From: a virus
Virus record (IMG/VR): IMGVR_UViG_3300022689_000130
Location: 62,001-126,000 of that record
Length of the DNA stretch: 64,000 nucleotides
Direction: 5' to 3' (one strand)
Below are positions 1 through 64,000 of the stretch, piece after piece. The position numbers were made by a program, and so were the translations under genes. How positions within the stretch are numbered: position 1 is the stretch's first letter; the number at the start of each line of letters is the position of its first letter. The notes below the pieces were generated by a model. The model searched no databases. It was not told where the DNA came from and worked only from the letters and a program-made list of their open reading frames with translations.

Positions 1-383
1 TCGTTGAAAAAACGAACGTCAGGAATTACAAACTTGGTATCAGGATTGTCTTCCAGCTGCTTTTTGACAATTAAGACCCAAACGTTGTCGTCCAGACCTT
101 GTCTCATGCAGTCTGTTCCTACACGCTGCATTGCTAGTCTTGGAGTAAAGTCATAACCGAGTTCTTCGCTCCACCACTCGTCAGGAGTTTCTCGCCATGC
201 TCTGCTCGCAGGTTTATTGCCTTCAATCATGCCGCGGTCCCAGTTGAATATGGTTGCAACAGTATCTTTAAGTCGATCTGAGTAGCTGATTTTTGTGTAA
301 CCGTATTCTTCGACAAGGATATCACCTACTGTGTCTTTACCACAGCCGATAAACCCACAGATTCCAATTATTCTTTTCTCCAT
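1..383 (-). CDS. 1: Deoxynucleoside monophosphate kinase (T4 gp1-like), C-terminus beyond window
   Basis: Read from the start codon at 383 this frame stays open to the window edge (about 127 residues). Its N-terminus carries a P-loop, GFIGCGKDT (residues 10-18), directly after the first beta strand, followed by a YSDRLKD segment, the layout of dNMP kinases. T4 gp1 (about 241 residues) phosphorylates dTMP, dGMP and the modified dCMP to feed phage DNA synthesis in the cytoplasm. A GGAG ribosome site lies 6 bases before the ATG and a sigma70-like promoter sits just upstream. The 3' end is off the window, so length and lid region cannot be judged. Another P-loop nucleotide kinase is the main alternative. 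Confidence 0.8.
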   Translation of the reverse strand, partial: MEKRIIGICGFIGCGKDTVGDILVEEYGYTKISYSDRLKDTVATIFNWDRGMIEGNKPASRAWRETPDEWWSEELGYDFTPRLAMQRVGTDCMRQGLDDNVWVLIVKKQLEDNPDTKFVIPDVRFFN

Positions 384-403
384 AATTACTCCAACGCTCC
401 ACA

Positions 404-432
404 ATCATAACATGAAACGTCAACAATATCAA
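404..432 (-). promoter_or_regulatory. Early sigma70-like promoter for the dNMP kinase gene
   Basis: On the minus strand TTGATA (427-432) is followed after 17 bases by TATGAT (404-409), then about 20 bases to the kinase start at 383. It lies between the stop of the 83-residue upstream gene and the kinase. Inferred from consensus match and spacing only. Confidence 0.5.
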
Positions 433-436
433 GTAG

Positions 437-688
437 TTATTGCTCTAACTTTTTGAGGAGTGCTTTTTGATTATATTCGTCAAATTTACCAATCAAATAG
501 TCGACTTCGCTTTCGGTACCAGACCGAATGTCGCGGCGCAATCCCATAAAAACAATCTGATCATCAACTTTCATGCTCCCCGATGACTGTTGATGCCAAC
601 TTTTAAACTGGTCAAGCAACTTGTAAGCGTGGCCACGCTTACGATTCATACGTTCAAGATCGATGCTATTTTGTTCTTCTTGATTCAT
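437..688 (-). CDS. Small hypothetical protein (83 aa)
   Basis: Charged, soluble, predicted largely helical protein with no signal peptide or membrane segment; I do not recognise the family. Its ATG overlaps the stop of the upstream Cys-rich gene by 4 bases (ATGA), which supports this start and translational coupling. It is the last member of a run of small minus-strand genes starting at 2037. Confidence 0.6.
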   Translation of the reverse strand: MNQEEQNSIDLERMNRKRGHAYKLLDQFKSWHQQSSGSMKVDDQIVFMGLRRDIRSGTESEVDYLIGKFDEYNQKALLKKLEQ

Positions 689-1035
689 ACGTCTGTCAAT
701 TTCCTCAAGAGCTTCATTTCAAGTGCAATACTATAATAGAAGTTGGGTTCAAATTCACTACAAGGAGGGTCTACAGGCTGTCTCCCGATCATGACACGGT
801 CTCCGGATCGTCTCCCGATCGTGACACGATCAGTGCATCTATCTCGGCATATGCGGTATTCATCTGGATGTATACACAAGGATAGGTCATATTCTTTTGG
901 GCATATACCTCTCTTCATCCATTTACTGCATTTAGCGCATCGACGATCAGAAATGAAGGCGTCAAGCTTACGATCTGGCCATGAAGAAAGAAGGTCGATA
1001 TATTTATCCCGCTCCTTTTGCATGTCTTTCTTCAT
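685..1035 (-). CDS. Cys-rich small hypothetical protein (116 aa) with internal 10-residue duplication
   Basis: Seven cysteines, six of them between residues 33 and 67 in CxxC-like spacing (C33, C36, C45, C54, C63, C67) plus C92, suggest a small zinc-binding module; no family was recognised. Residues around 69-88 hold a tandem near-duplicate (DRVTIGRRSG then DRVMIGRQP) produced by a 30-base DNA duplication. The start overlaps the stop of the preceding gene by 4 bases and the end overlaps the next start by 4 bases, so it sits inside a tightly coupled early operon. Role unknown; an inhibitor or nucleic-acid binding role is only a guess. Confidence 0.6.
   Translation of the reverse strand: MKKDMQKERDKYIDLLSSWPDRKLDAFISDRRCAKCSKWMKRGICPKEYDLSLCIHPDEYRICRDRCTDRVTIGRRSGDRVMIGRQPVDPPCSEFEPNFYYSIALEMKLLRKLTDV
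781..830. repeat. 30-bp tandem duplication inside the Cys-rich gene
   Basis: The 20 bases from 781 recur from 811 with three differences, each copy containing a CGATC core and a GTGACACG/ATGACACG segment that is itself partly palindromic. The period of 30 keeps the reading frame and duplicates ten residues. Confidence 0.7.
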
Positions 1036-1289
1036 GATTCCAACTTCAACATTACTTCTTTTTCACCGATTTCTTCGATCATACGTTCCAATGCCTCAGG
1101 AAAGTGATCAACAAGCATAGAGTCGTCTGGCAGACTGGTATAGAGTGAGTTAAGGAAGTAATGCACGAACCCATCACGCATTGCTCCAGCAAAAACATCT
1201 GGAGAACGCTCGTTGACCATCTTGACTTCTTCGTGCAACCGGCCAATCAGGTTGCGAACGCGAACAGCACGGGGATCAAGATAGTCCAT
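1032..1289 (-). CDS. Small hypothetical protein (85 aa)
   Basis: Acidic, probably helical protein beginning MDYLDPRAVRVRNL. I place the start at the ATG at 1289 rather than the longer upstream extension, because the extension only shadows the overlapping 48-residue gene in another frame. A weak AGGA lies about 11 bases upstream, and the reading frame begins inside the end of the previous gene, consistent with coupled translation. No family recognised. Confidence 0.55.
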   Translation of the reverse strand: MDYLDPRAVRVRNLIGRLHEEVKMVNERSPDVFAGAMRDGFVHYFLNSLYTSLPDDSMLVDHFPEALERMIEEIGEKEVMLKLES

Positions 1290-1422
1290 CGAGAGGTTTT
1301 CCTTTGTATTTACGCTTGCGGTCAAGCTTTTGGACTTGTTTGCCAGGAATCGTCCTCTGGATAAATCCGCTGCTAGGATCGCGCAAAATGGCCGCAACTT
1401 TTGAATGCGGATAATTTGCCAT
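1276..1422 (-). CDS. Very small basic protein (48 aa)
   Basis: Starts MANYPHSKVAAILRDP and ends with a lysine/arginine-rich stretch (KLDRKRKYKGK). Its size, a DP..FxQR-like segment and basic tail resemble short basic proteins often found among T4-like phage early genes, but I cannot name the family. It overlaps the end of the upstream gene by 50 bases and the start of the downstream gene by 14. The longer upstream extension looks like a shadow. No clear ribosome site, so coupling is assumed. Confidence 0.45.
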   Translation of the reverse strand: MANYPHSKVAAILRDPSSGFIQRTIPGKQVQKLDRKRKYKGKPLDGLS

Positions 1423-1633
1423 GTTTGAGTGTTGCGATTGCTTGATTTTTCGCAAATTCGAAGTCTTTGGCAGTGACACTGAACATAGCCACTCTATTTG
1501 TGTAACCAACATGATACCACTCGTCAATCAATGCGATAATACTGATTACCACTGCCCCGTTAACAACGTGAACATCGTATTCTAAACGATACGTATTAGA
1601 ACACCAATTCCGAGAACCAGATACTCTTGTCAT
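1373..1633 (-). CDS. Small hypothetical protein (86 aa)
   Basis: Begins MTRVSGSRNWCS; the middle is a run of beta-type hydrophobic residues (HVVNGAVVISIIALIDEW). The ATG follows a ribosome site GAGGT that overlaps the stop codon of the preceding gene (8 bases between stop and start), giving good support for the start. No known domain recognised. Member of the early operon led by the promoter at 2064-2092. Confidence 0.55.
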   Translation of the reverse strand: MTRVSGSRNWCSNTYRLEYDVHVVNGAVVISIIALIDEWYHVGYTNRVAMFSVTAKDFEFAKNQAIATLKHGKLSAFKSCGHFARS

Positions 1634-1641
1634 TATCTACC

Positions 1642-2037
1642 TCACATATAAAGCGGGCCTGTCCAACGGATGGTATAACCACCAGTGAGGATGTTGCCAC
1701 GACTGTGGTTCTTTGCGGGCGCAGACCAGCTAGCAGCTTTGAGGATCGTGCCTTTGGGGAACTTGCCGCCGTCTTCAGCAACAATGAAACCCCAAACCGA
1801 ACGGTTCGAGATGATCTTGATATACTTCTTGCCCTTGCGGACTTCGAAGCCGCCGTTGAACTCAGCAACCATCTTCTGGTTGATCTCACTCAATCCTTCA
1901 AGATCAAAATTGCGGCTACTACCCTTGCGTGTTGCGTCACGCTGACGAGCGGCGGCTCCTTGCAGAGTGTAGGTCAAGTAGTCGTCCTTGATGGCTTCAA
2001 TCAGGGCTTCAACTGCGGCGTCGAGCGTCATTTCCAT
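1642..2037 (-). CDS. Conserved-type phage protein of unknown function (131 aa)
   Basis: N-terminal half (about 1-65) is helical and charged; the C-terminal half reads like a small beta-rich domain with KKYIKIISNRSVWGFIV and a Trp-containing end. I believe related proteins occur in other marine T4-like phages, but no function is known to me. It is the first gene after a shared early promoter/leader, with AGGAG 7 bases before the ATG, so it is probably expressed strongly and early. Confidence 0.6.
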   Translation of the reverse strand: MEMTLDAAVEALIEAIKDDYLTYTLQGAAARQRDATRKGSSRNFDLEGLSEINQKMVAEFNGGFEVRKGKKYIKIISNRSVWGFIVAEDGGKFPKGTILKAASWSAPAKNHSRGNILTGGYTIRWTGPLYM

Positions 2038-2044
2038 CGTGTAT

Positions 2045-2092
2045 CTCCTTTGCTTACTCTTATAATATAAACAATATGTCTTGGTTTGTCTA
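2045..2092 (-). promoter_or_regulatory. Early promoter with conserved leader, copy 1
   Basis: Minus strand: TAGACA (2087-2092), 17-base spacer, TATATT (2064-2069), then a leader ending in GTAAGCAAAGGAGA just before the ATG at 2037. The spacer, -10 and leader are nearly identical to copies at 3297-3344 and 29729-29776, beyond what promoter function needs. Confidence 0.7.
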
Positions 2093-2139
2093 CTAGAAAA
2101 GTAAACAAAGTTTCCTTGATTGTCAATGAGTTGTAATTT

Positions 2140-2517
2140 TTATCCGCCGTTGAGCCACTCGTATTCACCGTTATTTGTAGTGATTTTCTTACCAGCTGCG
2201 AGCTGGGCATACATCGCCCTGACGTCTAGACGTGCTTGATCAGGAACCATGAACTTTTCTTGCTTGACGCTATATTGCTCATAGTTCTCGTCATCATAGT
2301 CACCATTGAGGTGACGCCATCTGAGGTGGCGGGCAAGTTTGAAAGCTTGTTTGGTCCATGGCTTGCTTCTTTCCAGATGTAACCACAGCTCAAGCGCAAC
2401 AGGATCCAGCTTTGGTCCAAAGGCCAGTAGTAGAGCCATGTCGGTGCAACTTGGCGAGTTTTGTAAGCTCATGAATCCCGTTTGGTCTTGTTTTAGGATG
2501 TCTCTGATTGAATGCAT
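2140..2517 (-). CDS. Hypothetical protein (125 aa)
   Basis: Start set at 2517, where ATG overlaps the previous stop as TAATG; the upstream in-frame extension would run into that gene. The sequence (MHSIRDILKQDQTGF at the start, an ARHLRWRHLNGDYDDENYEQY centre) is probably helical and soluble, with an acidic stretch in the middle. No family recognised. Third gene of the operon starting at 3290. Confidence 0.6.
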   Translation of the reverse strand: MHSIRDILKQDQTGFMSLQNSPSCTDMALLLAFGPKLDPVALELWLHLERSKPWTKQAFKLARHLRWRHLNGDYDDENYEQYSVKQEKFMVPDQARLDVRAMYAQLAAGKKITTNNGEYEWLNGG

Positions 2518-2969
2518 TAATGTTTCCTTGCACAAACAGGACCAAGGCCGGTCTCGATGCTCTCAGGCACCGTCAGCGTCCGGCCGCAAGCGCCACACTT
2601 TCCGCTGTGATAAAATTCCACGGTGTCATGCAGGACACCGCGATCGAGATTGTGGAGCAGCCAGTTGAGCCCTTTGAAGCTCACTGCATCAGGACGACCT
2701 TTGCGTCCAGCGTTGAGGCGCGATTTGTTGTGGCTGTTCATGTGGCCCAGGTAACCATATGCGGTCTCGTTGCAAGGTCCTTGCAGCACCTTAACAAACA
2801 GAATAGGCGCGTCAGTGCGTCCTTCACGCGGCTTGCTATTGCTGACTTTGTAGGTGAAGCGGGTTCCAGTGCGCTTGTTCTGGATGGTGAACAGGGCGCG
2901 ACCAGCAAAGATGAACCGCCGGATGGCTGCGGGGTCGGTCATGCGTCCTTCAAAAAGATCTTCTTTCAT
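2517..2969 (-). CDS. DUF6011-type zinc-motif protein (150 aa)
   Basis: The C-terminus has CGACGRTLTVPESIETGLGP followed by a Cys (C125, C128, C146, with H150 as possible fourth ligand), the hallmark of the DUF6011 family, a short zinc-ribbon-like motif found at the ends of many phage and actinobacterial proteins. The N-terminal 110 residues form a separate domain without a recognised name. An AGAGGA ribosome site precedes the ATG. It lies between two small unknown early genes in one transcript. Function unknown; nucleic-acid or ssDNA binding is a common guess for such motifs. Confidence 0.7.
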   Translation of the reverse strand: MKEDLFEGRMTDPAAIRRFIFAGRALFTIQNKRTGTRFTYKVSNSKPREGRTDAPILFVKVLQGPCNETAYGYLGHMNSHNKSRLNAGRKGRPDAVSFKGLNWLLHNLDRGVLHDTVEFYHSGKCGACGRTLTVPESIETGLGPVCARKH

Positions 2970-2978
2970 GGCGTCCTC

Positions 2979-3290
2979 TTAGCGCAAGGTGGTATAAAAG
3001 CCGGTTTCGGCCGTGAACAGCTCTTGTAGCATGTCAGCGTAAATGCCTTCATGGCGGCTGACAGTTTGCCATTCCAGCTTGCGGATACGGCCAAACTCAA
3101 CGTTGTAGGTGTCCGAGCCATGGTCGTATTCAACACGCAAGCGGTTAGCTCGGTTTTTGGCACCAGTGCCAAATTGGAGAGAAAGTCCACCGTCGCCGTT
3201 GAGCGCAACCATGTTCTTACCACCTACAAGCAACAAAAACTGGCGGCCGCCAAGCTGGTCGAGAATTGTTTCAGCTACTTGCTGTGCCAT
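2979..3290 (-). CDS. Small conserved phage protein (103 aa)
   Basis: Starts MAQQVAETILDQLGG; the DTYNVEFGRIRKLEW stretch and the C-terminal MLQELFTAETGFYTTLR follow a pattern seen in small proteins scattered through phages and bacteria (an LGG.KF..M.GAKN opening, a beta core, and a TG.YT.L ending). No biochemical role is known to me. First gene of its operon, AGGAG 6 bases before the ATG, under early promoter copy 2. Confidence 0.6.
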   Translation of the reverse strand: MAQQVAETILDQLGGRQFLLLVGGKNMVALNGDGGLSLQFGTGAKNRANRLRVEYDHGSDTYNVEFGRIRKLEWQTVSRHEGIYADMLQELFTAETGFYTTLR

Positions 3291-3296
3291 GTGTAT

Positions 3297-3344
3297 CTCC
3301 TTTGCTTACTCTTATAATATAAGTAATAAGTCTTGGTTTGTCAA
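3297..3344 (-). promoter_or_regulatory. Early promoter with conserved leader, copy 2
   Basis: Minus strand: TTGACA (3339-3344), 17-base spacer, TATATT (3316-3321), followed by the same GTAAGCAAAGGAGA leader as copies 1 and 3. Drives the 103-aa, DUF6011 and 125-aa genes. About 90 bases between here and 3435 hold only a weak GACAC/GTGTC hairpin. Confidence 0.75.
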
Positions 3345-3434
3345 GCCTTAAATTTTATACCAAAGTTGTAATGTCAGGTATTTGATGTAGAGAGACACGG
3401 ATTTCTGTGTCACAACGTCTTTGTATCTCATCAG

Positions 3435-4160
3435 CTATCTGTTCGGTATTTTTGTTGGATCTAAGACTCTTCGGTCAGAAGCAGATGTTGATGGTTTGAC
3501 CCATCCTAAGGATTGCATTTTTTCCCATGCTGCTTTTGCTTCAGGCTGTTGCAGCCCGCTGGCATGAAGGTAAAGTCCTTGCTTTTGTAACCACTTTGCG
3601 GCTTTTTGATACATCGCTAATGCAATATGTTGGCGTTGAAAACCATCATAGACACGAATATAATCAACGAGCGGTTTGTCGACATGGTATTTCTTGAATT
3701 TTTCAAATTCTGTTGCGTGATGCTTGTTTAACCTTGGACTGTCAATCATCGACAGGTAATGATCTAATGTCTTTGTGTCCATATTTTTGATGTCATCTTG
3801 ATTTGACCATCCCAAGTCCCAGTACTTTGCCGGCGGGCGATGTCGGCTAAGGACTGCATATAGGAGCAATTTCTTCTTTACATCATCAGGCATATCTCGC
3901 CAATTTGTTCTGGCAAATTCATTCGGAATATACTGCTTTAACAGATAATTAACAAGTGATGGATATTTGGTATCAAATCGTTCTTTTGGAATGTATGATA
4001 TTTTAAGATATCCGGCCTCTTCGCCATTGACTTTAGCGACTAGTTTGTGAATTATCCATTCATTATTGATTTTTCTATCAGCCTCTGAATCCTGATGCAA
4101 CTCAAACTCAATTTCGTTGCCTGATTTAGTTTCATATTCTAGTATTTCAGATACTCGCAT
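3435..4160 (-). CDS. GNAT-fold-like protein (241 aa)
   Basis: Two separated parts resemble a GNAT acetyltransferase: an early beta hairpin (HKLVAKVNGEEAGYLKIS) and a C-terminal block (RVYDGFQRQHIALAMYQKAA, then LYLHASGLQQPEAKAAWEKM), which matches the motif A helix and the usual S...Q...A...WE ending. The Q/RxxGxG acetyl-CoA loop is degenerate here (QRQHIAL), so catalysis is uncertain. A long helical insert of about 100 residues separates the two parts. It begins 2 bases after the stop of gp13, so it is expressed with late genes and may act on or in the virion. Substrate unknown. Confidence 0.5.
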   Translation of the reverse strand: MRVSEILEYETKSGNEIEFELHQDSEADRKINNEWIIHKLVAKVNGEEAGYLKISYIPKERFDTKYPSLVNYLLKQYIPNEFARTNWRDMPDDVKKKLLLYAVLSRHRPPAKYWDLGWSNQDDIKNMDTKTLDHYLSMIDSPRLNKHHATEFEKFKKYHVDKPLVDYIRVYDGFQRQHIALAMYQKAAKWLQKQGLYLHASGLQQPEAKAAWEKMQSLGWVKPSTSASDRRVLDPTKIPNR

Positions 4161-4162
4161 CT

Positions 4163-4906
4163 TTATCCAACTATAATTCCCAGTCCTGTGCTGCCTTCTT
4201 TGTATAGTTTGATGTCTTCTTCTAACTGCGCCATGGTTTCTGTTGCATCTGCTTTAAGTTGATCGCCATTTAACGTTGTGCCTCCCTGTGGACCAGCCAC
4301 TGTGGCAAACTTTCCTCGTGCTTCTCCAAGCATGAACTTGCTCATAGCCAGTGCATACTCTTTGAGCCACGGCAAGGCATAGTGATCAGCAAACAAGTCA
4401 GATTCTTCACGATATGCGTATGCGTGTAGGTAAACCACTACCTCTGAGCGTGGACGACGGTGAAGGAATAGCTGGTGCTTGGTGCGGTTCCAAGTATACT
4501 GGAATTCGTAACCGAACATTTTACCGATTAACTCTAGGTGCTGCTGAAGTATTTCATAAGTGGCCAAGCTTCCGCCGCGACCACTAGCAAGGGGTCCTAA
4601 ATACGTGTTGATATACTGCGCTCCAAAAGGCTCAAATTCAACACCCTGGTTAAACACGCCGCCAGTCGAACGCTGGTAGATGTCCTTGATGTCGATAATT
4701 TCTTCTGGTAATGTGTAGGTTGCTACGTCAACTTCAAGTTGGAGGTCATAAAACTTCTCTTCAACAGCGTTCTCACTTCGTTGTCTAAATTTTTCTAATG
4801 CCTTATCGATCGCTAGTTCATAGTGTTCAGGGTCTAACTCTACATCAACCATTTGCCCACCTAAACGTAGTTCAATCTCTTTAGTAATACTTGCTCGACT
4901 TGTCAT
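4163..4906 (-). CDS. 13: Neck protein gp13-like (247 aa)
   Basis: The N-terminus (ITKEIELRLGGQMVDVELD, then a helix AIDKALEKFRQRSE) and the later GGSLATYEILQQHLELI and LPWLKEYALAMSKFMLGEARGKF segments follow the layout of gp13-type neck proteins of marine T4-like phages, where a short helical N-terminus precedes a beta domain and a GGTTLNG-type C-terminal stretch. In T4, gp13 (309 residues) forms the collar ring closing the filled head. It is transcribed from its own late promoter and is divergent from the gp14/gp15 genes, which belong to the same neck. gp14 and gp13 can be confused by eye, but the order supports this call. Confidence 0.65.
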   Translation of the reverse strand: MTSRASITKEIELRLGGQMVDVELDPEHYELAIDKALEKFRQRSENAVEEKFYDLQLEVDVATYTLPEEIIDIKDIYQRSTGGVFNQGVEFEPFGAQYINTYLGPLASGRGGSLATYEILQQHLELIGKMFGYEFQYTWNRTKHQLFLHRRPRSEVVVYLHAYAYREESDLFADHYALPWLKEYALAMSKFMLGEARGKFATVAGPQGGTTLNGDQLKADATETMAQLEEDIKLYKEGSTGLGIIVG

Positions 4907-4926
4907 ATAGTTTGCTCCCTCTCAGT

Positions 4927-4953
4927 GATATTTATCGTGACACGATAAATATC
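4927..4953. promoter_or_regulatory. Back-to-back late promoters in a perfect 13-bp inverted repeat
   Basis: A 27-base perfect palindrome with a single central base. Each arm contains GATAAATA, the T4 late-promoter core (plus copy 4944-4951; minus copy the mirror at 4929-4936), reading away from each other toward gp13 on the left and the isochorismatase-like gene on the right. Recognition by gp55-RNA polymerase is inferred. Confidence 0.7.
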
Positions 4954-4967
4954 TGAAAGGAATCTAT

Positions 4968-5585
4968 ATGCGTTATTACAATCTGCTTGAAGGCAGAAAT
5001 TCACGATGTATTGTAATTGATGTCCAGCCTGAATACACTGGAGTTAACGATGGGTCTGAATTACCTTGGATTGATGACATGATGGCATGGCTAAACCGTC
5101 AAGGTCCTGTTTTGATGTTTGTTAATGCTGAAGATACAGGAATAACAATGGATACAATTCCTGACATTCAAGAATATTGGAATGACAGCGGGTATGACCC
5201 AAGTAAATGGAATCAAACCACTATCGTTGACAAAGGATATGGTTATATGCGTGCCTGGATGGATCAAGGCGTGAGTGATGCAGCTATCATCAAAACCATT
5301 CGCGAACTGTATAACCAAAAGAAAACAGATACGAGAGAGCTATTCAGCGGTGATGATAGTGAAACTTATCAGGACGAGATGTCTAACTTTTTGGGTTATG
5401 AGTGGCATGAATGGATGGCTGATGACAGTCTAATAGTTGAATGGACTAGCATCGGTCAGCTAAAACAGTTTAACGGAGCATATTTGATGGGAGGCGGTCG
5501 TGAAGAATGCCTCAGAGAGGTAACATTATTGATGAATGCATTCAACATCAAATACAAACTTGTTCAGGAATTTATCTATGGATAA
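4968..5585 (+). CDS. Isochorismatase-like (cysteine hydrolase fold) protein (205 aa)
   Basis: The first strand IVIDVQPEYTG with D18, the VLMFVNAEDTG strand, and a C-terminal GGGREECLREV followed by KYKLVQEFIYG reproduce the isochorismatase/nicotinamidase fold, with D18 and C181 at the places of the catalytic Asp and nucleophilic Cys. A Lys for the triad is not certain (K89 is one candidate). The middle carries an insert of polar residues and the protein ends right after the last strand. It leads the gp14/gp15 transcript from the late promoter, so it may be a virion or assembly protein rather than a metabolic enzyme. An inactive scaffold role is possible. Confidence 0.55.
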   Translation: MRYYNLLEGRNSRCIVIDVQPEYTGVNDGSELPWIDDMMAWLNRQGPVLMFVNAEDTGITMDTIPDIQEYWNDSGYDPSKWNQTTIVDKGYGYMRAWMDQGVSDAAIIKTIRELYNQKKTDTRELFSGDDSETYQDEMSNFLGYEWHEWMADDSLIVEWTSIGQLKQFNGAYLMGGGREECLREVTLLMNAFNIKYKLVQEFIYG

Positions 5586-5597
5586 GGAGAAAAGATA

Positions 5598-6656
5598 ATG
5601 CCACGCCTGTCGATGTGGAGTCCACAGAAGACTAACGATTACAATTTTTTTGACCGTCAAATACGTGAACAATTTCATGTAGGTGGTACTGGTGCGATTG
5701 TGCACAAGTATATTGGTCCAGAAGATGGACAGATACAAAATGATCCTACTCAGCCTGATTATCAAAACGACGGACTGATCAACGAGACTACTATTCAAGA
5801 CTTGCTGCTCCTCGAAAATCGTGACCGCAAGTATGATAAAGACCTATATGAACTGCGCGGCGTCTACAACGTCAGCGACAATGATTTTGACCTTACTCAG
5901 TTTGGCTTGTTTCTTACCAACGATGTTCTCTATATGACATTTCATATGAACGAAATGGTTGAAGTTCTTGGACGTAAGCTTATGAGTGGTGACGTGATTG
6001 AACTGCCGCATTTGATTGAAGAATATGCATTAGATGCAGACACATCGCCTATTCCCAAGTTCTACCAAGTAGAGGATGGCAACAGAGGTGGCGAAGGGTT
6101 TAGTGCGACTTGGTGGCCTCATATTTGGCGCTGTAAGCTTGCACCAATTACGGACAGTCAAGAGTTTGATGATATTCTAGGCAACGCAGAACAAGATGAC
6201 AGTATGAAAAATCTATTCAGCACATTTCAAACTGAGCGTGACATCACAGATGCAGTATTAGAAAGCGCACAACAAAATGATCCCATTGGTAGCCCGACAT
6301 ATCTCTTAAATCACCTATTCAATTATGTAGACGAAAACGATGATGCTAGCTTCTTCAATAGCAGCACAGTTGCCATTGGCGATATCTTTCCAAGCAACCC
6401 CAATCAAGGTGATTTCTTTATTCGGGATGATTTTTTGCCAAATCGTTTATTTCAATATAGAGAAAGCCGCTGGATAAGACTTTACGATGAAATTGAAGGT
6501 GGCACATGGAGTGACAGGACGTTTAACGCTAGCACATTTATCAATGAACGCGGAACAGACGTTAATGATAGAGGCACGTATAAACGCCGTCAGTCTATTA
6601 CTGATGCAATCAAGCCGAGACCTGATTATGACGGCAATACAAACAGTGACGACTAA
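5598..6656 (+). CDS. 14: Neck protein gp14-like (352 aa)
   Basis: Preceded by a strong AAGGAG site. The central part (DLYELRGVYNVSDNDF, then LGRKLMSGDVIELPHLIEEY, KFYQVEDGNRGGEGFSATWW and WRCKLAPITDSQEF) follows the arrangement of gp14 neck proteins: a membrane-independent beta domain in which an ELPHL segment precedes the strand FYQV and a final strand entering the C-terminal tail. T4 gp14 (256 residues) sits with gp13 between head and tail. This one is longer, with an extended acidic, Asn/Asp-rich C-terminus (about 200-352). Placement directly before gp15 supports the call. Confidence 0.6.
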   Translation: MPRLSMWSPQKTNDYNFFDRQIREQFHVGGTGAIVHKYIGPEDGQIQNDPTQPDYQNDGLINETTIQDLLLLENRDRKYDKDLYELRGVYNVSDNDFDLTQFGLFLTNDVLYMTFHMNEMVEVLGRKLMSGDVIELPHLIEEYALDADTSPIPKFYQVEDGNRGGEGFSATWWPHIWRCKLAPITDSQEFDDILGNAEQDDSMKNLFSTFQTERDITDAVLESAQQNDPIGSPTYLLNHLFNYVDENDDASFFNSSTVAIGDIFPSNPNQGDFFIRDDFLPNRLFQYRESRWIRLYDEIEGGTWSDRTFNASTFINERGTDVNDRGTYKRRQSITDAIKPRPDYDGNTNSDD

Positions 6657-6676
6657 TACTCAATAGGAAATGTAAA

Positions 6677-8029
6677 ATGAACTATTTTTACGACGCTCAA
6701 CTTCGCAAATACCTTCTTCAGTTTGTTCGGATATTTGGTAATTTCACAGTGCAAAAAGGCTACGATGAACAAAACAATCCCATCTATGAGACCGTTCCTG
6801 CACGTTATGGTGACATGAGCCGTCAAGTTGGGCACATCATCAAAGATAACAGTGAAAACACTATTAATACTGTGCCTTTCATTAGCTGCTATGTTAACAG
6901 CCTTGATATGAACCCAGACTTACGTCGTTATCCTCAATTTGAAGAAACGCTTCATGTAATCGAAAAAGAGTTTGATGAAGAAAATCATAATTATGTAGAC
7001 AGACCAGGCCAAGCTTATAATGTTACACGCTATCAGCCTGTGCCTTACATGCTTACAATGAACGTAGATATCTGGACGAGCAACACCGATCAAAAGCTTC
7101 AGCTTTTGGAACAGATTCTCGTGCTATTCAATCCTAGCATTAATTTACATACTAATGATAATGTTCTTGATTGGACTTCTCTTGCATATTGTGAACTGAC
7201 TAATACCAACTGGTCAAGCAGATCCCTGCCTACTGGAACCGACACAATTATCGACGTGGCGACATTAACATTCGAAATACCTATTTTTATCAATCCTTCG
7301 GCTCGTGTACAGCGTATGAATATTATTCAAACCATACTTACTCAAGTTCATACGTTGGATCAAACTGACTTTGAAAATTGGACGGTTAATGATATCACTG
7401 GTCCGAATAGCAGTTTTGTCGTTACCACATTAGAAGACTATTGGATTCGTGTTCAAGACGGCACTGCGACACTTCTACAACGCACTGGTGACGATGAAGG
7501 CGGTGGCGGTCGAGTGCTTACCTGGCAGGAAAACGTATTTGCAGTATATGGTGAATTAAGACCAGGAATTAGTCAACTACGACTACGACAGGGAGATGAC
7601 ATAACTGATCCTGCTAATGATGTTATCGGAACAATCGATTACGATCCAAGCGATGCGCAACGTTTGATCATAACAATTGATACAGACACGCTTGCAAGCG
7701 ACACTCAATCTCCTGTTAATAACATCATCAATCCGCAGAGCAGCTATCCAGGCGACGGAAATTTGCCCGTCTCGGCCGTTGGCCAAAGATATCTTGTTTT
7801 GGATGATGTTCCTAGTAATGGAGCATGGGGTGTAATAGACGCTGATGCAAATGATATCGTGCAATATAATGGATCAACCTGGACCGTTGTGTTTGACGCT
7901 AGCGCCAATGGTGGAACCGAATATGTGACCAACCTCGCCACAAGTGATCAGTTTGAATGGACTGGCGAATACTGGCAAAATAGCTATGAGGGCGTTTATA
8001 GAGAAGGATGGTGGCGCTTATACGTTTAG
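6677..8029 (+). CDS. 15: Tail sheath stabiliser / tail completion protein gp15 (450 aa)
   Basis: Residues 1-225 align in outline with T4 gp15 (272 residues): MNYFYDAQLRKYLLQFVRIF at the start, a VPARYGDMSRQ strand, a PFISCYVNSLDMN strand, and VPYMLTMNVDIWTSNTDQKL before QILVLFNP. gp15 caps the contracted-tail end and binds the neck. Residues about 225-450 form a C-terminal extension absent from T4, rich in Asp, Gly and Asn with WTGEYWQNS-like Trp repeats at the end, resembling surface-exposed virion decoration domains. It closes the plus-strand neck operon; a late-promoter-like element overlaps its stop. Confidence 0.8.
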   Translation: MNYFYDAQLRKYLLQFVRIFGNFTVQKGYDEQNNPIYETVPARYGDMSRQVGHIIKDNSENTINTVPFISCYVNSLDMNPDLRRYPQFEETLHVIEKEFDEENHNYVDRPGQAYNVTRYQPVPYMLTMNVDIWTSNTDQKLQLLEQILVLFNPSINLHTNDNVLDWTSLAYCELTNTNWSSRSLPTGTDTIIDVATLTFEIPIFINPSARVQRMNIIQTILTQVHTLDQTDFENWTVNDITGPNSSFVVTTLEDYWIRVQDGTATLLQRTGDDEGGGGRVLTWQENVFAVYGELRPGISQLRLRQGDDITDPANDVIGTIDYDPSDAQRLIITIDTDTLASDTQSPVNNIINPQSSYPGDGNLPVSAVGQRYLVLDDVPSNGAWGVIDADANDIVQYNGSTWTVVFDASANGGTEYVTNLATSDQFEWTGEYWQNSYEGVYREGWWRLYV

Positions 8030-8036
8030 ATAAATA
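8029..8036 (+). promoter_or_regulatory. Possible late promoter overlapping the gp15 stop
   Basis: GATAAATA in plus orientation at the very end of gp15. Transcription would begin a few bases into the following broken frame and continue to the Nudix gene. The core matches the other late promoters here but the 3' flank (AACG) is poorer. Confidence 0.4.
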
Positions 8037-8041
8037 AACGT

Positions 8042-8494
8042 ATGAAAAGTATATCAGAGCTTTACCACAAACGATCAAGTGAGATCGCGCATTTAGATAC
8101 AACCGATGAACCGTTTGGTAGAGAGCTTGCGCGGATATCTGGGCGATATCGTGTTCCAATGCGCCAACTTGAGATCTTAAACGACACCGCAAGCGAACTT
8201 CCCGCTTTGAAAGCGATTTCGCCAAGTAGTTGAGGGCCTTCATTTGGCTCAAAAGATGGGTGCATTTACCAGGATGTTCTTCCCAGGTTGTTTAGTAAAA
8301 CGTTTAAATTTGTTCGTAACACTATTGATTTTGACCGTGTTATTACATTTTCAGACAATAGATGGTTTACTGGTAATCTATATAACAAGACTGGATTTAC
8401 CCAAGTTAAAAACCATCCTCCAAACTACCAATACCGTAAGGCTACTGAACCTTTAAATATTTTACGAACTTGGGATTGTGATAAAATTGAATGA
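8042..8494 (+). pseudogene. Homing-endonuclease remnant split by an in-frame TGA
   Basis: The frame from the ATG at 8042 runs 63 codons to TGA (8231-8233) and then continues in the same frame without another stop to 8494. The second part contains DRVITFSDNRWFTGNLYNKT, GF, and PPNYQYRK, the C-terminal signature (ysDrRW..G.lY.klGF...PnY.Y) of phage homing endonucleases and related proteins. The nuclease catalytic portion is not present. Best read as a decayed homing-endonuclease gene between gp15 and the Nudix gene; TGA is used as a normal stop elsewhere, so readthrough is unlikely. Confidence 0.6.
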
Positions 8495-8505
8495 GAATGG
8501 AGAAA

Positions 8506-8949
8506 ATGAATATAAAAGCAAGCGGCTGTATCTTACTAAGTGAAGATACTAAACGCATACTTTTGCAATTACGAATACCAGACCGCAAGAGTAAAAACTA
8601 TTGGGGTTTTTGGGGCGGTAAAAGTGAAATTAATGAATTACCTGTCCAAACAATTGAGCGCGAACTCAAGGAAGAGTTAGGCTTCTTGCCTGAAATAAAC
8701 AAATTCTATCCACTGCACAAAATGGTTAGTAATGATGAATCTTTTGAATATGACACATTTCTTGCAACTGTTTCCAGTGAGTTTATTCCTATACTGAATG
8801 ATGAAAGTGAAGGATACGCTTGGGTTAACTATAATCGTTACCCTGTGCCCCTTCACCCAGGTGTCAAATTAGTTCTTCAGAATCCGCGTATTCTTAGTAA
8901 GATTCGTACCATTGTTGATCAAATCGATCATCAAGATCGATCATCTTGA
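8506..8949 (+). CDS. Nudix hydrolase (147 aa)
   Basis: A complete Nudix box Gx5Ex7REUxEExGU is present (G38, E44, R52, E53, E56, E57, G59, F60), which binds the metal and hydrolyses nucleoside diphosphates linked to another moiety. Overall length fits single-domain Nudix enzymes; T4 NudE is a comparable phage enzyme, whose substrates include Ap3A, FAD and ADP-ribose. Three possible ATGs exist (8491, 8497, 8506); I use 8506 because GGAG lies just upstream, though the spacing is short. The substrate cannot be told from sequence. It follows a degraded endonuclease remnant and ends before a promoter-terminator pair. Confidence 0.85.
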   Translation: MNIKASGCILLSEDTKRILLQLRIPDRKSKNYWGFWGGKSEINELPVQTIERELKEELGFLPEINKFYPLHKMVSNDESFEYDTFLATVSSEFIPILNDESEGYAWVNYNRYPVPLHPGVKLVLQNPRILSKIRTIVDQIDHQDRSS

Positions 8950-8957
8950 AAAAGTGG

Positions 8958-8986
8958 TTGACTTTTTGATTCTTTCCGCTTATATG
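8958..8986 (+). promoter_or_regulatory. Sigma70-like promoter in the Nudix-gp23 gap
   Basis: TTGACT (8958-8963), exactly 17 bases, TATATG (8981-8986), plus strand. Same spacing and -10 type as the early promoters on the other strand. No gene with a start follows before the terminator at 9122, so it appears to serve a noncoding transcript. Confidence 0.55.
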
Positions 8987-8992
8987 TAAGAT

Positions 8993-9155
8993 AAAAAGGC
9001 GCAATAAGGCATGTAACCGAGCTAGAGCCCTTACGAAATCAATCAAGATTAAATATTAAACTAGCTGCTCAATTAGTTGTGTTATGGTCGGGCTTTATTA
9101 ATGAGTATTTTTGTCAAGAGTGGACCGGCTCCATTGGAGCCGGTCCTTTTGTTTT
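8993..9155 (+). ncRNA. Candidate small noncoding RNA
   Basis: About 160 bases between a good sigma70-like promoter and a strong intrinsic terminator contain no plausible coding frame. Near its 5' end GTAA and TTAC around 9014-9036 can form a stem. No known RNA family (tRNA, tmRNA, RNase P) was recognised. Inferred entirely from flanking signals; it could instead be an untranslated leader with the terminator ending Nudix transcripts. Confidence 0.4.
9122..9155 (+). terminator. Strong intrinsic terminator
   Basis: An 11-bp GC-rich perfect stem (9122-9132 with 9136-9146) and a 3-base loop are followed on the plus strand by TTTTGTTTTT. It protects the convergent gp23 gene from plus-strand read-in. 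On the minus strand no T-run follows, so it is unlikely to terminate gp23 mRNA by the intrinsic route. Confidence 0.9.
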
Positions 9156-9169
9156 TGCTAGTCCTAAAC

Positions 9170-10333
9170 TTAGGTGAAGCTTAGGTTTCCGCTGGTGACG
9201 TCGATGCGGTTGAGGTAGTCTGCAGCGTTACCAAGTGATGAAGCCTGGTTGCTGAGTTCTACATAACCATAGCGTGTCATGAAGGACACGACTGGTTCGA
9301 ACGTCTGAGGGTCAAGCACAGTGCCTGAGCTCATTAGAGGAATGTACGGGCAATAGAACGCCGCAGCATCGGTCTCGTTTGAGCCTTTGTAGCCGATAAG
9401 GATGTTATCGTCAGTTGCATACTGGTTCACATATACACGCATTGATCCGTTAAGTGTGCCGACAAACTTGGTGTTTGTTGGTGCTTCAAATGGACCTTCA
9501 GTTGTGCGAGCGAACGCAGAAGTTGTAGCTGCCTGGAGAACAGTTAGAACAGTTGGTGAAATAACCATCCAGTTACCAGCGCCACGACGTGTGCGAGCCG
9601 CAATATCGTTTGCTGCTTTGTTGATGAGCACTGCTAGTGCAGCATGTTCATCACCAACGAAAGTTGCTGTGCCGCTAACTGCATTCTGGTCGTATGTACC
9701 AGTTGCAGGGCCAGCAAGGCTACGTAGAGATGCTAGGATCTCCTGGTCGATTTCTGCGGTAATTTCCTGCGCTAGTGCAGCCATGATTTCCGCTTCAACA
9801 TCTAGACCATGCATTGCTTGTGCATCCTGCGCTGCCTCGAAAGTCCAACGTGCGCTGAGCTTACGAGTTTTTGCTTCAACAGTCTGTCTAAGGACTTGGA
9901 TGTTGAGTCGACGCCCGGCCTGACCTTCAAGCACAGAAGTTGCTTCTGCACGGTCAGTTGTTGCGTTACCAGAATAACCGTTAGCAATCTGGAATGGGCT
10001 TAGTGCTTCGTCACCAGCTACTGCTGAGTCGAATGTTTCTGCGTAGCGAACACGAAGAGTGTGAATTTGACCAACTGGGCCGGTCATTGGTTGCACACCA
10101 ACTAGTTCGTTTGCAATTACGGTTGGCATAACACGGCGGATAACTGGTAGGATCACTTTGTTAAGTGTCGCAATGTTACCTGCTGATGTTGCGCCGACAG
10201 TTGCAGATTCACGTAGCATGTGATTTTTCGTGTTTTCTAACACGCTTTCCATAACTGCCTTTTTATTACCGGCCAGACCGTCAACAAGTGCGTTTTTGGT
10301 TGCTGACCAGTTTTCGAATAGAACGTCTGCCAT
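9170..10333 (-). CDS. 23: Major capsid protein gp23 (387 aa)
   Basis: N-terminus MADVLFENWS then KNHMLRESATVG, the region after which gp23 is normally cleaved, followed by LNKVILPVIRRVMPTVIANE and GVQPMTGPVGQIHTLRVRYA, the most conserved gp23 block. The C-terminal CPYIPLMSSG and VSFMTRYGY segments are also diagnostic. At 387 residues it is far shorter than T4 gp23 (521), lacking the insertion domain, as in other marine relatives. It forms the hexamers of the shell; gp21 protease processes it. It follows gp22 by 12 bases, with an AGGAG site. No separate vertex protein gp24 gene is visible nearby. Confidence 0.95.
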   Translation of the reverse strand: MADVLFENWSATKNALVDGLAGNKKAVMESVLENTKNHMLRESATVGATSAGNIATLNKVILPVIRRVMPTVIANELVGVQPMTGPVGQIHTLRVRYAETFDSAVAGDEALSPFQIANGYSGNATTDRAEATSVLEGQAGRRLNIQVLRQTVEAKTRKLSARWTFEAAQDAQAMHGLDVEAEIMAALAQEITAEIDQEILASLRSLAGPATGTYDQNAVSGTATFVGDEHAALAVLINKAANDIAARTRRGAGNWMVISPTVLTVLQAATTSAFARTTEGPFEAPTNTKFVGTLNGSMRVYVNQYATDDNILIGYKGSNETDAAAFYCPYIPLMSSGTVLDPQTFEPVVSFMTRYGYVELSNQASSLGNAADYLNRIDVTSGNLSFT

Positions 10334-10345
10334 TTGTTTTCTCCT

Positions 10346-11470
10346 TTAGCTTAGTCCTGCTAATTTCTTGAGTTCAATGATATCAGCTGAGCCACCATCG
10401 TCTTGATGGTTGCTCTTGACCTTGTCACCGTTTACTTCGCGGATTGGCTTGCGCTGGCCACGGCTCTCAGTGAGTTTAGCCTTTTTTGCTTGTGTCTTAA
10501 CTGTAGAGTCTTCGGAAAGAACACTTGGCAGATACTTCTTGTATGCAGTCTTCAACTGTGAAGTTTTGACTGATTCAAGTAGTGTAGCCATTAGTTCTTT
10601 CTGACCCTTGTTTAGTGGACCAAGCATTTCGCTCATGATTTGCTTACGCTCGCTCATATCTTCTGCGATGCGGGCGGTGCGTTTAGCTTCTGTGAGCTGT
10701 TGATCCTTAGCTTTCATTACTTCGTTAGCCTCTGCAATGTTCTGCTTAAGTTTCATAATTTCTTTTGCAAGTTTTGCTACCTGTGTGCTTTCGCTCAAGG
10801 TGCTTGTCATATACTCGCTTGCGAATGTTTCGAAGATTTTACGCCCAAACTCGTTTTCCTTAGCTGTCTGGATGTCTTCGCGCAGAGATACAAGCTCTTT
10901 ACGCAAGACACTTTCAACAACGGTTTCGATTTTCGCTGCGCTTTTCTTAATGAAGTTTGCTTTTGCTTCTTCAATAACCTTCTTACCTTCGCGAACCATT
11001 TTGACTTTCTGCTCTGCGAGAGCCCGCTTGTCATCATGGAATTCGTTAAGTTCTTTGGTTAGCTGTTTGAGAACGAACTCTTCTAGCTTGCCAAAGTTTG
11101 CCTTTTGTTTTTGACGATCCTCACGTAATTCAGTGACTTCCTTTGCTAGGACTTCCTGAACGAAGCGTTCAAGCATTTTAGCATGTTCTTTCATCGCTTT
11201 CTTATAACGAACGCGATCTTCTGCTACCTTGGATTTGTCTGTTGCAAACTCTTCCAATTCAGTCTTGATTGCTTCTTTCAGCATTGCGTCCATTGCTTCA
11301 ACAATCTGCGACTTGTCATTTTCATAACGAGATGCAAACTCTTCACGCAACTCTGCAGTGACTTCTTCACGCTGCTCAGCAATTCTCTGTTCGAATGCTT
11401 CAGAGAGTTCAGTCTTGATATCTTCAGTTAGGATATCACTGTTGAGGATTTCTTTAATTGACTTAGGCAT
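10346..11470 (-). CDS. 22: Prohead core scaffolding protein gp22 (374 aa)
   Basis: Almost entirely helical, highly charged and rich in Glu/Lys heptads (long coiled-coil from about 20 to 300), starting MPKSIKEILNSDILTEDIKT, a typical gp22 opening, and ending IIELKKLAGLS. Position between gp21 and gp23 is the T4 order. gp22 is the main internal scaffold and is degraded to small peptides by gp21 during head maturation. It is about 100 residues longer than T4 gp22 (269). Confidence 0.9.
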   Translation of the reverse strand: MPKSIKEILNSDILTEDIKTELSEAFEQRIAEQREEVTAELREEFASRYENDKSQIVEAMDAMLKEAIKTELEEFATDKSKVAEDRVRYKKAMKEHAKMLERFVQEVLAKEVTELREDRQKQKANFGKLEEFVLKQLTKELNEFHDDKRALAEQKVKMVREGKKVIEEAKANFIKKSAAKIETVVESVLRKELVSLREDIQTAKENEFGRKIFETFASEYMTSTLSESTQVAKLAKEIMKLKQNIAEANEVMKAKDQQLTEAKRTARIAEDMSERKQIMSEMLGPLNKGQKELMATLLESVKTSQLKTAYKKYLPSVLSEDSTVKTQAKKAKLTESRGQRKPIREVNGDKVKSNHQDDGGSADIIELKKLAGLS

Positions 11471-11472
11471 AG

Positions 11473-12108
11473 TTATTTTCTCCCTAGGTCTTGGATAAAT
11501 CGAACCATCTCTTCTTTGAGATACTTCTGTGCTTTTGGATCATGTGTAACGTTTGATGCTACGTCCCAAATGCTGCCTTGACGGCGGTAATTCATGATTT
11601 GCTCATAAATTGGATCCGGATATGCATCCGGTGCACTGGGGTTAGCTACAATGTCAACTGTAATAATTTCAAATTCTGATACATTACCAGAACCGTCAAC
11701 ATTACCGCTACCGCGTGAACTGACCCCTAGTTTTACACCGCTTTCCAACAGTGTTTTACAGATGTTGCCCATCGGAGTGGGCAACATTTTTAGTTTACCA
11801 ATGCCGTCTGAGCCTTTCATGTTCATATCGACAATCATGTGACTCACACGGTCAAGGTTGATGTTAAGATCATCTGGGTGATCTGCTTCACCAAGGACTG
11901 TATATCCACCAGCGATCTTTTCTTTGAGCGTCTTAACGGCTTTGGAGATTTCATCGACTGGGTATATTCTTTCATTTTGATTGCGTTTATCACCTTGGAT
12001 GAAGATACCTTGCATGAACAGATCCTTACCACCAGAACCATTGTCATGAGTCTCAGTGGTAATAGATGCTGCACTCGGTGCAATAACTTCTCTAAGTGGT
12101 GTAAACAT
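11473..12108 (-). CDS. 21: Prohead protease gp21 (211 aa)
   Basis: Length matches T4 gp21 (212). Residues about 70-90 (VLGEADHPDDLNINLDRVSH) include the catalytic-His region and about 129-140 (LGVSSRGSGN) the Ser nucleophile region of the herpes/T4-type prohead serine proteases (peptidase U9/S80 group). It cleaves gp23, gp22 and other core proteins, then itself. Immediate neighbours are gp22 downstream (2 bases) and an acidic core protein upstream (14 bases). Confidence 0.9.
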   Translation of the reverse strand: MFTPLREVIAPSAASITTETHDNGSGGKDLFMQGIFIQGDKRNQNERIYPVDEISKAVKTLKEKIAGGYTVLGEADHPDDLNINLDRVSHMIVDMNMKGSDGIGKLKMLPTPMGNICKTLLESGVKLGVSSRGSGNVDGSGNVSEFEIITVDIVANPSAPDAYPDPIYEQIMNYRRQGSIWDVASNVTHDPKAQKYLKEEMVRFIQDLGRK

Positions 12109-12122
12109 CAGTTATCTTGCCC

Positions 12123-12956
12123 TTAGTTTGACTTCTTGTGGAAGACTGAATTAGCTTTTTCGCTTGAGTTGGACGGTGCTGCCACTTTCTTGTCCATCTT
12201 GCCTTTTTGCTCTTGTGGACCGGTTACGCTCATTTTCTTTGCTGAGTCGCCTTTGCCGCCTTTTTCATCTCCGCCGAACTTGTTAACTGGCTTAGCGTGT
12301 CCGCCGCTCATGTCGCTTGCGTTTTGTGGGATCGGTGAAGCTTTGCCGTCTTCGTCGCCCGCCATAGTTACATTACCGTGCTTGTGCAGTTTTGCGGCTT
12401 CTTCAAGATCGTCGTCTTCAAGATCGTCGTCTTCATCTGACACTTCAAATTCATCGGCAAATTCATCAGCCATGTCATCTTCTGTTTCATCAGCATCCAT
12501 CAAATCAGCAAATGCTGCGCGAAGTTCGTCGATTGCGTCAAGAACGTTGAGTTCATCAGAGCTGTCGTCGCTCATGTCATCATCCATGTCAGCATCCATG
12601 TCAGCATCCATGTCAGCATCCATGTCGGCATCCATGTCAGCATCCATGTCCATTTCGCTGGACAGATCGTCAATTGCTTCATCATTATCGTCATCTTCAC
12701 CGAAATATTCTTCGGCTTCGATCTCGTCTTCTAATGAATCAAGATCATGTTCAAAGTCGCCGCTTTCGTCACTGTCGTCGAAGTCTTCATCTTCGTCGAG
12801 TTCTAATTCATCTTCAAATGAATCGTCCTCTTCTGCAAGATCAGCATAAATTTCACGCGCCGTCTCGATAAAATGTTCGTGCAGCATTTCATTGGCCAAC
12901 TCGTTTTCACCGTTGACCATGAATTCTAACACTTTTTCCAGTTTGGTTTTTGTCAT
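12123..12956 (-). CDS. Acidic prohead-core-type protein (277 aa), in gp67/gp68 position
   Basis: I use the ATG at 12956, with GGAG 7 bases upstream, rather than the GTG at 12962. The N-terminal 180 residues are extremely Asp/Glu rich, including a DMDA tetrapeptide repeated about six times; the C-terminal 90 residues switch to Lys/Gly/Ser/Asn-rich, likely disordered. It occupies the place of the small core proteins gp67 and gp68 between gp20 and gp21 in T4, and composition fits an internal scaffold or internal protein neutralised by basic partners. Direct homology to gp67/gp68 cannot be shown by eye. A late promoter lies 50 bases upstream. Confidence 0.65.
   Translation of the reverse strand: MTKTKLEKVLEFMVNGENELANEMLHEHFIETAREIYADLAEEDDSFEDELELDEDEDFDDSDESGDFEHDLDSLEDEIEAEEYFGEDDDNDEAIDDLSSEMDMDADMDADMDADMDADMDADMDDDMSDDSSDELNVLDAIDELRAAFADLMDADETEDDMADEFADEFEVSDEDDDLEDDDLEEAAKLHKHGNVTMAGDEDGKASPIPQNASDMSGGHAKPVNKFGGDEKGGKGDSAKKMSVTGPQEQKGKMDKKVAAPSNSSEKANSVFHKKSN
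12583..12650. repeat. 12-bp tandem repeat within the acidic core gene
   Basis: The unit TCCATGTCAGCA is repeated about six times, nearly perfectly (one G for A change), encoding the DMDA repeats. Copy number is likely variable through replication slippage. Confidence 0.85.
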
Positions 12957-13003
12957 TATCACACTCCTAAGCCTCTCTTGAAGCTTTATTTTGTATTACT
13001 TCA

Positions 13004-13016
13004 AATAGTATTTACA
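13004..13016 (-). promoter_or_regulatory. Late promoter for the acidic core protein / gp21 / gp22 / gp23
   Basis: Minus strand TGTAAATACTATT, an almost exact match to the T4 late consensus including the ACTATT flank, 48 bases before the ATG at 12956. The remaining bases to 13098 hold only a weak 5-bp CTTGC/GCAAG hairpin. Confidence 0.7.
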
Positions 13017-13098
13017 GAACAAAGCGTTTTACTTGCTAAAAAGGCAAGATTTCGGGTAAAAAGTGTGTTTTAATTTAGTGAGTTACCTGACTAAGTAA

Positions 13099-13305
13099 TC
13101 ACTCTTCGGAATTTGCACTCCCGTAGATATAGGCCACATCATCAATTCTCTGCTTTTGCTCCAGTTCTTCAATGTTTCGAGTCTTGCGCAGCTTTTGCAA
13201 GTGTCTTAGTGTAATACGAGGCCGGCGTTTGTGGTCGATGTTAACCACGGTGTATTTGTCGTCCATCTCATCATAATATTCTCTTAAAAATTCTTTACTT
13301 CTCAT
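13099..13305 (-). CDS. Small basic/helical protein next to the portal gene (68 aa)
   Basis: Contains RRPRITLRHLQKLRKTRNIE followed by EQKQRIDDVAYIYG, a helical pattern I associate with small proteins conserved beside portal genes in marine T4-like phages. The start overlaps the gp20 stop by 4 bases (ATGA), so it is translationally coupled to gp20 and probably has a head-assembly role. No biochemical function known. Confidence 0.65.
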   Translation of the reverse strand: MRSKEFLREYYDEMDDKYTVVNIDHKRRPRITLRHLQKLRKTRNIEELEQKQRIDDVAYIYGSANSEE

Positions 13306-15020
13306 GTTTGTTCCTCCTCCTCGTCGCCGCCGGTGATTGGGCTTTCATCTCCGCTATCAATTGGGCTTTCATCGCCCTCAAGATCAAAATCGTCTTCGTC
13401 AGTTTCAAAATCATCAAGACTTCCATCTGCACCACCTTGCACACCAACGTTTCCGAGATCGCTGAAGCTATCTTCGTCTTGTAGGCTGTCTTCTTGACCT
13501 TTAATCGGATTTTCCTGCTTCCACAATTTTTCGTTTTCAAGAATTTCGTCTTCGCTAAGTTGTAGATATTTCTTGAGTATAAAACGCTTGCTGAGGTAAT
13601 CAGTACCTTCAATTTGGCCAAATACGCCAGCACGAGCACTATTGATTTCAATTTCACGATAGTCGCTGAAGCTTTGTGGCTCGACGAAGTCTAGTTCAAA
13701 CTGACTTGAGTCAATCTCGTATCCTCTATGCTTGAGGAACATCTTAAACTCTTTGTCAAACATTGGCTGAATAATACGCTGCAACCGCTGACAATATTGC
13801 GTAAATCGATATTCTTGGATGAATGCTGTACCTACACGGCCATCATTGTAAGTAGCAGTGCCGTCATCTGGACCTGTGGGTAGATAGCTCGAAGGGACAC
13901 GTAAACCACGTGCCAATTTGTTATTGAAGAATTTGAGATCGTCAATGTCACCCAGGTTATCACCACCAGGTAGTGTATCAACTTTACTCCCGCGTCCTTC
14001 GGCTGTTTGAGCGAAGAAGTAATCTTCCATAATTGATAGAGGATTGTATTGAGCGTCCATCATGTTGCTACCACCGCCTGTTCGAGTCGGAATACGACGC
14101 TGGTGAATCTCGTTCTTAACACGCTCAACGTGAGCCATAGCTTGGTGGCTTGGCATGTCACCTACGTCAATATAAAAGATACGACGTTCTGGTGCACGTT
14201 GTACACGATAAATGATGATTGAGTCTTCAAGTAGCTCTTTTTGCTTGTAGGTTTTGAATACTGCATCTAAAATAGAGTTACCAAATGGCCAACTTATATC
14301 CATGCCATCAGTTAGTGCAAAATGAATCACATGCTTGGCATCAATTGTTGATTCAATTTCTGCTCCTTGCCCAGCCGCGTTGTTTATGTGCCCTGCATTG
14401 CGTTGCTGTTGTGTATTCAACATTGATGTTGGATTCACGCTAGCACCAGCATAGTTTCCAGGGTTATTGTCAGAAGTTGCTGTGAGTGTTTGAAAGTTGG
14501 GGTCTAAATTCTTAATTACATACTGCGCTGGCTTTTTGCCACGGCTTTCATCAACAACCACACGTAATACATCTCCTGGGTTAACATAGAAAAGTTTCCA
14601 TGTTTCAGGATCACGCACAAATGGCTGGTCACCATATTTGATAGTGTTGCGGAATGTATTGAATAGTCTACGATTCCAGTCATTTACACGACACCATTGC
14701 TTGAGAACTGTCTCTAAAACATCACTTTCAGTTTCAGTAGGACTGTCATGCCAATTGATAACAAACGGTACCGTTGTTTCTTCGTCTTTTTGTGTTGAAA
14801 ACTCAGCAATTGTGTCTAAGGCAGTGTTAATTTCACTATCCATATCCATTTGATCATACTGAATGTAACGCTCAAGACGATTTGGCTGTCCAACGTACAC
14901 TTCAGGTAGCCAACTTTGGAACCGGCTCGCATCTGTTTTGTTGGCGGTGCGGTTTTTACCACCACTTATTGGGCTGGCGTTGCTGTTATAAGTCTGAAAA
15001 TGCTTTTTCCATCCAGCCAT
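13302..15020 (-). CDS. 20: Portal vertex protein gp20 (572 aa)
   Basis: Recognised by FQSWLPEVYVGQPNRLERYI near the N-terminus, the MDSEINTALDTIAEFST helix, GDQPFVRDPETWKL, SIIIYRVQRAPERRIFYIDV and LPGGDNLGDIDDLKFFNNKL, all hallmark gp20 blocks. The portal dodecamer nucleates head assembly and is the DNA entry channel. Length is slightly above T4 gp20 (524), with an acidic, Asp/Glu-rich tail from about 510. It has its own late promoter overlapping the end of the tape-measure gene. Confidence 0.95.
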   Translation of the reverse strand: MAGWKKHFQTYNSNASPISGGKNRTANKTDASRFQSWLPEVYVGQPNRLERYIQYDQMDMDSEINTALDTIAEFSTQKDEETTVPFVINWHDSPTETESDVLETVLKQWCRVNDWNRRLFNTFRNTIKYGDQPFVRDPETWKLFYVNPGDVLRVVVDESRGKKPAQYVIKNLDPNFQTLTATSDNNPGNYAGASVNPTSMLNTQQQRNAGHINNAAGQGAEIESTIDAKHVIHFALTDGMDISWPFGNSILDAVFKTYKQKELLEDSIIIYRVQRAPERRIFYIDVGDMPSHQAMAHVERVKNEIHQRRIPTRTGGGSNMMDAQYNPLSIMEDYFFAQTAEGRGSKVDTLPGGDNLGDIDDLKFFNNKLARGLRVPSSYLPTGPDDGTATYNDGRVGTAFIQEYRFTQYCQRLQRIIQPMFDKEFKMFLKHRGYEIDSSQFELDFVEPQSFSDYREIEINSARAGVFGQIEGTDYLSKRFILKKYLQLSEDEILENEKLWKQENPIKGQEDSLQDEDSFSDLGNVGVQGGADGSLDDFETDEDDFDLEGDESPIDSGDESPITGGDEEEEQT

Positions 15021-15085
15021 TAATATCTATCCTCGTGTGATTGCTTATCATTATAGAATTCTGTCATAATATTATCCTAATTGCC

Positions 15086-15095
15086 GGTATTTATT
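15086..15095 (-). promoter_or_regulatory. Late promoter for gp20
   Basis: Minus strand AATAAATACC lies 66 bases before the gp20 start and overlaps the TAA stop of the tape-measure gene. Core TAAATA matches other late promoters in this window. Confidence 0.6.
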
Positions 15096-17247
15096 GGCTT
15101 TCTTCGATGGTGCGTCTGAGTCTCTCAGTGGCCTCGGCTTGGCGTCGCATGTATTCTTCCATGCGCTGAAAGCTTCGCCCTGTTAAGATCGCATGTGTTT
15201 CTGCATCAATTGATCCAGAACGACGCATCATGTCTAATGTAGAACGGGATCCAGGGACGTTTGCGGCTTGTTCTGACAACATATCATTTGTTTCTAAAAA
15301 GCTACGTTCTTCAAAGGGTGGGTTAAGTGCGGTGTGACGTTCAGTTGCGTAATTTTCAGCCGCTGCATCAATTTCAGCTTGGGTTGGCGCCGCAGGTGGA
15401 TTGTTTGGATCAATTGTTCCATCACCGAGTTCAGAAGGTGCAATTATAGCCGTTGCTGCCGCTAGTGGTGGTGCGCCAAAACGCAAGAGGCGACCGCCTT
15501 GGCTTGCTATTCTTGAAAGGCTGCCGGTGGTGGCGGCGGAAGCTGCGCGGGGCGCTCTTCTTAATGGATTTCTTGCAGCAGAACCACGCATCATGCCCCC
15601 TAGTAAGCGCCGGCCTCCAGCCGTCAATGCTAATGCGCCGATTGCCACTGCCGCTGCGATGGCTCCATGTTTCAATCTGTCCATCGCATCTGTTAACTCA
15701 GCATATGAATTTGTAAGACCCTCTGCCAGTCCAATATCAAGACCGAGATTATCAGTTATTGTGCGCAGAGTATCGACCAGTTGTGCACCGGCCTCGTCAA
15801 GTTCAGCATCAAATTGACCCAAAACCGAATTGAGTGCACTATCAGCAAATGCTGTGGTAAGATCTTGCACCGCACCAGATAATGCAAGCACATCAGAATC
15901 ACGCAAACCTTGAACCGCTGCATCATATGCTTCACGGTTTGCCTCAACACTGCTCTCTAATCCTTGTAATTCACTAACCAAACTGATCAATTCAGCCGCG
16001 CCTTCACGGCCTCGTTCGGCAGCGATTCCCAATTGGCGCAAATCTTCTGCCGGTATTGAATCACTTAGATCAGACAACATGGAAACCAACCGCGTGTTAA
16101 ACTCTCTTGTATCCATAGATTCCATATTAGCTTGAACGAAACGATTAATTTCATCCATCATAGAACCTGCTTCAGTATTCATTGCCGCAATTCGACCCAT
16201 CAAACCGCCATTGATTGCACGGAAGTCAATGCCAGTTTCCATGCTTTTGGCAATTGCCATACCTAGCTGACTACCGACTTCACCACCAGCACCAAAAGCC
16301 GTTGCGAGGCTATTGAAATTGTCACTTAGTGCGCCGCCCTCACGTTCGATACGTAAACGCATTGCAGTAATTACTGGATCTTCCATCATTTCACGGCGGC
16401 GCCGTATCATTTCTCGACGATCTTGTCCGGTCATAGCTGCTAATGCAGTAGTTTCCAACATAAGATTTCTCATTGATTCACTAGCACTTGCGGTAATATC
16501 AGCCTGCGCCATACCCGAACGTCGTCTGAGTTCGATTTCTTCAAGCAAAATCTCGTTGAATTCTGTGTTGGTTAAACCAAAGTTATTAAATTCACGTGAT
16601 GCGCGCCGCGCTTCGTGGCTGAGTACACTAAAAGTTCTAGCGCCATCCTGCGCGCTATCACCCAATGCACGTAAAGCATCACCGTTTCCGCTCACTATTT
16701 TACCGTAAGCTTCCATATCAAGACCGGTCATAGATGCTTGATGCCGTAATTCAACCAAGCTGACACCTAATCCCAAACCGGTGTTGGCGAGATCACTAAC
16801 CGATTTAGAAAAGTTTTCCAGTGCTTTGATTGCAAAACCAAATGCCGCAGTAACACCAGCGCCAAGACCAACAAGACCGGCGAGCGCTGCGGCCATACCA
16901 GAAAGGCTATTCTGGTTGAATGCTTCCATAAACCCTTTGCTAGCTGACTGAATTTTTTTACTACTTGACTCTAGTATCTTGCCGTGTTTTTCACGATAGG
17001 TGTTTAATTTCTTTTCGGCTTGAATGCTCTCAGTGTGATCTTGTCGTGTTTCTTGCTGCATCTTGCGAAACAGCTTTTGGTTTTCCAAGACAACCTTGTT
17101 GCCTTTGTTTGTTTGACGAACCATTTCTGTCAGGGCACGGGCGCTTGCCTGATTGTATTTTGCCATTTCTTTGGCAGTTTCTTCAGTTGCCCAACGCGGA
17201 ACTCGAACCGATTGGTCACCAATTTGAATTTCTAGTTCGTCAGCCAT
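15091..17247 (-). CDS. Tail tape measure protein (718 aa), gp29 analogue
   Basis: Long helical protein with coiled coil at about 30-110, a hydrophobic Gly/Ala segment at about 118-150 (ALAGLVGLGAGVTAAFGFAI) typical of tape measures, then long amphipathic helices, and a second Ala/Gly-rich stretch near 530-600. AAGGG precedes the ATG. It sits divergently from gp26 and the chaperone-like gene, which in other phages are its assembly partners. It would set tail length and line the tube; T4 gp29 has 590 residues. Sequence identity to gp29 cannot be claimed. Confidence 0.8.
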   Translation of the reverse strand: MADELEIQIGDQSVRVPRWATEETAKEMAKYNQASARALTEMVRQTNKGNKVVLENQKLFRKMQQETRQDHTESIQAEKKLNTYREKHGKILESSSKKIQSASKGFMEAFNQNSLSGMAAALAGLVGLGAGVTAAFGFAIKALENFSKSVSDLANTGLGLGVSLVELRHQASMTGLDMEAYGKIVSGNGDALRALGDSAQDGARTFSVLSHEARRASREFNNFGLTNTEFNEILLEEIELRRRSGMAQADITASASESMRNLMLETTALAAMTGQDRREMIRRRREMMEDPVITAMRLRIEREGGALSDNFNSLATAFGAGGEVGSQLGMAIAKSMETGIDFRAINGGLMGRIAAMNTEAGSMMDEINRFVQANMESMDTREFNTRLVSMLSDLSDSIPAEDLRQLGIAAERGREGAAELISLVSELQGLESSVEANREAYDAAVQGLRDSDVLALSGAVQDLTTAFADSALNSVLGQFDAELDEAGAQLVDTLRTITDNLGLDIGLAEGLTNSYAELTDAMDRLKHGAIAAAVAIGALALTAGGRRLLGGMMRGSAARNPLRRAPRAASAATTGSLSRIASQGGRLLRFGAPPLAAATAIIAPSELGDGTIDPNNPPAAPTQAEIDAAAENYATERHTALNPPFEERSFLETNDMLSEQAANVPGSRSTLDMMRRSGSIDAETHAILTGRSFQRMEEYMRRQAEATERLRRTIEESQ

Positions 17248-17266
17248 AATGCCCTTTAAATACGTA

Positions 17267-17309
17267 GATAAATATATAGTAGAGGAAGATCCTCTACTAT
17301 ATATTTAGC
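17267..17309. promoter_or_regulatory. Face-to-face late promoters inside an 18-bp inverted repeat
   Basis: Perfect arms 17269-17286 and 17290-17307 with a 3-base loop. The left arm starts the plus promoter GATAAATATATAG (17267 onward); the right arm is the minus promoter GCTAAATATATAG reading left. Each transcript would start in or after the other promoter, so both mRNAs could carry part of a stable hairpin at their 5' ends. Serves the tape-measure gene (minus) and gp26 (plus). Confidence 0.7.
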
Positions 17310-17317
17310 GAGAGAAA

Positions 17318-18154
17318 ATGAGCTCAAACCCACTAGAAAAACTATACCGCAGCAAAAAACTCTACATAAGTTTGCCTAGTCTAGGTAGATTTTACACACA
17401 AGGTATTACTTTGAGTGCTGATGGAGAAATTGGCATCATGCCAATGACTGCAACCGACGAAATCAAACTCAAAAGCCCAGATAGTTTGTTCAACGGCGAA
17501 GCATTGTATGAACTATTTCAAAGTTGTGTTCCTGATATCGCCGATCCGCGTGAAATCCCGAATTGCGACGTAGATAAACTTCTATTAGGTATTCGTGTTG
17601 CCACAACAGGTACCGATCTAGACATTAGTTCAACCTGCCCCAAATGTGGATCACAGGACGATTTTGTGATCGACCTCACTGTAATCATGAACTCAACTCA
17701 AGAAATAGCAAAAGATAACACAGTTGAACTCGAGGATGTCACTGTTCATGTTCGTCCTCTCACACTCAAAAACCAAGTCATCGCACAAGTCGAAAGCTTT
17801 TACCAGTATCGTATGCAGCAAACCTTGCTTGAAGATAAACTGACCGAAGAGCAACGAATTGAAATGTTCAACGAAAGCTTATTACAAGCAATCACCATCA
17901 AAACCACACAAGTCGCCGAATGCATTGAACGTGTTATTCTTCATAACGAGGAACAGGCTGTTGTAGACAATCGCGAACATATCTTTGGTTGGGTGAAAAA
18001 CATGGATTCATCAACCCATAATAAAATTCAGGAAAAGATCATCGAACTAGGCAACCCTAAAATGAATAACCGGGTAGAAATACAATGCAGCAACGCAGAA
18101 TGCGGACATCATTATAAAACACAAGTCGACCTTAATCCTGTAAATTTTTTCTAG
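17318..18154 (+). CDS. 26: Baseplate hub assembly protein gp26 (278 aa)
   Basis: Opens with LYISLPSLGRFYTQGITLSA and MTATDEIKLKSPDSLFNGEA, the typical start of gp26-type proteins in T4-like phages. Two Cys pairs are present: CPKCG near residue 107 in the middle and CSNAEC near the C-terminus, followed by YKTQVDLNPVNFF, the usual ending. These likely bind zinc. In T4, gp26 (208 residues) is required for hub formation. First gene of a two-gene late operon with the chaperone-like gene, opposite the tape measure. Confidence 0.85.
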   Translation: MSSNPLEKLYRSKKLYISLPSLGRFYTQGITLSADGEIGIMPMTATDEIKLKSPDSLFNGEALYELFQSCVPDIADPREIPNCDVDKLLLGIRVATTGTDLDISSTCPKCGSQDDFVIDLTVIMNSTQEIAKDNTVELEDVTVHVRPLTLKNQVIAQVESFYQYRMQQTLLEDKLTEEQRIEMFNESLLQAITIKTTQVAECIERVILHNEEQAVVDNREHIFGWVKNMDSSTHNKIQEKIIELGNPKMNNRVEIQCSNAECGHHYKTQVDLNPVNFF

Positions 18155-18168
18155 CCACTACAATAAAA

Positions 18169-18405
18169 ATGTCCGCGGCTGAGATTAGAGATTATGTCAA
18201 CCGATTGTCAGTGGAGCAAGAGAGGATGGAAGAATATCTAATGGACATTGCACTATATAGTGATGGCGTAATAAGTTTTGGCGAATTGGTCTCGATGCCT
18301 ATGCCACGAGTGAAAATGTATGAAAAAAGACTCAACGAAAAATTACATAGAAAAGCCGGAAAAAATGCACCGCAGAAGATGGAACCAGGACAAAACAATG
18401 GATAA
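18169..18405 (+). CDS. Small tail-assembly chaperone-like protein (78 aa)
   Basis: Begins 14 bases after gp26, with MSAAEIRDYVNRLSVEQERM and later ISFGELVSMPMPRVKMYEKR, a short helical pattern reminiscent of small tail chaperones encoded after gp26-type or GpE-type genes. Very few features beyond charge and helicity. It precedes a terminator, so it ends the operon. The assignment rests on context; no catalytic motif. Confidence 0.5.
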   Translation: MSAAEIRDYVNRLSVEQERMEEYLMDIALYSDGVISFGELVSMPMPRVKMYEKRLNEKLHRKAGKNAPQKMEPGQNNG

Positions 18406-18475
18406 TTTCAGTCAGAACTTGATCAACCGTAAAGAAAGATTCATTCTATGTTTATGATGATGCTTCGCATCATCA

Positions 18476-18532
18476 GCTGATTCGCAAATCTCATCTCGCT
18501 TCGCTCGAATCGATTTGCTTTCAGCCTTTTTT
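18476..18532 (+). terminator. Intrinsic terminator after the gp26 operon
   Basis: GCTG (18476-18479) and GCAAATC (18484-18490) pair with GATTTGC (18512-18518) and CAGC (18522-18525), with an inner GC-rich loop, followed by C and six T (18527-18532). A separate GATGATGC/GCATCATC hairpin with a 3-base loop (18456-18474) lies just before it and may add to termination or mRNA stability. Confidence 0.65.
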
Positions 18533-18540
18533 AATCTCAA

Positions 18541-18957
18541 AAATCGTTTCTAAAACTATTCGAATAACTGTTATTGGGGTGATCGATTTTTCCAGAGCCT
18601 TAATGCCACACTTTGCCCGATTACAGGCAAAGCATGGCATTAAATGACTTTTCCGTCACCTTCTCCACAGAGACCACGCTGCAACAAAATAACCTTGTAT
18701 AGCCAGGAAAGGGCGGTTGAGCGATACCCTTTTACATTCAACTTATCAACGCAAGACCACCGAACGATGTTGCAGTTTCGTTCGGCTACTCGTAGGTTCC
18801 AATTGGTCAGGAGAGCCTACTCATTTCCCATGTGTCAGATGGGTGCTGTCAGACTGCGGCATGCCAGATCCGTCAGCGCAAGCAATAGCTTACGCTTCCT
18901 CAAGGCGCGGGGTAGAGCCGCTATGGTCAGGGTTCCAGGATTGTCCTTGTTGAGCCT
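18541..18957. other. Hairpin-rich noncoding region; candidate structured RNA
   Basis: About 420 bases between two convergent genes lack a convincing reading frame but contain a series of strong local stems: 18600-18608/18635-18643 extended by 18611-18617/18626-18632; 18760-18767/18778-18785; 18792-18796/18816-18820; 18827-18831/18839-18843; 18876-18883/18888-18895 (one mismatch, 4-base loop); 18901-18905/18945-18949. No promoter was found on either strand and no RNA family was recognised. The strand cannot be set. An imported intergenic fragment is an alternative. Confidence 0.45.
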
Positions 18958-18960
18958 ATC

Positions 18961-19470
18961 TTAGCTGTGGACCTTTTCAAAGGTGGCCCTGTTGAGTTCG
19001 AAGAAACTGTCAAATTCAGTTAGTTTCCACTCAACCCCTTCCCGATCTGTATACTGGACGTGTCTATGGGTTTCAAAATTCTGTGATGATTCGAAACCAA
19101 CAAATCGTCCTACTCGGGTAATCTTCATAAAGAGGATATTGATATCCCCGGGATCGGCTGCGTCTTTGATTTGTTGCAGCCATCCCTCTAGTAGAGGAAT
19201 TTCCTTGTTGAACAACAAGTGATGAAACGGAAAACTACTATAGTTTTTACACTCGCAGTTGAAGTGTTGCCAATTGTCTGGTGGCACCACATCGCCTTTC
19301 ATGTGTCGAATTTGTCCATCACTCATGACAATTTTCCGGCTGGCATTGGTGCCTCCGGTGTAAGCGCCTGAATTAGGGACGCGAATGAATGGTGCGCTAT
19401 ACGTTTCTGATAGGTATCGGGCAACGTCACGTTCCCACGCACCTCCCTTTGCCTTACTCTTGCTAGTCAA
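18961..19470 (-). CDS. PD-(D/E)XK nuclease, resolvase-like (169 aa)
   Basis: The sequence AKGGAWERDVARYL (E13) followed by MKGDVVPP (D60) and FNCECKNYS (E73, K75) gives the E...D...ExK catalytic set of PD-(D/E)XK nucleases, in the spacing of small Holliday-junction-resolvase-like phage enzymes. Start is a TTG at 19470 overlapping the stop of the preceding gene (TTGA), so translation is probably coupled. It closes the gp55-gp47-gp46 recombination operon, which supports a role in DNA recombination or debranching. Other possibilities are a defence or host-DNA degradation nuclease. Confidence 0.65.
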   Translation of the reverse strand: MTSKSKAKGGAWERDVARYLSETYSAPFIRVPNSGAYTGGTNASRKIVMSDGQIRHMKGDVVPPDNWQHFNCECKNYSSFPFHHLLFNKEIPLLEGWLQQIKDAADPGDINILFMKITRVGRFVGFESSQNFETHRHVQYTDREGVEWKLTEFDSFFELNRATFEKVHS

Positions 19471-19715
19471 ATGTTGTTGATCATTTCTGCTAATATGATA
19501 CCGCAGTCTTCGGATCTCGTCATTTTACGGCGTGATCCGTCGTTATCAGAAAACAAATCACTTATTGTCGTGGTAGCGTTTGGGATATGATAATTCCACT
19601 GACTGTTTGGTAACGTGTATGTGTTAATCTTTAAGGGGTCACCAACATGTGTGACATAATAGTCGCCTGTAATACATGATGATATTGTTGAATTTTTGAT
19701 ATGTTCTTCACTCAA
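19467..19715 (-). CDS. Small hypothetical protein (82 aa)
   Basis: No family recognised; a polar protein with SSCITGDYYVTHVGDPLK and a central IPNATTTISDLFSDND stretch. I start it at the TTG at 19715 because the AGGAG inside the end of gp46 lies 7 bases upstream of it, whereas the earlier TTG at 19721 would leave only 1 base. It overlaps gp46 by 8 bases and the nuclease start by 4, so it is part of the coupled recombination operon. Confidence 0.5.
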   Translation of the reverse strand: MSEEHIKNSTISSCITGDYYVTHVGDPLKINTYTLPNSQWNYHIPNATTTISDLFSDNDGSRRKMTRSEDCGIILAEMINNI

Positions 19716-21480
19716 TGTCAAACTCCTGGTCTGGGCTGAAGCTGGTAAAACCGTTTTCTTTAACTACATAGAGTATGTTATTTACCCTTCCAATAAGCTC
19801 TTCTCTATGCGAGATGAGGAAGATGTTTTTGCTACGGTCTCGGTGCATCTTCTTGAGCACAACAAGGGCACTCTCCACACCGTTTGAGTCCATACCGCTA
19901 TCAATCAGTTCGTCGATAGCCATGAAGTCGATTGGCATGTTGGTGCTCTCGTGCACATCACGAAAAGCCCAGCTAAGTCCGAGGATCAGCCTGTTTCTTT
20001 CTCCTCGGCTCAAATTATCAAAGTCCAACTCACGTCCAAGTTCTGTAATCTCCACTGTGAGGTCGCTCTGAAAGACAACCTCATGTGGCAGACCCAGCTT
20101 GTTGAGATAGTAGTTGAGACGGCTGTTGAGATACTGAAGGTTCTGCTCAATAATGCGCTTGCGAATAAAGCTATCCTTGTTAGTGAGCAGCTTGAGTAGA
20201 AACTCCTGGTGCTCGCGCAAATTATGCAAGTTGTTCATCACTTCCCAGTCAATAGGCTGAATTCCTGTCTTCTCCAAACTTTCAATCTGTTCGGCGTAAG
20301 GGTCTTCTGCTTTTTGCAAGCCGTCCAGCTTGTCTTTCAGTGACGTTAGCTGGCTTTGCTGTTCATACGCTTCTTGCGTCGTTGCGTATTTAGTATCGGG
20401 GATCTGCTCAGGAAGGATGATGTCATCAATTATTTCCTCAAGCTCTTTGATTGCGGCCAAGTCTTCTTCAATGGCTGCTTCAGATTCAGCAATGGCTTTA
20501 CTTTTGGTCTCGATGATTTTGTTGTTTGAATCGTCGTGTAGATCTTGTCCACAGGCATAGCATTTATGTTTACGAGCTGCGTCCAGATCTTCTTCCGCTT
20601 TTTGTTTGCTGCGTCTCTCACGTTGAACATTAGCTTCAAGTTGGGCAGCGGCCTTCCTGGCGTCGGCGAGATCAGACTCAGCACGACGGTAATTATCGAG
20701 CGCCACATGCTGTGCAAGTTCTGTTTCAATGTCCAGGGCTTCAAGTTCAGCAATAGATCTCTGAACTTCATCTGTGTCCTCTGTGTTCTTCTGATTCCAG
20801 ATCCGCTGCCGCCTACGAAGGTCGTCGATGGATTTTTTGATTTGCTCATTCGCGTTCTCAACACCTTTAATGCGATACTCTTCTTCCTTGATCTGATCTT
20901 TTGTGGTCTTGAGAAGTTCTTTAAGCACAACAGCCTTTTCTGATAGTAGCGTGATGCCGAGTAGGTTTTCGATGATGTCACGCTGATCGTTCGCTCGTAG
21001 TGCAAGGAAAGGTTCATTGTAGGTATTTAAGGCAATCAAGTGCTTGAACATGATGTGGTTCATACCAAACACTCGCTCAATCTCTTGCTGGGTAAGGCGC
21101 ATCTCACCCTGGCCTTCGTCAGTCTCTTCGACTGCATTCATATCGTTAACCAAGAACTTGAGCATGTTTGGACTACGGCCACGCTCAATTCTGTAGTGCA
21201 TATCGTTAACACTGAACTCAACTGTTACTAACATACCTTTGTTGTTGGTCTTGTTCACAAGATTCGCTTTTCTAATATTGCTTATGGCATTACCATACAA
21301 TGCATAGCTCAGTGCATTAACAAGCGTTGTTTTACCAACCCCGTTCCTCGATCCATCTCCACCTAGATCAAGATTATTTCCAAGAACTAGTGTTAGACCT
21401 GCATTTTCAAAATTCACAGCTTGTGTCACATTCCCTACGGAGAGGAAATTTTTCATGGTAACATTTTTTATACGAATCAT
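19708..21480 (-). CDS. 46: Recombination nuclease ATPase subunit gp46 (590 aa), Rad50/SbcC-like
   Basis: ABC-type SMC-like ATPase: Walker A GSRNGVGKTT (43-52), long coiled coils (about 180-310 and 325-460) joined by a zinc hook CYACG (C307, C310), signature LSRGERNRL (490-498) and Walker B IDFMAIDELID (517-527). T4 gp46 (560 residues) with gp47 resects DNA ends for recombination-dependent replication and helps degrade host DNA. The start follows the stop of the preceding 92-residue gene with no gap. Confidence 0.95.
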   Translation of the reverse strand: MIRIKNVTMKNFLSVGNVTQAVNFENAGLTLVLGNNLDLGGDGSRNGVGKTTLVNALSYALYGNAISNIRKANLVNKTNNKGMLVTVEFSVNDMHYRIERGRSPNMLKFLVNDMNAVEETDEGQGEMRLTQQEIERVFGMNHIMFKHLIALNTYNEPFLALRANDQRDIIENLLGITLLSEKAVVLKELLKTTKDQIKEEEYRIKGVENANEQIKKSIDDLRRRQRIWNQKNTEDTDEVQRSIAELEALDIETELAQHVALDNYRRAESDLADARKAAAQLEANVQRERRSKQKAEEDLDAARKHKCYACGQDLHDDSNNKIIETKSKAIAESEAAIEEDLAAIKELEEIIDDIILPEQIPDTKYATTQEAYEQQSQLTSLKDKLDGLQKAEDPYAEQIESLEKTGIQPIDWEVMNNLHNLREHQEFLLKLLTNKDSFIRKRIIEQNLQYLNSRLNYYLNKLGLPHEVVFQSDLTVEITELGRELDFDNLSRGERNRLILGLSWAFRDVHESTNMPIDFMAIDELIDSGMDSNGVESALVVLKKMHRDRSKNIFLISHREELIGRVNNILYVVKENGFTSFSPDQEFDIE

Positions 21481-21759
21481 TTAGTCGCGGCTGCCTTCAT
21501 CACTACAGAGTTCTTCAATTTCATCAGCCATGCCTTCCATGATCCAGTCTGGCATAGTAGCGGAGCCTTCCATGACGGCTCGTTCAAGCAGAATCATCAT
21601 GGTATCCATGTCCTGCTCCATGAGTTCTTGGATGAGTCCTTGAAATTCGTCGTCAGCTATGAGTGCATCATAATCTTGATCGATGCCAGTTTCAGTTGCA
21701 CGTTCTCTCCATGCAGTAACGCGCTCGTGTAAGTCGTCAATTTTATCTTGGTCAGTCAT
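21481..21759 (-). CDS. Small acidic protein between gp47 and gp46 (92 aa)
   Basis: Very acidic, helical, methionine-rich (QDMDTMMILLERAVMEG), no domain recognised. Its ATG overlaps the gp47 stop (TAATG) and its stop abuts the gp46 start, so all three are translated in series. T4 also has small genes between 47 and 46, but homology cannot be shown by eye. Confidence 0.65.
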   Translation of the reverse strand: MTDQDKIDDLHERVTAWRERATETGIDQDYDALIADDEFQGLIQELMEQDMDTMMILLERAVMEGSATMPDWIMEGMADEIEELCSDEGSRD

Positions 21760-22778
21760 TATAAGTCCTTGTATATATCCATCAGCAGCTTCTGGTTGAT
21801 CATCTCGCTTTCAACAGCTTGCAACTGGTTGTATACGATTTGATCAACACTCTCCACGACAAAGTCACCATCTTCAGCAGGATCAAAGCTTAGCTCTTCT
21901 TTCTTCTGAGGTAGCAGTGCCAATTCACGTGGGTTGAACTGCGATACAAATGTTTCCTTGATGAAGTTTGCTTCTTCATAGCTGATAGGCACATCAAGTA
22001 TTGCTCTGCAATATGTTTTGTTGTTTAGGTAGTCCTCAGGGCTGTCAATCAGGTCGCTGAGATTGAGGCGGACGTAACGAGGCCCGTCGTAATTGACGTA
22101 TTTTGGCTCGCCTCCCCATTCGAGGAACATGGCACCACGGTCATCGTCCCATGCGTCCGCATAGTTATGCGCAAAAGGACTACCTAAATAATGGACTTTG
22201 CCGCGGATCTGGCGCTTGTGGAAGTGTCCGCTGAAGACATAGTCCGCAGCCTTAAAATCATCTGCTTTGAGCTCGCCGTGGTCAGGCATTTCTACGATAG
22301 CATTCATCATGAAGTGCGGTAGCTCAAAGTGCCCAAAAACATACTTGCTTTTGAGCTTCTTCATCTTCTTCCACTCATCACCAACGAGCCAGGGCACGAG
22401 TGCAACGTCGCCCTGCTCTACAATGTCGTCGTTGATGATGTGGATGTTGTCAAACATATCGCCAAACGGAAAACTGTTGATCTCGCGCTTTTCGCGGTAG
22501 AACAAGTCGTGGTTGCCGACAAGCATGTATACGTTTTCAAACGCCCGACTCAGGCGGGTGAAGTTACTGGTTGTGTAGTTGAGTGTGGACACGTTAACGC
22601 TAGCGCGATGGTGATGCCAGTCACCCAGGAAGATGCAGGTTTCACAGCCATGTGCTCGGGCTTCTGCAATGAACCAAATGAGGAATTCCTCACAGTCAAT
22701 GTTGTGCTGGCGACTGTTGTTCTTGTTGCCAAAGTGGATGTCAGTGAAACACGCGGCGTGTTTAAATAAGTTTGTCAA
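21759..22778 (-). CDS. 47: Recombination nuclease subunit gp47 (339 aa), Mre11/SbcD-like
   Basis: Calcineurin-type phosphoesterase motifs in order: TDIHFG (D13, H15), LGDWHHHR (D53), VGNHD (N89, H90), VFGHFELP and FSGHFHKR for the later metal ligands. Length equals T4 gp47 (339). Partner of gp46 in end resection. The start is a TTG at 22778, with GAGG 8 bases upstream; no in-frame ATG precedes the first phosphoesterase motif. Confidence 0.95.
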   Translation of the reverse strand: MTNLFKHAACFTDIHFGNKNNSRQHNIDCEEFLIWFIAEARAHGCETCIFLGDWHHHRASVNVSTLNYTTSNFTRLSRAFENVYMLVGNHDLFYREKREINSFPFGDMFDNIHIINDDIVEQGDVALVPWLVGDEWKKMKKLKSKYVFGHFELPHFMMNAIVEMPDHGELKADDFKAADYVFSGHFHKRQIRGKVHYLGSPFAHNYADAWDDDRGAMFLEWGGEPKYVNYDGPRYVRLNLSDLIDSPEDYLNNKTYCRAILDVPISYEEANFIKETFVSQFNPRELALLPQKKEELSFDPAEDGDFVVESVDQIVYNQLQAVESEMINQKLLMDIYKDL

Positions 22779-22814
22779 GAGTGCGACCTCAGTTTATGTA
22801 ATGATAATAACAGC

Positions 22815-23093
22815 TTATGTTCTAGCGGTCAACCGTTCAAGTTCCATCTGGATCTCAGTCTTCATGATCTCCATGAGTTCACTTTCAGCATCGATTCCAT
22901 GATCATCCTGTAAATCAGTGACAGCTTTACTCTGTAACCTAAGCTTTAGTGCACGATCTTCGCCTTGATATTCTGTCGAAAAACAATATTCGTTATATGT
23001 ATCGTTTGATTCTGACAGAGATTTTATGACCACAAAGTCAACTCCGTTAACAGTGGTGCGTAAAAATTCTTCAGATTGTGTTGTATCCTGCAT
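22815..23093 (-). CDS. Small hypothetical protein (92 aa)
   Basis: Start chosen at the ATG at 23093 (AGGA about 8 bases upstream), 23 bases inside the end of gp55; a longer frame upstream only shadows gp55. Sequence has a beta-type first half (TTVNGVDFVVIKSLSES) and an acidic helical second half. No family recognised. Lies between gp55 and gp47 in the early operon. Confidence 0.6.
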   Translation of the reverse strand: MQDTTQSEEFLRTTVNGVDFVVIKSLSESNDTYNEYCFSTEYQGEDRALKLRLQSKAVTDLQDDHGIDAESELMEIMKTEIQMELERLTART

Positions 23094-23964
23094 CTTTGAG
23101 TTCCTGACGCTGTTTCTCTTCGTCCTCTTCTCGAGCACGCTGTTGTGCAGCTTCATCGTCCAACTGACGGTTGAAGCTGGGCATATAACCGCCATCTTGT
23201 AACATATCATCGCGAATACTTTGATTGCGCTTTTCAAGATTGAGGACACGAGTAAAACTGTTCGTTATTGTCGCAGTGTAGTAAGCAAATGGATTTTGAC
23301 TACGAGCCTCGTTAAATTTAAGACCAACCTCGCTAAGCTGTAGCAGAGCAGCCCCCTGCATTTCAGAATTGTATGTATACCCGCGCCAGTTGCCCCTCAT
23401 AGCATAACGTTCTACAAGCTTCATCATCATTTTTGCTAGATTTGGTGTTAACCCACCATGTGTGCAGTTGAAGTGACCGTTGTCAAACCCTCCTTCCCAA
23501 TGGCTACGAACAACCTCGCGCCATTCACCATCTAGGAACGCATAATGCTTGAATGGTGGGAAGTTGACTTTGGTATGCAGATCAGCTTCGGTTTTAGGGT
23601 TCTTTTTCCTCTTTGGAGTTTCAGGAATGTGTTCATAAGTCATAACACGAAATACAATATCTTCATCAGAAATTTTTTCAGGATCTACCCGAAAATCTGC
23701 TTGCTTGGGCTTGGTTGATCGTGATCCATTGTCGTCATACCATTTGTTAAGACCGGTTTCGTAGTCAAGGCTGCTAATACGAGCTGCCTGGTTTTCTTTC
23801 GCAGTGCGAATAGTTTTTGGATTGATTTGATCAACTGAGTCAATGATGCAGTCGAATTGATTGTAACGCTCATCTAATGAATAACAGTAACTAAGCTTAC
23901 TGGCATGGATTTCTTTGAGCATATCTTTGTTGTTGAGATAATTGGTGGGTTTTTTACGGGCCAT
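23071..23964 (-). CDS. 55: Late-transcription sigma factor gp55 (297 aa)
   Basis: N-terminus PTNYLNNKDMLKEIHAS matches the gp55 opening, and the core YAMRGNWRGYTYNSEMQGAA, then ARSQNPFAYYTATITNSFTR, corresponds to the sigma region-2-like helix pair that reads the late -10 element. gp55 directs host RNA polymerase to TATAAATA promoters. The protein is longer than T4 gp55 (185) because about 100 extra residues separate the N-terminal helix and the core. It is the first gene of an operon with its own sigma70-like promoter, which suits middle/early expression. Confidence 0.85.
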   Translation of the reverse strand: MARKKPTNYLNNKDMLKEIHASKLSYCYSLDERYNQFDCIIDSVDQINPKTIRTAKENQAARISSLDYETGLNKWYDDNGSRSTKPKQADFRVDPEKISDEDIVFRVMTYEHIPETPKRKKNPKTEADLHTKVNFPPFKHYAFLDGEWREVVRSHWEGGFDNGHFNCTHGGLTPNLAKMMMKLVERYAMRGNWRGYTYNSEMQGAALLQLSEVGLKFNEARSQNPFAYYTATITNSFTRVLNLEKRNQSIRDDMLQDGGYMPSFNRQLDDEAAQQRAREEDEEKQRQELKDAGYNTI

Positions 23965-23987
23965 ATATTAGATTCCTATTGTTAATG

Positions 23988-24016
23988 AGTATAGTATTCT
24001 AAATCATTGATGTCAA
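23988..24016 (-). promoter_or_regulatory. Sigma70-like promoter for the gp55-gp47-gp46 operon
   Basis: Minus strand TTGACA (24011-24016), 17-base spacer, TATACT (23988-23993), 23 bases before the gp55 start: the best sigma70 match in the window. Lies back to back with the late promoter at 24032. Confidence 0.8.
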
Positions 24017-24031
24017 GCCGAATTTTTGGTT

Positions 24032-24039
24032 GATAAATA
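24032..24039 (+). promoter_or_regulatory. Late promoter for the baseplate hub operon
   Basis: GATAAATA followed by TC, same as the 4944 copy, 48 bases before the start at 24087 and divergent from the gp55 promoter. Adjacent placement puts early and late control in one 50-base stretch. Confidence 0.7.
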
Positions 24040-24086
24040 TCAAATAGAAGTGTGAAATGCATCACACATATTTATCAGGGATTTTA

Positions 24087-24734
24087 ATGGTAAAAGCAGA
24101 CCAAAGAGCAAGGCTCACGATGAAAACGTTAGGTTCAAACCAATTTGGTTTGAGCAATGCAATTACAGGCGCGACGGCTGGGTATTACCTTCCTCTTGAA
24201 GGACCAGGATTGGCGTTACGTCGAACTAATGGCATTTTGTTCCCTTATACACCTAATATTTCATTTGCACAACAGGTTGAATATAGCAGTTATGAATTAG
24301 TTCACACTAATTATCAACAGAATGCATATGGAAAAACACGTAACCCAAATATTCAAGTCACTGGTTTATTTGCTAGTCAAACTCCAGAGGAAGCAGCTTA
24401 TACAGTTGGCGTAATGCATTTTTTGCGCGTTGTAACAAAAATGAACTTCGGAAACAACGACCAAGATGCAGGAACACCACCACCGGTTCTAGAATTTAGT
24501 GCGTATGGCGCATATAATTTTTACAAGGTCCCAGTGTTAGTTGGTAGTTTCAACTTTGTTTATGAAGACGGTGTTGATTATGTTGAAATAGAAACAAATG
24601 GTGATACTGTGCAAATACCAACTGTTATGACTATTGCTATCGACTTGCTACCGCAGTATTCGCCGGCTAAGCAAAATGAATTCAATATGGCCGAATTTGC
24701 TAGCGGTGAAGGATACAAGAAAGGGTTCATTTAA
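24087..24734 (+). CDS. Baseplate tail-tube-cap-type protein, gp48/gp54-like (215 aa)
   Basis: Start set at the ATG at 24087, preceded by AGGGA, rather than the upstream ATG at 24057 that lacks a site. The C-terminal part, YKVPVLVGSFNFVYEDGVDY, VPTVMTIAIDLLPQYSP-like segment and the AKQNEFNMAEFASGEGYKKG ending resemble tail-tube-fold proteins that nucleate the tube on the baseplate in T4-like phages (gp48 or gp54 of T4). It is followed without a gap by gp53 and the hub genes. Which of the two it matches cannot be settled from sequence alone. Confidence 0.6.
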   Translation: MVKADQRARLTMKTLGSNQFGLSNAITGATAGYYLPLEGPGLALRRTNGILFPYTPNISFAQQVEYSSYELVHTNYQQNAYGKTRNPNIQVTGLFASQTPEEAAYTVGVMHFLRVVTKMNFGNNDQDAGTPPPVLEFSAYGAYNFYKVPVLVGSFNFVYEDGVDYVEIETNGDTVQIPTVMTIAIDLLPQYSPAKQNEFNMAEFASGEGYKKGFI

Positions 24735-25021
24735 TGGCATTTAAAAGAACTAGCAATTTGCGAGCAACTCCAGTAATTGATGGATATTTGGATATCTACA
24801 ATCCTCCGATTATACCAGATTTTAATCAAACTGAAATTGTGGAAATTACACAAAAATATAACCGCCGCCCAGATCTTTTAGCTTACGATTTGTATGGCGA
24901 AGCACGTCTTTGGTGGTTATTCGCGCTCTACAATAAAAATGCAATTGTCGATCCAATAAATGATTTTACAACTGGGACTAGCATTGTGGTCCCACTGCGT
25001 AGCTTCGTGACAGGAATCTAA
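24734..25021 (+). CDS. 53: Baseplate wedge protein gp53-like (95 aa)
   Basis: GYLDIYNPPIIPDF, then YGEARLWWLFALYNKNAIVD and a TGTSIVVPL ending match the YG.RLWW.IA.YN...DP...G..I.IP pattern of gp53/LysM-like baseplate proteins. T4 gp53 has 196 residues; this is about half. It overlaps both neighbours by one base (TAATG-type), so the hub genes are translationally coupled. Acts in joining wedges around the hub. Confidence 0.75.
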   Translation: MAFKRTSNLRATPVIDGYLDIYNPPIIPDFNQTEIVEITQKYNRRPDLLAYDLYGEARLWWLFALYNKNAIVDPINDFTTGTSIVVPLRSFVTGI

Positions 25022-27081
25022 TGACCAATTTTCTTTCAAATGCTCTCAATGAATATGAGACGTACACTTACAATATCAAACTTTGGCAAGTAGACCCAAG
25101 AGATTTTGGCCAAGGCGACAATTTAATCAAAACCGAACGAGCGATTTTGATTGCTGATAATGCGCGGCTCGCTGAATACAACATCGTTGATATGGAGCAA
25201 GTATTTACAGTCGGACACGGCCAGGTGCGCGAAGCCTTTGGTAACACTTTTCGTTTAACAGTCAATGAACCCAACGGTGTCACATTGCTCAGCACAATAA
25301 AAGGTGCAAGCATTAACTTAGGAATCAATAATCATTTACAGGCTGGTTATTTAATTGAGGTCGAGTTCAATGGACGGGTTGCAGACGGTACAGCTAAAAA
25401 ATTTCCACAAAAGTTCTACTACACTGGTAAAATTACTGATTTTACATTTCGCATTGATGAAGGTGGCAGCACATACACCATTGAAATTGTCGAACAAAGC
25501 GCAATTGGCTACCAGTATCTTAAAAATCGTGTGCCTGGACAAGTAACCGTGGTGGCGCAAACGGTTGGTGAATTTTTTTCAGAGTTTGAAAGATTGATCA
25601 ACGAAACAATGATTGACCTTTGGGTTGCGAATCCCACTGCCCAGCAATATCCGACACAATATCGATTTGAATTTGATGAAACGACTGAAAGCTGGCGGGA
25701 TTGGCGTTTTCAAGTCTTAGATGAAGCACTCACTGTCAGCGGGATTGAGTTCGTTGGTGCACCAGGGCAAGACCCATCATTGCAGATTAGTGTTCCTAAT
25801 GGCACACAAATGACCACGGTGTTTAGCTATGTATTGCAGCTTACAGAAGAATATAAACGGATACTAGTTGAACAACGGGGATTCAGTCGCGAAGTCTATG
25901 CCCGTAGTCAGCCTAATTCGCGAGTAGATGATGTTGAGTTAGATAGCTTGCCTGTATTCATGAAAGTGCTCAGTAACATTGAGTATGGCGAGTTTGATCT
26001 TTTCGCGCAAGACTACGCTCATAACATTGTATACCGGCTTAAAGCATATACTGTAACTGATCTGGTTCTCGATGCAGACGTTTATTCACGAGGTATTACA
26101 AGTCAAAGCATTCAGAGCCGACGAGTAAGCAATATTGTAGCTGGTGGCTATCTGCGTAAGCGTTATGATTATACGTTTACTGGCCGTAACACAGAAATTC
26201 TCAATTTGGATATGGATTTTAATTATGCTTACTACCAGATTTTGCCGTTCGGAGAAGGTTATTTTGGTGATCCAAGGGTGCAAGGCCCGCGGTTATTGCA
26301 AGACCAGCCAGAAATTCAAGGACGACTGGAGGCTATTGCCAGAGACACGCAAGCCGTTGCAGACGCTCAGCGACAGCTAAACACGTTTCGTAATGAAGGA
26401 CAACCAGAAAATATTATCCAAGCATCTGCAGGAGAACTAGCCAACTTACGGCTCTCCCTTAATCAGACAATTGAAAACGAAACAGCACAATTGCGTGAAC
26501 AATACGGACTCACTGATCAGCAAATCGCAATGCCACTTCGCTGGGTTCAAGATGTTATCGGTGGTCAAGAAACCAATAGTAGTGACAACGATGAAAATAG
26601 TGGTGCATTAAAATTCGGCGGGGTGAGAGTCAACTTGGAAAGCTCGGCCGATTTCCACACAATCGAAATGGAGATACGCGGAGATCCATATTGGATGGGG
26701 AAGCCAAATAGTTTTCGTCAAGCCGAAAATAACGTTGAAGACTTAGCAGATTACGAAGCTGGTTCAATCAATTTCTTCTTGGTCATTAATTTCCCCACGG
26801 CCGAAGAAGACAGTTCAGGAAGGCGAGCGCCCAATCCAGATTATCAACTCAGCGGACTTTATCGCGTCATCAGTGTGATTAATCGTTTTCGTAACGGTCA
26901 GTTCGTGCAATATCTAGAAGCAACACGTGATCTAGGAACAAATATTCAGTCTGCCTGGGAAGCGTTGGCTGGTGATGATAACGTCGCCCGCGCCACGGAA
27001 GATTCAAGGCGGAGAGCTAATCAGCGTGATCTGGCCCAAGAACAGGACGAAAGTTATCGAAGAGCAGCAGGAATTGAATAA
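25021..27081 (+). CDS. Baseplate hub protein, gp27-position (686 aa)
   Basis: Begins with beta-rich domains (TYNIKLWQVDPRDF, EAFGNTFRLTVNEPNG, FPQKFYYTGKITDF), and in the middle a conserved RKRYDYTFTGRNTEILNLDM followed by FNYAYYQILPFG, a segment I associate with large hub proteins of marine T4-like phages. A coiled coil lies at about 440-510. Immediately followed by the gp5-like spike, it holds the gp27 (hub cylinder) place, although it is about 300 residues longer than T4 gp27. Homology to gp27 is inferred from place and beta architecture. Confidence 0.6.
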   Translation: MTNFLSNALNEYETYTYNIKLWQVDPRDFGQGDNLIKTERAILIADNARLAEYNIVDMEQVFTVGHGQVREAFGNTFRLTVNEPNGVTLLSTIKGASINLGINNHLQAGYLIEVEFNGRVADGTAKKFPQKFYYTGKITDFTFRIDEGGSTYTIEIVEQSAIGYQYLKNRVPGQVTVVAQTVGEFFSEFERLINETMIDLWVANPTAQQYPTQYRFEFDETTESWRDWRFQVLDEALTVSGIEFVGAPGQDPSLQISVPNGTQMTTVFSYVLQLTEEYKRILVEQRGFSREVYARSQPNSRVDDVELDSLPVFMKVLSNIEYGEFDLFAQDYAHNIVYRLKAYTVTDLVLDADVYSRGITSQSIQSRRVSNIVAGGYLRKRYDYTFTGRNTEILNLDMDFNYAYYQILPFGEGYFGDPRVQGPRLLQDQPEIQGRLEAIARDTQAVADAQRQLNTFRNEGQPENIIQASAGELANLRLSLNQTIENETAQLREQYGLTDQQIAMPLRWVQDVIGGQETNSSDNDENSGALKFGGVRVNLESSADFHTIEMEIRGDPYWMGKPNSFRQAENNVEDLADYEAGSINFFLVINFPTAEEDSSGRRAPNPDYQLSGLYRVISVINRFRNGQFVQYLEATRDLGTNIQSAWEALAGDDNVARATEDSRRRANQRDLAQEQDESYRRAAGIE

Positions 27082-28832
27082 TGGCACTTAATCGTAATAT
27101 TGACAAATATACTAAACAAGTACGCCCAGCCTATAATCAAAATGAAATAGACGGCGGACTTAAGATTCCTACTGGTGTTTACCGTGGCACTGTTGTTGAC
27201 ACAAATGATCCAAACCGTGAGGGACGGGTCAAAGTGCAGGTTGCCCGGTTCTACGGCACATTCACGCCTGGTCAATCAACAGGAACAAATGTGGACCCAG
27301 AAAGCTACAAGGGCGCGATGTGGTGCCGAACGTTGCTATCACAAGGCGGAACCACTCCACCAGCAGAAGGACCAAACGGCACAGTTAGCCAAAACTCATA
27401 TGGTATAACTGGTCAACCTCCTAGTCTTAACAACGAAGTCTTGGTGGCATTTGGAGAAGACTTACACAGTGGTATTGTGCTGGGTGTGCTACCCGACCCA
27501 CAAAAGATTAGAGGCATTAATGGTGCTGGTGTAACTCGGCAAACGGCAAGCGGTGAGACAACTATTGGCCAAGAAATTTCTAGAACTAATTCATCACTTG
27601 ACGATTTACCAGATGAGCACCCGCAAGCAGAAGCCTTGCGTAATCAAGGACTAGATCGTGACCGTATTCGTGGTCAAAATTTTTCAAGTCCTACGCGAGA
27701 TCCTAGTTCGCGTACTATGGGTATGTCTACTCCAGCCGGCCACGCTATTACACTAGACGACGGTAGTCTTGAAGATGGCGATCAGTTAGGTATGCGTCTT
27801 CGCACTGCAGGCGGCGCACAAATACTCATGGATGATACAAATGGTCTTACATATATTATCAACCGCGAGGGTAATGTATGGATCGAAATGAACCGTAACG
27901 GTGATCTTGACATTTACGCTGGCAATTCTATTAATATGCATACACAAGGAGACTTCAACCTTCACTGTGGCGGCAGTTTCAACCTACAAACAGGTAACGA
28001 TATCAATATGAGAGCGTTGGGTGGTATTAAATATCAAGCGGTAGCTGGCCCCTTTGACATCACCAGCGGCGCCAACTTAAACCTCACCGCCGACGGCAAT
28101 GGTAATGTTAGTGTTGCTGGAAATTATCGAGAAACTGCGGCACGTATTGACATGAATGGTCCTGCAGCTGAAGTTGCCGCGCAACCTCAGACAACTCAAC
28201 TTACTGGGAATACCAACGTGACAGAAAGCGTGAGCCGTCGCGTTCCTGAATCAGAGCCATGGGCTGGGCATTTAGATGTTAGTGTGCTTGATACTTCTTC
28301 AGCGAGTGGTGCTGTGGCTCAAGGTGAAAGTGACAGTTACTATTATGGTAGCCCGACCGATTTCAGCAGCTACAATGACCAAACTGGCAGCTTTGACCTT
28401 AACAATTTCCCTCCAAGCACAGGTGGTAATTTTATAAGCTTTACAGGAAATGTAGACCGCCGTATTGATCCAGATTTGCTGAGCAAAGTAGAAGAAGTTG
28501 CTCGGCGATTTGGCAGACCTCTTACAATTACAAGTGGATTTCGTTCACCAAGTTACAACGCAAGGGTTGGCGGGGCTAGACGTAGCCAACACCAATTAGG
28601 CCGCGCTGTAGACATTTCGGGTAGTGGCTTGACGAATCAGGACCGCTTGGATCTTATAGCAATTGCTAGTTCTATTGGCATAAAAGGAATCGGTGTTTAC
28701 AATGGAGGCAGCTTGCATTTTGATAATCGTGATGGGGCAAGAGCAGGATGGGGTAGCGATTACACCAGTCGCAGTATTCCTAGCTATGCAGTCGCCACTC
28801 TCAATAAACATCGAAGTGGAGGATTTGCATGA
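27081..28832 (+). CDS. 5: Baseplate central spike gp5-like with M15 peptidase C-terminus (583 aa)
   Basis: Order of domains: an OB-fold (about 30-150, GVYRGTVVDTNDPNREGRVK to NEVLVAFGEDLHSGIVLGVL), a beta-helix spike region (about 210-350, repeating short Gly/Asn-turn strands such as NRNGDLDIYAGNSINMHTQG), a linker, and a D-Ala-D-Ala carboxypeptidase-type domain (about 455-575) with SQHQLGRAVDIS giving H504 and D511 and SLHFD giving H546 as zinc ligands. T4 gp5 instead carries a lysozyme between OB and helix. The role would be peptidoglycan cleavage during tail contraction. Neighbours: hub protein before, lysozyme-like gene after (4-base overlap). Confidence 0.85.
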   Translation: MALNRNIDKYTKQVRPAYNQNEIDGGLKIPTGVYRGTVVDTNDPNREGRVKVQVARFYGTFTPGQSTGTNVDPESYKGAMWCRTLLSQGGTTPPAEGPNGTVSQNSYGITGQPPSLNNEVLVAFGEDLHSGIVLGVLPDPQKIRGINGAGVTRQTASGETTIGQEISRTNSSLDDLPDEHPQAEALRNQGLDRDRIRGQNFSSPTRDPSSRTMGMSTPAGHAITLDDGSLEDGDQLGMRLRTAGGAQILMDDTNGLTYIINREGNVWIEMNRNGDLDIYAGNSINMHTQGDFNLHCGGSFNLQTGNDINMRALGGIKYQAVAGPFDITSGANLNLTADGNGNVSVAGNYRETAARIDMNGPAAEVAAQPQTTQLTGNTNVTESVSRRVPESEPWAGHLDVSVLDTSSASGAVAQGESDSYYYGSPTDFSSYNDQTGSFDLNNFPPSTGGNFISFTGNVDRRIDPDLLSKVEEVARRFGRPLTITSGFRSPSYNARVGGARRSQHQLGRAVDISGSGLTNQDRLDLIAIASSIGIKGIGVYNGGSLHFDNRDGARAGWGSDYTSRSIPSYAVATLNKHRSGGFA

Positions 28833-29545
28833 CGCAATTACGTTTGGTGGAAGCTGGCCGCCGTATCCAATGGGATACATTTCAAGTTCAAGACGAGTAT
28901 GCAACTCAGTTTCGTATCAATGTGGGTATTGCAATTGTAAGCGAAAGCATGACCGACCTCATGTTAAGTTACAAGACATGGTCGGGTATTCGGTATCTTA
29001 ACGAAGATGGAGAATATGAGATAGGATATGGTGTAGGAGATCCAGATAGTCGTCAAGGCTACACTGAAGAGCAAGCATATGGAGAATGGATTAGTTTTGT
29101 GCGAAATCGACAGCAAAGCCTTCGCAACCAGCTTCCTGTTGTAGCAATCACCCAGGCAGCGTATGACGCATTACTCAGCCTTTACATTGATACTGGCACT
29201 TGGAGAACAGTAGTGGCTGAAGAAGGCACATATGATCTCGCGGATGCTGTAAAAAATTCTAACTGGTTACTTGTTGCAGACATAATTTCACGTGGAATCG
29301 TCAATCCTGATCTGCGCCGCGCCGAAGCAGGCGTTGTGCAGCTTGGCGCTTATCCTACATTCAAAACAAGACGTCAGCAGCGCACACAAGGCGTGCAAGA
29401 ACTGCGTAAGCGTTACATCAACGGACTAACTAACGAATTTGAACGGACTCAGGCTGAGTTCGTTTATTACCGCCAATTGGGAATTTTCTTGCCAGGCATG
29501 AGTCAACTTCGTCAGCGCCGTGTCGTGGCTCAAGCTTTGACTTGA
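28829..29545 (+). CDS. Lysozyme-fold-like baseplate protein, catalytic Glu apparently lost (238 aa)
   Basis: SYKTWSGIRYLNEDGEYEIG aligns with the start of T4-type (GH24) lysozymes, where EGLR...YxD..G..TIGYG is normal; here Ser52 sits where the catalytic Glu should be and Glu64 where the conserved Thr is. The following GYTEEQAYGEWI and ITQAAYDALLSLYIDTGT match the helical lobe (AFDALVSFAFN-like). A C-terminal helical tail follows from about 175. The gene overlaps the gp5-like stop by 4 bases. Likely a structural or inactive cell-wall-binding part of the hub; an active enzyme with altered residues is less likely. Confidence 0.6.
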   Translation: MTQLRLVEAGRRIQWDTFQVQDEYATQFRINVGIAIVSESMTDLMLSYKTWSGIRYLNEDGEYEIGYGVGDPDSRQGYTEEQAYGEWISFVRNRQQSLRNQLPVVAITQAAYDALLSLYIDTGTWRTVVAEEGTYDLADAVKNSNWLLVADIISRGIVNPDLRRAEAGVVQLGAYPTFKTRRQQRTQGVQELRKRYINGLTNEFERTQAEFVYYRQLGIFLPGMSQLRQRRVVAQALT

Positions 29546-29719
29546 ATTATGACACAATCTTTGCTTTGGGGGCAACTGCGGCGACCTCTGCAAGCAGGCT
29601 TTTTTCGTTTTGAAGTTGGAAATCCAGCTACGGAACAGAACGCCGTCCAGCTCAAGGTCAGCAGTCCAAGGCCGGCTCGAAGTCCAGTTGTCTTTGCGAA
29701 TGTGAATGCAAACTTTCAT
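29546..29719 (-). CDS. Small early protein (57 aa), apparently frameshifted at an A6 run
   Basis: From the ATG at 29719 the frame reads MKVCIHIRKDNWTSS... to an AAAAAA run (plus-strand T-run 29600-29605). Continuing in that frame enters the antisense of the lysozyme-like gene, but one extra A would give SLLAEVAAVAPKAKIVS and a TAA at 29546-29548, ending exactly where the convergent gene ends. The gene has early promoter/leader copy 3 in front. Either a real single-base deletion, a sequencing or assembly error in the homopolymer, or translational slippage. No family recognised. Confidence 0.5.
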
Positions 29720-29728
29720 ATGTCTTGT

Positions 29729-29776
29729 CTCCTTTGCTTACAATACCAATATAAGCAAAATGCCTTGGTTTGTCAA
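29729..29776 (-). promoter_or_regulatory. Early promoter with conserved leader, copy 3
   Basis: Minus strand TTGACA (29771-29776), 17 bases, TATATT (29748-29753), then GTAAGCAAAGGAGA as in copies 1 and 2. It sits inside the late baseplate region, pointing opposite to the neighbouring genes, and serves only the 57-residue frame. Confidence 0.7.
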
Positions 29777-29810
29777 CAACTATTTTCAAAAATACGTAGT
29801 TTTTCTAGGA

Positions 29811-29818
29811 CATAAATA
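29811..29818 (+). promoter_or_regulatory. Late promoter for gp25-gp6
   Basis: CATAAATATT, 13 bases before the gp25 start; core TAAATA matches the other late promoters. The short distance leaves almost no leader, and no clear ribosome site is seen before gp25. Confidence 0.55.
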
Positions 29819-29823
29819 TTATT

Positions 29824-30189
29824 ATGGCAACTTTCGTAGGATTTTCCACATTTGGTAAACGCACTGGTACTCGTAATTTAGAGGATAAGGAGTTGGCCAA
29901 GCGTGATCTGCTTAATAATTTTTATACCCGTCGGGGAGAACGTCTGGGTGAACCAGAGTTTGGTAGTATACTCCCAGAGCTAGTATTTGAGCAATTTGAC
30001 CAACTTGTGATTGATGCAGCAGATGAAGATGTTCGTCGGATTATTGATCTAGACCCTCGGTGGAGGCTCATTGATTATCAAATTGATACTGGTGAAAATG
30101 AACTCACCATTGAAGTTCAACTTCAATATGTTCCAGACCTAAGTAACGATACGTTGCTTCTTGAATACACAGGCACAGAAGAGATTTAA
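29824..30189 (+). CDS. 25: Baseplate wedge protein gp25 (121 aa)
   Basis: RDLLNNFYTRRGERLGEPEF followed by GSILPELVFEQFDQL matches the GPW/gp25 family (l..r..tr.GErl..PefG..l...lfe), with D109-like strands at the end. Same size as T4 gp25 (132), which bridges wedge and sheath and resembles the sheath handle domain. Next gene gp6 starts 1 base after its stop, the T4 order. Confidence 0.9.
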   Translation: MATFVGFSTFGKRTGTRNLEDKELAKRDLLNNFYTRRGERLGEPEFGSILPELVFEQFDQLVIDAADEDVRRIIDLDPRWRLIDYQIDTGENELTIEVQLQYVPDLSNDTLLLEYTGTEEI

Positions 30190-30190
30190 C

Positions 30191-33100
30191 ATGGCCCAAA
30201 GCGTAAGACAAAGAAATCTATTTTCAGCTGAAGATTTCCGATTGATTTATGACAGCTTCAAACAGGCAAACTTCCAAGCTTATGACTACGATTCAATACG
30301 TGGTGCATTGGTTGATTACGTCAAGCAACAATATCCAGAAAATTTCAACGACTGGATTCAATCAAGTGAGTTTGTTGCATTAATCGAGACCTTAGCATTC
30401 CTCGCACACAGTTTAGCATTTCGTATTGATCAGGCTGGACGAGAGAACTTTCTAAGTACCGCTGAGCGCCGCGCGAGTATTTTGCGCATTGCAGACTTTC
30501 TAGGCTACACACCAACACGTCATCAGCCAGCGCGCGGCGAGCTAAAAGTTGTCAGTATTCGCACGACTCAAGACGTCTTTGATATAAACGGCAACTCACT
30601 TAAGAATAAGAGCGTGGATTTTGAAGATGATTTCCAGAACTTCTTGCTAGTTATGAACTCAGTACTCAGTGAAAATAACAAGTTTGGTCGCCCAACTAGC
30701 AGTATTCGGATTGGAAATATCAAGAATGATATCTATGCGACAAATATCGCACCAGGCCGTGATGTAGTGTTTTCATTTAATGGCGAAGTTAATGGTGCTC
30801 GTAGACCATTTGAAGTGCATGGTTTAGAGATCAATCAAGCCACTAAATCATTGCAAGAAAGTGAACCTAACCCAGAAGACAGTTTTGATCTTGTCTATAA
30901 AAATGACGGGCAAGGTTTAGGAAGTAACAATACCGGGTTTTTTGTGGGCTTCAAACAAGGCTCTTTACAGTTCAACGATGTAAATGCTGATAGCGCGATT
31001 AGTAACCTAATAATCGATATTGGCACAACCAATGTCAATAACAATGATGTTTGGGTTCAAGAAATCAATAATGATGGACAAGTGCAAGAAACCTGGACCA
31101 AGGTTGACAGTAGTTTTGGTGCCAACACCGTGTTTAACAATATTCGCCAAGACAATCGTAAGCTTTACACAGTTAAAACTGTTGAAGATGATAATATCAA
31201 CGTGGTATTTGGTGATGGCGTATTTAGCGACATACCGAACGGCCTAATAAGAATCTGGTATCGCAATGGATTGAATCAGACATACACACTCGATCCAGAA
31301 GACATTGGCACTGCAACGTTTGGATTCAAATACAATGCTGCCGATAATAACACGTATACAGTAACATTTACCTTAGAATTGCAAGAGCCTGTCACAAATG
31401 CAGCGGCGCAGGAATCAGTCACTAGTATCAAAAATAATGCCGGCAGAGTTTTTGCAGCGCAGGACCGTCTGATTACTGCCGAAGATTACTCTGCATACCC
31501 TCTAAGTGTTAGTGAAAATGTTAAAAAAATCAAAGCTATCAATCGCACTTATGCAGGCCATAGTCGCTTTATCAAACCACAGGATCCAACCGGCCAATAC
31601 CAAAGTGTTGATATGTTGGCTGATGACGGTTATATCTACAGTGAGCCTGTCAATTATCGAACAACCCTGCGTCTACCAAGCACACTTAACGCAGAACAAA
31701 TTTACGAACGTTATGTTGCTGATGTTATCAAGAATCCGGAAGTTATCAATTTATTTTACGACAAATTTGTAGAAACAGACATAGACTTTGAATTAGAATC
31801 TACTAGCTTTGAATGGCAGCAAATCACCAGTGGCTATCGCGGTTCAACTGGTTATTTTACACAGGACGGCGTGATCAAAAAAATTGGCAGCAACGCAACA
31901 ACAGATATGAATATTGCCCGGCCCGGTAGCATTGTTGAGTTTATTGAAACTCCGTATAACAACGGCACAATCGGCACAATCGGGCAAACTCTGCAGATTA
32001 TAAATGCAGGTAGCGGATACACTGCAACACCATTGGTCGAAATTTTAGGGACAGGCAATGGTGCAACAGCAGAAGCAACCATTGCCGGCGGTCAACTCTC
32101 GGCAGTTACAATCACAAATGGAGGCACTGGATATCAGAATCCAGTTGCAGTGAGAATTGTTGGCGGGGGCGGGACAGGTGCTGAAGTGGCAGCAACGGCT
32201 AGCAGTGCAACTCGAACTTGGGCTCGAGTGGTAGATGTTGTTCTCGACGGACAAGGAATCATTGATAGCAACGGTAATCCAACTGGACTTACAACCAGAG
32301 GCCAAGGAGCAGTTGTTCTGAATAAAGCAATTCCGAATACTGCAAGAGTTACTCGAGTTTTCCCAGCATATGCGACCCAATTTTCATTAGACGAGCGTGA
32401 CGCTATTATCACAGAAATTGAAGGACGTAATACATTTGGTTTACGTTTTGATGCTTTTGCAAGTGAATGGAAGATTGTCCGCGCGGGCGATCTTGCACCG
32501 ACAAACGAAAATAGTCCAAACTTCTTTAGCTTTGATAATGCAGGCAATACATCAAGCAGTAACCTTGATAATAGCTGGATAGTTCGCGTTGAATACACTG
32601 CAGACGCTTGGACAATTGTCACACGTCGCACACGTTATGTATTTGGTAGCGACGAACGCATTCGTTTCTACAATCAGAATGGCAACATGAGATTCAATAT
32701 TGAAACCAACAAACCAGAGCGTGATCGTATAATTGTTAAAGGAGTCAATACACGACCGAATGGCAACGGATTTTCAATTGGTAATGATCAGACATTTTTT
32801 GTTTACAAATATTACACTGAGCCTGACGGATACACAGATGGTCGTAAAGTAATCATTACAGTAGCCGATGTTGACAACGACAATTATCCAGACGATCCGT
32901 TAGCATTTAAGGATATAACTGGTGCAGATACAATCAATTTGAATACAATTTTCGAAGACGGATTCGCATATACTGTCCGTTCAGATACAGGAACGGCTGT
33001 GCCGGGCAGAGAATTTTTGGATTTCAAATGGAAACGAGTAAGCGCAAGCAATTATCGTATCGACCCGAGCCTCAGCAATATTATTGATGTATTCGTGCTC

Positions 33101-33619
33101 AATCAAAATTATGATAACAACTTTCGCAAGTGGATCGCTGATAGCCGCCAGGCAGCAACTCGTCCAGAACCGCCAGATGCAGTTGATCTTGAACGTCAGT
33201 TTGCCAGCTTGAATACTAAAAAAGCAATAAGTGATAGCATTGTATATCGGGCTGCGGAATATAAAGTTTTGTTTGGTGAACTCGCAGATGTTGAACTGCA
33301 AGGAAAATTTAGGGTGGTTAAGGTAGCAGGCACAACACTTACTGACAACGAAATCAAATCACGTATTCTAGCAATTATCAAAGATTTCTTCAATATCGAA
33401 AATTGGGATTTTGGTGAAATATTCTATTTTACTGAGTTGAGTGCATATATTCATCAGCAGATGCCAGGGGTAATAAGTAGCGTAGTAATCACCCCAATAC
33501 AATCTAATAGCAAATTCGGTGATTTATTCCAGGTCATTCCAGAAAGTAACGAGTTGTTCATCCCGGACGTAACACTACAAGACATTGAAATTGTCAACTC
33601 ATTAAATACATTAAGGTAA
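30191..33619 (+). CDS. 6: Baseplate wedge protein gp6 (1142 aa), enlarged
   Basis: N-terminus NLFSAEDFRLIYDSFKQANF, SSEFVALIETLAFLAHSLAF and ERRASILRIADFLGYTPTR are the gp6 signature (BaseplateJ-like wedge core); the C-terminus has ILAIIKDFFNIENWDFGEIF and HQQMPGVISSVVITPI. T4 gp6 has 660 residues. The extra length is a central insert of about 350-450 residues including two GxGY...P...I repeats (about 600-660: NAGSGYTATPLVEI and NGGTGYQNPVAVRI). The start is the ATG at 30191, 1 base after gp25; longer upstream extension overlaps gp25. gp6 forms the inner ring of the baseplate. Confidence 0.9.
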   Translation: MAQSVRQRNLFSAEDFRLIYDSFKQANFQAYDYDSIRGALVDYVKQQYPENFNDWIQSSEFVALIETLAFLAHSLAFRIDQAGRENFLSTAERRASILRIADFLGYTPTRHQPARGELKVVSIRTTQDVFDINGNSLKNKSVDFEDDFQNFLLVMNSVLSENNKFGRPTSSIRIGNIKNDIYATNIAPGRDVVFSFNGEVNGARRPFEVHGLEINQATKSLQESEPNPEDSFDLVYKNDGQGLGSNNTGFFVGFKQGSLQFNDVNADSAISNLIIDIGTTNVNNNDVWVQEINNDGQVQETWTKVDSSFGANTVFNNIRQDNRKLYTVKTVEDDNINVVFGDGVFSDIPNGLIRIWYRNGLNQTYTLDPEDIGTATFGFKYNAADNNTYTVTFTLELQEPVTNAAAQESVTSIKNNAGRVFAAQDRLITAEDYSAYPLSVSENVKKIKAINRTYAGHSRFIKPQDPTGQYQSVDMLADDGYIYSEPVNYRTTLRLPSTLNAEQIYERYVADVIKNPEVINLFYDKFVETDIDFELESTSFEWQQITSGYRGSTGYFTQDGVIKKIGSNATTDMNIARPGSIVEFIETPYNNGTIGTIGQTLQIINAGSGYTATPLVEILGTGNGATAEATIAGGQLSAVTITNGGTGYQNPVAVRIVGGGGTGAEVAATASSATRTWARVVDVVLDGQGIIDSNGNPTGLTTRGQGAVVLNKAIPNTARVTRVFPAYATQFSLDERDAIITEIEGRNTFGLRFDAFASEWKIVRAGDLAPTNENSPNFFSFDNAGNTSSSNLDNSWIVRVEYTADAWTIVTRRTRYVFGSDERIRFYNQNGNMRFNIETNKPERDRIIVKGVNTRPNGNGFSIGNDQTFFVYKYYTEPDGYTDGRKVIITVADVDNDNYPDDPLAFKDITGADTINLNTIFEDGFAYTVRSDTGTAVPGREFLDFKWKRVSASNYRIDPSLSNIIDVFVLNQNYDNNFRKWIADSRQAATRPEPPDAVDLERQFASLNTKKAISDSIVYRAAEYKVLFGELADVELQGKFRVVKVAGTTLTDNEIKSRILAIIKDFFNIENWDFGEIFYFTELSAYIHQQMPGVISSVVITPIQSNSKFGDLFQVIPESNELFIPDVTLQDIEIVNSLNTLR

Positions 33620-33627
33620 ATTAATAA

Positions 33628-36600
33628 ATGGCAAACAAATATCGAGCCAATCCAAAAGACGTAAAAAACTTTACTCAGAGCTCTGAAATAAAGCTGTCAC
33701 AAGACTTTCAAGACTACAGTGAGTTTCTGCCGAATGTCAATCGCAGTGAATCATTGCAGAGATTCTTTGGTGCAACTGTCAATCAATTACTCAGCAGTGG
33801 ATCGACACAAAGCATTGATACCTATTGGGGGCGTCTCGCCGGCCGCAATTATAATCCAAACAGTGAGCTATTCAATCCAGAAACAGATGCTATACGCCTC
33901 AATTATCAATTTCAGCCTGGCACAGTGAGTAAGTCGGAAGGCGAAACACAACAAACTGTGAGCTATATCAATTGGCTTAAAAGACTTGAAAGCTTGGGGT
34001 CTGACCTAAACAATCATGATCGTCTATTTGCAGAGCCGGGATATGTTCTAGATCTTCCTATTAATGCAGATATGTTCATTAATTACCGTAATTACTATTG
34101 GATTGAAGGTTTAATTCCGGTTATCGAAATTGAACCAACTAGTGCTGATCCGATCGTCTTAGACGACATTGTATCGCAGAGCCAATATACTACACCTGAA
34201 TTGAGTAATCACAAAGAAGTTACTTTTGTAAATGGTTTGTTGGTCAAGTTCACTGGACCGTATGTATCAAGCACCAGTGGAAATTGGTTCACAGATTGGA
34301 CTTATTATATTGAAAATGTAGGCGGGGCAGATGGAATTCAACTCGTGCCTAAATTCGATGCGGCAGGAAATGATTTATTCCCAAGTTTAACACCATACGA
34401 AGTTCCGATTCGAGAAGGATGGGATACGGTTGAATGGGATACTACAGCATGGGATGGTACCGCGCCCTTTGCGTCTTATGATGTGAACACAACCTTTGAG
34501 CGCCAAGATCTCAATCTTAATAAGAGCTATATTGTTATGGAACGCTGGGCGGCGGACAAGAACGCTTGGGCCCGCAGCAATAAGTGGTTCAGTATTCATG
34601 CCCTGCGCCAGGCAACAGAATTCAATGATCTAGACCTTAATGCATATTTGAATGTGCGCACACGAGCTGATCGACCAATTCTTGAATATCGTGCAAACAT
34701 GGAATTGTTCAAACACTGCAAAAACTATGTTGAAACTGTAGACTATGCTATTAGTCTCGACCAAGCTACTGAAATGCTAAGCGGTATTGATCAGTTTGCA
34801 ATTGACGACGAAAATGTTATACAGAACGGCGATATAGTTCTTGTTGCAAAGATAAACGATGATGGCCCTGGCCCATTTAGTGGGGCATTTAGCAGCGCAT
34901 TTAACGTCGGTGTGCAGAGCGTATATTTCGGAGATGCATTTGTAGTAGATGGTGTTGGTAGCAATATAACATTGACGCCATATGCAAGTTACAGTGTCGA
35001 CGATTACGTTATTGTTGGCAAAGGCACTGAGCGGGGTGCGGTCTATTGCCTTGAGCAAGAAGGCGAGGGCTGGAAGCTATCTCAAAACAAACTCAAGGCC
35101 GGCACCGCCCCGCTTTTCAATCTTTATGATCAGGATAACCATCCTCTGAGCGATCGCACAGAAAACGACTTTGCTGGCGATCCTGTTTTCCGTTACAAGC
35201 CAAATCCAAATGGTGCTATTGATAAGGAATTGGGTTTCGCACCGACGTTTACCGAGCAAGGATCGTTCAATAATTATGATTTTGAATGGACGTTGAGTAA
35301 TACCCGTTACAATGAAAACATCACAGTAGAGACTAGCGAAGAGATTCGTGGATACTACTTCTGGCGTGATCACGTTCGTAATGAATACTTTAATGGCTGG
35401 AGTAATATTCGTGGCGGTCAGCGTGTTCCTATTATACAAACCATTTTGGCTAATGGAGTGGATAACCCAGAATTTGAGCTAGGCACCGATAAAGTCTCAT
35501 ACACAACTGAATACACAATTGAACTTAATGATGATGCATATCGTTTCAGCGAGCATAGCTATATTGATGTACATCCAGTCGGTTATGCTAATCCAGAAAT
35601 GATTTGGAAGACCGACACAGTATACACGGTTAACACACTAATTTCAGACCCTACACGCATGCCAGTATTTCTTGATGCCCAAGGAAATCCGAATGCAGAA
35701 ATCGTTGTGACAGTTGTCAGCGATGTGTTGGCCGAGATCACGATTAATGACGCATATCCATTTGATAAGTTGCGTTACCAAGATCCAAGTGATAGCACAA
35801 ACTTTGGTGAGATCTTCCTCAGTAACACAAATCAAAATCGTTACACAGTTCAACTAAATGGACAATATCTTAAAGAAGATGTAGACTATACCTTTTCTGG
35901 CACCAAAATTACAGTTACAGCCGAGACACAAGAAAATGACGTTCTAGAATTGATGTATGTTGCAGATGCTGACATTCAAAATGTTGTTTACGATGTTGCT
36001 CCAGTGCATTTCTTCAATAGTGAAAACCGTCCATTTGTTGGCGCCGGTTATGACGATTTGATTAAGCATTTTACCCGTCAGCTAACTGCATTGCCAGGCT
36101 TCGAAGGTGATTTAGGTGGCATCAACAACTACCACAATATTCTTCGACTTCATTCATATGATGGGTTAATTCGCCAGCAAATCTTCCAAACCAAAAAGGC
36201 GCAATACCTAATCGATCAAGAATCAATTAACCCGATTCGTGCACTCAAAAGTGTATCACGTGACTATGATGACTTCAAAACAACTTTCAAGAACAAAGTT
36301 CGTCAATTATGGGAAAATGAAAGCTGGGAAAACGTGCGCGCAATTGTCGACCGTGCAGTAAGTGATATCAATATCGGTAAGAATAAAGAATTCAAATACG
36401 CTTACAGTGACATGTTATATGCGCGCCGATTCCAAAGTTTTGCATACCTGATTGATAAAGATTCACCAGCACTAATTTACGAGGTGCCAGAAACAATTAA
36501 CTGTTATGGTGATAAAAAAAATCATCTGCAAATCTGGATCAAAGAATTTGATTTTGCATTAGATCAATTTATCGAACGGCCGCTGGTAAAGGGCAAAGAC

Positions 36601-39600
36601 TATATAATTGAAGGTAATCGTATCATATTGCAATTTGTTCCTGACGTTGGTGTAAGAAATGTTGTCAATGCTAGCGATAATGTTGTCAATGCAGCATATA
36701 ATGTCATTGTTGGTAGAGAAATACCAGGCGAAGAGCCAACACTTGTTATTCGTTGGTATGATTATCGTCAGACTAGTCATGTTCCATTCAGTGCAGTTAA
36801 ACTCGGCTTCTTCCGTCCGACTTGCCCGGAAATTATTGACGGTGTTTTGATTGGACACGACAATAGCCGTTACGCATTGACCGGCACAACAATTTTCGAT
36901 CTTGACAGTCCAAACTTTGACATTGTCGCAGCTTGCCTATACGACTTTGAATTGCGTATTTTCAATAACCTGGTGGATAAACATTTTGTCACACCAAACT
37001 TTGGTTTCGATATGCGTGAGTTCTATCCTAACCCGGTTGGAGAATTTCCATACGCTATAGCCGATCTCAATAGTAGGCTGGATGATTGGTATAATCGTTA
37101 TGCAATTCGTAATGGAATCGACGAAATCGACACAGATGATCGTTACGATGCAGCTGATCAATTTACTTGGAATTACTCAACAGTGGGTCCTGGTCTAGGC
37201 AGTTGGCGCTCACTTTATGTTTACAACTTTGGGACCGACCGACCACACACTCACCCTTGGGAGATGCTAGGCCACTATGTCAAACCAGACTGGTGGGATG
37301 ACAATTACTCTTGGGATGCAGGACCGCGGCGCGATGCATTGATTAACGCGCTCAAGTATGGTGTAACTGGCAATAATCTAGGACCAGATTATGTCAACAC
37401 CAAATATGCTCGTAGTCAATACGATTGGACTAATGATGTATTGGTAACTGATGATGGCAGCGCAACTCTCAATCCACCTGTTGATGCAAATGTAGTTTCT
37501 GCGCCGACCAGCCAGGATGCATCAAGGCCATTTGTGTTTGGTGATTGGAGTGATATTGAAGACGAATGGCGTAAGAGTAGCGATTATTTGTTTGCACTTG
37601 CAGAGGTGTTTTTACAAGTTCGCCCATATCGAACACATGAACTATTTTGGATGCTTGATCGTTGGAATGTTAACCGAGCACCAACACAGGAACAATGGAG
37701 AAACGAAGACACGTGTCAGCGTATCGGCAGCACAGAAATTCACAACCAGCTATTAACCGAAGGATTAGTTGTTGGTGTTCGTGTCCGTGAACCAGGCACT
37801 GGGTATTCAAGTCTTGGGTTGAAATTCCGTCCTAACCATATTTGTTATCGAAACGCCGAGGCCACAGCCTATGTTGAAGCAGGGCAAGTAAGCAGTGTGT
37901 CAATAACTGATCCTGGTCGAGGATTTGTCAGTCAGCCAGAAGTAGAACTCACTGAACCATTTGGAAGTGAGGGTGTTGAACTTGAATATATAATTGATCG
38001 CAATTATCATCTTACCCAACTTGGCTTTAATAGTTTGCCAGGCGAAGAATTCCGTGTTAATGTGACTGACACAAACGAACTCGCCACCACACTCAAGCAA
38101 CTTGACATCAATTATATGCTGCATGTTGGTGGCTATACAGACAAGAGAATTCTTGCAATCGAAGCCGATGTTAATACCGGTGCAGATAGTATTCGTATTC
38201 CGGAAAGTAGCTACGATATTTTCATTGATCGCAATGCTCCAAATACAATTGCTTTCTATTCGGGTGTGCGTATTGAAAAGTTAGACGTTGGTTACCGCGT
38301 TACCGGATACAATTTAGACAGTCAGTTCTTCTACTACCTGAAGCCAAGCACTGCCGGCAAGCAAGTCGGTGTCGACATTGGCAATGTAACAGTCACCAAA
38401 TATCTCAATTGGCGTAATGAAGTTGCGCGGGTGCCATATCGTACAATATTCCGTAAGCGCCAGGAATTGTATGATTTTCTTTTGGGTCTTGGTCAATACT
38501 ATGAAACAATTGGTTTCAGTGTCAAAGATCAATGGGATACTGAAGCTAGAGCAGCGATTCGTTGGTCACTCGACAGCACCCAAGTTGACCCTTTTTATGC
38601 AAATGGTATTGCTGATACACTTGTTTATCGTCAAGGCGATCAAGGAGTGGTGCAAACAATCGATGTAAATTATGACGGAATTCCCAACGTATTAGACAGT
38701 GACTTTAAGACGATCCGTCGTAATGAAATGCTGGTTTTGCGCAACGAAGATACGACTGAAATGTCTCTTAAAAGTGGTGATGATCGTCTATTTGGGGTAG
38801 GCGTACGAGTTGTCGAATTTGAGCACGTGATAACCTTTGATAATACTAGTGACTTCAATGACATTCTTTATCAGCCAGAGATTGGTGTAGGGCAAAATCG
38901 TATTCGACTGATTGGCGAACGAACACGCAATTGGAATGGACGTATTGAAGCACCTGGTTATATTGTTCGAGATCGTGGATTGCTACTTAATATTGAAAGC
39001 AGTGTGCGCGAAATTGAAAATGACTGGATTACATCAGAAAGCAAAGCACTTGAAAGATTAACAAGACAGACGATAGGATTTAACGTTGGCTATGCAAAAC
39101 CTACATATATGAAGGATACCTTTGTAGGCGATCGTTCTGCTTATAATTTTGAAAAGGGTGCGCGAAAATACAAAGGTACTGAAAGTGCATTGGAAGCGTT
39201 TACGCGCAATAAGAATATTTTTGGTTCTGAGTTTGAGCATGAGTTATACGAAGACTGGATGGTGCGATTGGGAGATTATGGTGATACAAGTGAGAGAAAC
39301 CCATTACAATTCCAAGTTGTGCATGACAAAATTAAGGGTGATCCGCAACAATTCCGCTTTAGCGATACGTTTGTAAGTGATAAGAGTGATGACCTTGTTA
39401 TTGACCTATTCAAAGGCGGCAATGAAGCCATCAGCGGCAACTATTCTGCACCGTTTAGCCAATATCCTGTTTTGCGATTGGACAATCAAAGTATCAATGA
39501 CCTAGAGCTGTTACAAGAGTTTACTCGTGATGCCGGCCTGCCTCTCGTGACTGAAATTGATAATTTTTTGGGCTCAATCGATGACATCGAAGACATTTAT

Positions 39601-42600
39601 GATCCGACAGCACCATACGCATTGATTCCGAATTGGTCAGAATCAACTGCATATGTGCAAGGTGATCTCGTACGTTATTTTGGTCGTGTATATCGCTTAG
39701 CAGTTGAATCTACGGGGCTGACTAATCTCAATGATGATATTGTCCTGCGAGGAACCCAGATATTCCCGCAGGTTGCAAACGGACTAACATTCATCGCAAA
39801 TGGTGAAACAGTCACATTCGAAAAACAAGAAACACAAGTTACATTTGACCAAATTGTGACCAATGGCACTGTTACTAATCCAGTTGTTCCGAGTGGTGAC
39901 CGCTTGGTGATTGATGGTGTTAACGTTGATTTGATCAATTCAGTGACTACAACGACGTATGCTGATATCACCATTTTAGGTAATGTTAGCAACCCAACTA
40001 TCGAGAACGAACCTGGACGACAAATTATTATCGGCTATGCTGACGATATAAGTTCTCCACTTACAACTGTTACGGTTGATTTTGATGAAGTAGATCCAAC
40101 TTTGACAATGCAGACCATTTTGGCTAATGCACTCACAACCGCTGGTGCATCGAATGTTATCGCACAGACAAACACTCGTATTGCTGCACTCGAAGCACTA
40201 CGTTCAGCATATGTTAGTGCTAACGGTGTGCTGGGTTGGCAAAGCTTTATCAATGATTACTATGATAGCGCACCGTCACCAGATCGTTTTGTCAATCCAG
40301 AGTATTTGGGCGCGCAAGTCGCCGCTAACCTAGGCGCAGCATGGGAAGCCGCTGCCAGAAATCTTATTGACCTCGATCTTAACCTGTTATCAGATTTGGG
40401 AGGAACAAATACACTCGACCAAGCAGATATGGTTGCTGGACGCGGGATTGGAAACTTTACCGGCCCGCAAGAAATTCAGTTTGATGCTGATATAATTGCC
40501 GCCAATGACCTTCTTGATAATGTGGTTACGCCAAATAACCAGAATGAAAACCTAGCCGATTTTGTTGGCTTTGTAGAAAACAATGGTAATACTAGTATTG
40601 CAGCAGGTCAACGAATTACAGTAACTAACCCAACCGAATATGTAACTGATAACATAACAGATATTACAAACAAAATTAATGCTGCTCTCGCTTTGGCCGG
40701 CGCTCCCGCCGATATCTCGGCGAGCCCAAGCGGGCAGATTGTAACGTTGGTGCGCGAGAATAATCTTGCTGGATATCGTTTGGGTGTGGTAAATGATGTT
40801 GATATCGGTTGGAGTGGAGCCAATGATGTTGAAACACAAGGCTCAACTGTTACTGAAGGCCAGCCTCTTGATCTCGATCTGGTTGTGCAGCGTATCAACC
40901 AGTTCTCAATTACCGGTGTAACGGCACAGAATATCAATAATCGCCTCCGCCTCACAAGCACTAATCAAACATTGGTATTAGGCAATGGAACCGCAAATAG
41001 TGATCTGGGACTATCGTCTGGATCATTCCAGGCAGTCCCAAATACTACAGTGGTTCCTGTCGATCTACTGATTGGTGACGTTGTAACACAAATTAACAAT
41101 GCGGAAATTGAAAATCTAGTTGCTAGTCAGATTGGTGGGGCATTGTTGCTCACATTCAACGGCGATTCATTGGAAATCGGTGAAGGTACGGCTAACAGTG
41201 TATTGGGCCTACAAGCTGGAACATTTGAAAGTTTTACAGATGCTGTAAAAAACCAATTCAATGAGGATGACTGGACGGTAGTGGCTGATCCTCTCAACTT
41301 TAATATTTGGACAATCGACAACATTGGCAGCAACCCAATTGAGCCGCAAACAAGTATCAATCGTTATGACGTCTTGCAAACATTAGATTTCCAAATTGGT
41401 GTTCTTGAAATTTGTGCAGGTGAAGAAAATGGAGATGATGCGCTCGTGTTTTGTGACACCGATCACACACTTAGCGTCGGTGACTTTGTGGTAATAGTCA
41501 ATTCAACTTGTATTCCAAGTGTTGATGGTATTCACCGAGTCACAGCAATACAAAATGATCAAGCGTTCTTCATCGATCGATATATAGAACAAAAAGGATT
41601 CACCGGCAAGGTATTTCCATTGCGATCAGTTCGTTTCCCTAATTCAAACCTTGCATTTGGGGCGATGTTTGATACACAGTATGTTCAGGGTAACCTAGGA
41701 TTGCCAGTGGGCGCTTATGTTTACGTTGACGATTTATATAATAGGGCAGGAGACAGTCGTGGTTTCGGTGCAGTGTTTGAGGTAACCCGTTCAAGCGGTC
41801 AAGCAGGCTTGGTTGAAGTTCGGCAGGAAACAGGTAAAACTGATAATAGTGAAATTCGTAACGGCGTCCTCTACAGTAAAGAAAGCGGCGAGACAGTTAT
41901 CCGTCACGAAGTATATGATCCACTCAAAGGCATTATTCCTGGCATCGCCGCAGCCGAAATCGATATTCGCAGCGATAATGATTTTGCCTATTATAACAAC
42001 TCAACTGACCCAGAGCAAGAACTTCGAAACGATATCAGCTGGGGTCAATTACAGGTTGGTACAGTCTGGTGGGATTTGAGCACAGCAATTTATATCAACT
42101 ACGACCAAAGCACACCAGAGTATCGCCAAGAGTATTGGGGAGAACTATTTCCGACCGCGAGCATCGATATTTACGAATGGACAAAAAGTCCGGTAACACC
42201 AGAACAGTATGAAAGTGCAGTGCAGAGTGGCACCATTGTGGATGGTGTAGAATTGACCGGACAACCTTATGTAATCGTAAACCAATTTGGTGAAGAGCAG
42301 TTCAACTGGAGTGAAGAAATTGAAATCAACCCCAATACCAATCAGGTTGAGACTTATTTTTACTTCTGGGTTAAAAACAAAACAACCACACCTACTTTGG
42401 AGCGTGAACTTAGCACAATACAAATTGCAGAAGTTATACAAGATCCAACCAGTCAGCAAATTGATTGGCTAGCAGCAACTAGTTCGAATACACTCTTGGT
42501 CAGTAGCCTAGGCAACGCAAGCGGATATAATGATCTAGTAATGCAAGTTAATTTCGACACCGATCCAGGTAGCTATCACCAGGAATATATGCTGATTTCA

Positions 42601-44376
42601 GAAAACGATCCTAATCTACAAATTCCTGAGTGGCTGCATGTAAGCTTGCGAGATAGTCTTGCGGGATTTGTACAAGACACCGTGCAGGAAACTTTTGAAT
42701 CATGGAACCCGGCAAAGACTTATTTTCCTCCTCAAATTGTCAAAAGCGGTAATGATCTATTCTATCGTTGTCACACTGAATCATTTAACAACGATCCTGA
42801 CGCAGACACAGACAATGATTTTTGGACCTTGCAAACAGTCGTGAACGAAAATCCAGACGGTGATTTTACAGGACAGAACACTGTTGAACTGTCAATGCCA
42901 CAACAGATTCCTGATTTGGATCTGCATCCATTCGTTCGTTATGGATTAGAGACACGTCCACATCAAACATGGTTTGAAAATATAGATCATGCTCGACGTG
43001 AATTAGTCAGTAAGATTAACGATCAAATTCTCTCAATCAACTTGGTCGATAGCGACATACCTTGGAGAGAAGAATTTGATCGCACATTCGATATGGGCAA
43101 CGGATTAATTTTTGACATAACCGATTATTGGAATTACACTGACTGGAATGCAGAAGGATTTAGTTACGATATTGGTACTGGTGATTACTTTGTCGAAAAT
43201 ACATCAGATCTAGCAGAACTTGTTCCAAACGAAGGAGAAATAGCACAAGTTGAAGTCAGTATGGATCAAGACGATCGAAACCGCCGCCAAGCTTATCAAT
43301 ATCAAGCTGGTGAATGGGTAATTGTGTTTAAGGAAAAAGCCACCATACAGTTCAATGAACTCTTATGGAATAATGAACTAGCCAATACAGGTTGGGATAT
43401 TGCGAAGTGGGATACTAATGGATGGGACTTGAATTCAAGTGGTGTTATTGTTGAAATTCTAGAAAGCTTCTATCGTGTAATTTGGACAGGTGAACGGGCC
43501 GGCCATTATGGAGACCTATGGATGCATATGGCTAAGCACGTTATTCGAGAGCAGGGAGAACCGGATTGGATCTTCAAAACCAGTTACTTTAACTTTATAG
43601 CACAGGATTCATTGGAAAAGCGTTTCAACAAATACTTTGAACAGAACATTGATCAGCTATTCGAATATATTAACACAGTGAAGCCTTTCCGAAGTAAATT
43701 ACGAGATGCTATCATTCGTAAAACAGCCGACGATTTCACCACCGTACAAACACTTGATACCCTAGAACTTCGAGTGCAGACAAATCCTGTTAACGAAACA
43801 GTAGACGATACCGAAACTCGTAGCTTCCGTATCAGTGTTAGTAGCGACAATCTCAATTATTCGAGCCAGATCGTTGACGAGCACAAAGTTCTACTCGCTA
43901 TGGATATCGGTGCAGAAGATGTAGTTATTCCGTATTTGCTAGATACCGGAACGATTCCAGAAACGTCGGGTGCAGTTTGGATTAATGGTGAGCGGATTGA
44001 ATATACCAATGTCGAAGCGCCGCCAGCGGCTGGAATCGGTGATGGCTTTAATTCAGGGTTCTCAAGCGGGTTTGGTGGCATTTCATTGTTGACTGGTATT
44101 ACTCGAGGAACACAGGGCACACTTGCGCGATCCCATCGTTATGCAGATATCATTGAAGACGAAACCAATCTTGAATTGATTGAAAATACTACATTGAGCG
44201 ATTGGGAGGATGCTCTCCGACCATCATGGGGTGAGTTAGGTGTTAGTATGCTAGACAACTCAGCCAATAGTGAACCAAACGCGATTACAATACGTGGTGA
44301 AGGTTTTGGAACCATTGAACCTGACGGTGAAATTTTAGCAGCACAGTTAAGTGCAAGAGCACAGAATGACAATTAA
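33628..44376 (+). CDS. Giant virion protein (3582 aa), baseplate/fibre, in gp7 position
   Basis: One unbroken frame of 10.7 kb directly after gp6, where T4 has gp7 (1032 residues). N-terminal 350 residues (DFQDYSEFLPNVNRSESLQR; IDTYWGRLAGRNYN; INYRNYYWIEGLIPV) look like an attachment domain; a Trp-Asp repeat (REGWDTVEWDTTAWDGTAP) occurs near 270 and again near 3260. Residues about 1383-1440 carry the GxGY...P.V.L repeat seen in gp6. Residues about 2418-2540 contain a tandem module ending GNGTANSDLGLSSGSF and GEGTANSVLGLQAGTF, common in phage fibres. C-terminal 500 residues include VKPFRSKLRDAI. Wedge-fibre fusion is likely; precise function unknown. Confidence 0.7.
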   Translation: MANKYRANPKDVKNFTQSSEIKLSQDFQDYSEFLPNVNRSESLQRFFGATVNQLLSSGSTQSIDTYWGRLAGRNYNPNSELFNPETDAIRLNYQFQPGTVSKSEGETQQTVSYINWLKRLESLGSDLNNHDRLFAEPGYVLDLPINADMFINYRNYYWIEGLIPVIEIEPTSADPIVLDDIVSQSQYTTPELSNHKEVTFVNGLLVKFTGPYVSSTSGNWFTDWTYYIENVGGADGIQLVPKFDAAGNDLFPSLTPYEVPIREGWDTVEWDTTAWDGTAPFASYDVNTTFERQDLNLNKSYIVMERWAADKNAWARSNKWFSIHALRQATEFNDLDLNAYLNVRTRADRPILEYRANMELFKHCKNYVETVDYAISLDQATEMLSGIDQFAIDDENVIQNGDIVLVAKINDDGPGPFSGAFSSAFNVGVQSVYFGDAFVVDGVGSNITLTPYASYSVDDYVIVGKGTERGAVYCLEQEGEGWKLSQNKLKAGTAPLFNLYDQDNHPLSDRTENDFAGDPVFRYKPNPNGAIDKELGFAPTFTEQGSFNNYDFEWTLSNTRYNENITVETSEEIRGYYFWRDHVRNEYFNGWSNIRGGQRVPIIQTILANGVDNPEFELGTDKVSYTTEYTIELNDDAYRFSEHSYIDVHPVGYANPEMIWKTDTVYTVNTLISDPTRMPVFLDAQGNPNAEIVVTVVSDVLAEITINDAYPFDKLRYQDPSDSTNFGEIFLSNTNQNRYTVQLNGQYLKEDVDYTFSGTKITVTAETQENDVLELMYVADADIQNVVYDVAPVHFFNSENRPFVGAGYDDLIKHFTRQLTALPGFEGDLGGINNYHNILRLHSYDGLIRQQIFQTKKAQYLIDQESINPIRALKSVSRDYDDFKTTFKNKVRQLWENESWENVRAIVDRAVSDINIGKNKEFKYAYSDMLYARRFQSFAYLIDKDSPALIYEVPETINCYGDKKNHLQIWIKEFDFALDQFIERPLVKGKDYIIEGNRIILQFVPDVGVRNVVNASDNVVNAAYNVIVGREIPGEEPTLVIRWYDYRQTSHVPFSAVKLGFFRPTCPEIIDGVLIGHDNSRYALTGTTIFDLDSPNFDIVAACLYDFELRIFNNLVDKHFVTPNFGFDMREFYPNPVGEFPYAIADLNSRLDDWYNRYAIRNGIDEIDTDDRYDAADQFTWNYSTVGPGLGSWRSLYVYNFGTDRPHTHPWEMLGHYVKPDWWDDNYSWDAGPRRDALINALKYGVTGNNLGPDYVNTKYARSQYDWTNDVLVTDDGSATLNPPVDANVVSAPTSQDASRPFVFGDWSDIEDEWRKSSDYLFALAEVFLQVRPYRTHELFWMLDRWNVNRAPTQEQWRNEDTCQRIGSTEIHNQLLTEGLVVGVRVREPGTGYSSLGLKFRPNHICYRNAEATAYVEAGQVSSVSITDPGRGFVSQPEVELTEPFGSEGVELEYIIDRNYHLTQLGFNSLPGEEFRVNVTDTNELATTLKQLDINYMLHVGGYTDKRILAIEADVNTGADSIRIPESSYDIFIDRNAPNTIAFYSGVRIEKLDVGYRVTGYNLDSQFFYYLKPSTAGKQVGVDIGNVTVTKYLNWRNEVARVPYRTIFRKRQELYDFLLGLGQYYETIGFSVKDQWDTEARAAIRWSLDSTQVDPFYANGIADTLVYRQGDQGVVQTIDVNYDGIPNVLDSDFKTIRRNEMLVLRNEDTTEMSLKSGDDRLFGVGVRVVEFEHVITFDNTSDFNDILYQPEIGVGQNRIRLIGERTRNWNGRIEAPGYIVRDRGLLLNIESSVREIENDWITSESKALERLTRQTIGFNVGYAKPTYMKDTFVGDRSAYNFEKGARKYKGTESALEAFTRNKNIFGSEFEHELYEDWMVRLGDYGDTSERNPLQFQVVHDKIKGDPQQFRFSDTFVSDKSDDLVIDLFKGGNEAISGNYSAPFSQYPVLRLDNQSINDLELLQEFTRDAGLPLVTEIDNFLGSIDDIEDIYDPTAPYALIPNWSESTAYVQGDLVRYFGRVYRLAVESTGLTNLNDDIVLRGTQIFPQVANGLTFIANGETVTFEKQETQVTFDQIVTNGTVTNPVVPSGDRLVIDGVNVDLINSVTTTTYADITILGNVSNPTIENEPGRQIIIGYADDISSPLTTVTVDFDEVDPTLTMQTILANALTTAGASNVIAQTNTRIAALEALRSAYVSANGVLGWQSFINDYYDSAPSPDRFVNPEYLGAQVAANLGAAWEAAARNLIDLDLNLLSDLGGTNTLDQADMVAGRGIGNFTGPQEIQFDADIIAANDLLDNVVTPNNQNENLADFVGFVENNGNTSIAAGQRITVTNPTEYVTDNITDITNKINAALALAGAPADISASPSGQIVTLVRENNLAGYRLGVVNDVDIGWSGANDVETQGSTVTEGQPLDLDLVVQRINQFSITGVTAQNINNRLRLTSTNQTLVLGNGTANSDLGLSSGSFQAVPNTTVVPVDLLIGDVVTQINNAEIENLVASQIGGALLLTFNGDSLEIGEGTANSVLGLQAGTFESFTDAVKNQFNEDDWTVVADPLNFNIWTIDNIGSNPIEPQTSINRYDVLQTLDFQIGVLEICAGEENGDDALVFCDTDHTLSVGDFVVIVNSTCIPSVDGIHRVTAIQNDQAFFIDRYIEQKGFTGKVFPLRSVRFPNSNLAFGAMFDTQYVQGNLGLPVGAYVYVDDLYNRAGDSRGFGAVFEVTRSSGQAGLVEVRQETGKTDNSEIRNGVLYSKESGETVIRHEVYDPLKGIIPGIAAAEIDIRSDNDFAYYNNSTDPEQELRNDISWGQLQVGTVWWDLSTAIYINYDQSTPEYRQEYWGELFPTASIDIYEWTKSPVTPEQYESAVQSGTIVDGVELTGQPYVIVNQFGEEQFNWSEEIEINPNTNQVETYFYFWVKNKTTTPTLERELSTIQIAEVIQDPTSQQIDWLAATSSNTLLVSSLGNASGYNDLVMQVNFDTDPGSYHQEYMLISENDPNLQIPEWLHVSLRDSLAGFVQDTVQETFESWNPAKTYFPPQIVKSGNDLFYRCHTESFNNDPDADTDNDFWTLQTVVNENPDGDFTGQNTVELSMPQQIPDLDLHPFVRYGLETRPHQTWFENIDHARRELVSKINDQILSINLVDSDIPWREEFDRTFDMGNGLIFDITDYWNYTDWNAEGFSYDIGTGDYFVENTSDLAELVPNEGEIAQVEVSMDQDDRNRRQAYQYQAGEWVIVFKEKATIQFNELLWNNELANTGWDIAKWDTNGWDLNSSGVIVEILESFYRVIWTGERAGHYGDLWMHMAKHVIREQGEPDWIFKTSYFNFIAQDSLEKRFNKYFEQNIDQLFEYINTVKPFRSKLRDAIIRKTADDFTTVQTLDTLELRVQTNPVNETVDDTETRSFRISVSSDNLNYSSQIVDEHKVLLAMDIGAEDVVIPYLLDTGTIPETSGAVWINGERIEYTNVEAPPAAGIGDGFNSGFSSGFGGISLLTGITRGTQGTLARSHRYADIIEDETNLELIENTTLSDWEDALRPSWGELGVSMLDNSANSEPNAITIRGEGFGTIEPDGEILAAQLSARAQNDN

Positions 44377-44383
44377 TTTTTAC

Positions 44384-44391
44384 AATAAATA
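44384..44391 (+). promoter_or_regulatory. Late promoter for the first small fibre gene
   Basis: AATAAATAGT, 24 bases before the ATG at 44415. Core TAAATA only; flank less like consensus. Confidence 0.55.
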
Positions 44392-44414
44392 GTGTATATT
44401 CAAGAAAGATAAGA

Positions 44415-45044
44415 ATGGCCCAGATTAGTAGAACATATTTTAAAGCAAATACCATTGCATTGTATCCTGATAATTTAAGCGGTGAGATTTCACCAGCTGA
44501 TCTTCGTGAACAGATGGATAATCTTGCTGATAGCACTGGATTTTTGACAATCAAAATTGCGCCTCCAACTGTCACTGATGACAGCGCCGGCACTGCTGGT
44601 AATGGTAGTTTTGGTGTAGGTGATATTTGGGTTGATGAAACTGGAAATGCGGCTTATATTTGTGTTGATGCTACTGCCGGCGCCTCAGTCTGGAATAAAA
44701 TTACATCTCCTAGATCACCAGTTGATATAAATGTTCAATCTGCTAGTTATACATTAGCACTCATTCATGCCGGGTCGATTCAAGAAATCGACGCCCTCGC
44801 AGGACCGATAACAGTAACTATTCCGACAGATGCATCAGTTTCATTTCCGATCGGAACAGTAATCGATATTACCAATATTGATAATGCCAATGCTATCAGT
44901 ATTGCAGGCGATGTTGGAGTGACATTAAATGGTGTTTCTGCTGGTAGTGGTAATCTAAATGGAACACTTTATGAAAAAGTGTCGCTTTACAAACGTGCAA
45001 CCAATGAATGGGTTGCACAAGGTGCAATTGGAGTAGTGGCTTAA
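44415..45044 (+). CDS. Virion fibre/decoration protein A (209 aa)
   Basis: Short N-terminal helix domain (YFKANTIALYPDNLSGEISP, then LREQMDNLADS), a middle GNGSFGVGDIWVDETGNAAY strand block, and a C-terminal beta domain that ends SLYKRATNEWVAQGAIGVVA. The same three modules recur in the next gene, so the two are paralogues. Beta-rich, no catalytic motif. Probably a trimeric fibre tip or baseplate-attached spike. Own late promoter. Confidence 0.6.
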   Translation: MAQISRTYFKANTIALYPDNLSGEISPADLREQMDNLADSTGFLTIKIAPPTVTDDSAGTAGNGSFGVGDIWVDETGNAAYICVDATAGASVWNKITSPRSPVDINVQSASYTLALIHAGSIQEIDALAGPITVTIPTDASVSFPIGTVIDITNIDNANAISIAGDVGVTLNGVSAGSGNLNGTLYEKVSLYKRATNEWVAQGAIGVVA

Positions 45045-45081
45045 TGCAAGATAAAGGATTCTGGCTTTATTGACAAGGCAC

Positions 45082-45089
45082 TATAAATA
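45082..45089 (+). promoter_or_regulatory. Late promoter for the second fibre gene
   Basis: TATAAATATCG, an exact T4 late core, 17 bases before the ATG at 45107. Confidence 0.75.
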
Positions 45090-45106
45090 TCGAGATAGGA
45101 TAACAC

Positions 45107-46417
45107 ATGACACAAGTTGATCGCACCACATTCAAAGATAGCACTGCAACTATGTATGCTGATAACTCCACTGGAAATATTGGAGCATCTGACTTGCGAT
45201 TTCAGATGAACAATATTGCAGATAGTGTAACGTTCAAGAGAACAGGAAAAATCACAGATCCAAATAACAACGACGATGATGTGAATACGAATGGTAACGG
45301 CACATTCGGGATCGGAGATATTTGGATAAACGAATCTACAAATAATGCATTTGTATGTACTGACAACACTACCGGCAATGCAGTTTGGATCAAAATGACT
45401 TTTACCGACTTGAGTCCTATATCTAGCGCATTTGGCCCTCTTGACGGACAGCTTGCCGTTTGGGACGGAAATGGGGCTGATACATTGCGTGGGTTTGCCA
45501 ATATTTTTTGGGACAACGATAATGGACTCTTGACAATTGACGGAAATTTAGAAATTACCGGAACAGTTGGAGGACGCGATATTGCTGTTGACGGAGCAAA
45601 ATTAGATGGGCTTCCGGCTGATGCAATCAATTCGGTTGCATTTGAAGCAGATGTGGTAGATGGTAGCGGCGCAGCAGGTTTTACTGCTACCAAACTCACT
45701 GTTGACGTTACTTCTCAAGACAGCGGCCTTACAATTGTCAATGACAGCGGAGACGCCAGATTGTCATTCAAAGCGAATGTAGTGGTTAGTGACACTGCAG
45801 ATCGTGCTCTAGATACCAACGATAATTTTACACATGTAAACAATGCCGGAGCGGCTGGTGCGGTTCGTTGGACACTGCCGACAATTACAAATGATGAAGA
45901 TCTAATTGTTACCTTTTTTAAGGTCGAAGACCAACCAATGGAATTGATTGGATCCAATACCGTTACAATAAACGGCAATACTGAAAATGGCGGCGGGGAA
46001 TCTTTGCTTACTATCTGCCCTACTCCACATAATAGTTTTGCAACAATTTTACGCACTGGTGTTAATACTTACCGTGTTTTTACCAGCCAGGATCCTGAAA
46101 TACAGTTCAGCACACAAACTGGTGCAGCTTACACTTTGACATTGACAGACCGCTATAAAATTATTACAATGAACGACCCTGGCGCAAACGTCCTAACTAT
46201 TCCAGACAATACAACTGTGCCTCTTCCAGTAGGTACTGAGATTCGTGTTATACAGATTGGCGCTGGAGTAACTAGTATAACAGCCAGTGCAGGTGTTGAT
46301 TTGAATAGCGTGACAGCAGGTAGCGGCGATATTCAAAAGCAATGGGGCGAAGTTCGCCTATACAAAACAGCAACAGATGAATGGTATGTGGCCGGCGATG
46401 TCGGGTTGGTAGCGTAA
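45107..46417 (+). CDS. Virion fibre/decoration protein B (436 aa), paralogue of A
   Basis: N-terminus TTFKDSTATMYADNSTGNIG and LRFQMNNIADSVTFK, the GNGTFGIGDIWINESTNNAF strand block, and the C-terminal RLYKTATDEWYVAGDVGLVA ending match the neighbour module for module; about 220 additional residues lie in between (e.g. GLLTIDGNLEITGTVGGRDI, a fibre-type repeat, and a Gly/Asp-rich shaft). Consistent with a longer version of the same fibre. Function inferred only from composition, location and duplication. Confidence 0.6.
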   Translation: MTQVDRTTFKDSTATMYADNSTGNIGASDLRFQMNNIADSVTFKRTGKITDPNNNDDDVNTNGNGTFGIGDIWINESTNNAFVCTDNTTGNAVWIKMTFTDLSPISSAFGPLDGQLAVWDGNGADTLRGFANIFWDNDNGLLTIDGNLEITGTVGGRDIAVDGAKLDGLPADAINSVAFEADVVDGSGAAGFTATKLTVDVTSQDSGLTIVNDSGDARLSFKANVVVSDTADRALDTNDNFTHVNNAGAAGAVRWTLPTITNDEDLIVTFFKVEDQPMELIGSNTVTINGNTENGGGESLLTICPTPHNSFATILRTGVNTYRVFTSQDPEIQFSTQTGAAYTLTLTDRYKIITMNDPGANVLTIPDNTTVPLPVGTEIRVIQIGAGVTSITASAGVDLNSVTAGSGDIQKQWGEVRLYKTATDEWYVAGDVGLVA

Positions 46418-46426
46418 TTTTAGAAT

Positions 46427-46434
46427 CATAAATA
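46427..46434 (+). promoter_or_regulatory. Late promoter for the third fibre-region operon
   Basis: CATAAATATT, 22 bases before the GTG at 46456; same sequence as the promoter before gp25. Confidence 0.55.
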
Positions 46435-46455
46435 TTAGAATGGGTAGAAAACCTT

Positions 46456-47031
46456 GTGGATCATTTAAAAGTAAGAATTGAAGGACATGTGTGCATACGT
46501 GATTTAGATTCTGGCGAAGTCATTTTGAATCGCCGCAATGCGATCCACCGTGAAAATATGAGTTTCGCGCTCGCTAGTGCTTTGGGTGATGTTACAAATA
46601 CTCGAAATACAAAAGGTTTTATCGATAGATTGGCTTTTGGAAACGGCGGGGTAGTTGTCGATGGTAGCGGAAATATCACATACAACACTGTCAATGTAGA
46701 TAATGTAACCGACGAGTTATACAATCAGACTTATAGTAAGCAGGTAAACTTCAGCGATGTTGAAGATGCCGGCAATAATATGGGAGTGGTGCACGAAGCA
46801 GGAACCACTTTCAGTGACATCGTTGTCACATGCACATTGGACTATGGTGAGCCTGTCGGGCAAGATCCATTGGATGACACTGCCAACCAAGAGGGTGAGT
46901 TTGTGTTTGATGAGATCGGTCTAGTGTCACAACAAGGTAGATTGCTAACACATTTAATCTTTCATCCTGTGCAAAAAAGCGCAAATAGAAAGATACAAGT
47001 GGTCTACACAGTAAGATTTTTGGTAGGATAA
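46456..47031 (+). CDS. Virion structural protein (191 aa)
   Basis: Starts at GTG (46456); no in-frame ATG is available before the conserved region VRIEGHVCIRDLDSGEVI. The C-terminal part FDEIGLVSQQGRLLTHLIFH then QKSANRKIQVVYTVRFLVG is a beta-rich pattern that I recall from tail structural proteins of marine T4-like phages. No enzyme motifs. It precedes a probable fibre gene by 3 bases, so both are probably baseplate appendage parts. Confidence 0.6.
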   Translation: MDHLKVRIEGHVCIRDLDSGEVILNRRNAIHRENMSFALASALGDVTNTRNTKGFIDRLAFGNGGVVVDGSGNITYNTVNVDNVTDELYNQTYSKQVNFSDVEDAGNNMGVVHEAGTTFSDIVVTCTLDYGEPVGQDPLDDTANQEGEFVFDEIGLVSQQGRLLTHLIFHPVQKSANRKIQVVYTVRFLVG

Positions 47032-47034
47032 TAT

Positions 47035-48105
47035 ATGGCATATACAGTAGATTTTACAGACGGAACCAAAACCGCCATTTCCGTATCAAATGGTGGAGTT
47101 GAGACTTCAACTAGCCTAGGTCTTGTCGGACGAGGTTTCAATGGTTACGGTGAAACCGTAGCTGAAAACTTCCTTCATTTGCTAGAAAACTTTGCGTCAG
47201 GTTCCGCGCCAAGCAAGCCGATTGAAGGACAGCTTTGGTACGACTCAGCTAACAACTCACTCAAGTATTTTGATGATACAGTAGAGAACAGCGGCAACTG
47301 GAAGCCAGTTGCTAGCATGACTGTGCAAGGCACTGCACCAACAACCGTTGGAGAAACTGATGGTCATTTTTGGCTCGATAGCGATACTGGTCTGCTATAT
47401 CTTTATTATAACGGTAGTTGGTTGAACATTGCAGATGCTTCAAGCGACACTCGTCTTGTGGCTCGGACACGATGGGATAACCTAGGTAGCAGCCATCGCA
47501 CTTTGGAAATGCTCGTAGCAGGAGAAATTGTAAGTATTGTGAGCAGTGATGATTCTTGGCAACCAGCTGATGTCACGGTTGGCGTTAATGGTCCTGAATA
47601 TTTGGAAGATGGTTCCACACTACTTTCAACACAATATCCAACCATCGGTAAGGGTATTACAATGACAAATCAATCAAACTATTTCTTTGCTGGCACCGCT
47701 TCCCGCGCGCAATATGCTGACCTTGCAGAACGTTATCATGCTGATCAGGTATATGAAGCAGGGACAGTTGTTAAAATTGGCGGCGTGAACGAAGTTACCC
47801 AGACTGACCAAGAGTTCTGCACAGATGTCTTTGGTGTTGTATCTGCAGAGCCTGCATTTGGTATGAACGCTGCCGCCGGAACGGATGAAACCCATCCGTT
47901 TGTCGCGCTCAGCGGACGACTACCAGTGAAGGTTATAGGAAAGGTAAGTAAAGGTGATCGTCTAGTGTCAAGTAATCTGCCAGGTCATGCAATGAGTACT
48001 GGTAATACAACTGGGTTTGACTGGCAATTTGTAATTGGACGAGCACTTGAAGATAAAGATACGGATGGACCAGGAACCATTGAAGTAGTAGTAGGAACAA
48101 AGTAA
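47035..48105 (+). CDS. Tail fibre protein with peptidase G2-like C-terminus (356 aa)
   Basis: Residues about 60-130 have repeated Trp-containing strands (GQLWYDSANNSLKYFDD, DGHFWLDSDTGLLYLYYNGS) as in phage fibre heads. Residues about 230-345 (ADLAERYHADQVYEAGTVVK, FGVVSAEPAFGMNA, PFVALSGRLPVKVIGKVSKG) resemble the autoproteolytic/chaperone end domain (peptidase G2-like) that helps fibre trimerisation in other phages. Catalytic residues cannot be assigned with confidence. Adjoins the next gene without a gap. Confidence 0.65.
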   Translation: MAYTVDFTDGTKTAISVSNGGVETSTSLGLVGRGFNGYGETVAENFLHLLENFASGSAPSKPIEGQLWYDSANNSLKYFDDTVENSGNWKPVASMTVQGTAPTTVGETDGHFWLDSDTGLLYLYYNGSWLNIADASSDTRLVARTRWDNLGSSHRTLEMLVAGEIVSIVSSDDSWQPADVTVGVNGPEYLEDGSTLLSTQYPTIGKGITMTNQSNYFFAGTASRAQYADLAERYHADQVYEAGTVVKIGGVNEVTQTDQEFCTDVFGVVSAEPAFGMNAAAGTDETHPFVALSGRLPVKVIGKVSKGDRLVSSNLPGHAMSTGNTTGFDWQFVIGRALEDKDTDGPGTIEVVVGTK

Positions 48106-49353
48106 GTGAATCTAGTCCAAGGCGGTTTAATTGAAACAGCAGACTACAACGATATCGCGTTGGAGATCAATCGCCTATTCAGTGATAACACGGTTGGACT
48201 GGTGTATTCGACATCAGATCTATTGTTAAACACTACATTAGCATCGCCACTTGGTACGAATGTGCCGGTTGATCTTTCTAGTAATCCTCTTGAAACAGAT
48301 TTTTTAGTGGTAATTGTAGATACTGGCAGTGGCTTTGAAACCCTACAATCAAGCAACGGCGATTATACTATAAATTATATCGCAGATCCAGTAACTATTC
48401 AATTTCCTATCCTGTATGCAGCAGGCACGTCAATAAGAGTATATAATCGAACTGATCACCGTTATGGATGGGGACAGCAAGCAAGTGTCACACCAGTTGT
48501 AGTTGGTAATTTGGTTTATGCGGATGAGCCTGATTTGCAAGCATATATTGAAGCAAATACAAACAATTTGATCGACAAGATCAATATTGCTGAAGAACGA
48601 ATCGGAGGTCCAAGTGAGTTTAGTCGTATTTCTCCAAGCTCATTGATCCGTGCAACTGATATCACCAGTTTACGTGATGCAATTAATACCGAGATTCTTA
48701 CTCTCGATAACTATTGGAAGAACGTGATAGCAACAACAATCAATCCTGTCGAGAGTTTCACACGTGACCTCGATTGGGACAATATTTTGATTGGAGAAAT
48801 GCGTCATACATGGTCCAGTTATAACAGCATGAGATATTTCTTTAATAGTGGTGGCGAACTACGTGCCAACATTGCGCTTACAGGCGACCCAGACAATCAA
48901 GGATTTTACAACTGGAACTTAGTTGCCAATCAGATGGGCGAATTGATAGTTAATTTTGATACAACTTTTCAAAGTGGCACCGGCGGCATATCAGAGCAGA
49001 TCGGCGCATATGAGTTGACTGATACCTATCAATTACTATTCACATCAACTAGCCCATCTGCTCCTGTTGCACCCGGCGGAGAGTATGATGAATACAGCGA
49101 TTTTACCGATCTTGTAATTCGCTGGGAAGGACGAATCTTCGAAAACACACCGAGTGCAGGTGAGGTAAGTATCGATATTCGAGTTACGCTAGATGACGTA
49201 AACTTGAATACTACAACAGAAGGCACAACCACATATAACGGTGGTTACAAGATTGCTGATTCGATTACTGAAAACTCAGCTGTATTTGACATGACGTCAA
49301 ATGCACCAACCCTTAGCATATTGAATGATTTCGAAAGTGGTGATGACAGCTAA
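48106..49353 (+). CDS. Virion structural protein (415 aa)
   Basis: GTG start directly after the preceding stop. Contains DNILIGEMRHTWSSYNSMRY and FFNSGGELRANIAL, then repeated beta strands with Gly/Thr/Asn turns; no transmembrane segment or catalytic motif. The HTWSSYNSMRYFFNSGGE-like segment appears in appendage genes of related marine myophages as I recall. Last member of the late fibre run. Exact role unknown. Confidence 0.55.
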   Translation: MNLVQGGLIETADYNDIALEINRLFSDNTVGLVYSTSDLLLNTTLASPLGTNVPVDLSSNPLETDFLVVIVDTGSGFETLQSSNGDYTINYIADPVTIQFPILYAAGTSIRVYNRTDHRYGWGQQASVTPVVVGNLVYADEPDLQAYIEANTNNLIDKINIAEERIGGPSEFSRISPSSLIRATDITSLRDAINTEILTLDNYWKNVIATTINPVESFTRDLDWDNILIGEMRHTWSSYNSMRYFFNSGGELRANIALTGDPDNQGFYNWNLVANQMGELIVNFDTTFQSGTGGISEQIGAYELTDTYQLLFTSTSPSAPVAPGGEYDEYSDFTDLVIRWEGRIFENTPSAGEVSIDIRVTLDDVNLNTTTEGTTTYNGGYKIADSITENSAVFDMTSNAPTLSILNDFESGDDS

Positions 49354-49367
49354 CCCACAGATATCAT

Positions 49368-49396
49368 TTGACTTTGGCAACTAAATCAATTATCAT
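49368..49396 (+). promoter_or_regulatory. Sigma70-like promoter for the accessory block
   Basis: TTGACT (49368-49373), 17 bases, TATCAT (49391-49396), about 28 bases before the ATG at 49425, which has AAGGAG. No late TAAATA element is seen here, in contrast to the fibre genes before it. Confidence 0.5.
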
Positions 49397-49424
49397 CTAA
49401 CTCACTATATCCTAAGGAGTCACT

Positions 49425-49772
49425 ATGGACGAAAGACTTGAACGCGCGCTAGCGTTTGGAAACTATCGTATTACGATAGAAAACCGACGTAAAGCTATTG
49501 TACGCCGGTTTGAAAATATGTTGACTGTGTATCATCATAATGGCATGTTCGTTGCTAATCAAGAAACTATTGCATTTGTTGACACATTGATTAGACAAAA
49601 TCATAAAGACGCTATTTTGCTTGATAGTAAAAACAACCCTATCGAAATCGATGATCTTGTTGCGTTTCGAGATGTGCTGTTTGATGCATATTTTGCAGCC
49701 ACCAACGAATACTTGACTGAAGTCAGGAAATTGAAAAAAGCGCGCGATGTGAAAAAAGCAATGGATTGGTGA
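49425..49772 (+). CDS. Small conserved-type protein heading the accessory block (115 aa)
   Basis: MDERLERALAFGNYRITIEN, MFVANQETIAFVDTLIRQN and AYFAATNEYLTEVRKLKKAR form a helical pattern I associate with small proteins found beside fibre genes in marine T4-like phages. AAGGAGTCACT precedes the ATG. Soluble, no Cys motif, no function known. It could be a fibre chaperone or, less likely, a partner peptide for the radical-SAM enzymes downstream. Confidence 0.55.
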   Translation: MDERLERALAFGNYRITIENRRKAIVRRFENMLTVYHHNGMFVANQETIAFVDTLIRQNHKDAILLDSKNNPIEIDDLVAFRDVLFDAYFAATNEYLTEVRKLKKARDVKKAMDW

Positions 49773-49774
49773 TC

Positions 49775-50650
49775 ATGACCCGCGGTGTTGCATTCTTTGC
49801 TTACAATACAAGTCAAATAGATTACGTCAAGCTCGCCATTTTAGCGGCTAGATATTCTAAGAGACACATGCCCAGTCTTCCAACTTGCTTGATCACCGAT
49901 TCAGGATCATGGGACTGGTGTCAGCGCAGTTATAAAAAAGAAGTTGAGTTGGCATTTGATGAGATTACTCTGGCTGAGCCAGCTCAACAGAACAACAAAC
50001 GAGTGCATCATGACTCGCCCTACCATAAATTTGTTAGCGATTTCAAAAACGGAAACAAACATCGTGTATTCGAATACACCCCGTTTGATCAAACTTTATT
50101 GTTGGATATCGATTACATCATACAAAACAAGGATTTTGAATATGTGTTTGAAACCGATAATGCTGTTACATTGTTTCATAAGGCCGAATATCTTACTCGG
50201 AATTCTCCAGCACAGGCACAACGTTATTTAAACGATCAAGGTATCCCTATGCTCTGGAGCACAGTTGTCTATTTTGATCGTCGCAACCCAACAGCAAAAA
50301 TGTTTTTTGATCTCTGGGCTCACATTGGTGAAAACTACGATTTTTATAAATTTATCTACGGACTTCCTGGTAAATTATATCGCACAGATTTTTGTGTAAG
50401 TATTGCAACACACATTATGAATGGTATGGGGCCAGGAAGTGTGATTGACGAATTCCCCGGGCGCATGATTAACATGAGTCAGCATGATGATATCGTTAAA
50501 ATCAACGACGTCGACGATTGGATTTATATGGTGAACAATCGAGAAGAGCAGTGGAAAGATACACTCACCCGCATTGCGGGTGAAAACGTTCATGTCATGA
50601 ATAAGCGGTCGCTTGATCGGCATTGGGATGATTTAATGGAGAAATTATGA
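49775..50650 (+). CDS. Nucleotide-sugar transferase-like protein A (291 aa)
   Basis: GT-A-like: FFAYNTSQIDYVKLAILAAR at the start, then TPFDQTLLLDIDYIIQNK with D111-x-D113, the metal-binding DxD, and a LWSTVVYFDRRNPTAKMF strand. Fits GT8-like glycosyltransferases that move a sugar from a nucleotide donor. The start is the ATG at 49775, 2 bases after the previous stop; an upstream TTG is in frame but has no better site. Substrate and acceptor unknown. The next gene is a related but degenerate copy. Confidence 0.6.
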   Translation: MTRGVAFFAYNTSQIDYVKLAILAARYSKRHMPSLPTCLITDSGSWDWCQRSYKKEVELAFDEITLAEPAQQNNKRVHHDSPYHKFVSDFKNGNKHRVFEYTPFDQTLLLDIDYIIQNKDFEYVFETDNAVTLFHKAEYLTRNSPAQAQRYLNDQGIPMLWSTVVYFDRRNPTAKMFFDLWAHIGENYDFYKFIYGLPGKLYRTDFCVSIATHIMNGMGPGSVIDEFPGRMINMSQHDDIVKINDVDDWIYMVNNREEQWKDTLTRIAGENVHVMNKRSLDRHWDDLMEKL

Positions 50651-51507
50651 CGCAAGGGTATGTTTTTTTCGGAGTCGACGATGATGGTAGCACACAAAAT
50701 CTAGACTGTGCCCATGCGTTGAATTCTACTCTCAAGCTGGCTGATCCAGATCGAAAAACATGTGTAATCATCAATGCATTTGATCAAATGCCTGAACATA
50801 TTGAAGATGATTTTGACTATATAGCTGAGCTGCCATTTGGCCGCAATGCAAGCGATTCTACTGACCCAATGGTTGACTTTTGGCAAATGATCCATTGTAC
50901 ACCGTTCGATGAAAGTATGTTTCTTAATACTTTCAGCCTGGCTATAAACAATATGAACAGTCTATGGGAGGTAGCCAGCCAGAGAGAAATGACATTTGCG
51001 AAAGCAAGAGATTTCCGTGGAGAATGCACTATCGACGTTAGACGTATTTCATCTCTCGAGGCGGTAAATATCAAACCATTTGATACAGACTGTATCTACG
51101 TTCCCAAGACAGAACGCACATATGAATTTTTCAAGATGGCGGATCCAGTTTTGAAGGGCTGGAGAGATGTTTATCGTGAAGTGCTGACCGAAACTAGACC
51201 AGCTAACTTCGTCCACTCAGTGATGTCTAATATTACTATGCATTTACTCGGTGAGCAACCTAATCTTAGTGATACCTTTGACTATCAAGACATCAGCCTC
51301 GATTTTCTATATGATTCTGAGAATGACGAAAATCCAGACTGGCTAGACACACTTAATGTATGGCTGACAGATGACCTGCGTCTGAAAATTAATAATTACA
51401 ATCAGAATGGATTGGTTGTTTACCGAGACAGAAAATTTCTAACAGATTCAATGAAAACAAAAATTAATGAGCATTATAAAAAGAGCAAGATCAAAATCAA
51501 AGCCTAA
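50647..51507 (+). CDS. Degenerate GT-A-like protein B, paralogue of the preceding gene (286 aa)
   Basis: GYVFFGVDDDGSTQNLDCAH at the start and CTPFDESMFLNTFSLAI in the place of the neighbour's TPFDQTLLLDIDYI: same context, but the DxD is replaced by N94/F96. Overall size similar. Suggests a non-catalytic partner, perhaps an allosteric or binding subunit. It overlaps the preceding stop by 4 bases (ATGA). Weak overall similarity, so shared descent is inferred from the motif context and adjacency. Confidence 0.5.
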   Translation: MTQGYVFFGVDDDGSTQNLDCAHALNSTLKLADPDRKTCVIINAFDQMPEHIEDDFDYIAELPFGRNASDSTDPMVDFWQMIHCTPFDESMFLNTFSLAINNMNSLWEVASQREMTFAKARDFRGECTIDVRRISSLEAVNIKPFDTDCIYVPKTERTYEFFKMADPVLKGWRDVYREVLTETRPANFVHSVMSNITMHLLGEQPNLSDTFDYQDISLDFLYDSENDENPDWLDTLNVWLTDDLRLKINNYNQNGLVVYRDRKFLTDSMKTKINEHYKKSKIKIKA

Positions 51508-52429
51508 GTTCTACGTCTATTTTAACGACTGGACTGGTGAAATTATTTCTGTTGGGCGCAGCAAAAGAAACAGCCCGGCAACTTGTATTGTCACTGATGA
51601 TGCTATTGCCGAACAAATCGTCGATGGTGATGCCAACGTAAGTGACTACCTTGTGAGCTCTGATCGTAATCGTAATGAGCGCATTGTAGCTAAAAGCGAT
51701 GTGTTGCAGCTACGCAAGCAAGAAGACAGTTTGTTCTTACTTCCTGAAGGTCGTATAAAAGACTGGGAGATCCGTGCTCGGCTATTTCGCCATAATATGA
51801 TGTTTGTTGTAGAAACCAACAGGAAGATGTTGAGTAGGTTAATTGGACACAATAGGCGTCAAGAAATTCATCTAGAAAAATCAGCAACATTTGATTTCTA
51901 TATCATACGCCGAGATCATCCAGATTATTTAATCAAAACGGTGAGCATCGATGCTGAAACACTTGTTAATCAGCCACGTGTAGCTGTTGATGTGCAAGAT
52001 ATCGTTAAATATGTGACATTAGATCAAATTAGTGTTATGACACGTCGATATTTTGAAAAATACTATTTTGATTCGCTATACGATCGCTATGTTGATCCCG
52101 ACAATGTCAAACATAGTCCCCAATTTCTTAAATGGCAGTGGGCTGATCAGTGGCCAGAATATCATCTCGAAGCTGTTCAACATGGTAATTTAGTCACCTT
52201 TACCAGCGCAGTAAGTGCTGAACAGTTGACAGACATAGGGTTTACAAAACGCTACAAGTCATTTTATGTGGTCGGAGAAACACCAGACCAATTAATAGGA
52301 AAATTTATGCTAGATGTCGAACGTCTGCGAACAGGACAACCACAGAAGTTCAAAGTAGACTTCAATATAATGCATGTGAATATAATGTTTGGCGGTAGCC
52401 AAATCAAATTGAATAAGAGAGCAGTATAA
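51467..52429 (+). CDS. Unknown accessory protein (320 aa)
   Basis: Starts 41 bases inside the end of the preceding gene, so it is probably coupled; no later start is plausible before the conserved-looking KFYVYFNDWTGEIISVGRSK. Soluble, mixed alpha/beta, contains ESTD-poor but basic stretches and no Cys cluster. I do not recognise it. It lies between GT-like proteins and ends with TAATG into the next GT gene, so it is probably part of the same pathway. It could be a scaffold or a virion protein. Confidence 0.5.
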   Translation: MSIIKRARSKSKPKFYVYFNDWTGEIISVGRSKRNSPATCIVTDDAIAEQIVDGDANVSDYLVSSDRNRNERIVAKSDVLQLRKQEDSLFLLPEGRIKDWEIRARLFRHNMMFVVETNRKMLSRLIGHNRRQEIHLEKSATFDFYIIRRDHPDYLIKTVSIDAETLVNQPRVAVDVQDIVKYVTLDQISVMTRRYFEKYYFDSLYDRYVDPDNVKHSPQFLKWQWADQWPEYHLEAVQHGNLVTFTSAVSAEQLTDIGFTKRYKSFYVVGETPDQLIGKFMLDVERLRTGQPQKFKVDFNIMHVNIMFGGSQIKLNKRAV

Positions 52430-53418
52430 TGACTATCACACCAATCAATGATTTTGATATTGTTTTTATCAGTTATGATGAACCTAATGCTGACGAGCAC
52501 TGGTATGACCTACAAGAAAAATGTCCATGGGCAACGCGCAGCCATGGTGTGCATGGTAGTGACGCGGCACACAAAGCCGCCGCCAAATTATGTGAAACCG
52601 AGCGCATTATCACTGTAGATGCAGACAACATTGTCGACCCAGAATTCTTTAATTTGGAGTTAGACTTAGATAAAATCGGACGTAATGATGTTATTAGCTG
52701 GGCTGCAAAGAACGAGATCAACGGACTGGTATACGGCAACGGCGGTATCAAGTGTTGGCCAAGGCATGTGATTGAAAACATGCGCACACACGAAGCAGCG
52801 CCAGCCAACGACAAACGTGCGCAGGTTGACTTCTGTTGGAACATCAACTATGTGCAAATGAACAACGTCTATAGCCACGTCTACAACAATGGATCACCAT
52901 TACAAGCTTGGCGCGCTGGCTTCCGTGAAGGCGTTAAGATGACTCTTGAAGGCGGTGATACAGTAGAGCGCAGTCGTGTCAAGAAAGTTCACCGCAAGAA
53001 CTATCAGCGTTTGTTGGTTTGGCAAACTGTTGGTGCAGACGCAACTAACGGTTTGTGGGCTATATACGGTGCTCGCCTTGGCTGTGTGATGGCAAATTTG
53101 CGGCGCGACGAGTGGGATTGGCGCAATGTGCGTGACTTTGAATGGCTCAACGCATTTTGGCAAGATAACATTCAGCCAGAGTTTGTCACTGACTCAGGCG
53201 AACATATATGTGAACGAACAGGCTACGCTTGGAATCGAGGGCGGTTGCTCGAAGTAATCGGTAGTTTAGGTGAAGAACTTCGCAGAGAATTGGATTTAGA
53301 GATTGCAGAAATGCCAGCTCAAACGAGTCGGTTTTTTAAAGAGGTTTACGTTAACCCGGCCCGTGTCCATCCAATGGCTCGCGAAGAGATCGTGATAAAC
53401 GAAATTGAAAATGCATGA
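52429..53418 (+). CDS. Glycosyltransferase, GT-A fold (329 aa)
   Basis: FDIVFISYDEPNADEHWYDL at the N-terminus, GVHGSDAAHKAAAKLCETER, then IITVDADNIVDP with D64-A-D66, the DxD of GT-A enzymes that coordinates the nucleotide-sugar metal. The C-terminal half (FCWNINYVQMNNVYSHVYNN, RLLVWQTVGADATNG) is long and Trp-rich and may bind the acceptor. Family resembles phage and viral glycosyltransferases. The start forms TAATG with the preceding stop. Substrate cannot be assigned. Confidence 0.7.
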   Translation: MTITPINDFDIVFISYDEPNADEHWYDLQEKCPWATRSHGVHGSDAAHKAAAKLCETERIITVDADNIVDPEFFNLELDLDKIGRNDVISWAAKNEINGLVYGNGGIKCWPRHVIENMRTHEAAPANDKRAQVDFCWNINYVQMNNVYSHVYNNGSPLQAWRAGFREGVKMTLEGGDTVERSRVKKVHRKNYQRLLVWQTVGADATNGLWAIYGARLGCVMANLRRDEWDWRNVRDFEWLNAFWQDNIQPEFVTDSGEHICERTGYAWNRGRLLEVIGSLGEELRRELDLEIAEMPAQTSRFFKEVYVNPARVHPMAREEIVINEIENA

Positions 53419-53448
53419 ACGTGAAACTATTCTGAAACGAGGTATTGT

Positions 53449-55017
53449 ATGTCAGCAAAACTAGATGACAAAGATTGGCTAAAAGAGCCAAGCGGTTTTA
53501 TCGCAAACAACGAACACAATATCCAGAACATGAAAGAGCTACTAGATAAAACTGGATGTGGCATGTGTTTGGCAAAGTTTCGTCAGGTAACACTGCACCT
53601 GGGAACTGGCATGACACATAGTTGTCACCATCCAACACCACACAAGATCGATCCAAAGGAAGTGCAGAAGAATCCTAACTTGCTCTTCAACACACCTCGC
53701 CTCAAAGAGGCTCGCAGACAGATGCTCAACAACGAGCGTCCAGACGAATGCGACTATTGCTGGCGCATTGAAGACGACGGTAACACAAGCGACCGCGCCT
53801 TCAAAAGCTTGGAGCACTGGGCTCTACCAGACCACGACGAGATCACCGCGCTGGACGGCAGTGAAGACATCTTCCCCAGCTACCTTGAGGTCAGCTTTTC
53901 AAACGTATGTAACATGAAGTGTACATATTGTGGCCCAGAGTTTTCAAGCAAATGGGTAGAAGAACTCAAGCAGTATGGCCCGCTTGAGGTGATGTCTGAC
54001 ACACCACACAAGCAATGGATCCAGGGTTATCAGGACTTGGATACATTAAACTACAAGCACAGAGAGTTCAATCCCTACATTGATGCGTTCTGGAAGTGGT
54101 TCCCCCGTGCCCTGCCCCACCTCAAGCACTATCGGATTACAGGCGGTGAACCGCTCATGAGCAAGGAAACGTTCAAGAGCATGGACTGGTTGATTGAAAA
54201 TCCCAACGAAGATCTAGAGTTCAGCATCAACTCCAACTTTAGTGTGCCTGACAAGCTATGGGATCAGTTCATCGAACGCCTTGAAGTGTTACGCTTTGAC
54301 CGTGTCAAAAAAGTTACTATCTACACTAGCATTGAGGGCTGGGGCAAACGCGCGGAGTACGCCCGCACAGGACTGGATTTTGAACTGCTTCGTAAGCGTT
54401 ACGAGCAGATCCTTGCAATGGGCAATGTGCGGTGTGTAATCATGGCCGCTTACAACATCTTCTCAATCACTAGTATGAAGGATATGCTCGAATGGGTGTA
54501 TGAGATGAAGACCAAATACAATCCCAACAACTCAAGTGTTCACCTGGAAGAGAACACAGGATTTGAATTGGTGACAGGCAGCTATGGCGCCCGCCGTGAT
54601 GCTAACCCTGAGCATCACGTTACAGCAGGCATTGACATTCCTTATTTGCGTAGTCCAGAACATCTGGACGCACAGTATTGTGACGCCGACATGGTTGAGC
54701 GTTATATGATACCTACAATGGACTTTATGGCCAGCCATGCAGCCAGCAGCGTGTGGGGAGACCACCAAGGCTTTGAAAACTACGAGATTGAAAAGCTCAA
54801 GCGTATCATTGTCCACCGTATGTATTTCAATCGCAAGACACGAGACGACCAGGACAGCAGACATGATATCATGAAAAACCGTGCCAAGTTTTACGACTTT
54901 GTAAATAGCATGGATAAACGACGAGGCACAAACTTCCTTGAGACTTTCCCTGAAATGACAGACTTTTACGAGCTATGCTGTGAGAGCAAACAAGCCTTGG
55001 TCAAAATCAACAGCTAA
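53449..55017 (+). CDS. Radical SAM enzyme 1, N-terminal Cys-His cluster (522 aa)
   Basis: CxxxCxxC of the radical-SAM core at C154, C158, C161 (NVCNMKCTYCGPEFSSKW) and a GGE-type motif RITGGEPLM, with later SINSNFSVP and IYTSIEG strands. Before the core (residues about 35-115) lies a Cys-His block: GMCLAKFRQVTLHLGTG, then SCHHPTPHKIDPKEVQ and DECDYCWRIED, probably holding an auxiliary cluster. The same block recurs in the gene at 56143. GAGG precedes the ATG. Radical SAM enzymes use an Fe4S4 cluster and S-adenosylmethionine to make a 5'-deoxyadenosyl radical. Substrate unknown. Confidence 0.85.
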   Translation: MSAKLDDKDWLKEPSGFIANNEHNIQNMKELLDKTGCGMCLAKFRQVTLHLGTGMTHSCHHPTPHKIDPKEVQKNPNLLFNTPRLKEARRQMLNNERPDECDYCWRIEDDGNTSDRAFKSLEHWALPDHDEITALDGSEDIFPSYLEVSFSNVCNMKCTYCGPEFSSKWVEELKQYGPLEVMSDTPHKQWIQGYQDLDTLNYKHREFNPYIDAFWKWFPRALPHLKHYRITGGEPLMSKETFKSMDWLIENPNEDLEFSINSNFSVPDKLWDQFIERLEVLRFDRVKKVTIYTSIEGWGKRAEYARTGLDFELLRKRYEQILAMGNVRCVIMAAYNIFSITSMKDMLEWVYEMKTKYNPNNSSVHLEENTGFELVTGSYGARRDANPEHHVTAGIDIPYLRSPEHLDAQYCDADMVERYMIPTMDFMASHAASSVWGDHQGFENYEIEKLKRIIVHRMYFNRKTRDDQDSRHDIMKNRAKFYDFVNSMDKRRGTNFLETFPEMTDFYELCCESKQALVKINS

Positions 55018-56150
55018 TGCTACCATATGAACACATAAGACGCTTACACATTGAGGTAAGCAGCATTTGCAATGCCGCTTGCCCTAACTGTCCACGAAAT
55101 GTCCATGGCGGATATGTCCTGCCTGATCTCATAGAGCGGTCAGTGACGTTTGATGAGTTTAAACAGATGTTTGCTGTTGATACAATTGTTCAACTTGAGC
55201 AGATTCGTTTTTGTGGCAACTATGGTGATCCGGTAAGTGCAAGAGACCTTCCACAAATTATAGAGTGGATTTACAGCTATAATCCAGACATACATATTGA
55301 GATTAACACAAATGGCGGTGCCCGTAGCACTTCATGGTGGGAAAGATTAGGTCGCCTCATGAAGGGTCACACTGGATTTGTTGTGTTCAGTGTTGACGGT
55401 TTAGAAGATACCAATCACATCTATCGTCGTGGTGTTGTGTGGAAGAAGCTCTATGCGAACATGGAAGCTTATGTGAAGGGTGGCGGTCGAGCAGTGTGGG
55501 AGTTTTTGGTGTTCCAGCACAATGAGCACCAAATTAATGAGGCACGAGAACTGAGTCGCCAGTTAGACTTTGACAAATTTCGCGTCAAGAAGCCTTTTGG
55601 TTTTAACGATAGCTATAAGAGCACACCATACATGCTGGTTTTGGATCGTGAAGGCAATTTTGAGAGAACATTGTGGCCGCGTGGTGTTGAGCCTGTTGAA
55701 TTAGAATCACGTGACATGGACTTAGAGGCGTATCTCCGCGATCTCGCACTCGCACACAAGGCAGCATTTGAAGACCCTGAAGAACGTGAGATGTATTTTG
55801 AATACATGGACACTGCCCGCCCAACTGGAATTGACTGCATGAGTATCAGGGACAAAGAGATTTATGTAGACAGTCAGGGTTACATGTATCCGTGTTGTTT
55901 CTTAGGTCACGGCGGTCAAATGCAGCGCGGCCGGGAAACATTATTTTTCCGCCGCTGGGTAACAAAGAATGTGGGATGGGATAACATCAGCCTGTTCAAA
56001 CGCAGCGTGAAAGAAATTGCTGAAAGCGAATACTTTAGCTTGATTGAGCAAACGTGGGACAAGACCCATCGCGAAGGCAAGATGGCAATGTGTTCGCTCA
56101 TGTGCTCAAGCGACTGCGCCCGTAACACCATGAGGAATCTATATGACTAA
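55017..56150 (+). CDS. Radical SAM enzyme 2, conventional SPASM order (377 aa)
   Basis: Core cysteines C18, C22, C25 (SICNAACPNCPRNVHGG) at the N-terminus; the GGE position reads RFCGNYGDPVSA. The C-terminus has IYVDSQGYMYPCCFLGHGG and a last Cys pair in MAMCSLMCSSDC, i.e. a SPASM-type auxiliary-cluster domain placed after the core, as in peptide- and sugar-modifying enzymes. ATG overlaps the previous stop (TAATG). Only one of the six with this order. Could act on a peptide, a sugar or a nucleotide sugar. Confidence 0.8.
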   Translation: MLPYEHIRRLHIEVSSICNAACPNCPRNVHGGYVLPDLIERSVTFDEFKQMFAVDTIVQLEQIRFCGNYGDPVSARDLPQIIEWIYSYNPDIHIEINTNGGARSTSWWERLGRLMKGHTGFVVFSVDGLEDTNHIYRRGVVWKKLYANMEAYVKGGGRAVWEFLVFQHNEHQINEARELSRQLDFDKFRVKKPFGFNDSYKSTPYMLVLDREGNFERTLWPRGVEPVELESRDMDLEAYLRDLALAHKAAFEDPEEREMYFEYMDTARPTGIDCMSIRDKEIYVDSQGYMYPCCFLGHGGQMQRGRETLFFRRWVTKNVGWDNISLFKRSVKEIAESEYFSLIEQTWDKTHREGKMAMCSLMCSSDCARNTMRNLYD

Positions 56151-57624
56151 ACGTAGTGCAACTATAAATTGGATGGATACAGTTGTTAACAGTAAAAGTC
56201 GCACTTTCTGCGGCGCCAAGTGGTATAATGCAACTATCTGGCTAGGGAATGGTGCAACTGCTAGCTGTCACCATCCTCCACCTCACCAAATTGACGCAGA
56301 AGAAGTTCAGCGTAACCCTCGTGCACTGCACAACACTGAATACAAGAAGCTAGTGCGCAAACACATGCAAGAAGGGGTGCAAACTAAAGAATGTGACTAT
56401 TGCTGGCGCATCGAGAACATGGACAGCAATGTGGTAAGTGATCGTTATTACAAGAGCAGCATCTATTCTGAGGAAGAGCTGCAAGAGGCGTTTGACACGC
56501 CTTGGGATGCAGATATCAGCCTCAAACAGCTAGAAATTGCATTTGATAACAATTGTAACTTCGCTTGTTCTTATTGCAACGCAGGGTTCAGCACAACCTG
56601 GGCACATGATATCAACAAGAATGGTGCGTATCAGGACCTCACCAGCGATGGATGGGGTGCCTATGCACACAATGGCAATTGGGCCCATCCATATGGAGTG
56701 ACCAACAAGGACAACCCATATGTAGAGGCGTTTTGGAAGTGGTGGGAAAGCGAACTACAGCACACATTGCGTGAGTTGCGTGTTACAGGTGGCGAAGCAA
56801 CTGTAAGTCCGGACTTCTGGAAACTAGTTGCATGGTATGAGGCCAATCCTCAATGCCAGGTTGAGCTCAGTGTTAACACCAACCTGGGTATCAAGAAGAG
56901 ACCTCTTGACAGGCTATGCAGACTTAGCCAAGAGATACCTACGTTTAACTTGTTTACAAGCAACGAGAGCATGGGCAGCAATGCTGAATACATTCGTGAC
57001 GGACTTGAGTGGGTAGCATGGCAAGAAAACCTGCGCTATGCAATGACACATGGACGCTTCCGCTACATTCATGTCATGATGACAATCAACGCACTCTGCT
57101 TGGCTAGCTTTACTGACTTTCATGACTTCTTGCTAGACTTGCGTGAAGGTTCAGATACACGAATTGAGTTCAGTCACAATATTCTTCGCTTTCCTAGCTT
57201 CCAAAGCATTACAACACTGCCCAGGCATCTAAGAGAGCAGCAGACAGAGGCGATCACAGCTTGGCTAGCGGATAACGAGCATCGTATGCAGCCACATGAG
57301 ATCGATAGCTTCCACCGCACCATACGCTATGTGCAGGAGATTGATGAAGGACACAACATTGGCAACTTGCACAGCAATTTAGAGAAGCGTCAACGAGACT
57401 TCCGTAACTTTTACGCACAGTATGACCGCCGTCGTGAAAAGAGCTTTGCACAAAGCTTTGCTAACTGGCCCGAATTGGTTGAATGGTATGAAGGTGTAGA
57501 CGGCCGCGCCAACGTAAATAAGATTGACGAACTGATTGTGGGTGATGCAACTGAATGGGGCCGCCCAATATTCGACGAAGTGCTCGCTGAAGCCCGAGAC
57601 AAGAAAATAATTGATGATGAGTAA
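56143..57624 (+). CDS. Radical SAM enzyme 3, paralogue of enzyme 1 (493 aa)
   Basis: Core C138, C142, C145 (DNNCNFACSYCNAGFSTTW), GGE motif RVTGGEATVS, and the N-terminal block with TFCGAKWYNATIWLGNG, SCHHPPPHQIDAEEVQ and ECDYCWRIENM, so similar to the 53449 gene that both clearly descend from one ancestor. The C-terminal 150 residues differ. It starts 8 bases inside the previous gene. Two divergent copies in one operon suggest two related substrates or successive steps. Confidence 0.85.
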   Translation: MTKRSATINWMDTVVNSKSRTFCGAKWYNATIWLGNGATASCHHPPPHQIDAEEVQRNPRALHNTEYKKLVRKHMQEGVQTKECDYCWRIENMDSNVVSDRYYKSSIYSEEELQEAFDTPWDADISLKQLEIAFDNNCNFACSYCNAGFSTTWAHDINKNGAYQDLTSDGWGAYAHNGNWAHPYGVTNKDNPYVEAFWKWWESELQHTLRELRVTGGEATVSPDFWKLVAWYEANPQCQVELSVNTNLGIKKRPLDRLCRLSQEIPTFNLFTSNESMGSNAEYIRDGLEWVAWQENLRYAMTHGRFRYIHVMMTINALCLASFTDFHDFLLDLREGSDTRIEFSHNILRFPSFQSITTLPRHLREQQTEAITAWLADNEHRMQPHEIDSFHRTIRYVQEIDEGHNIGNLHSNLEKRQRDFRNFYAQYDRRREKSFAQSFANWPELVEWYEGVDGRANVNKIDELIVGDATEWGRPIFDEVLAEARDKKIIDDE

Positions 57625-58768
57625 GACTAGATGCCCAATGCCGTTTGCAGGTTTTGATATTGAAACAAACGGCACAGTGAAGCCGTGCTGCATTTATGAA
57701 GGCAGTATTGGCAACGTCAATGACGAGAACATTGACGATATTTGGCATGGCGATAGGCTCAAAAAGATACGCGAGGATTTAGAAGCAGGACATCGCATCC
57801 CTGGATGCCGTCAGTGCTGGGTAGAAGAAGAAAGCACCGGGTATAGCAAACGCATACGCGAGCAAGACTGGTTCCCTGACACAGTATACGATAACCCGCA
57901 AGTCAAACGATTGGATATTAAACTGGGCAATACCTGCAACCTCAAATGTCGCATATGCAACTATGAGAGTAGCAGCATCTTCAACAGTGAGAACAGACAG
58001 ATTGCCAGCCGCTTTCCAGATGCAAAAATCAACTTCATTGCAAATGACCGTGTGGACCGTTACAAGTGGTATCGTGATGAAGATTTTTGGCACGTTATTC
58101 TCAAGTATGGTCCTGAGATCGAACAGATTGATTTCATGGGTGGCGAGCCATTGTTGGATCGCACACACAAGCGCATCTTAGAGAAACTTGTTGAACAAGG
58201 ACTGGCGCCAAACATCATCATCAACTATACCACAAACGGAACCATTGTTCCTGACTTTGAACTGCTACGCAACTTCAACAAGGTGCTGTTTACTGTGAGT
58301 GGCGACGCGATCGAGCGCCGCTTTGAATATAATCGCTATCCAGTGCGTTGGGCAGACTTCAAGAACAACATATTTGACATACGTGCAAGTGCAGACAGCT
58401 TTCTTATCAGCTACAGCGTCAGCAGCTATAGTCTATTTGGAATTCCTGATGCACTTGACTATTACATGGAGAACGGATATATAGTATGGTTCAACTATGT
58501 GCATTTGACTGAAGCCAGCAATGCACGTAACTTGCCGCCCGAGCTTAAGCAACAGTTTAGAGAATTGGTCGCTGATCGCCACCGCGATGAGTGGCTATGG
58601 ACACGAGCAAACATACAAGAGGTCTTGGACTTTATCGACGTTGATGACAACCCCAAACACTTCCAAGACTTTATTTACGATTGCAAATTGAGGGATCAAT
58701 TCCGCTATCAAGATTTTAGAGATTACCTGCCAGAATATGCCCCCTACGCCGATCTTGCACAAGTGTAA
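57614..58768 (+). CDS. Radical SAM enzyme 4, permuted SPASM-like N-terminus (384 aa)
   Basis: Before the core lies a SPASM-like region (residues about 6-75): CPMPFAGFDIETNGTVKPCC, then GCRQCWVEEE. The core C108, C112, C115 (NTCNLKCRICNYESSSIF) follows, with FMGGEPLLDR. This N-terminal auxiliary-cluster placement defines a group of phage and bacterial enzymes called twitch-domain radical SAM proteins. The TTG at 57611 and ATGs at 57614 and 57617 are all possible starts. It overlaps the previous gene by 11 bases. Substrate unknown. Confidence 0.85.
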   Translation: MMSKTRCPMPFAGFDIETNGTVKPCCIYEGSIGNVNDENIDDIWHGDRLKKIREDLEAGHRIPGCRQCWVEEESTGYSKRIREQDWFPDTVYDNPQVKRLDIKLGNTCNLKCRICNYESSSIFNSENRQIASRFPDAKINFIANDRVDRYKWYRDEDFWHVILKYGPEIEQIDFMGGEPLLDRTHKRILEKLVEQGLAPNIIINYTTNGTIVPDFELLRNFNKVLFTVSGDAIERRFEYNRYPVRWADFKNNIFDIRASADSFLISYSVSSYSLFGIPDALDYYMENGYIVWFNYVHLTEASNARNLPPELKQQFRELVADRHRDEWLWTRANIQEVLDFIDVDDNPKHFQDFIYDCKLRDQFRYQDFRDYLPEYAPYADLAQV

Positions 58769-58787
58769 CAACCAGAGCCGCACATTG

Positions 58788-59588
58788 ATGATGACGTGTC
58801 TTTACAAAGGACACCTCTATGATCTCTATCGCGAATACAGTGCTGACATTGTGCGTAGCCATGAGGAATTTGCACAATTCAACAACTGGGACTATTTTGT
58901 TATGGGCGACGAGATCAACAACATTTACAGGCTTGAGTCCTGGCGTGATACAAACATTGATGCACGTTGTGATTGCTTGGGAATGAACAAGTGGTATGCG
59001 ATGAACTGGGTATTTGAGAATACTGACTATGATGAAATTCTGCTTATAGACTTTGACAGCAAGTTTATTTACAACACTGCATTAGACTTGGGAGACTGCG
59101 ACATAAAAGCCACATATCTTACACTCAGCCCATACTATGATACTGTATGGTTCCTCTACTATTGCATGTATCGTGGTGTTACATTTGAGCAACTTAATCA
59201 GGCAGTGCCAAACAAGTTCAATACAGGGTTTATCAAGGTTCGTCGTGGATTTTTCACACAAGAAGACTTGGATAACTTTGTGGACTTTGCCTGCCAGACA
59301 TTGAGTGATGTTAAATATAGCGAACGCAAAAGCTGGATACACATGAGCAACGCTGACATGGGACGTATCCACGAAATACACAACACAACACTCACGCCAT
59401 TTGATGAAGTGTTTCTAGTTTACCAGATTATGAAGCAACATCCTGTAATAGAACCATTTGACAAGAGATTTAATGTCAACAGAACTGAGCTTGTGGAGAG
59501 CAATACAGCGCATGTGCACTTCTGCGTGAACAAAGAGCGTGACATTCAAACCCTATGCGAGCCTGGCGTTGCGAAGTTTCTAAAATGA
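58788..59588 (+). CDS. Glycosyltransferase-like protein with DxD (266 aa)
   Basis: CLYKGHLYDLYREYSADIVR then a GT-A-like YDEILLIDFDSKFIYN with D88 and D90 as the metal-binding pair, and FNTGFIKVRRGFFTQEDLDN, a typical acceptor-side strand. Start is the ATG at 58788; a longer frame upstream overlaps the intergenic stretch. It lies between two radical-SAM genes and overlaps the next by 4 bases. Donor and acceptor unknown; a nucleotide-sugar-binding role without transfer is possible. Confidence 0.6.
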   Translation: MMTCLYKGHLYDLYREYSADIVRSHEEFAQFNNWDYFVMGDEINNIYRLESWRDTNIDARCDCLGMNKWYAMNWVFENTDYDEILLIDFDSKFIYNTALDLGDCDIKATYLTLSPYYDTVWFLYYCMYRGVTFEQLNQAVPNKFNTGFIKVRRGFFTQEDLDNFVDFACQTLSDVKYSERKSWIHMSNADMGRIHEIHNTTLTPFDEVFLVYQIMKQHPVIEPFDKRFNVNRTELVESNTAHVHFCVNKERDIQTLCEPGVAKFLK

Positions 59589-60610
59589 GTGCCCCACAAA
59601 ATCTCGAACAGTATCTTAAGGATCACATCTGTTTCAAGCCTTGGGATAGTATAAGTATTGAGCCTAATGGTGATGTAATCAATTGTTGTATGCCTTGGCT
59701 ACCTAAACCCATTGGTAACTTGTTTGAGAACACTATGGACGAAATCCTCAGCAGCGAGGCAAGCCAAGAAGTTCAAGCTAGTATCCTGGATGGAAGTTAT
59801 CGTTACTGCAACAAGGACATGTGCAGTGAGATTTATGGTGGTCGTTTGCCTAAACGACCACAAGAGATGAAACTACCGCAACGGCCCTACAAGATTCGAT
59901 TTAACAACGATAGAAGTTGCAATCTATGGTGCCCTAGCTGTCGCTTGCGACGTGTGCAGCACAACGAGGGTCCGGCATATGAGAAGGCTAAGTGGCTAAA
60001 CGACAGAATTTATGAATTCATGTTGGAACAAGCCTCCCGTGGCCCAGTTGAGATTTGGGTAACAGGAAGCGGCGACGCAATTGGCAGCCGCATCTACCGT
60101 GACATGCTCAAACGCATTGACGGTTCGGAGTTTCCAGACCTTAAAATCAATCTCATGACCAATGGCGTATTGTTTACTCCCAAGACTTGGGAAAGCCTGC
60201 ATCGTATCTGGAACAATATCACACTGGTTGATATCAGTGTGGACGCAGGCACAAAAAGCGTCTACCAAAAGATGCGACCACCTGGCAAGTGGGATCAACT
60301 ACTCAGCAACGTCAAATATTTAGGTGAGTGTGCGCAAGAATATGACAACATCAATATCAACTACGGCTTTGTGGTGCAACATGGAAACTATACAGATATG
60401 GTCAACTTTGTGCATACGTTTAGCCAATTTGAGCGTTACCACTTGCTCAACTTCACGTTAGTTAACGACTGGAATACATGGGAAGATTTCGGAAGCCATG
60501 CAGTATGGAAGCGCAGCCATCCAGAACATGAAGCGTTCTTAGAAATGGTTCGCCGTCCAGAATTAGTTGATGAACGAGTGTTTATGGGCTCGCTTAAACG
60601 TTTTCTCTAA
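59585..60610 (+). CDS. Radical SAM enzyme 5, permuted N-terminus (341 aa)
   Basis: N-terminal block CFKPWDSISIEPNGDVINCC and YCNKDMCSEIYGGR before the core C112, C116, C119 (RSCNLWCPSCRLRRVQ). The usual GGE is replaced by VTGSGDAIGS, the same style of change as in enzyme 2. Start overlaps the previous stop by 4 bases (ATGA). Last plus-strand radical-SAM gene, ending 49 bases before the stop of a convergent sixth enzyme. Confidence 0.8.
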   Translation: MSAPQNLEQYLKDHICFKPWDSISIEPNGDVINCCMPWLPKPIGNLFENTMDEILSSEASQEVQASILDGSYRYCNKDMCSEIYGGRLPKRPQEMKLPQRPYKIRFNNDRSCNLWCPSCRLRRVQHNEGPAYEKAKWLNDRIYEFMLEQASRGPVEIWVTGSGDAIGSRIYRDMLKRIDGSEFPDLKINLMTNGVLFTPKTWESLHRIWNNITLVDISVDAGTKSVYQKMRPPGKWDQLLSNVKYLGECAQEYDNININYGFVVQHGNYTDMVNFVHTFSQFERYHLLNFTLVNDWNTWEDFGSHAVWKRSHPEHEAFLEMVRRPELVDERVFMGSLKRFL

Positions 60611-60628
60611 TCACTTGTAAATGAACGC

Positions 60629-60657
60629 AACCTTTTTGACGAATCGTCAAAAAGGTT
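60629..60657. repeat. 13-bp palindrome between convergent radical-SAM genes
   Basis: Arms 60629-60641 and 60645-60657 are perfectly complementary with a 3-base loop (AAT). It lies exactly between two convergent stops and may reduce read-through, but no T-run follows outside the stem on either strand, so it is not a standard intrinsic terminator. Confidence 0.6.
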
Positions 60658-60659
60658 GA

Positions 60660-61928
60660 TCACTCCACGTCTCCAAAATCTATGTTGCATAGCAAATCAG
60701 CAAGTTCAGGCAAACTACGTTTCCAGTCAAGGTCGGCAGTTTCGTCAAACATATCTAGTCGTATCTTAGCGTGTTTCATTTCATGTAGCCAGTTTTTATT
60801 GTTGCCGTCGCTTTCATACATGAAGTTAATGCAGTTCTGCATTGCATCAGCAGCACTCTTCACGTCAGCTTTGAGGAAACCATCGCGACGTTCTGTCAAC
60901 ATTTCCTTGAGTGTGTCTTTGTAATCAGGCGGAAGATGCTTAAGGCTGAACAGTGTGGGGTAGGTAACAAAGTTGGTATAGAGGGTGTAGCAATCTTCAA
61001 TCCAACGATTATCAACGCACCACTGCACAAAGTCTGGAAACTGGTGGATATTGAGAATGCTCACCGTAACACTGGGATAAATGAACAGGTTGAGGTCTGG
61101 ACATTCGAACTTGAGGAAGTTGAAGTTGTCGCGTGTCTTATCCCACTTGGCGCCAGTGCGGATATACTCAAATACATCATCCATGCCGTCAATGCTAGCC
61201 GCAACAGTGATATGGTGGAAGTGCTTCCACCACTCCACGATGTTCTTTCGCTTGTAAGTGATTGAGCTCATGTTGGTGTTATAGCTGAGGTGAACCTCTG
61301 GTGCATTGCCAATCTCAATGAGGTGCTCGAGTGTGTAATAATGTTGCTTTTCCATTAAGGGTTCGCCACCAGCCCAATACATGCGGTCTACAGTGCTGAG
61401 AAATGGCTTAATTTTGTCAAATTCGTCAGCACGTATGAATTTTTGAATGTTGCTTGTATCAGTGCCAGGGCTCTGACGCTTGATAATTTCCTTCTGCTCA
61501 TCATACCAAGTGCTACTGAGTTCATGTCCACAAGTTCGGCACTTGAGATTGCAGTGGTTGCTGAAGCGCAGATCTACATAGCTGAGGCGTATATTGTCAA
61601 TGCTACCGTCCTTATTTGTATCTGAGATTTCCTTTTCGTAACGATGCAAGTAAGCTTTGTTCATTTGCGATCGCATACTGTCCAAACCAGCACGTTCTCT
61701 GTCAAAGCAGATGCGGCAAGCATCATGTTCACCATCAGCAAGCATTGTCCGGCGCATTTCTTTCATGCCCTCGCTGTTCATGGCATCAAGAAGATTGACG
61801 CCATCACGCTTGAGATTGCTAAACTTTTTACGGTCAAGGCGATACATGTCTGTCATACAGCATGGCAAGACTTGGCCTGTTGGATACAAGTGTAAATGCA
61901 TCCATGGATAAACACATAATTTGCTCAT
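60660..61928 (-). CDS. Radical SAM enzyme 6, permuted N-terminus (422 aa)
   Basis: N-terminal auxiliary block CVYPWMHLHLYPTGQVLPCC (C5, C23, C24) and ACRICFDRERAG (C71, C74) precede the core C126, C130, C133 (NHCNLKCRTCGHELSSTW) and MYWAGGEPLME. Resembles enzyme 4 in layout. It is the only member on the minus strand and has its own late-type promoter. In related phage and bacterial genomes such twitch-type proteins occur singly near surface-polysaccharide genes as I recall, but no substrate is known to me. Confidence 0.85.
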   Translation of the reverse strand: MSKLCVYPWMHLHLYPTGQVLPCCMTDMYRLDRKKFSNLKRDGVNLLDAMNSEGMKEMRRTMLADGEHDACRICFDRERAGLDSMRSQMNKAYLHRYEKEISDTNKDGSIDNIRLSYVDLRFSNHCNLKCRTCGHELSSTWYDEQKEIIKRQSPGTDTSNIQKFIRADEFDKIKPFLSTVDRMYWAGGEPLMEKQHYYTLEHLIEIGNAPEVHLSYNTNMSSITYKRKNIVEWWKHFHHITVAASIDGMDDVFEYIRTGAKWDKTRDNFNFLKFECPDLNLFIYPSVTVSILNIHQFPDFVQWCVDNRWIEDCYTLYTNFVTYPTLFSLKHLPPDYKDTLKEMLTERRDGFLKADVKSAADAMQNCINFMYESDGNNKNWLHEMKHAKIRLDMFDETADLDWKRSLPELADLLCNIDFGDVE

Positions 61929-61952
61929 GGGGTTCCTAACATTTGTTGCGTC

Positions 61953-61960
61953 TATTTAGT
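61953..61960 (-). promoter_or_regulatory. Late-type promoter for radical SAM enzyme 6
   Basis: Minus strand ACTAAATAG, 25 bases before the ATG at 61928. A second ACTAAATA on the plus strand (61973-61980) runs into the ATG of the SGNH gene, so if used it would give a nearly leaderless mRNA. Confidence 0.45.
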
Positions 61961-61979
61961 GCTGACTTAATTACTAAAT

Positions 61980-62747
61980 ATGAATATGACTAAAAATTGG
62001 ATCGTGGCCTTCGGAGACAGCTTTACTTATGGTGACGAGCTGCCAGATGATGATCTGGCAATAGAAAACCATCATTTACGCAAGACACTCACATTAGCTC
62101 GCTCATATACCCGCTACGCAAACATTCCTCATCAGTTATTTGATCAACGCAATGAGCATATTCGTCTCATGTGGCGCAACGACGGGCTTGATTATCAAGG
62201 CTTGTGTAATAGCTATTCTTACATAAACCGCGCATGTGTGCAAGAAAGAATCGGCTGCCGAAACCTAGCAGCACCTGGTCGCAGTTTTGAACACATACTG
62301 ATTGATTTGATCAAGTATTTTGAGTTCAATGAACCTAGTGGAGAATTGTTCGTGATTGGCACAGGACTTACACGCCGCCACACTGTTTTCAACGAGGGAA
62401 CAGACGAGTATCAAAGCATCAATTATCGTTTCATGTTTGACTTATACAATAACGCAGCCAACATCGACAAAATTGATGACGAGTTCATTAACTATATGGT
62501 TGAATATACCAACAATACCAAATACCATGAATATATGCATGATGCAGTGACAGGTGAAATCAAAAACTTGCTGGAGCGCAAAGGTCGTCCATACTATCTT
62601 TTTGATGTCAAGAAACGTCTAGATCAGATTACCGATGAACACAAATTGGATCGTTGTGCATTTGGTCATAATGATAAGCAGGCGCATGTTATCTTAGCTG
62701 AAGAAATGATACCAATCATTCAAGAGTTGAGGGCACAAGACAAATGA
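61980..62747 (+). CDS. SGNH/GDSL-type hydrolase (255 aa)
   Basis: IVAFGDSFTYGDELPDDD opens the family (GDS, residues 12-14), and NLAAPGRSFEHILIDLIKYF with a GELFVIGTGLTRR strand follows as in SGNH esterases, which remove acyl groups from sugars, lipids or peptides. A late CAFGHNDKQAHVIL could supply the Asp/His pair. An ATG at 61986 is an alternative start two codons downstream. No signal peptide, so it acts in the cytoplasm. Divergent from radical SAM enzyme 6. Confidence 0.65.
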   Translation: MNMTKNWIVAFGDSFTYGDELPDDDLAIENHHLRKTLTLARSYTRYANIPHQLFDQRNEHIRLMWRNDGLDYQGLCNSYSYINRACVQERIGCRNLAAPGRSFEHILIDLIKYFEFNEPSGELFVIGTGLTRRHTVFNEGTDEYQSINYRFMFDLYNNAANIDKIDDEFINYMVEYTNNTKYHEYMHDAVTGEIKNLLERKGRPYYLFDVKKRLDQITDEHKLDRCAFGHNDKQAHVILAEEMIPIIQELRAQDK

Positions 62748-63262
62748 TTATACCTGAATACGTCTATCTTTATGGTAATCACAATCCATTTTCAGCAGAG
62801 CAGTTGGAACGATATCCTATTATTGATAGGACTCGCAGCGATCGCATTTCATTATTTCAAATAATTGATGATGTAGAACGTTATAACTACACGGAATATG
62901 ATCTGTTGGTAGTGCTTGACCCAGGATGGCAGTCTGTTGGATTGCATCCTCCAAGGTCTATTCAATATCAAAGAGAACAGTTTGCCAAATTGGGGAGCAA
63001 CCATGTAACCAATGATGACACTGTTTTAGTACTACAGCATTTGTGTGCATTGCGCCGCCTTCGCCGAAACTTTTCACGTGATCAATTACACATACATACA
63101 GACGAAAGTTATCGTGATGTATTAGAAGCCGCTGACTATCCCAAAGACAAGCAGATAGTATCAACCTATTGCGCATATGAATTGTGTAATGTTACTGACA
63201 GTCGAACGCTTGAGCAATTGGATAATGATTTGAATCATAAATTGGGAATGTTGACACGATGA
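62744..63262 (+). CDS. Unknown accessory protein (172 aa)
   Basis: Begins MIIPEYVYLYGNHNPFSAEQ, with DLLVVLDPGWQSVGLHPPRS in the middle; a soluble alpha/beta protein of no recognised family. It overlaps the SGNH gene by 4 bases and the sulfotransferase-like gene by 4, so it is probably needed for the same step. A weak similarity to transferase N-termini is not enough to name it. Confidence 0.5.
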   Translation: MIIPEYVYLYGNHNPFSAEQLERYPIIDRTRSDRISLFQIIDDVERYNYTEYDLLVVLDPGWQSVGLHPPRSIQYQREQFAKLGSNHVTNDDTVLVLQHLCALRRLRRNFSRDQLHIHTDESYRDVLEAADYPKDKQIVSTYCAYELCNVTDSRTLEQLDNDLNHKLGMLTR

Positions 63263-63993
63263 AGATACAATTGATTGCTCATGCCCGTAGTGGTTCAACC
63301 TATGTATATGAGATATTGCACAATACCCTTGAAGTAAGAAAACCCGGCATGTTTATGGTAAATGAACCATTTAATATGCCGCATTTGTCGCAAATCAAAA
63401 TAAGTCCAAATGAAAAGGACTTTTTGTTACAACAACAGTTGGAAAAATGTGTTAAGTTGCCTTATGTATTTCAAAAATCACACATACAACATTATAGGTT
63501 TTTGAGTGCGGCGCAAATGGAATTATTCAAAAGCGTGGAATGGTATAATATATTTCTCTACCGCAGAGATCTATTCGAAAGCACAATGAGTCAAGTAATT
63601 AGCGACAAGACTAACATGTGGATTCGTTATAATGAGTTGCCTAACAAACCAATTATCACGTCCAGGGAATTTGCTCGTATTCTCAAAGTGCAAATTGAAG
63701 CTAGAGAAGAATTGTTTGCAATGAAAAACGTACGGCCAGATGAAATCTTGATATACGAAGATCTTACCTTTAATCAAAAAAAGGACTACAGCAAGATTGA
63801 ACTGAGCAAAGAGATAGGGCGCTATGCTAAAGGAGATCCCATCGTTCAAAAAGCACCACCCAAAGATGAATTGGTAGAAAACTATGACCAATTATTGGAC
63901 CAGTATTACAAAATCATCAAAGGCAAGACGTTTGAAAATTTTGACTTGGACGGCAAAATGATTACAGCAACCCGCTTAGAGGAGACCAAATGA
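63259..63993 (+). CDS. Sulfotransferase-like protein (244 aa)
   Basis: AHARSGSTYVYEIL (residues 7-20) matches the 5'-phosphosulfate-binding loop of sulfotransferases (R.GST...L), and LYRRDLFESTMSQVI (R102, R103, D104, S108) matches the 3'-phosphate-binding strand-helix with its RD...S. Such enzymes move sulfate from PAPS to a hydroxyl on a glycan, lipid or protein. It overlaps the previous gene by 4 bases. A further ATG (63990) overlaps its stop, so another coupled gene probably continues beyond the window. Confidence 0.65.
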   Translation: MKIQLIAHARSGSTYVYEILHNTLEVRKPGMFMVNEPFNMPHLSQIKISPNEKDFLLQQQLEKCVKLPYVFQKSHIQHYRFLSAAQMELFKSVEWYNIFLYRRDLFESTMSQVISDKTNMWIRYNELPNKPIITSREFARILKVQIEAREELFAMKNVRPDEILIYEDLTFNQKKDYSKIELSKEIGRYAKGDPIVQKAPPKDELVENYDQLLDQYYKIIKGKTFENFDLDGKMITATRLEETK

Positions 63994-64000
63994 ACATTTG

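What the first reader, a model, noticed from the sequence alone, without database searches (positions are those of the whole stretch)
53449..61928. Six radical-SAM enzymes in 8.5 kb of a T4-like phage
CxxxCxxC cores are plain at C154/158/161, C18/22/25, C138/142/145, C108/112/115, C112/116/119 and C126/130/133 of six genes. Five on the plus strand are translationally coupled or nearly so, with one glycosyltransferase-like gene among them. One phage having several different radical-SAM proteins with auxiliary-cluster domains implies a multi-step chemical pathway rather than a single modification. I know of single such proteins in marine phages, not a cluster of this size. Most likely it builds or alters a sugar or a peptide on the virion or host surface.
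Basis: partly seen in the sequence, partly recalled or inferred. Interest (0 to 1): 0.85.

Follow-up and report, generated by a model that had tools for sequence, protein, structure and literature searches.

The report
Phage radical-SAM and glycosyltransferase island
A large marine T4-like phage carries at least 14 different radical-SAM enzymes (six of them in the flagged stretch) in one island that starts beside its tail-fibre and sugar-transfer genes; the same kind of island is conserved in dozens of related viruses and parts of it sit in surface-polysaccharide gene clusters of predatory bacteria, so it probably builds unusual sugars for a virus or cell surface.

Summary
The six radical-SAM genes are real, with intact CxxxCxxC cores at the stated residues. 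They are under half of the cluster: the 144.7 kb record holds 14, and its end cuts the 14th. All 14 are old paralogues (36% identity at most). In families with enough relatives, core and auxiliary-cluster cysteines are invariant.

The island is conserved. In 47 of 47 testable viral relatives of the glycosyltransferase gene at 52429 (gtB), a GT8-like gene and tail gene u5 lie upstream; in 32 of 40 a radical-SAM gene follows within six genes. In 14 of 14 long records that carry both gtB and r14, gtB precedes r14 on the same strand by 14.5-47 kb; those records hold 10-23 radical-SAM genes each. Three enzymes (r7, r10, r14) form a linked triad in Bdellovibrionota genomes, often beside CapD, DegT, dTDP-sugar and GT2 genes.

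Best explanation: a glycan-building or decorating pathway, most likely for tail fibres, otherwise for the host envelope. No substrate or chemistry is shown. A T4-like virus with 12 radical-SAM genes was reported in 2017 (PMC5332604), so the bare phenomenon is not new; the conserved island and its bacterial counterpart were not found in the papers searched.

The parts
46456..47031 (+). u3, virion/tail-type protein at the start of the conserved block
   Evidence: phrog_11259 E 3e-63 (unknown function); position conserved upstream of u4 in many relatives
47035..48105 (+). u4, tail-fibre-like protein
   Evidence: phrog_6427 E 8e-20, phrog_14394 virion structural E 2e-10, phrog_19602 tail fibre E 1e-6; upstream of gtB in 32 of 47 relatives
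48106..49353 (+). u5, fibre-region protein of unknown fold
   Evidence: no family match; upstream of gtB in 47 of 47 dereplicated viral relatives
49425..49772 (+). u6, conserved 115-aa protein between the fibre genes and the GTs (chaperone or accessory protein?)
   Evidence: alignment over its whole length; upstream of gtB in 46 of 47
49766..50650 (+). gtA, GT8/glycogenin-like glycosyltransferase
   Evidence: conserved TPxDxTLLLDxD; weak profile match to glycogenin-1, E 0.022; upstream of gtB in 47 of 47
50647..51507 (+). u7, paralogue of gtA; this copy reads NTF where the family consensus has DxD
   Evidence: profile-profile E 3.8e-31 with gtA; family consensus
51467..52429 (+). u8, unknown protein of the conserved block
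   Evidence: upstream of gtB in 40 of 47
52429..53418 (+). gtB, GT-A-fold glycosyltransferase (SYDEP and DxD motifs)
   Evidence: 31-sequence alignment, invariant D64 and D66; AlphaFold2 pLDDT 89.5; nearly all leading PDB matches are GT-A glycosyltransferases (RmlT, WrtF, TarP, TarS, SunS), though TM only about 0.3
53449..55017 (+). r1, N-terminal-twitch radical-SAM protein
   Evidence: NF033640 323 bits; C40, C59, C101, C104 and C154/158/161 invariant in 60 of 60 relatives; AlphaFold2 pLDDT 91.1, radical-SAM folds on top in PDB
55017..56150 (+). r2, radical SAM with C-terminal SPASM-like domain
   Evidence: PF04055 E 1e-7, SPASM 21.1 bits just under cut-off 21.5; core Cys 21/21, C293/C294/C359/C363 17/17
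56143..57624 (+). r3, N-terminal-twitch radical-SAM protein
   Evidence: NF033640 288 bits; core and auxiliary Cys 32/32
57611..58768 (+). r4, N-terminal-twitch radical-SAM protein (ATG start at 57614)
   Evidence: NF033640 293 bits; core and auxiliary Cys 13/13
58737..59588 (+). gtC, GT-A-like protein (DFDSKF) of near relatives only
   Evidence: no family match; found in 2 near relatives at 81 and 66%; GT assignment is inference from the motif
59555..60610 (+). r5, radical SAM with N-terminal SPASM/twitch-like domain (start probably 59585)
   Evidence: PF04055 E 4e-8, SPASM E 2e-10; NF033640 57 bits, below cut-off 170
60660..61928 (-). r6, N-terminal-twitch radical-SAM protein on the minus strand
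   Evidence: NF033640 358 bits; core Cys 60/60; minus strand also in L095 and L102
61980..62747 (+). SGNH-hydrolase-like protein (GDSFTYG), possible O-acyl enzyme
   Evidence: motif only; no significant family match; conserved next to r6 in L095 and L102
62744..63262 (+). u9, unknown
   Evidence: conserved in L095 and L102
63259..63993 (+). sulfotransferase-like protein
   Evidence: PF13469 E 0.0045, below cut-off; the island continues to record position 144664 (r7-r14, gtD, carbamoyltransferase, PP-loop enzyme)

Best explanation
The genes are part of a 35-37 kb phage island (window 46456 to the end of the record) that makes or decorates a glycan. GT-A transferases (gtA, gtB, gtD, gtC) move sugars; the radical-SAM enzymes carry out C-H chemistry on nucleotide sugars or on the growing glycan (dehydrogenation, epimerisation, deoxygenation or carbon-carbon bond formation, as BtrN, NeoN, AprD4 or DesII do elsewhere); carbamoyl-, methyl- and sulfo-transfer and PP-loop amidation decorate it. 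The likeliest destination is the tail-fibre or adhesin proteins encoded at the head of the island; the next likeliest is the host envelope. Shown: the genes, intact catalytic sites, conserved order with tail fibres and GTs, and shared modules with bacterial polysaccharide loci. Inferred: that the substrate is a sugar, the individual reactions, and the destination.
For: 14 radical-SAM genes in one record, all with an intact core, core and auxiliary cysteines invariant within families while other cysteines vary. Tail gene u5 and gtA precede gtB in 47/47 and u6 in 46/47 dereplicated viral relatives; a radical-SAM gene follows within six genes in 32/40 and is the next gene in 23/40; baseline around the capsid gene 1 of 80 loci. 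gtB precedes r14 on the same strand in 14/14 long records that carry both, with 10-23 radical-SAM genes each. gtB model has GT-A transferases on top in PDB; gtA resembles glycogenin; gtB~gtD and gtA~u7 are paralogues. Carbamoyltransferase, methyltransferase and QueC-like PP-loop genes in the island. Bdellovibrionota: r7+r10 beside r14 in 6/6 untruncated neighbourhoods found from r14 alone, near CapD-type, Bac_transf, epimerase, dTDP-sugar isomerase, DegT and GT2 genes.
Against: No enzyme has a close solved relative: r1 matches only the radical-SAM core (E 1.3e-3 at best, TM 0.25-0.3), and the single best hit is a peptide maturase, SkfB; the r10 profile also finds SkfB. GT assignments rest on fold and motif, not on Pfam matches, and the fold matches have low TM. 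Two of the six bacterial loci have no polysaccharide gene in the stretch examined. Tail-fibre adjacency could reflect a recombination hot spot. All viral scans were ranked by similarity to this phage.
Confidence: 0.5

Rival explanations
1. The island remodels the host envelope during infection (O-chain or capsule change), to exclude competing phages, rather than the virion.
For: Phage GTs in pelagimyophage host-recognition clusters were read this way (PMC7029224); the bacterial triad lies in surface-polysaccharide loci; the Vibrio phage K566 radical-SAM group lies some 5 kb from a gene annotated PagP, lipid A acylation.
Against: Strict linkage to tail-fibre genes (47/47) is better explained by a virion target; no flippase, polymerase or ligase gene was recognised in the island.
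Confidence: 0.25
2. The radical-SAM enzymes modify peptides: RiPP-like changes (epimerisation, crosslinks) on tail-fibre proteins or on a small conserved peptide, with the GTs as a separate or coupled step.
For: SPASM/twitch radical-SAM enzymes are mostly peptide maturases; best fold and profile hit is SkfB; a conserved 74-aa protein lies beside r7 in many phages.
Against: No PqqD/RRE match in the record (detached RREs can be missed by this model); almost no room for precursor genes in the 53-62 kb stretch; the 74-aa protein is conserved along its whole length, unlike a leader/core peptide, and was not seen beside the bacterial triad.
Confidence: 0.13
3. No single pathway: a hypervariable host-interaction region that collects unrelated radical-SAM genes with separate roles.
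For: Content varies greatly between viruses (10-23 genes, different sets); orientation is not uniform (r6).
Against: Fixed start (u3-u6-gtA-u7-gtB) and end (r14), conserved r1-r3 pair, and a triad shared with bacterial genomes.
Confidence: 0.08
4. DNA, tRNA or small-molecule modification (7-deazaguanine or cofactor type), as radical-SAM genes in phages are often annotated (QueE, ahbD).
For: A QueC-like PP-loop gene in the island; weak profile matches to QueE and MoaA models.
Against: No QueD/PTPS family in the record; none of the six reaches a QueE, AhbD or MoaA cut-off; the bacterial neighbourhoods are polysaccharide loci.
Confidence: 0.04

Closest known systems
T4-like environmental virus TARA_ERS488813_N000010 (Nishimura et al. 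2017, PMC5332604)
   Same: T4-like marine virus (183 kb) with 12 radical-SAM genes, read there as Fe-S metabolism genes.
   Different: Not described in the passage read (section 14) as an island with tail fibres and GTs; that genome has an Fe-S A-type carrier gene, whereas this record (a fragment) has no Fe-S_biosyn match. Kinship to the present phage could not be tested.
Pelagimyophage host-recognition cluster with radical-SAM cassettes and GT8 genes (PMC7029224)
   Same: Radical-SAM and GT genes downstream of tail-fibre genes in a variable region.
   Different: Only 'some gene cassettes' noted; no conserved order, count or bacterial counterpart described.
NCBIfam NF033640, twitch domain-containing radical SAM protein
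   Same: r1, r3, r4 and r6 pass the curated cut-off.
   Different: r2 and r5 do not; the family has no assigned reaction, so membership gives no function.
Bdellovibrionota r7-r10-r14 modules (for example L187, L195, L290-L296)
   Same: Orthologues of r10 (60-61%), r14 (59-64%) and r7 (43-49%), with gtD, gtB or d1 homologues nearby.
   Different: Cellular genomes, no tail-fibre genes; lacks r1 and r3 in most; function uncharacterised.
Sugar-acting radical-SAM enzymes BtrN, NeoN, AprD4, DesII, BlsE
   Same: Radical-SAM fold; BlsE, DesII and AprD4 appear among the fold matches of r1.
   Different: No close sequence or fold relationship; the resemblance in chemistry is inference.

Membership tests
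Radical SAM superfamily (PF04055) | CX3CX2C motif | tested here: met
   All 14 proteins of the record; invariant within families
Radical SAM superfamily (PF04055) | Profile match and GGE-type SAM motif | tested here: met
   All six match PF04055, r1 and r3 below the cut-off; GGE in r1, r3, r4, r6; variant GNYGDP in r2 and GSGDA in r5
NF033640 N-terminal-twitch radical SAM | Score at or above 170 bits | tested here: met
   r1 323, r3 288, r4 293, r6 358 bits
NF033640 N-terminal-twitch radical SAM | Same for r2 and r5 | tested here: not met
   40 and 57 bits; not filed as members
SPASM domain (PF13186) | Cut-off 21.5 bits and ligand cysteines | tested here: met
   r4 48, r5 41, r6 34 bits (N-terminal); r2 21.1 bits, just under, with conserved C-terminal Cys
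Glycosyltransferase GT-A fold (GT2/GT8-like) | GT-A fold and DxD in gtB | tested here: met
   Leading PDB matches are GT-A transferases, E 6e-4 to 5e-3, prob mostly above 0.9 but TM about 0.3; D64 and D66 invariant
Glycosyltransferase GT-A fold (GT2/GT8-like) | Membership of a curated Pfam GT family | tested here: not met
   No Pfam match at E 0.1 for gtA, u7, gtB, gtC; glycogenin similarity of gtA only E 0.022
Glycosyltransferase GT-A fold (GT2/GT8-like) | Transfers a sugar | not testable with these tools
   Needs biochemistry
RiPP maturation cluster | Leader-binding RRE/PqqD domain | tested here: inconclusive
   No PF05402 match in the record, but this model misses many RREs and the record is a fragment
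RiPP maturation cluster | Precursor peptide gene with conserved leader and variable core | tested here: inconclusive
   Genes overlap or nearly touch in the flagged stretch; one conserved 74-aa ORF elsewhere in the island, conserved along its whole length
7-deazaguanine (queuosine-type) pathway | QueD/PTPS enzyme with QueE and QueC | tested here: not met
   No PF01242 in the record; no QueE cut-off reached; one QueC-like protein only

The most novel reading that the evidence does not exclude
A whole lineage of marine T4-like phages carries a virus-borne radical glycan assembly line, with 10 to more than 20 different radical-SAM enzymes, that makes sugars unknown from any virus and places them on its own tail fibres, and that shares a three-enzyme core with predatory bacteria.
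Probability: 0.3. Interest if true: 0.88.

Novelty: new variant of a known kind. Interest (0 to 1): 0.7.

Why it matters
If true, these phages devote up to a quarter of a typical T4-size genome to radical chemistry near their adhesion genes. That would be a new route to diversify virion or host surfaces, a large unexplored set of radical-SAM reactions in an abundant group of marine viruses, and a pathway shared between phages and predatory bacteria. It also bears on surveys that file such genes as auxiliary metabolism (Fe-S, ahbD): in a Baltic Sea survey the ahbD call was left uncertain by its own authors (PMC9301287).

Tried and rejected
Close DNA relatives among 50,697 phage records: none. 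Protein relatives of r1, r6 and gtB there: only distant hits, chiefly Vibrio phages for r1 and r6, none for gtB. Recent tandem duplication of one gene: rejected, maximum pairwise identity 36%. Queuosine-type DNA modification: no QueD. Phage-borne Fe-S carrier: none found. PDB by sequence for gtD and d1: nothing informative. A tree of the twitch families: r1, r3, r5 and r13 are clean clades, but my best-hit bins for r4, r6, r9 and r10 are not, so those labels are family-level only; the strict r10 and r14 sets were treed apart. The search for small regulatory or RNA features was not made.
Full report
1. Observation. Each has one CxxxCxxC at the stated residues; two numbers depend on the start codon chosen. 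PF04055 matches all six and NF033640, the curated twitch radical-SAM family, matches r1, r3, r4 and r6 far above its cut-off. This is not a chance motif.

2. The cluster is larger than the window shows. The window is bases 62001-126000 of a 144,664-base linear IMG/VR record; the record has 14 radical-SAM genes, eight of them at 132.8-144.5 kb, and the last is cut by the end. I call them r1-r14. Among them lie a GT-like gene (gtD), a carbamoyltransferase, a methyltransferase, a QueC-like PP-loop protein, and sulfotransferase-, SGNH- and SDR-like proteins (the last three by motif or weak match).

3. They are old and functional-looking. The best pair, r9/r10, is 36% identical; most are below 30% or align only in part. 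In families with enough relatives the three core cysteines and four or five auxiliary cysteines are invariant (r1 60/60, r3 32/32, r6 59-60/60, r9 35/35), while other cysteines come and go. Most have N-terminal twitch-type cysteines; r2 and r7 have a C-terminal SPASM-like set; r8, r12 and r14 have the core first.

4. Conservation as a unit. A scan with r1 gave 80 viral loci at 81-33% identity, many with the order u3-u4-u5-u6-gtA-u7-u8-gtB-r1-r3. To test the link from another side I scanned with a gtB profile. In 57 dereplicated loci, of those with enough sequence, u5 and gtA were upstream in 47/47, u6 in 46/47, and a radical-SAM gene lay within six genes downstream in 32/40 (next gene in 23/40; gtD in 12/40). 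Around the capsid gene of 80 relatives only one locus had any radical-SAM gene. A third scan with r14 gave 62 dereplicated loci with a median of seven radical-SAM genes per locus (about 20.8 kb when complete); in the maps printed, r14 usually ends the array. Reading the positions together, gtB precedes r14 on the same strand in 14 of 14 long records that carry both, by 14.5-47 kb. Those records carry 10-23 radical-SAM genes each. Caveat: every scan keeps the 80 best relatives of this phage's proteins, and the records are fragments.

5. A bacterial counterpart. A gtB profile search of bacterial genomes gave phage-like contigs in MAGs, a lone gtB in Rhodobacteraceae, and Bdellovibrionota contigs with gtB, gtD, d1, r7, r10 and r14 homologues. 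r14 and r10 are 59-64% identical between this phage and the Bdellovibrionota. Searching 144 Bdellovibrionota genomes with r14 alone found nine; in all six untruncated neighbourhoods examined, r7 and r10 lie near r14, usually with gtD or d1. Neighbours include CapD/WbpM-type, bacterial sugar transferase, epimerase, dTDP-sugar isomerase, DegT aminotransferase and GT2 genes. In trees, viral r14 nests among the bacterial ones, while viral and bacterial r10 are separate (0.94 support for the bacterial clade): an old exchange, with bacteria-to-virus the likelier direction for r14.

6. Structures. gtB is predicted well (pLDDT 89.5), and nearly all of its leading PDB matches are GT-A glycosyltransferases, with low TM. 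r1 is predicted well (pLDDT 91.1); its best matches are radical-SAM enzymes of different chemistry (SkfB, viperin, BlsE, QueE, NifB, DesII, AprD4, EpeE), none close. Structure therefore supports enzyme class and does not decide the reaction.

7. Mechanism. The best-supported reading is a glycan pathway: transferases, decorations and polysaccharide-locus relatives all point to sugar. The strict link to tail-fibre genes points to the virion, but a shared hot spot would look the same. Steps shown: gene content, intact sites, linkage, bacterial counterpart. Steps inferred: substrate, reactions, destination. Peptide modification remains open, because SPASM/twitch enzymes are mostly peptide maturases and SkfB is the top hit.

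8. Known and new. Nishimura et al. 2017 (PMC5332604) reported a T4-like marine virus with 12 radical-SAM genes; the 2020 pelagimyophage study (PMC7029224) noted radical-SAM cassettes in the host-recognition cluster. Nine literature searches in an open-access library found no description of the conserved tail-fibre/GT/radical-SAM island or of the bacterial triad; subscription journals and preprints were not searched.

Noticed in passing
L009 about 5066-5292 (record about 131.1 kb): A 74-aa protein (LRELQ..SARAL...ATNN....FNKQAHH.SQNWY..VI.WY), not in the ORF list at the lengths used, is conserved between d1 and r7 in many phages; unknown role, possibly an accessory subunit or peptide substrate.
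   Followed up: partly
window 50647-51507: u7 is a paralogue of gtA whose copy in this phage lacks the DxD that the family consensus keeps, so it may be an inactive partner.
   Followed up: partly
L297 (Vibrio phage K566) 10711-28078: A small cultured-phage analogue: three annotated radical-SAM genes close together and a fourth 13 kb on, some 5 kb from a gene annotated as lipid A acyltransferase PagP. A possible laboratory handle.
   Followed up: partly
L185, L186, L188, L189, L191: Rhodobacteraceae genomes (Tateyamaria, Ruegeria, Cribrihabitans) carry a lone gtB homologue at about 40% identity with no radical-SAM gene of this set nearby.
   Followed up: no
L176, L177, L201, L178, L179, L180: Contigs in bacterial MAGs (Gammaproteobacteria MED685, Neomarinimicrobiota RS350, Rickettsiales MED657) carry this phage tail-fibre/GT/radical-SAM block and are probably phage contigs binned with the host or by mistake.
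   Followed up: no
G198 (L336), 179,647 bases: 23 radical-SAM matches in one incomplete virus record, the highest count seen.
   Followed up: no
window 33628-44376: A 3582-aa virion protein (phrog_10938) lies upstream of the fibre genes; a candidate target for any virion modification.
   Followed up: no
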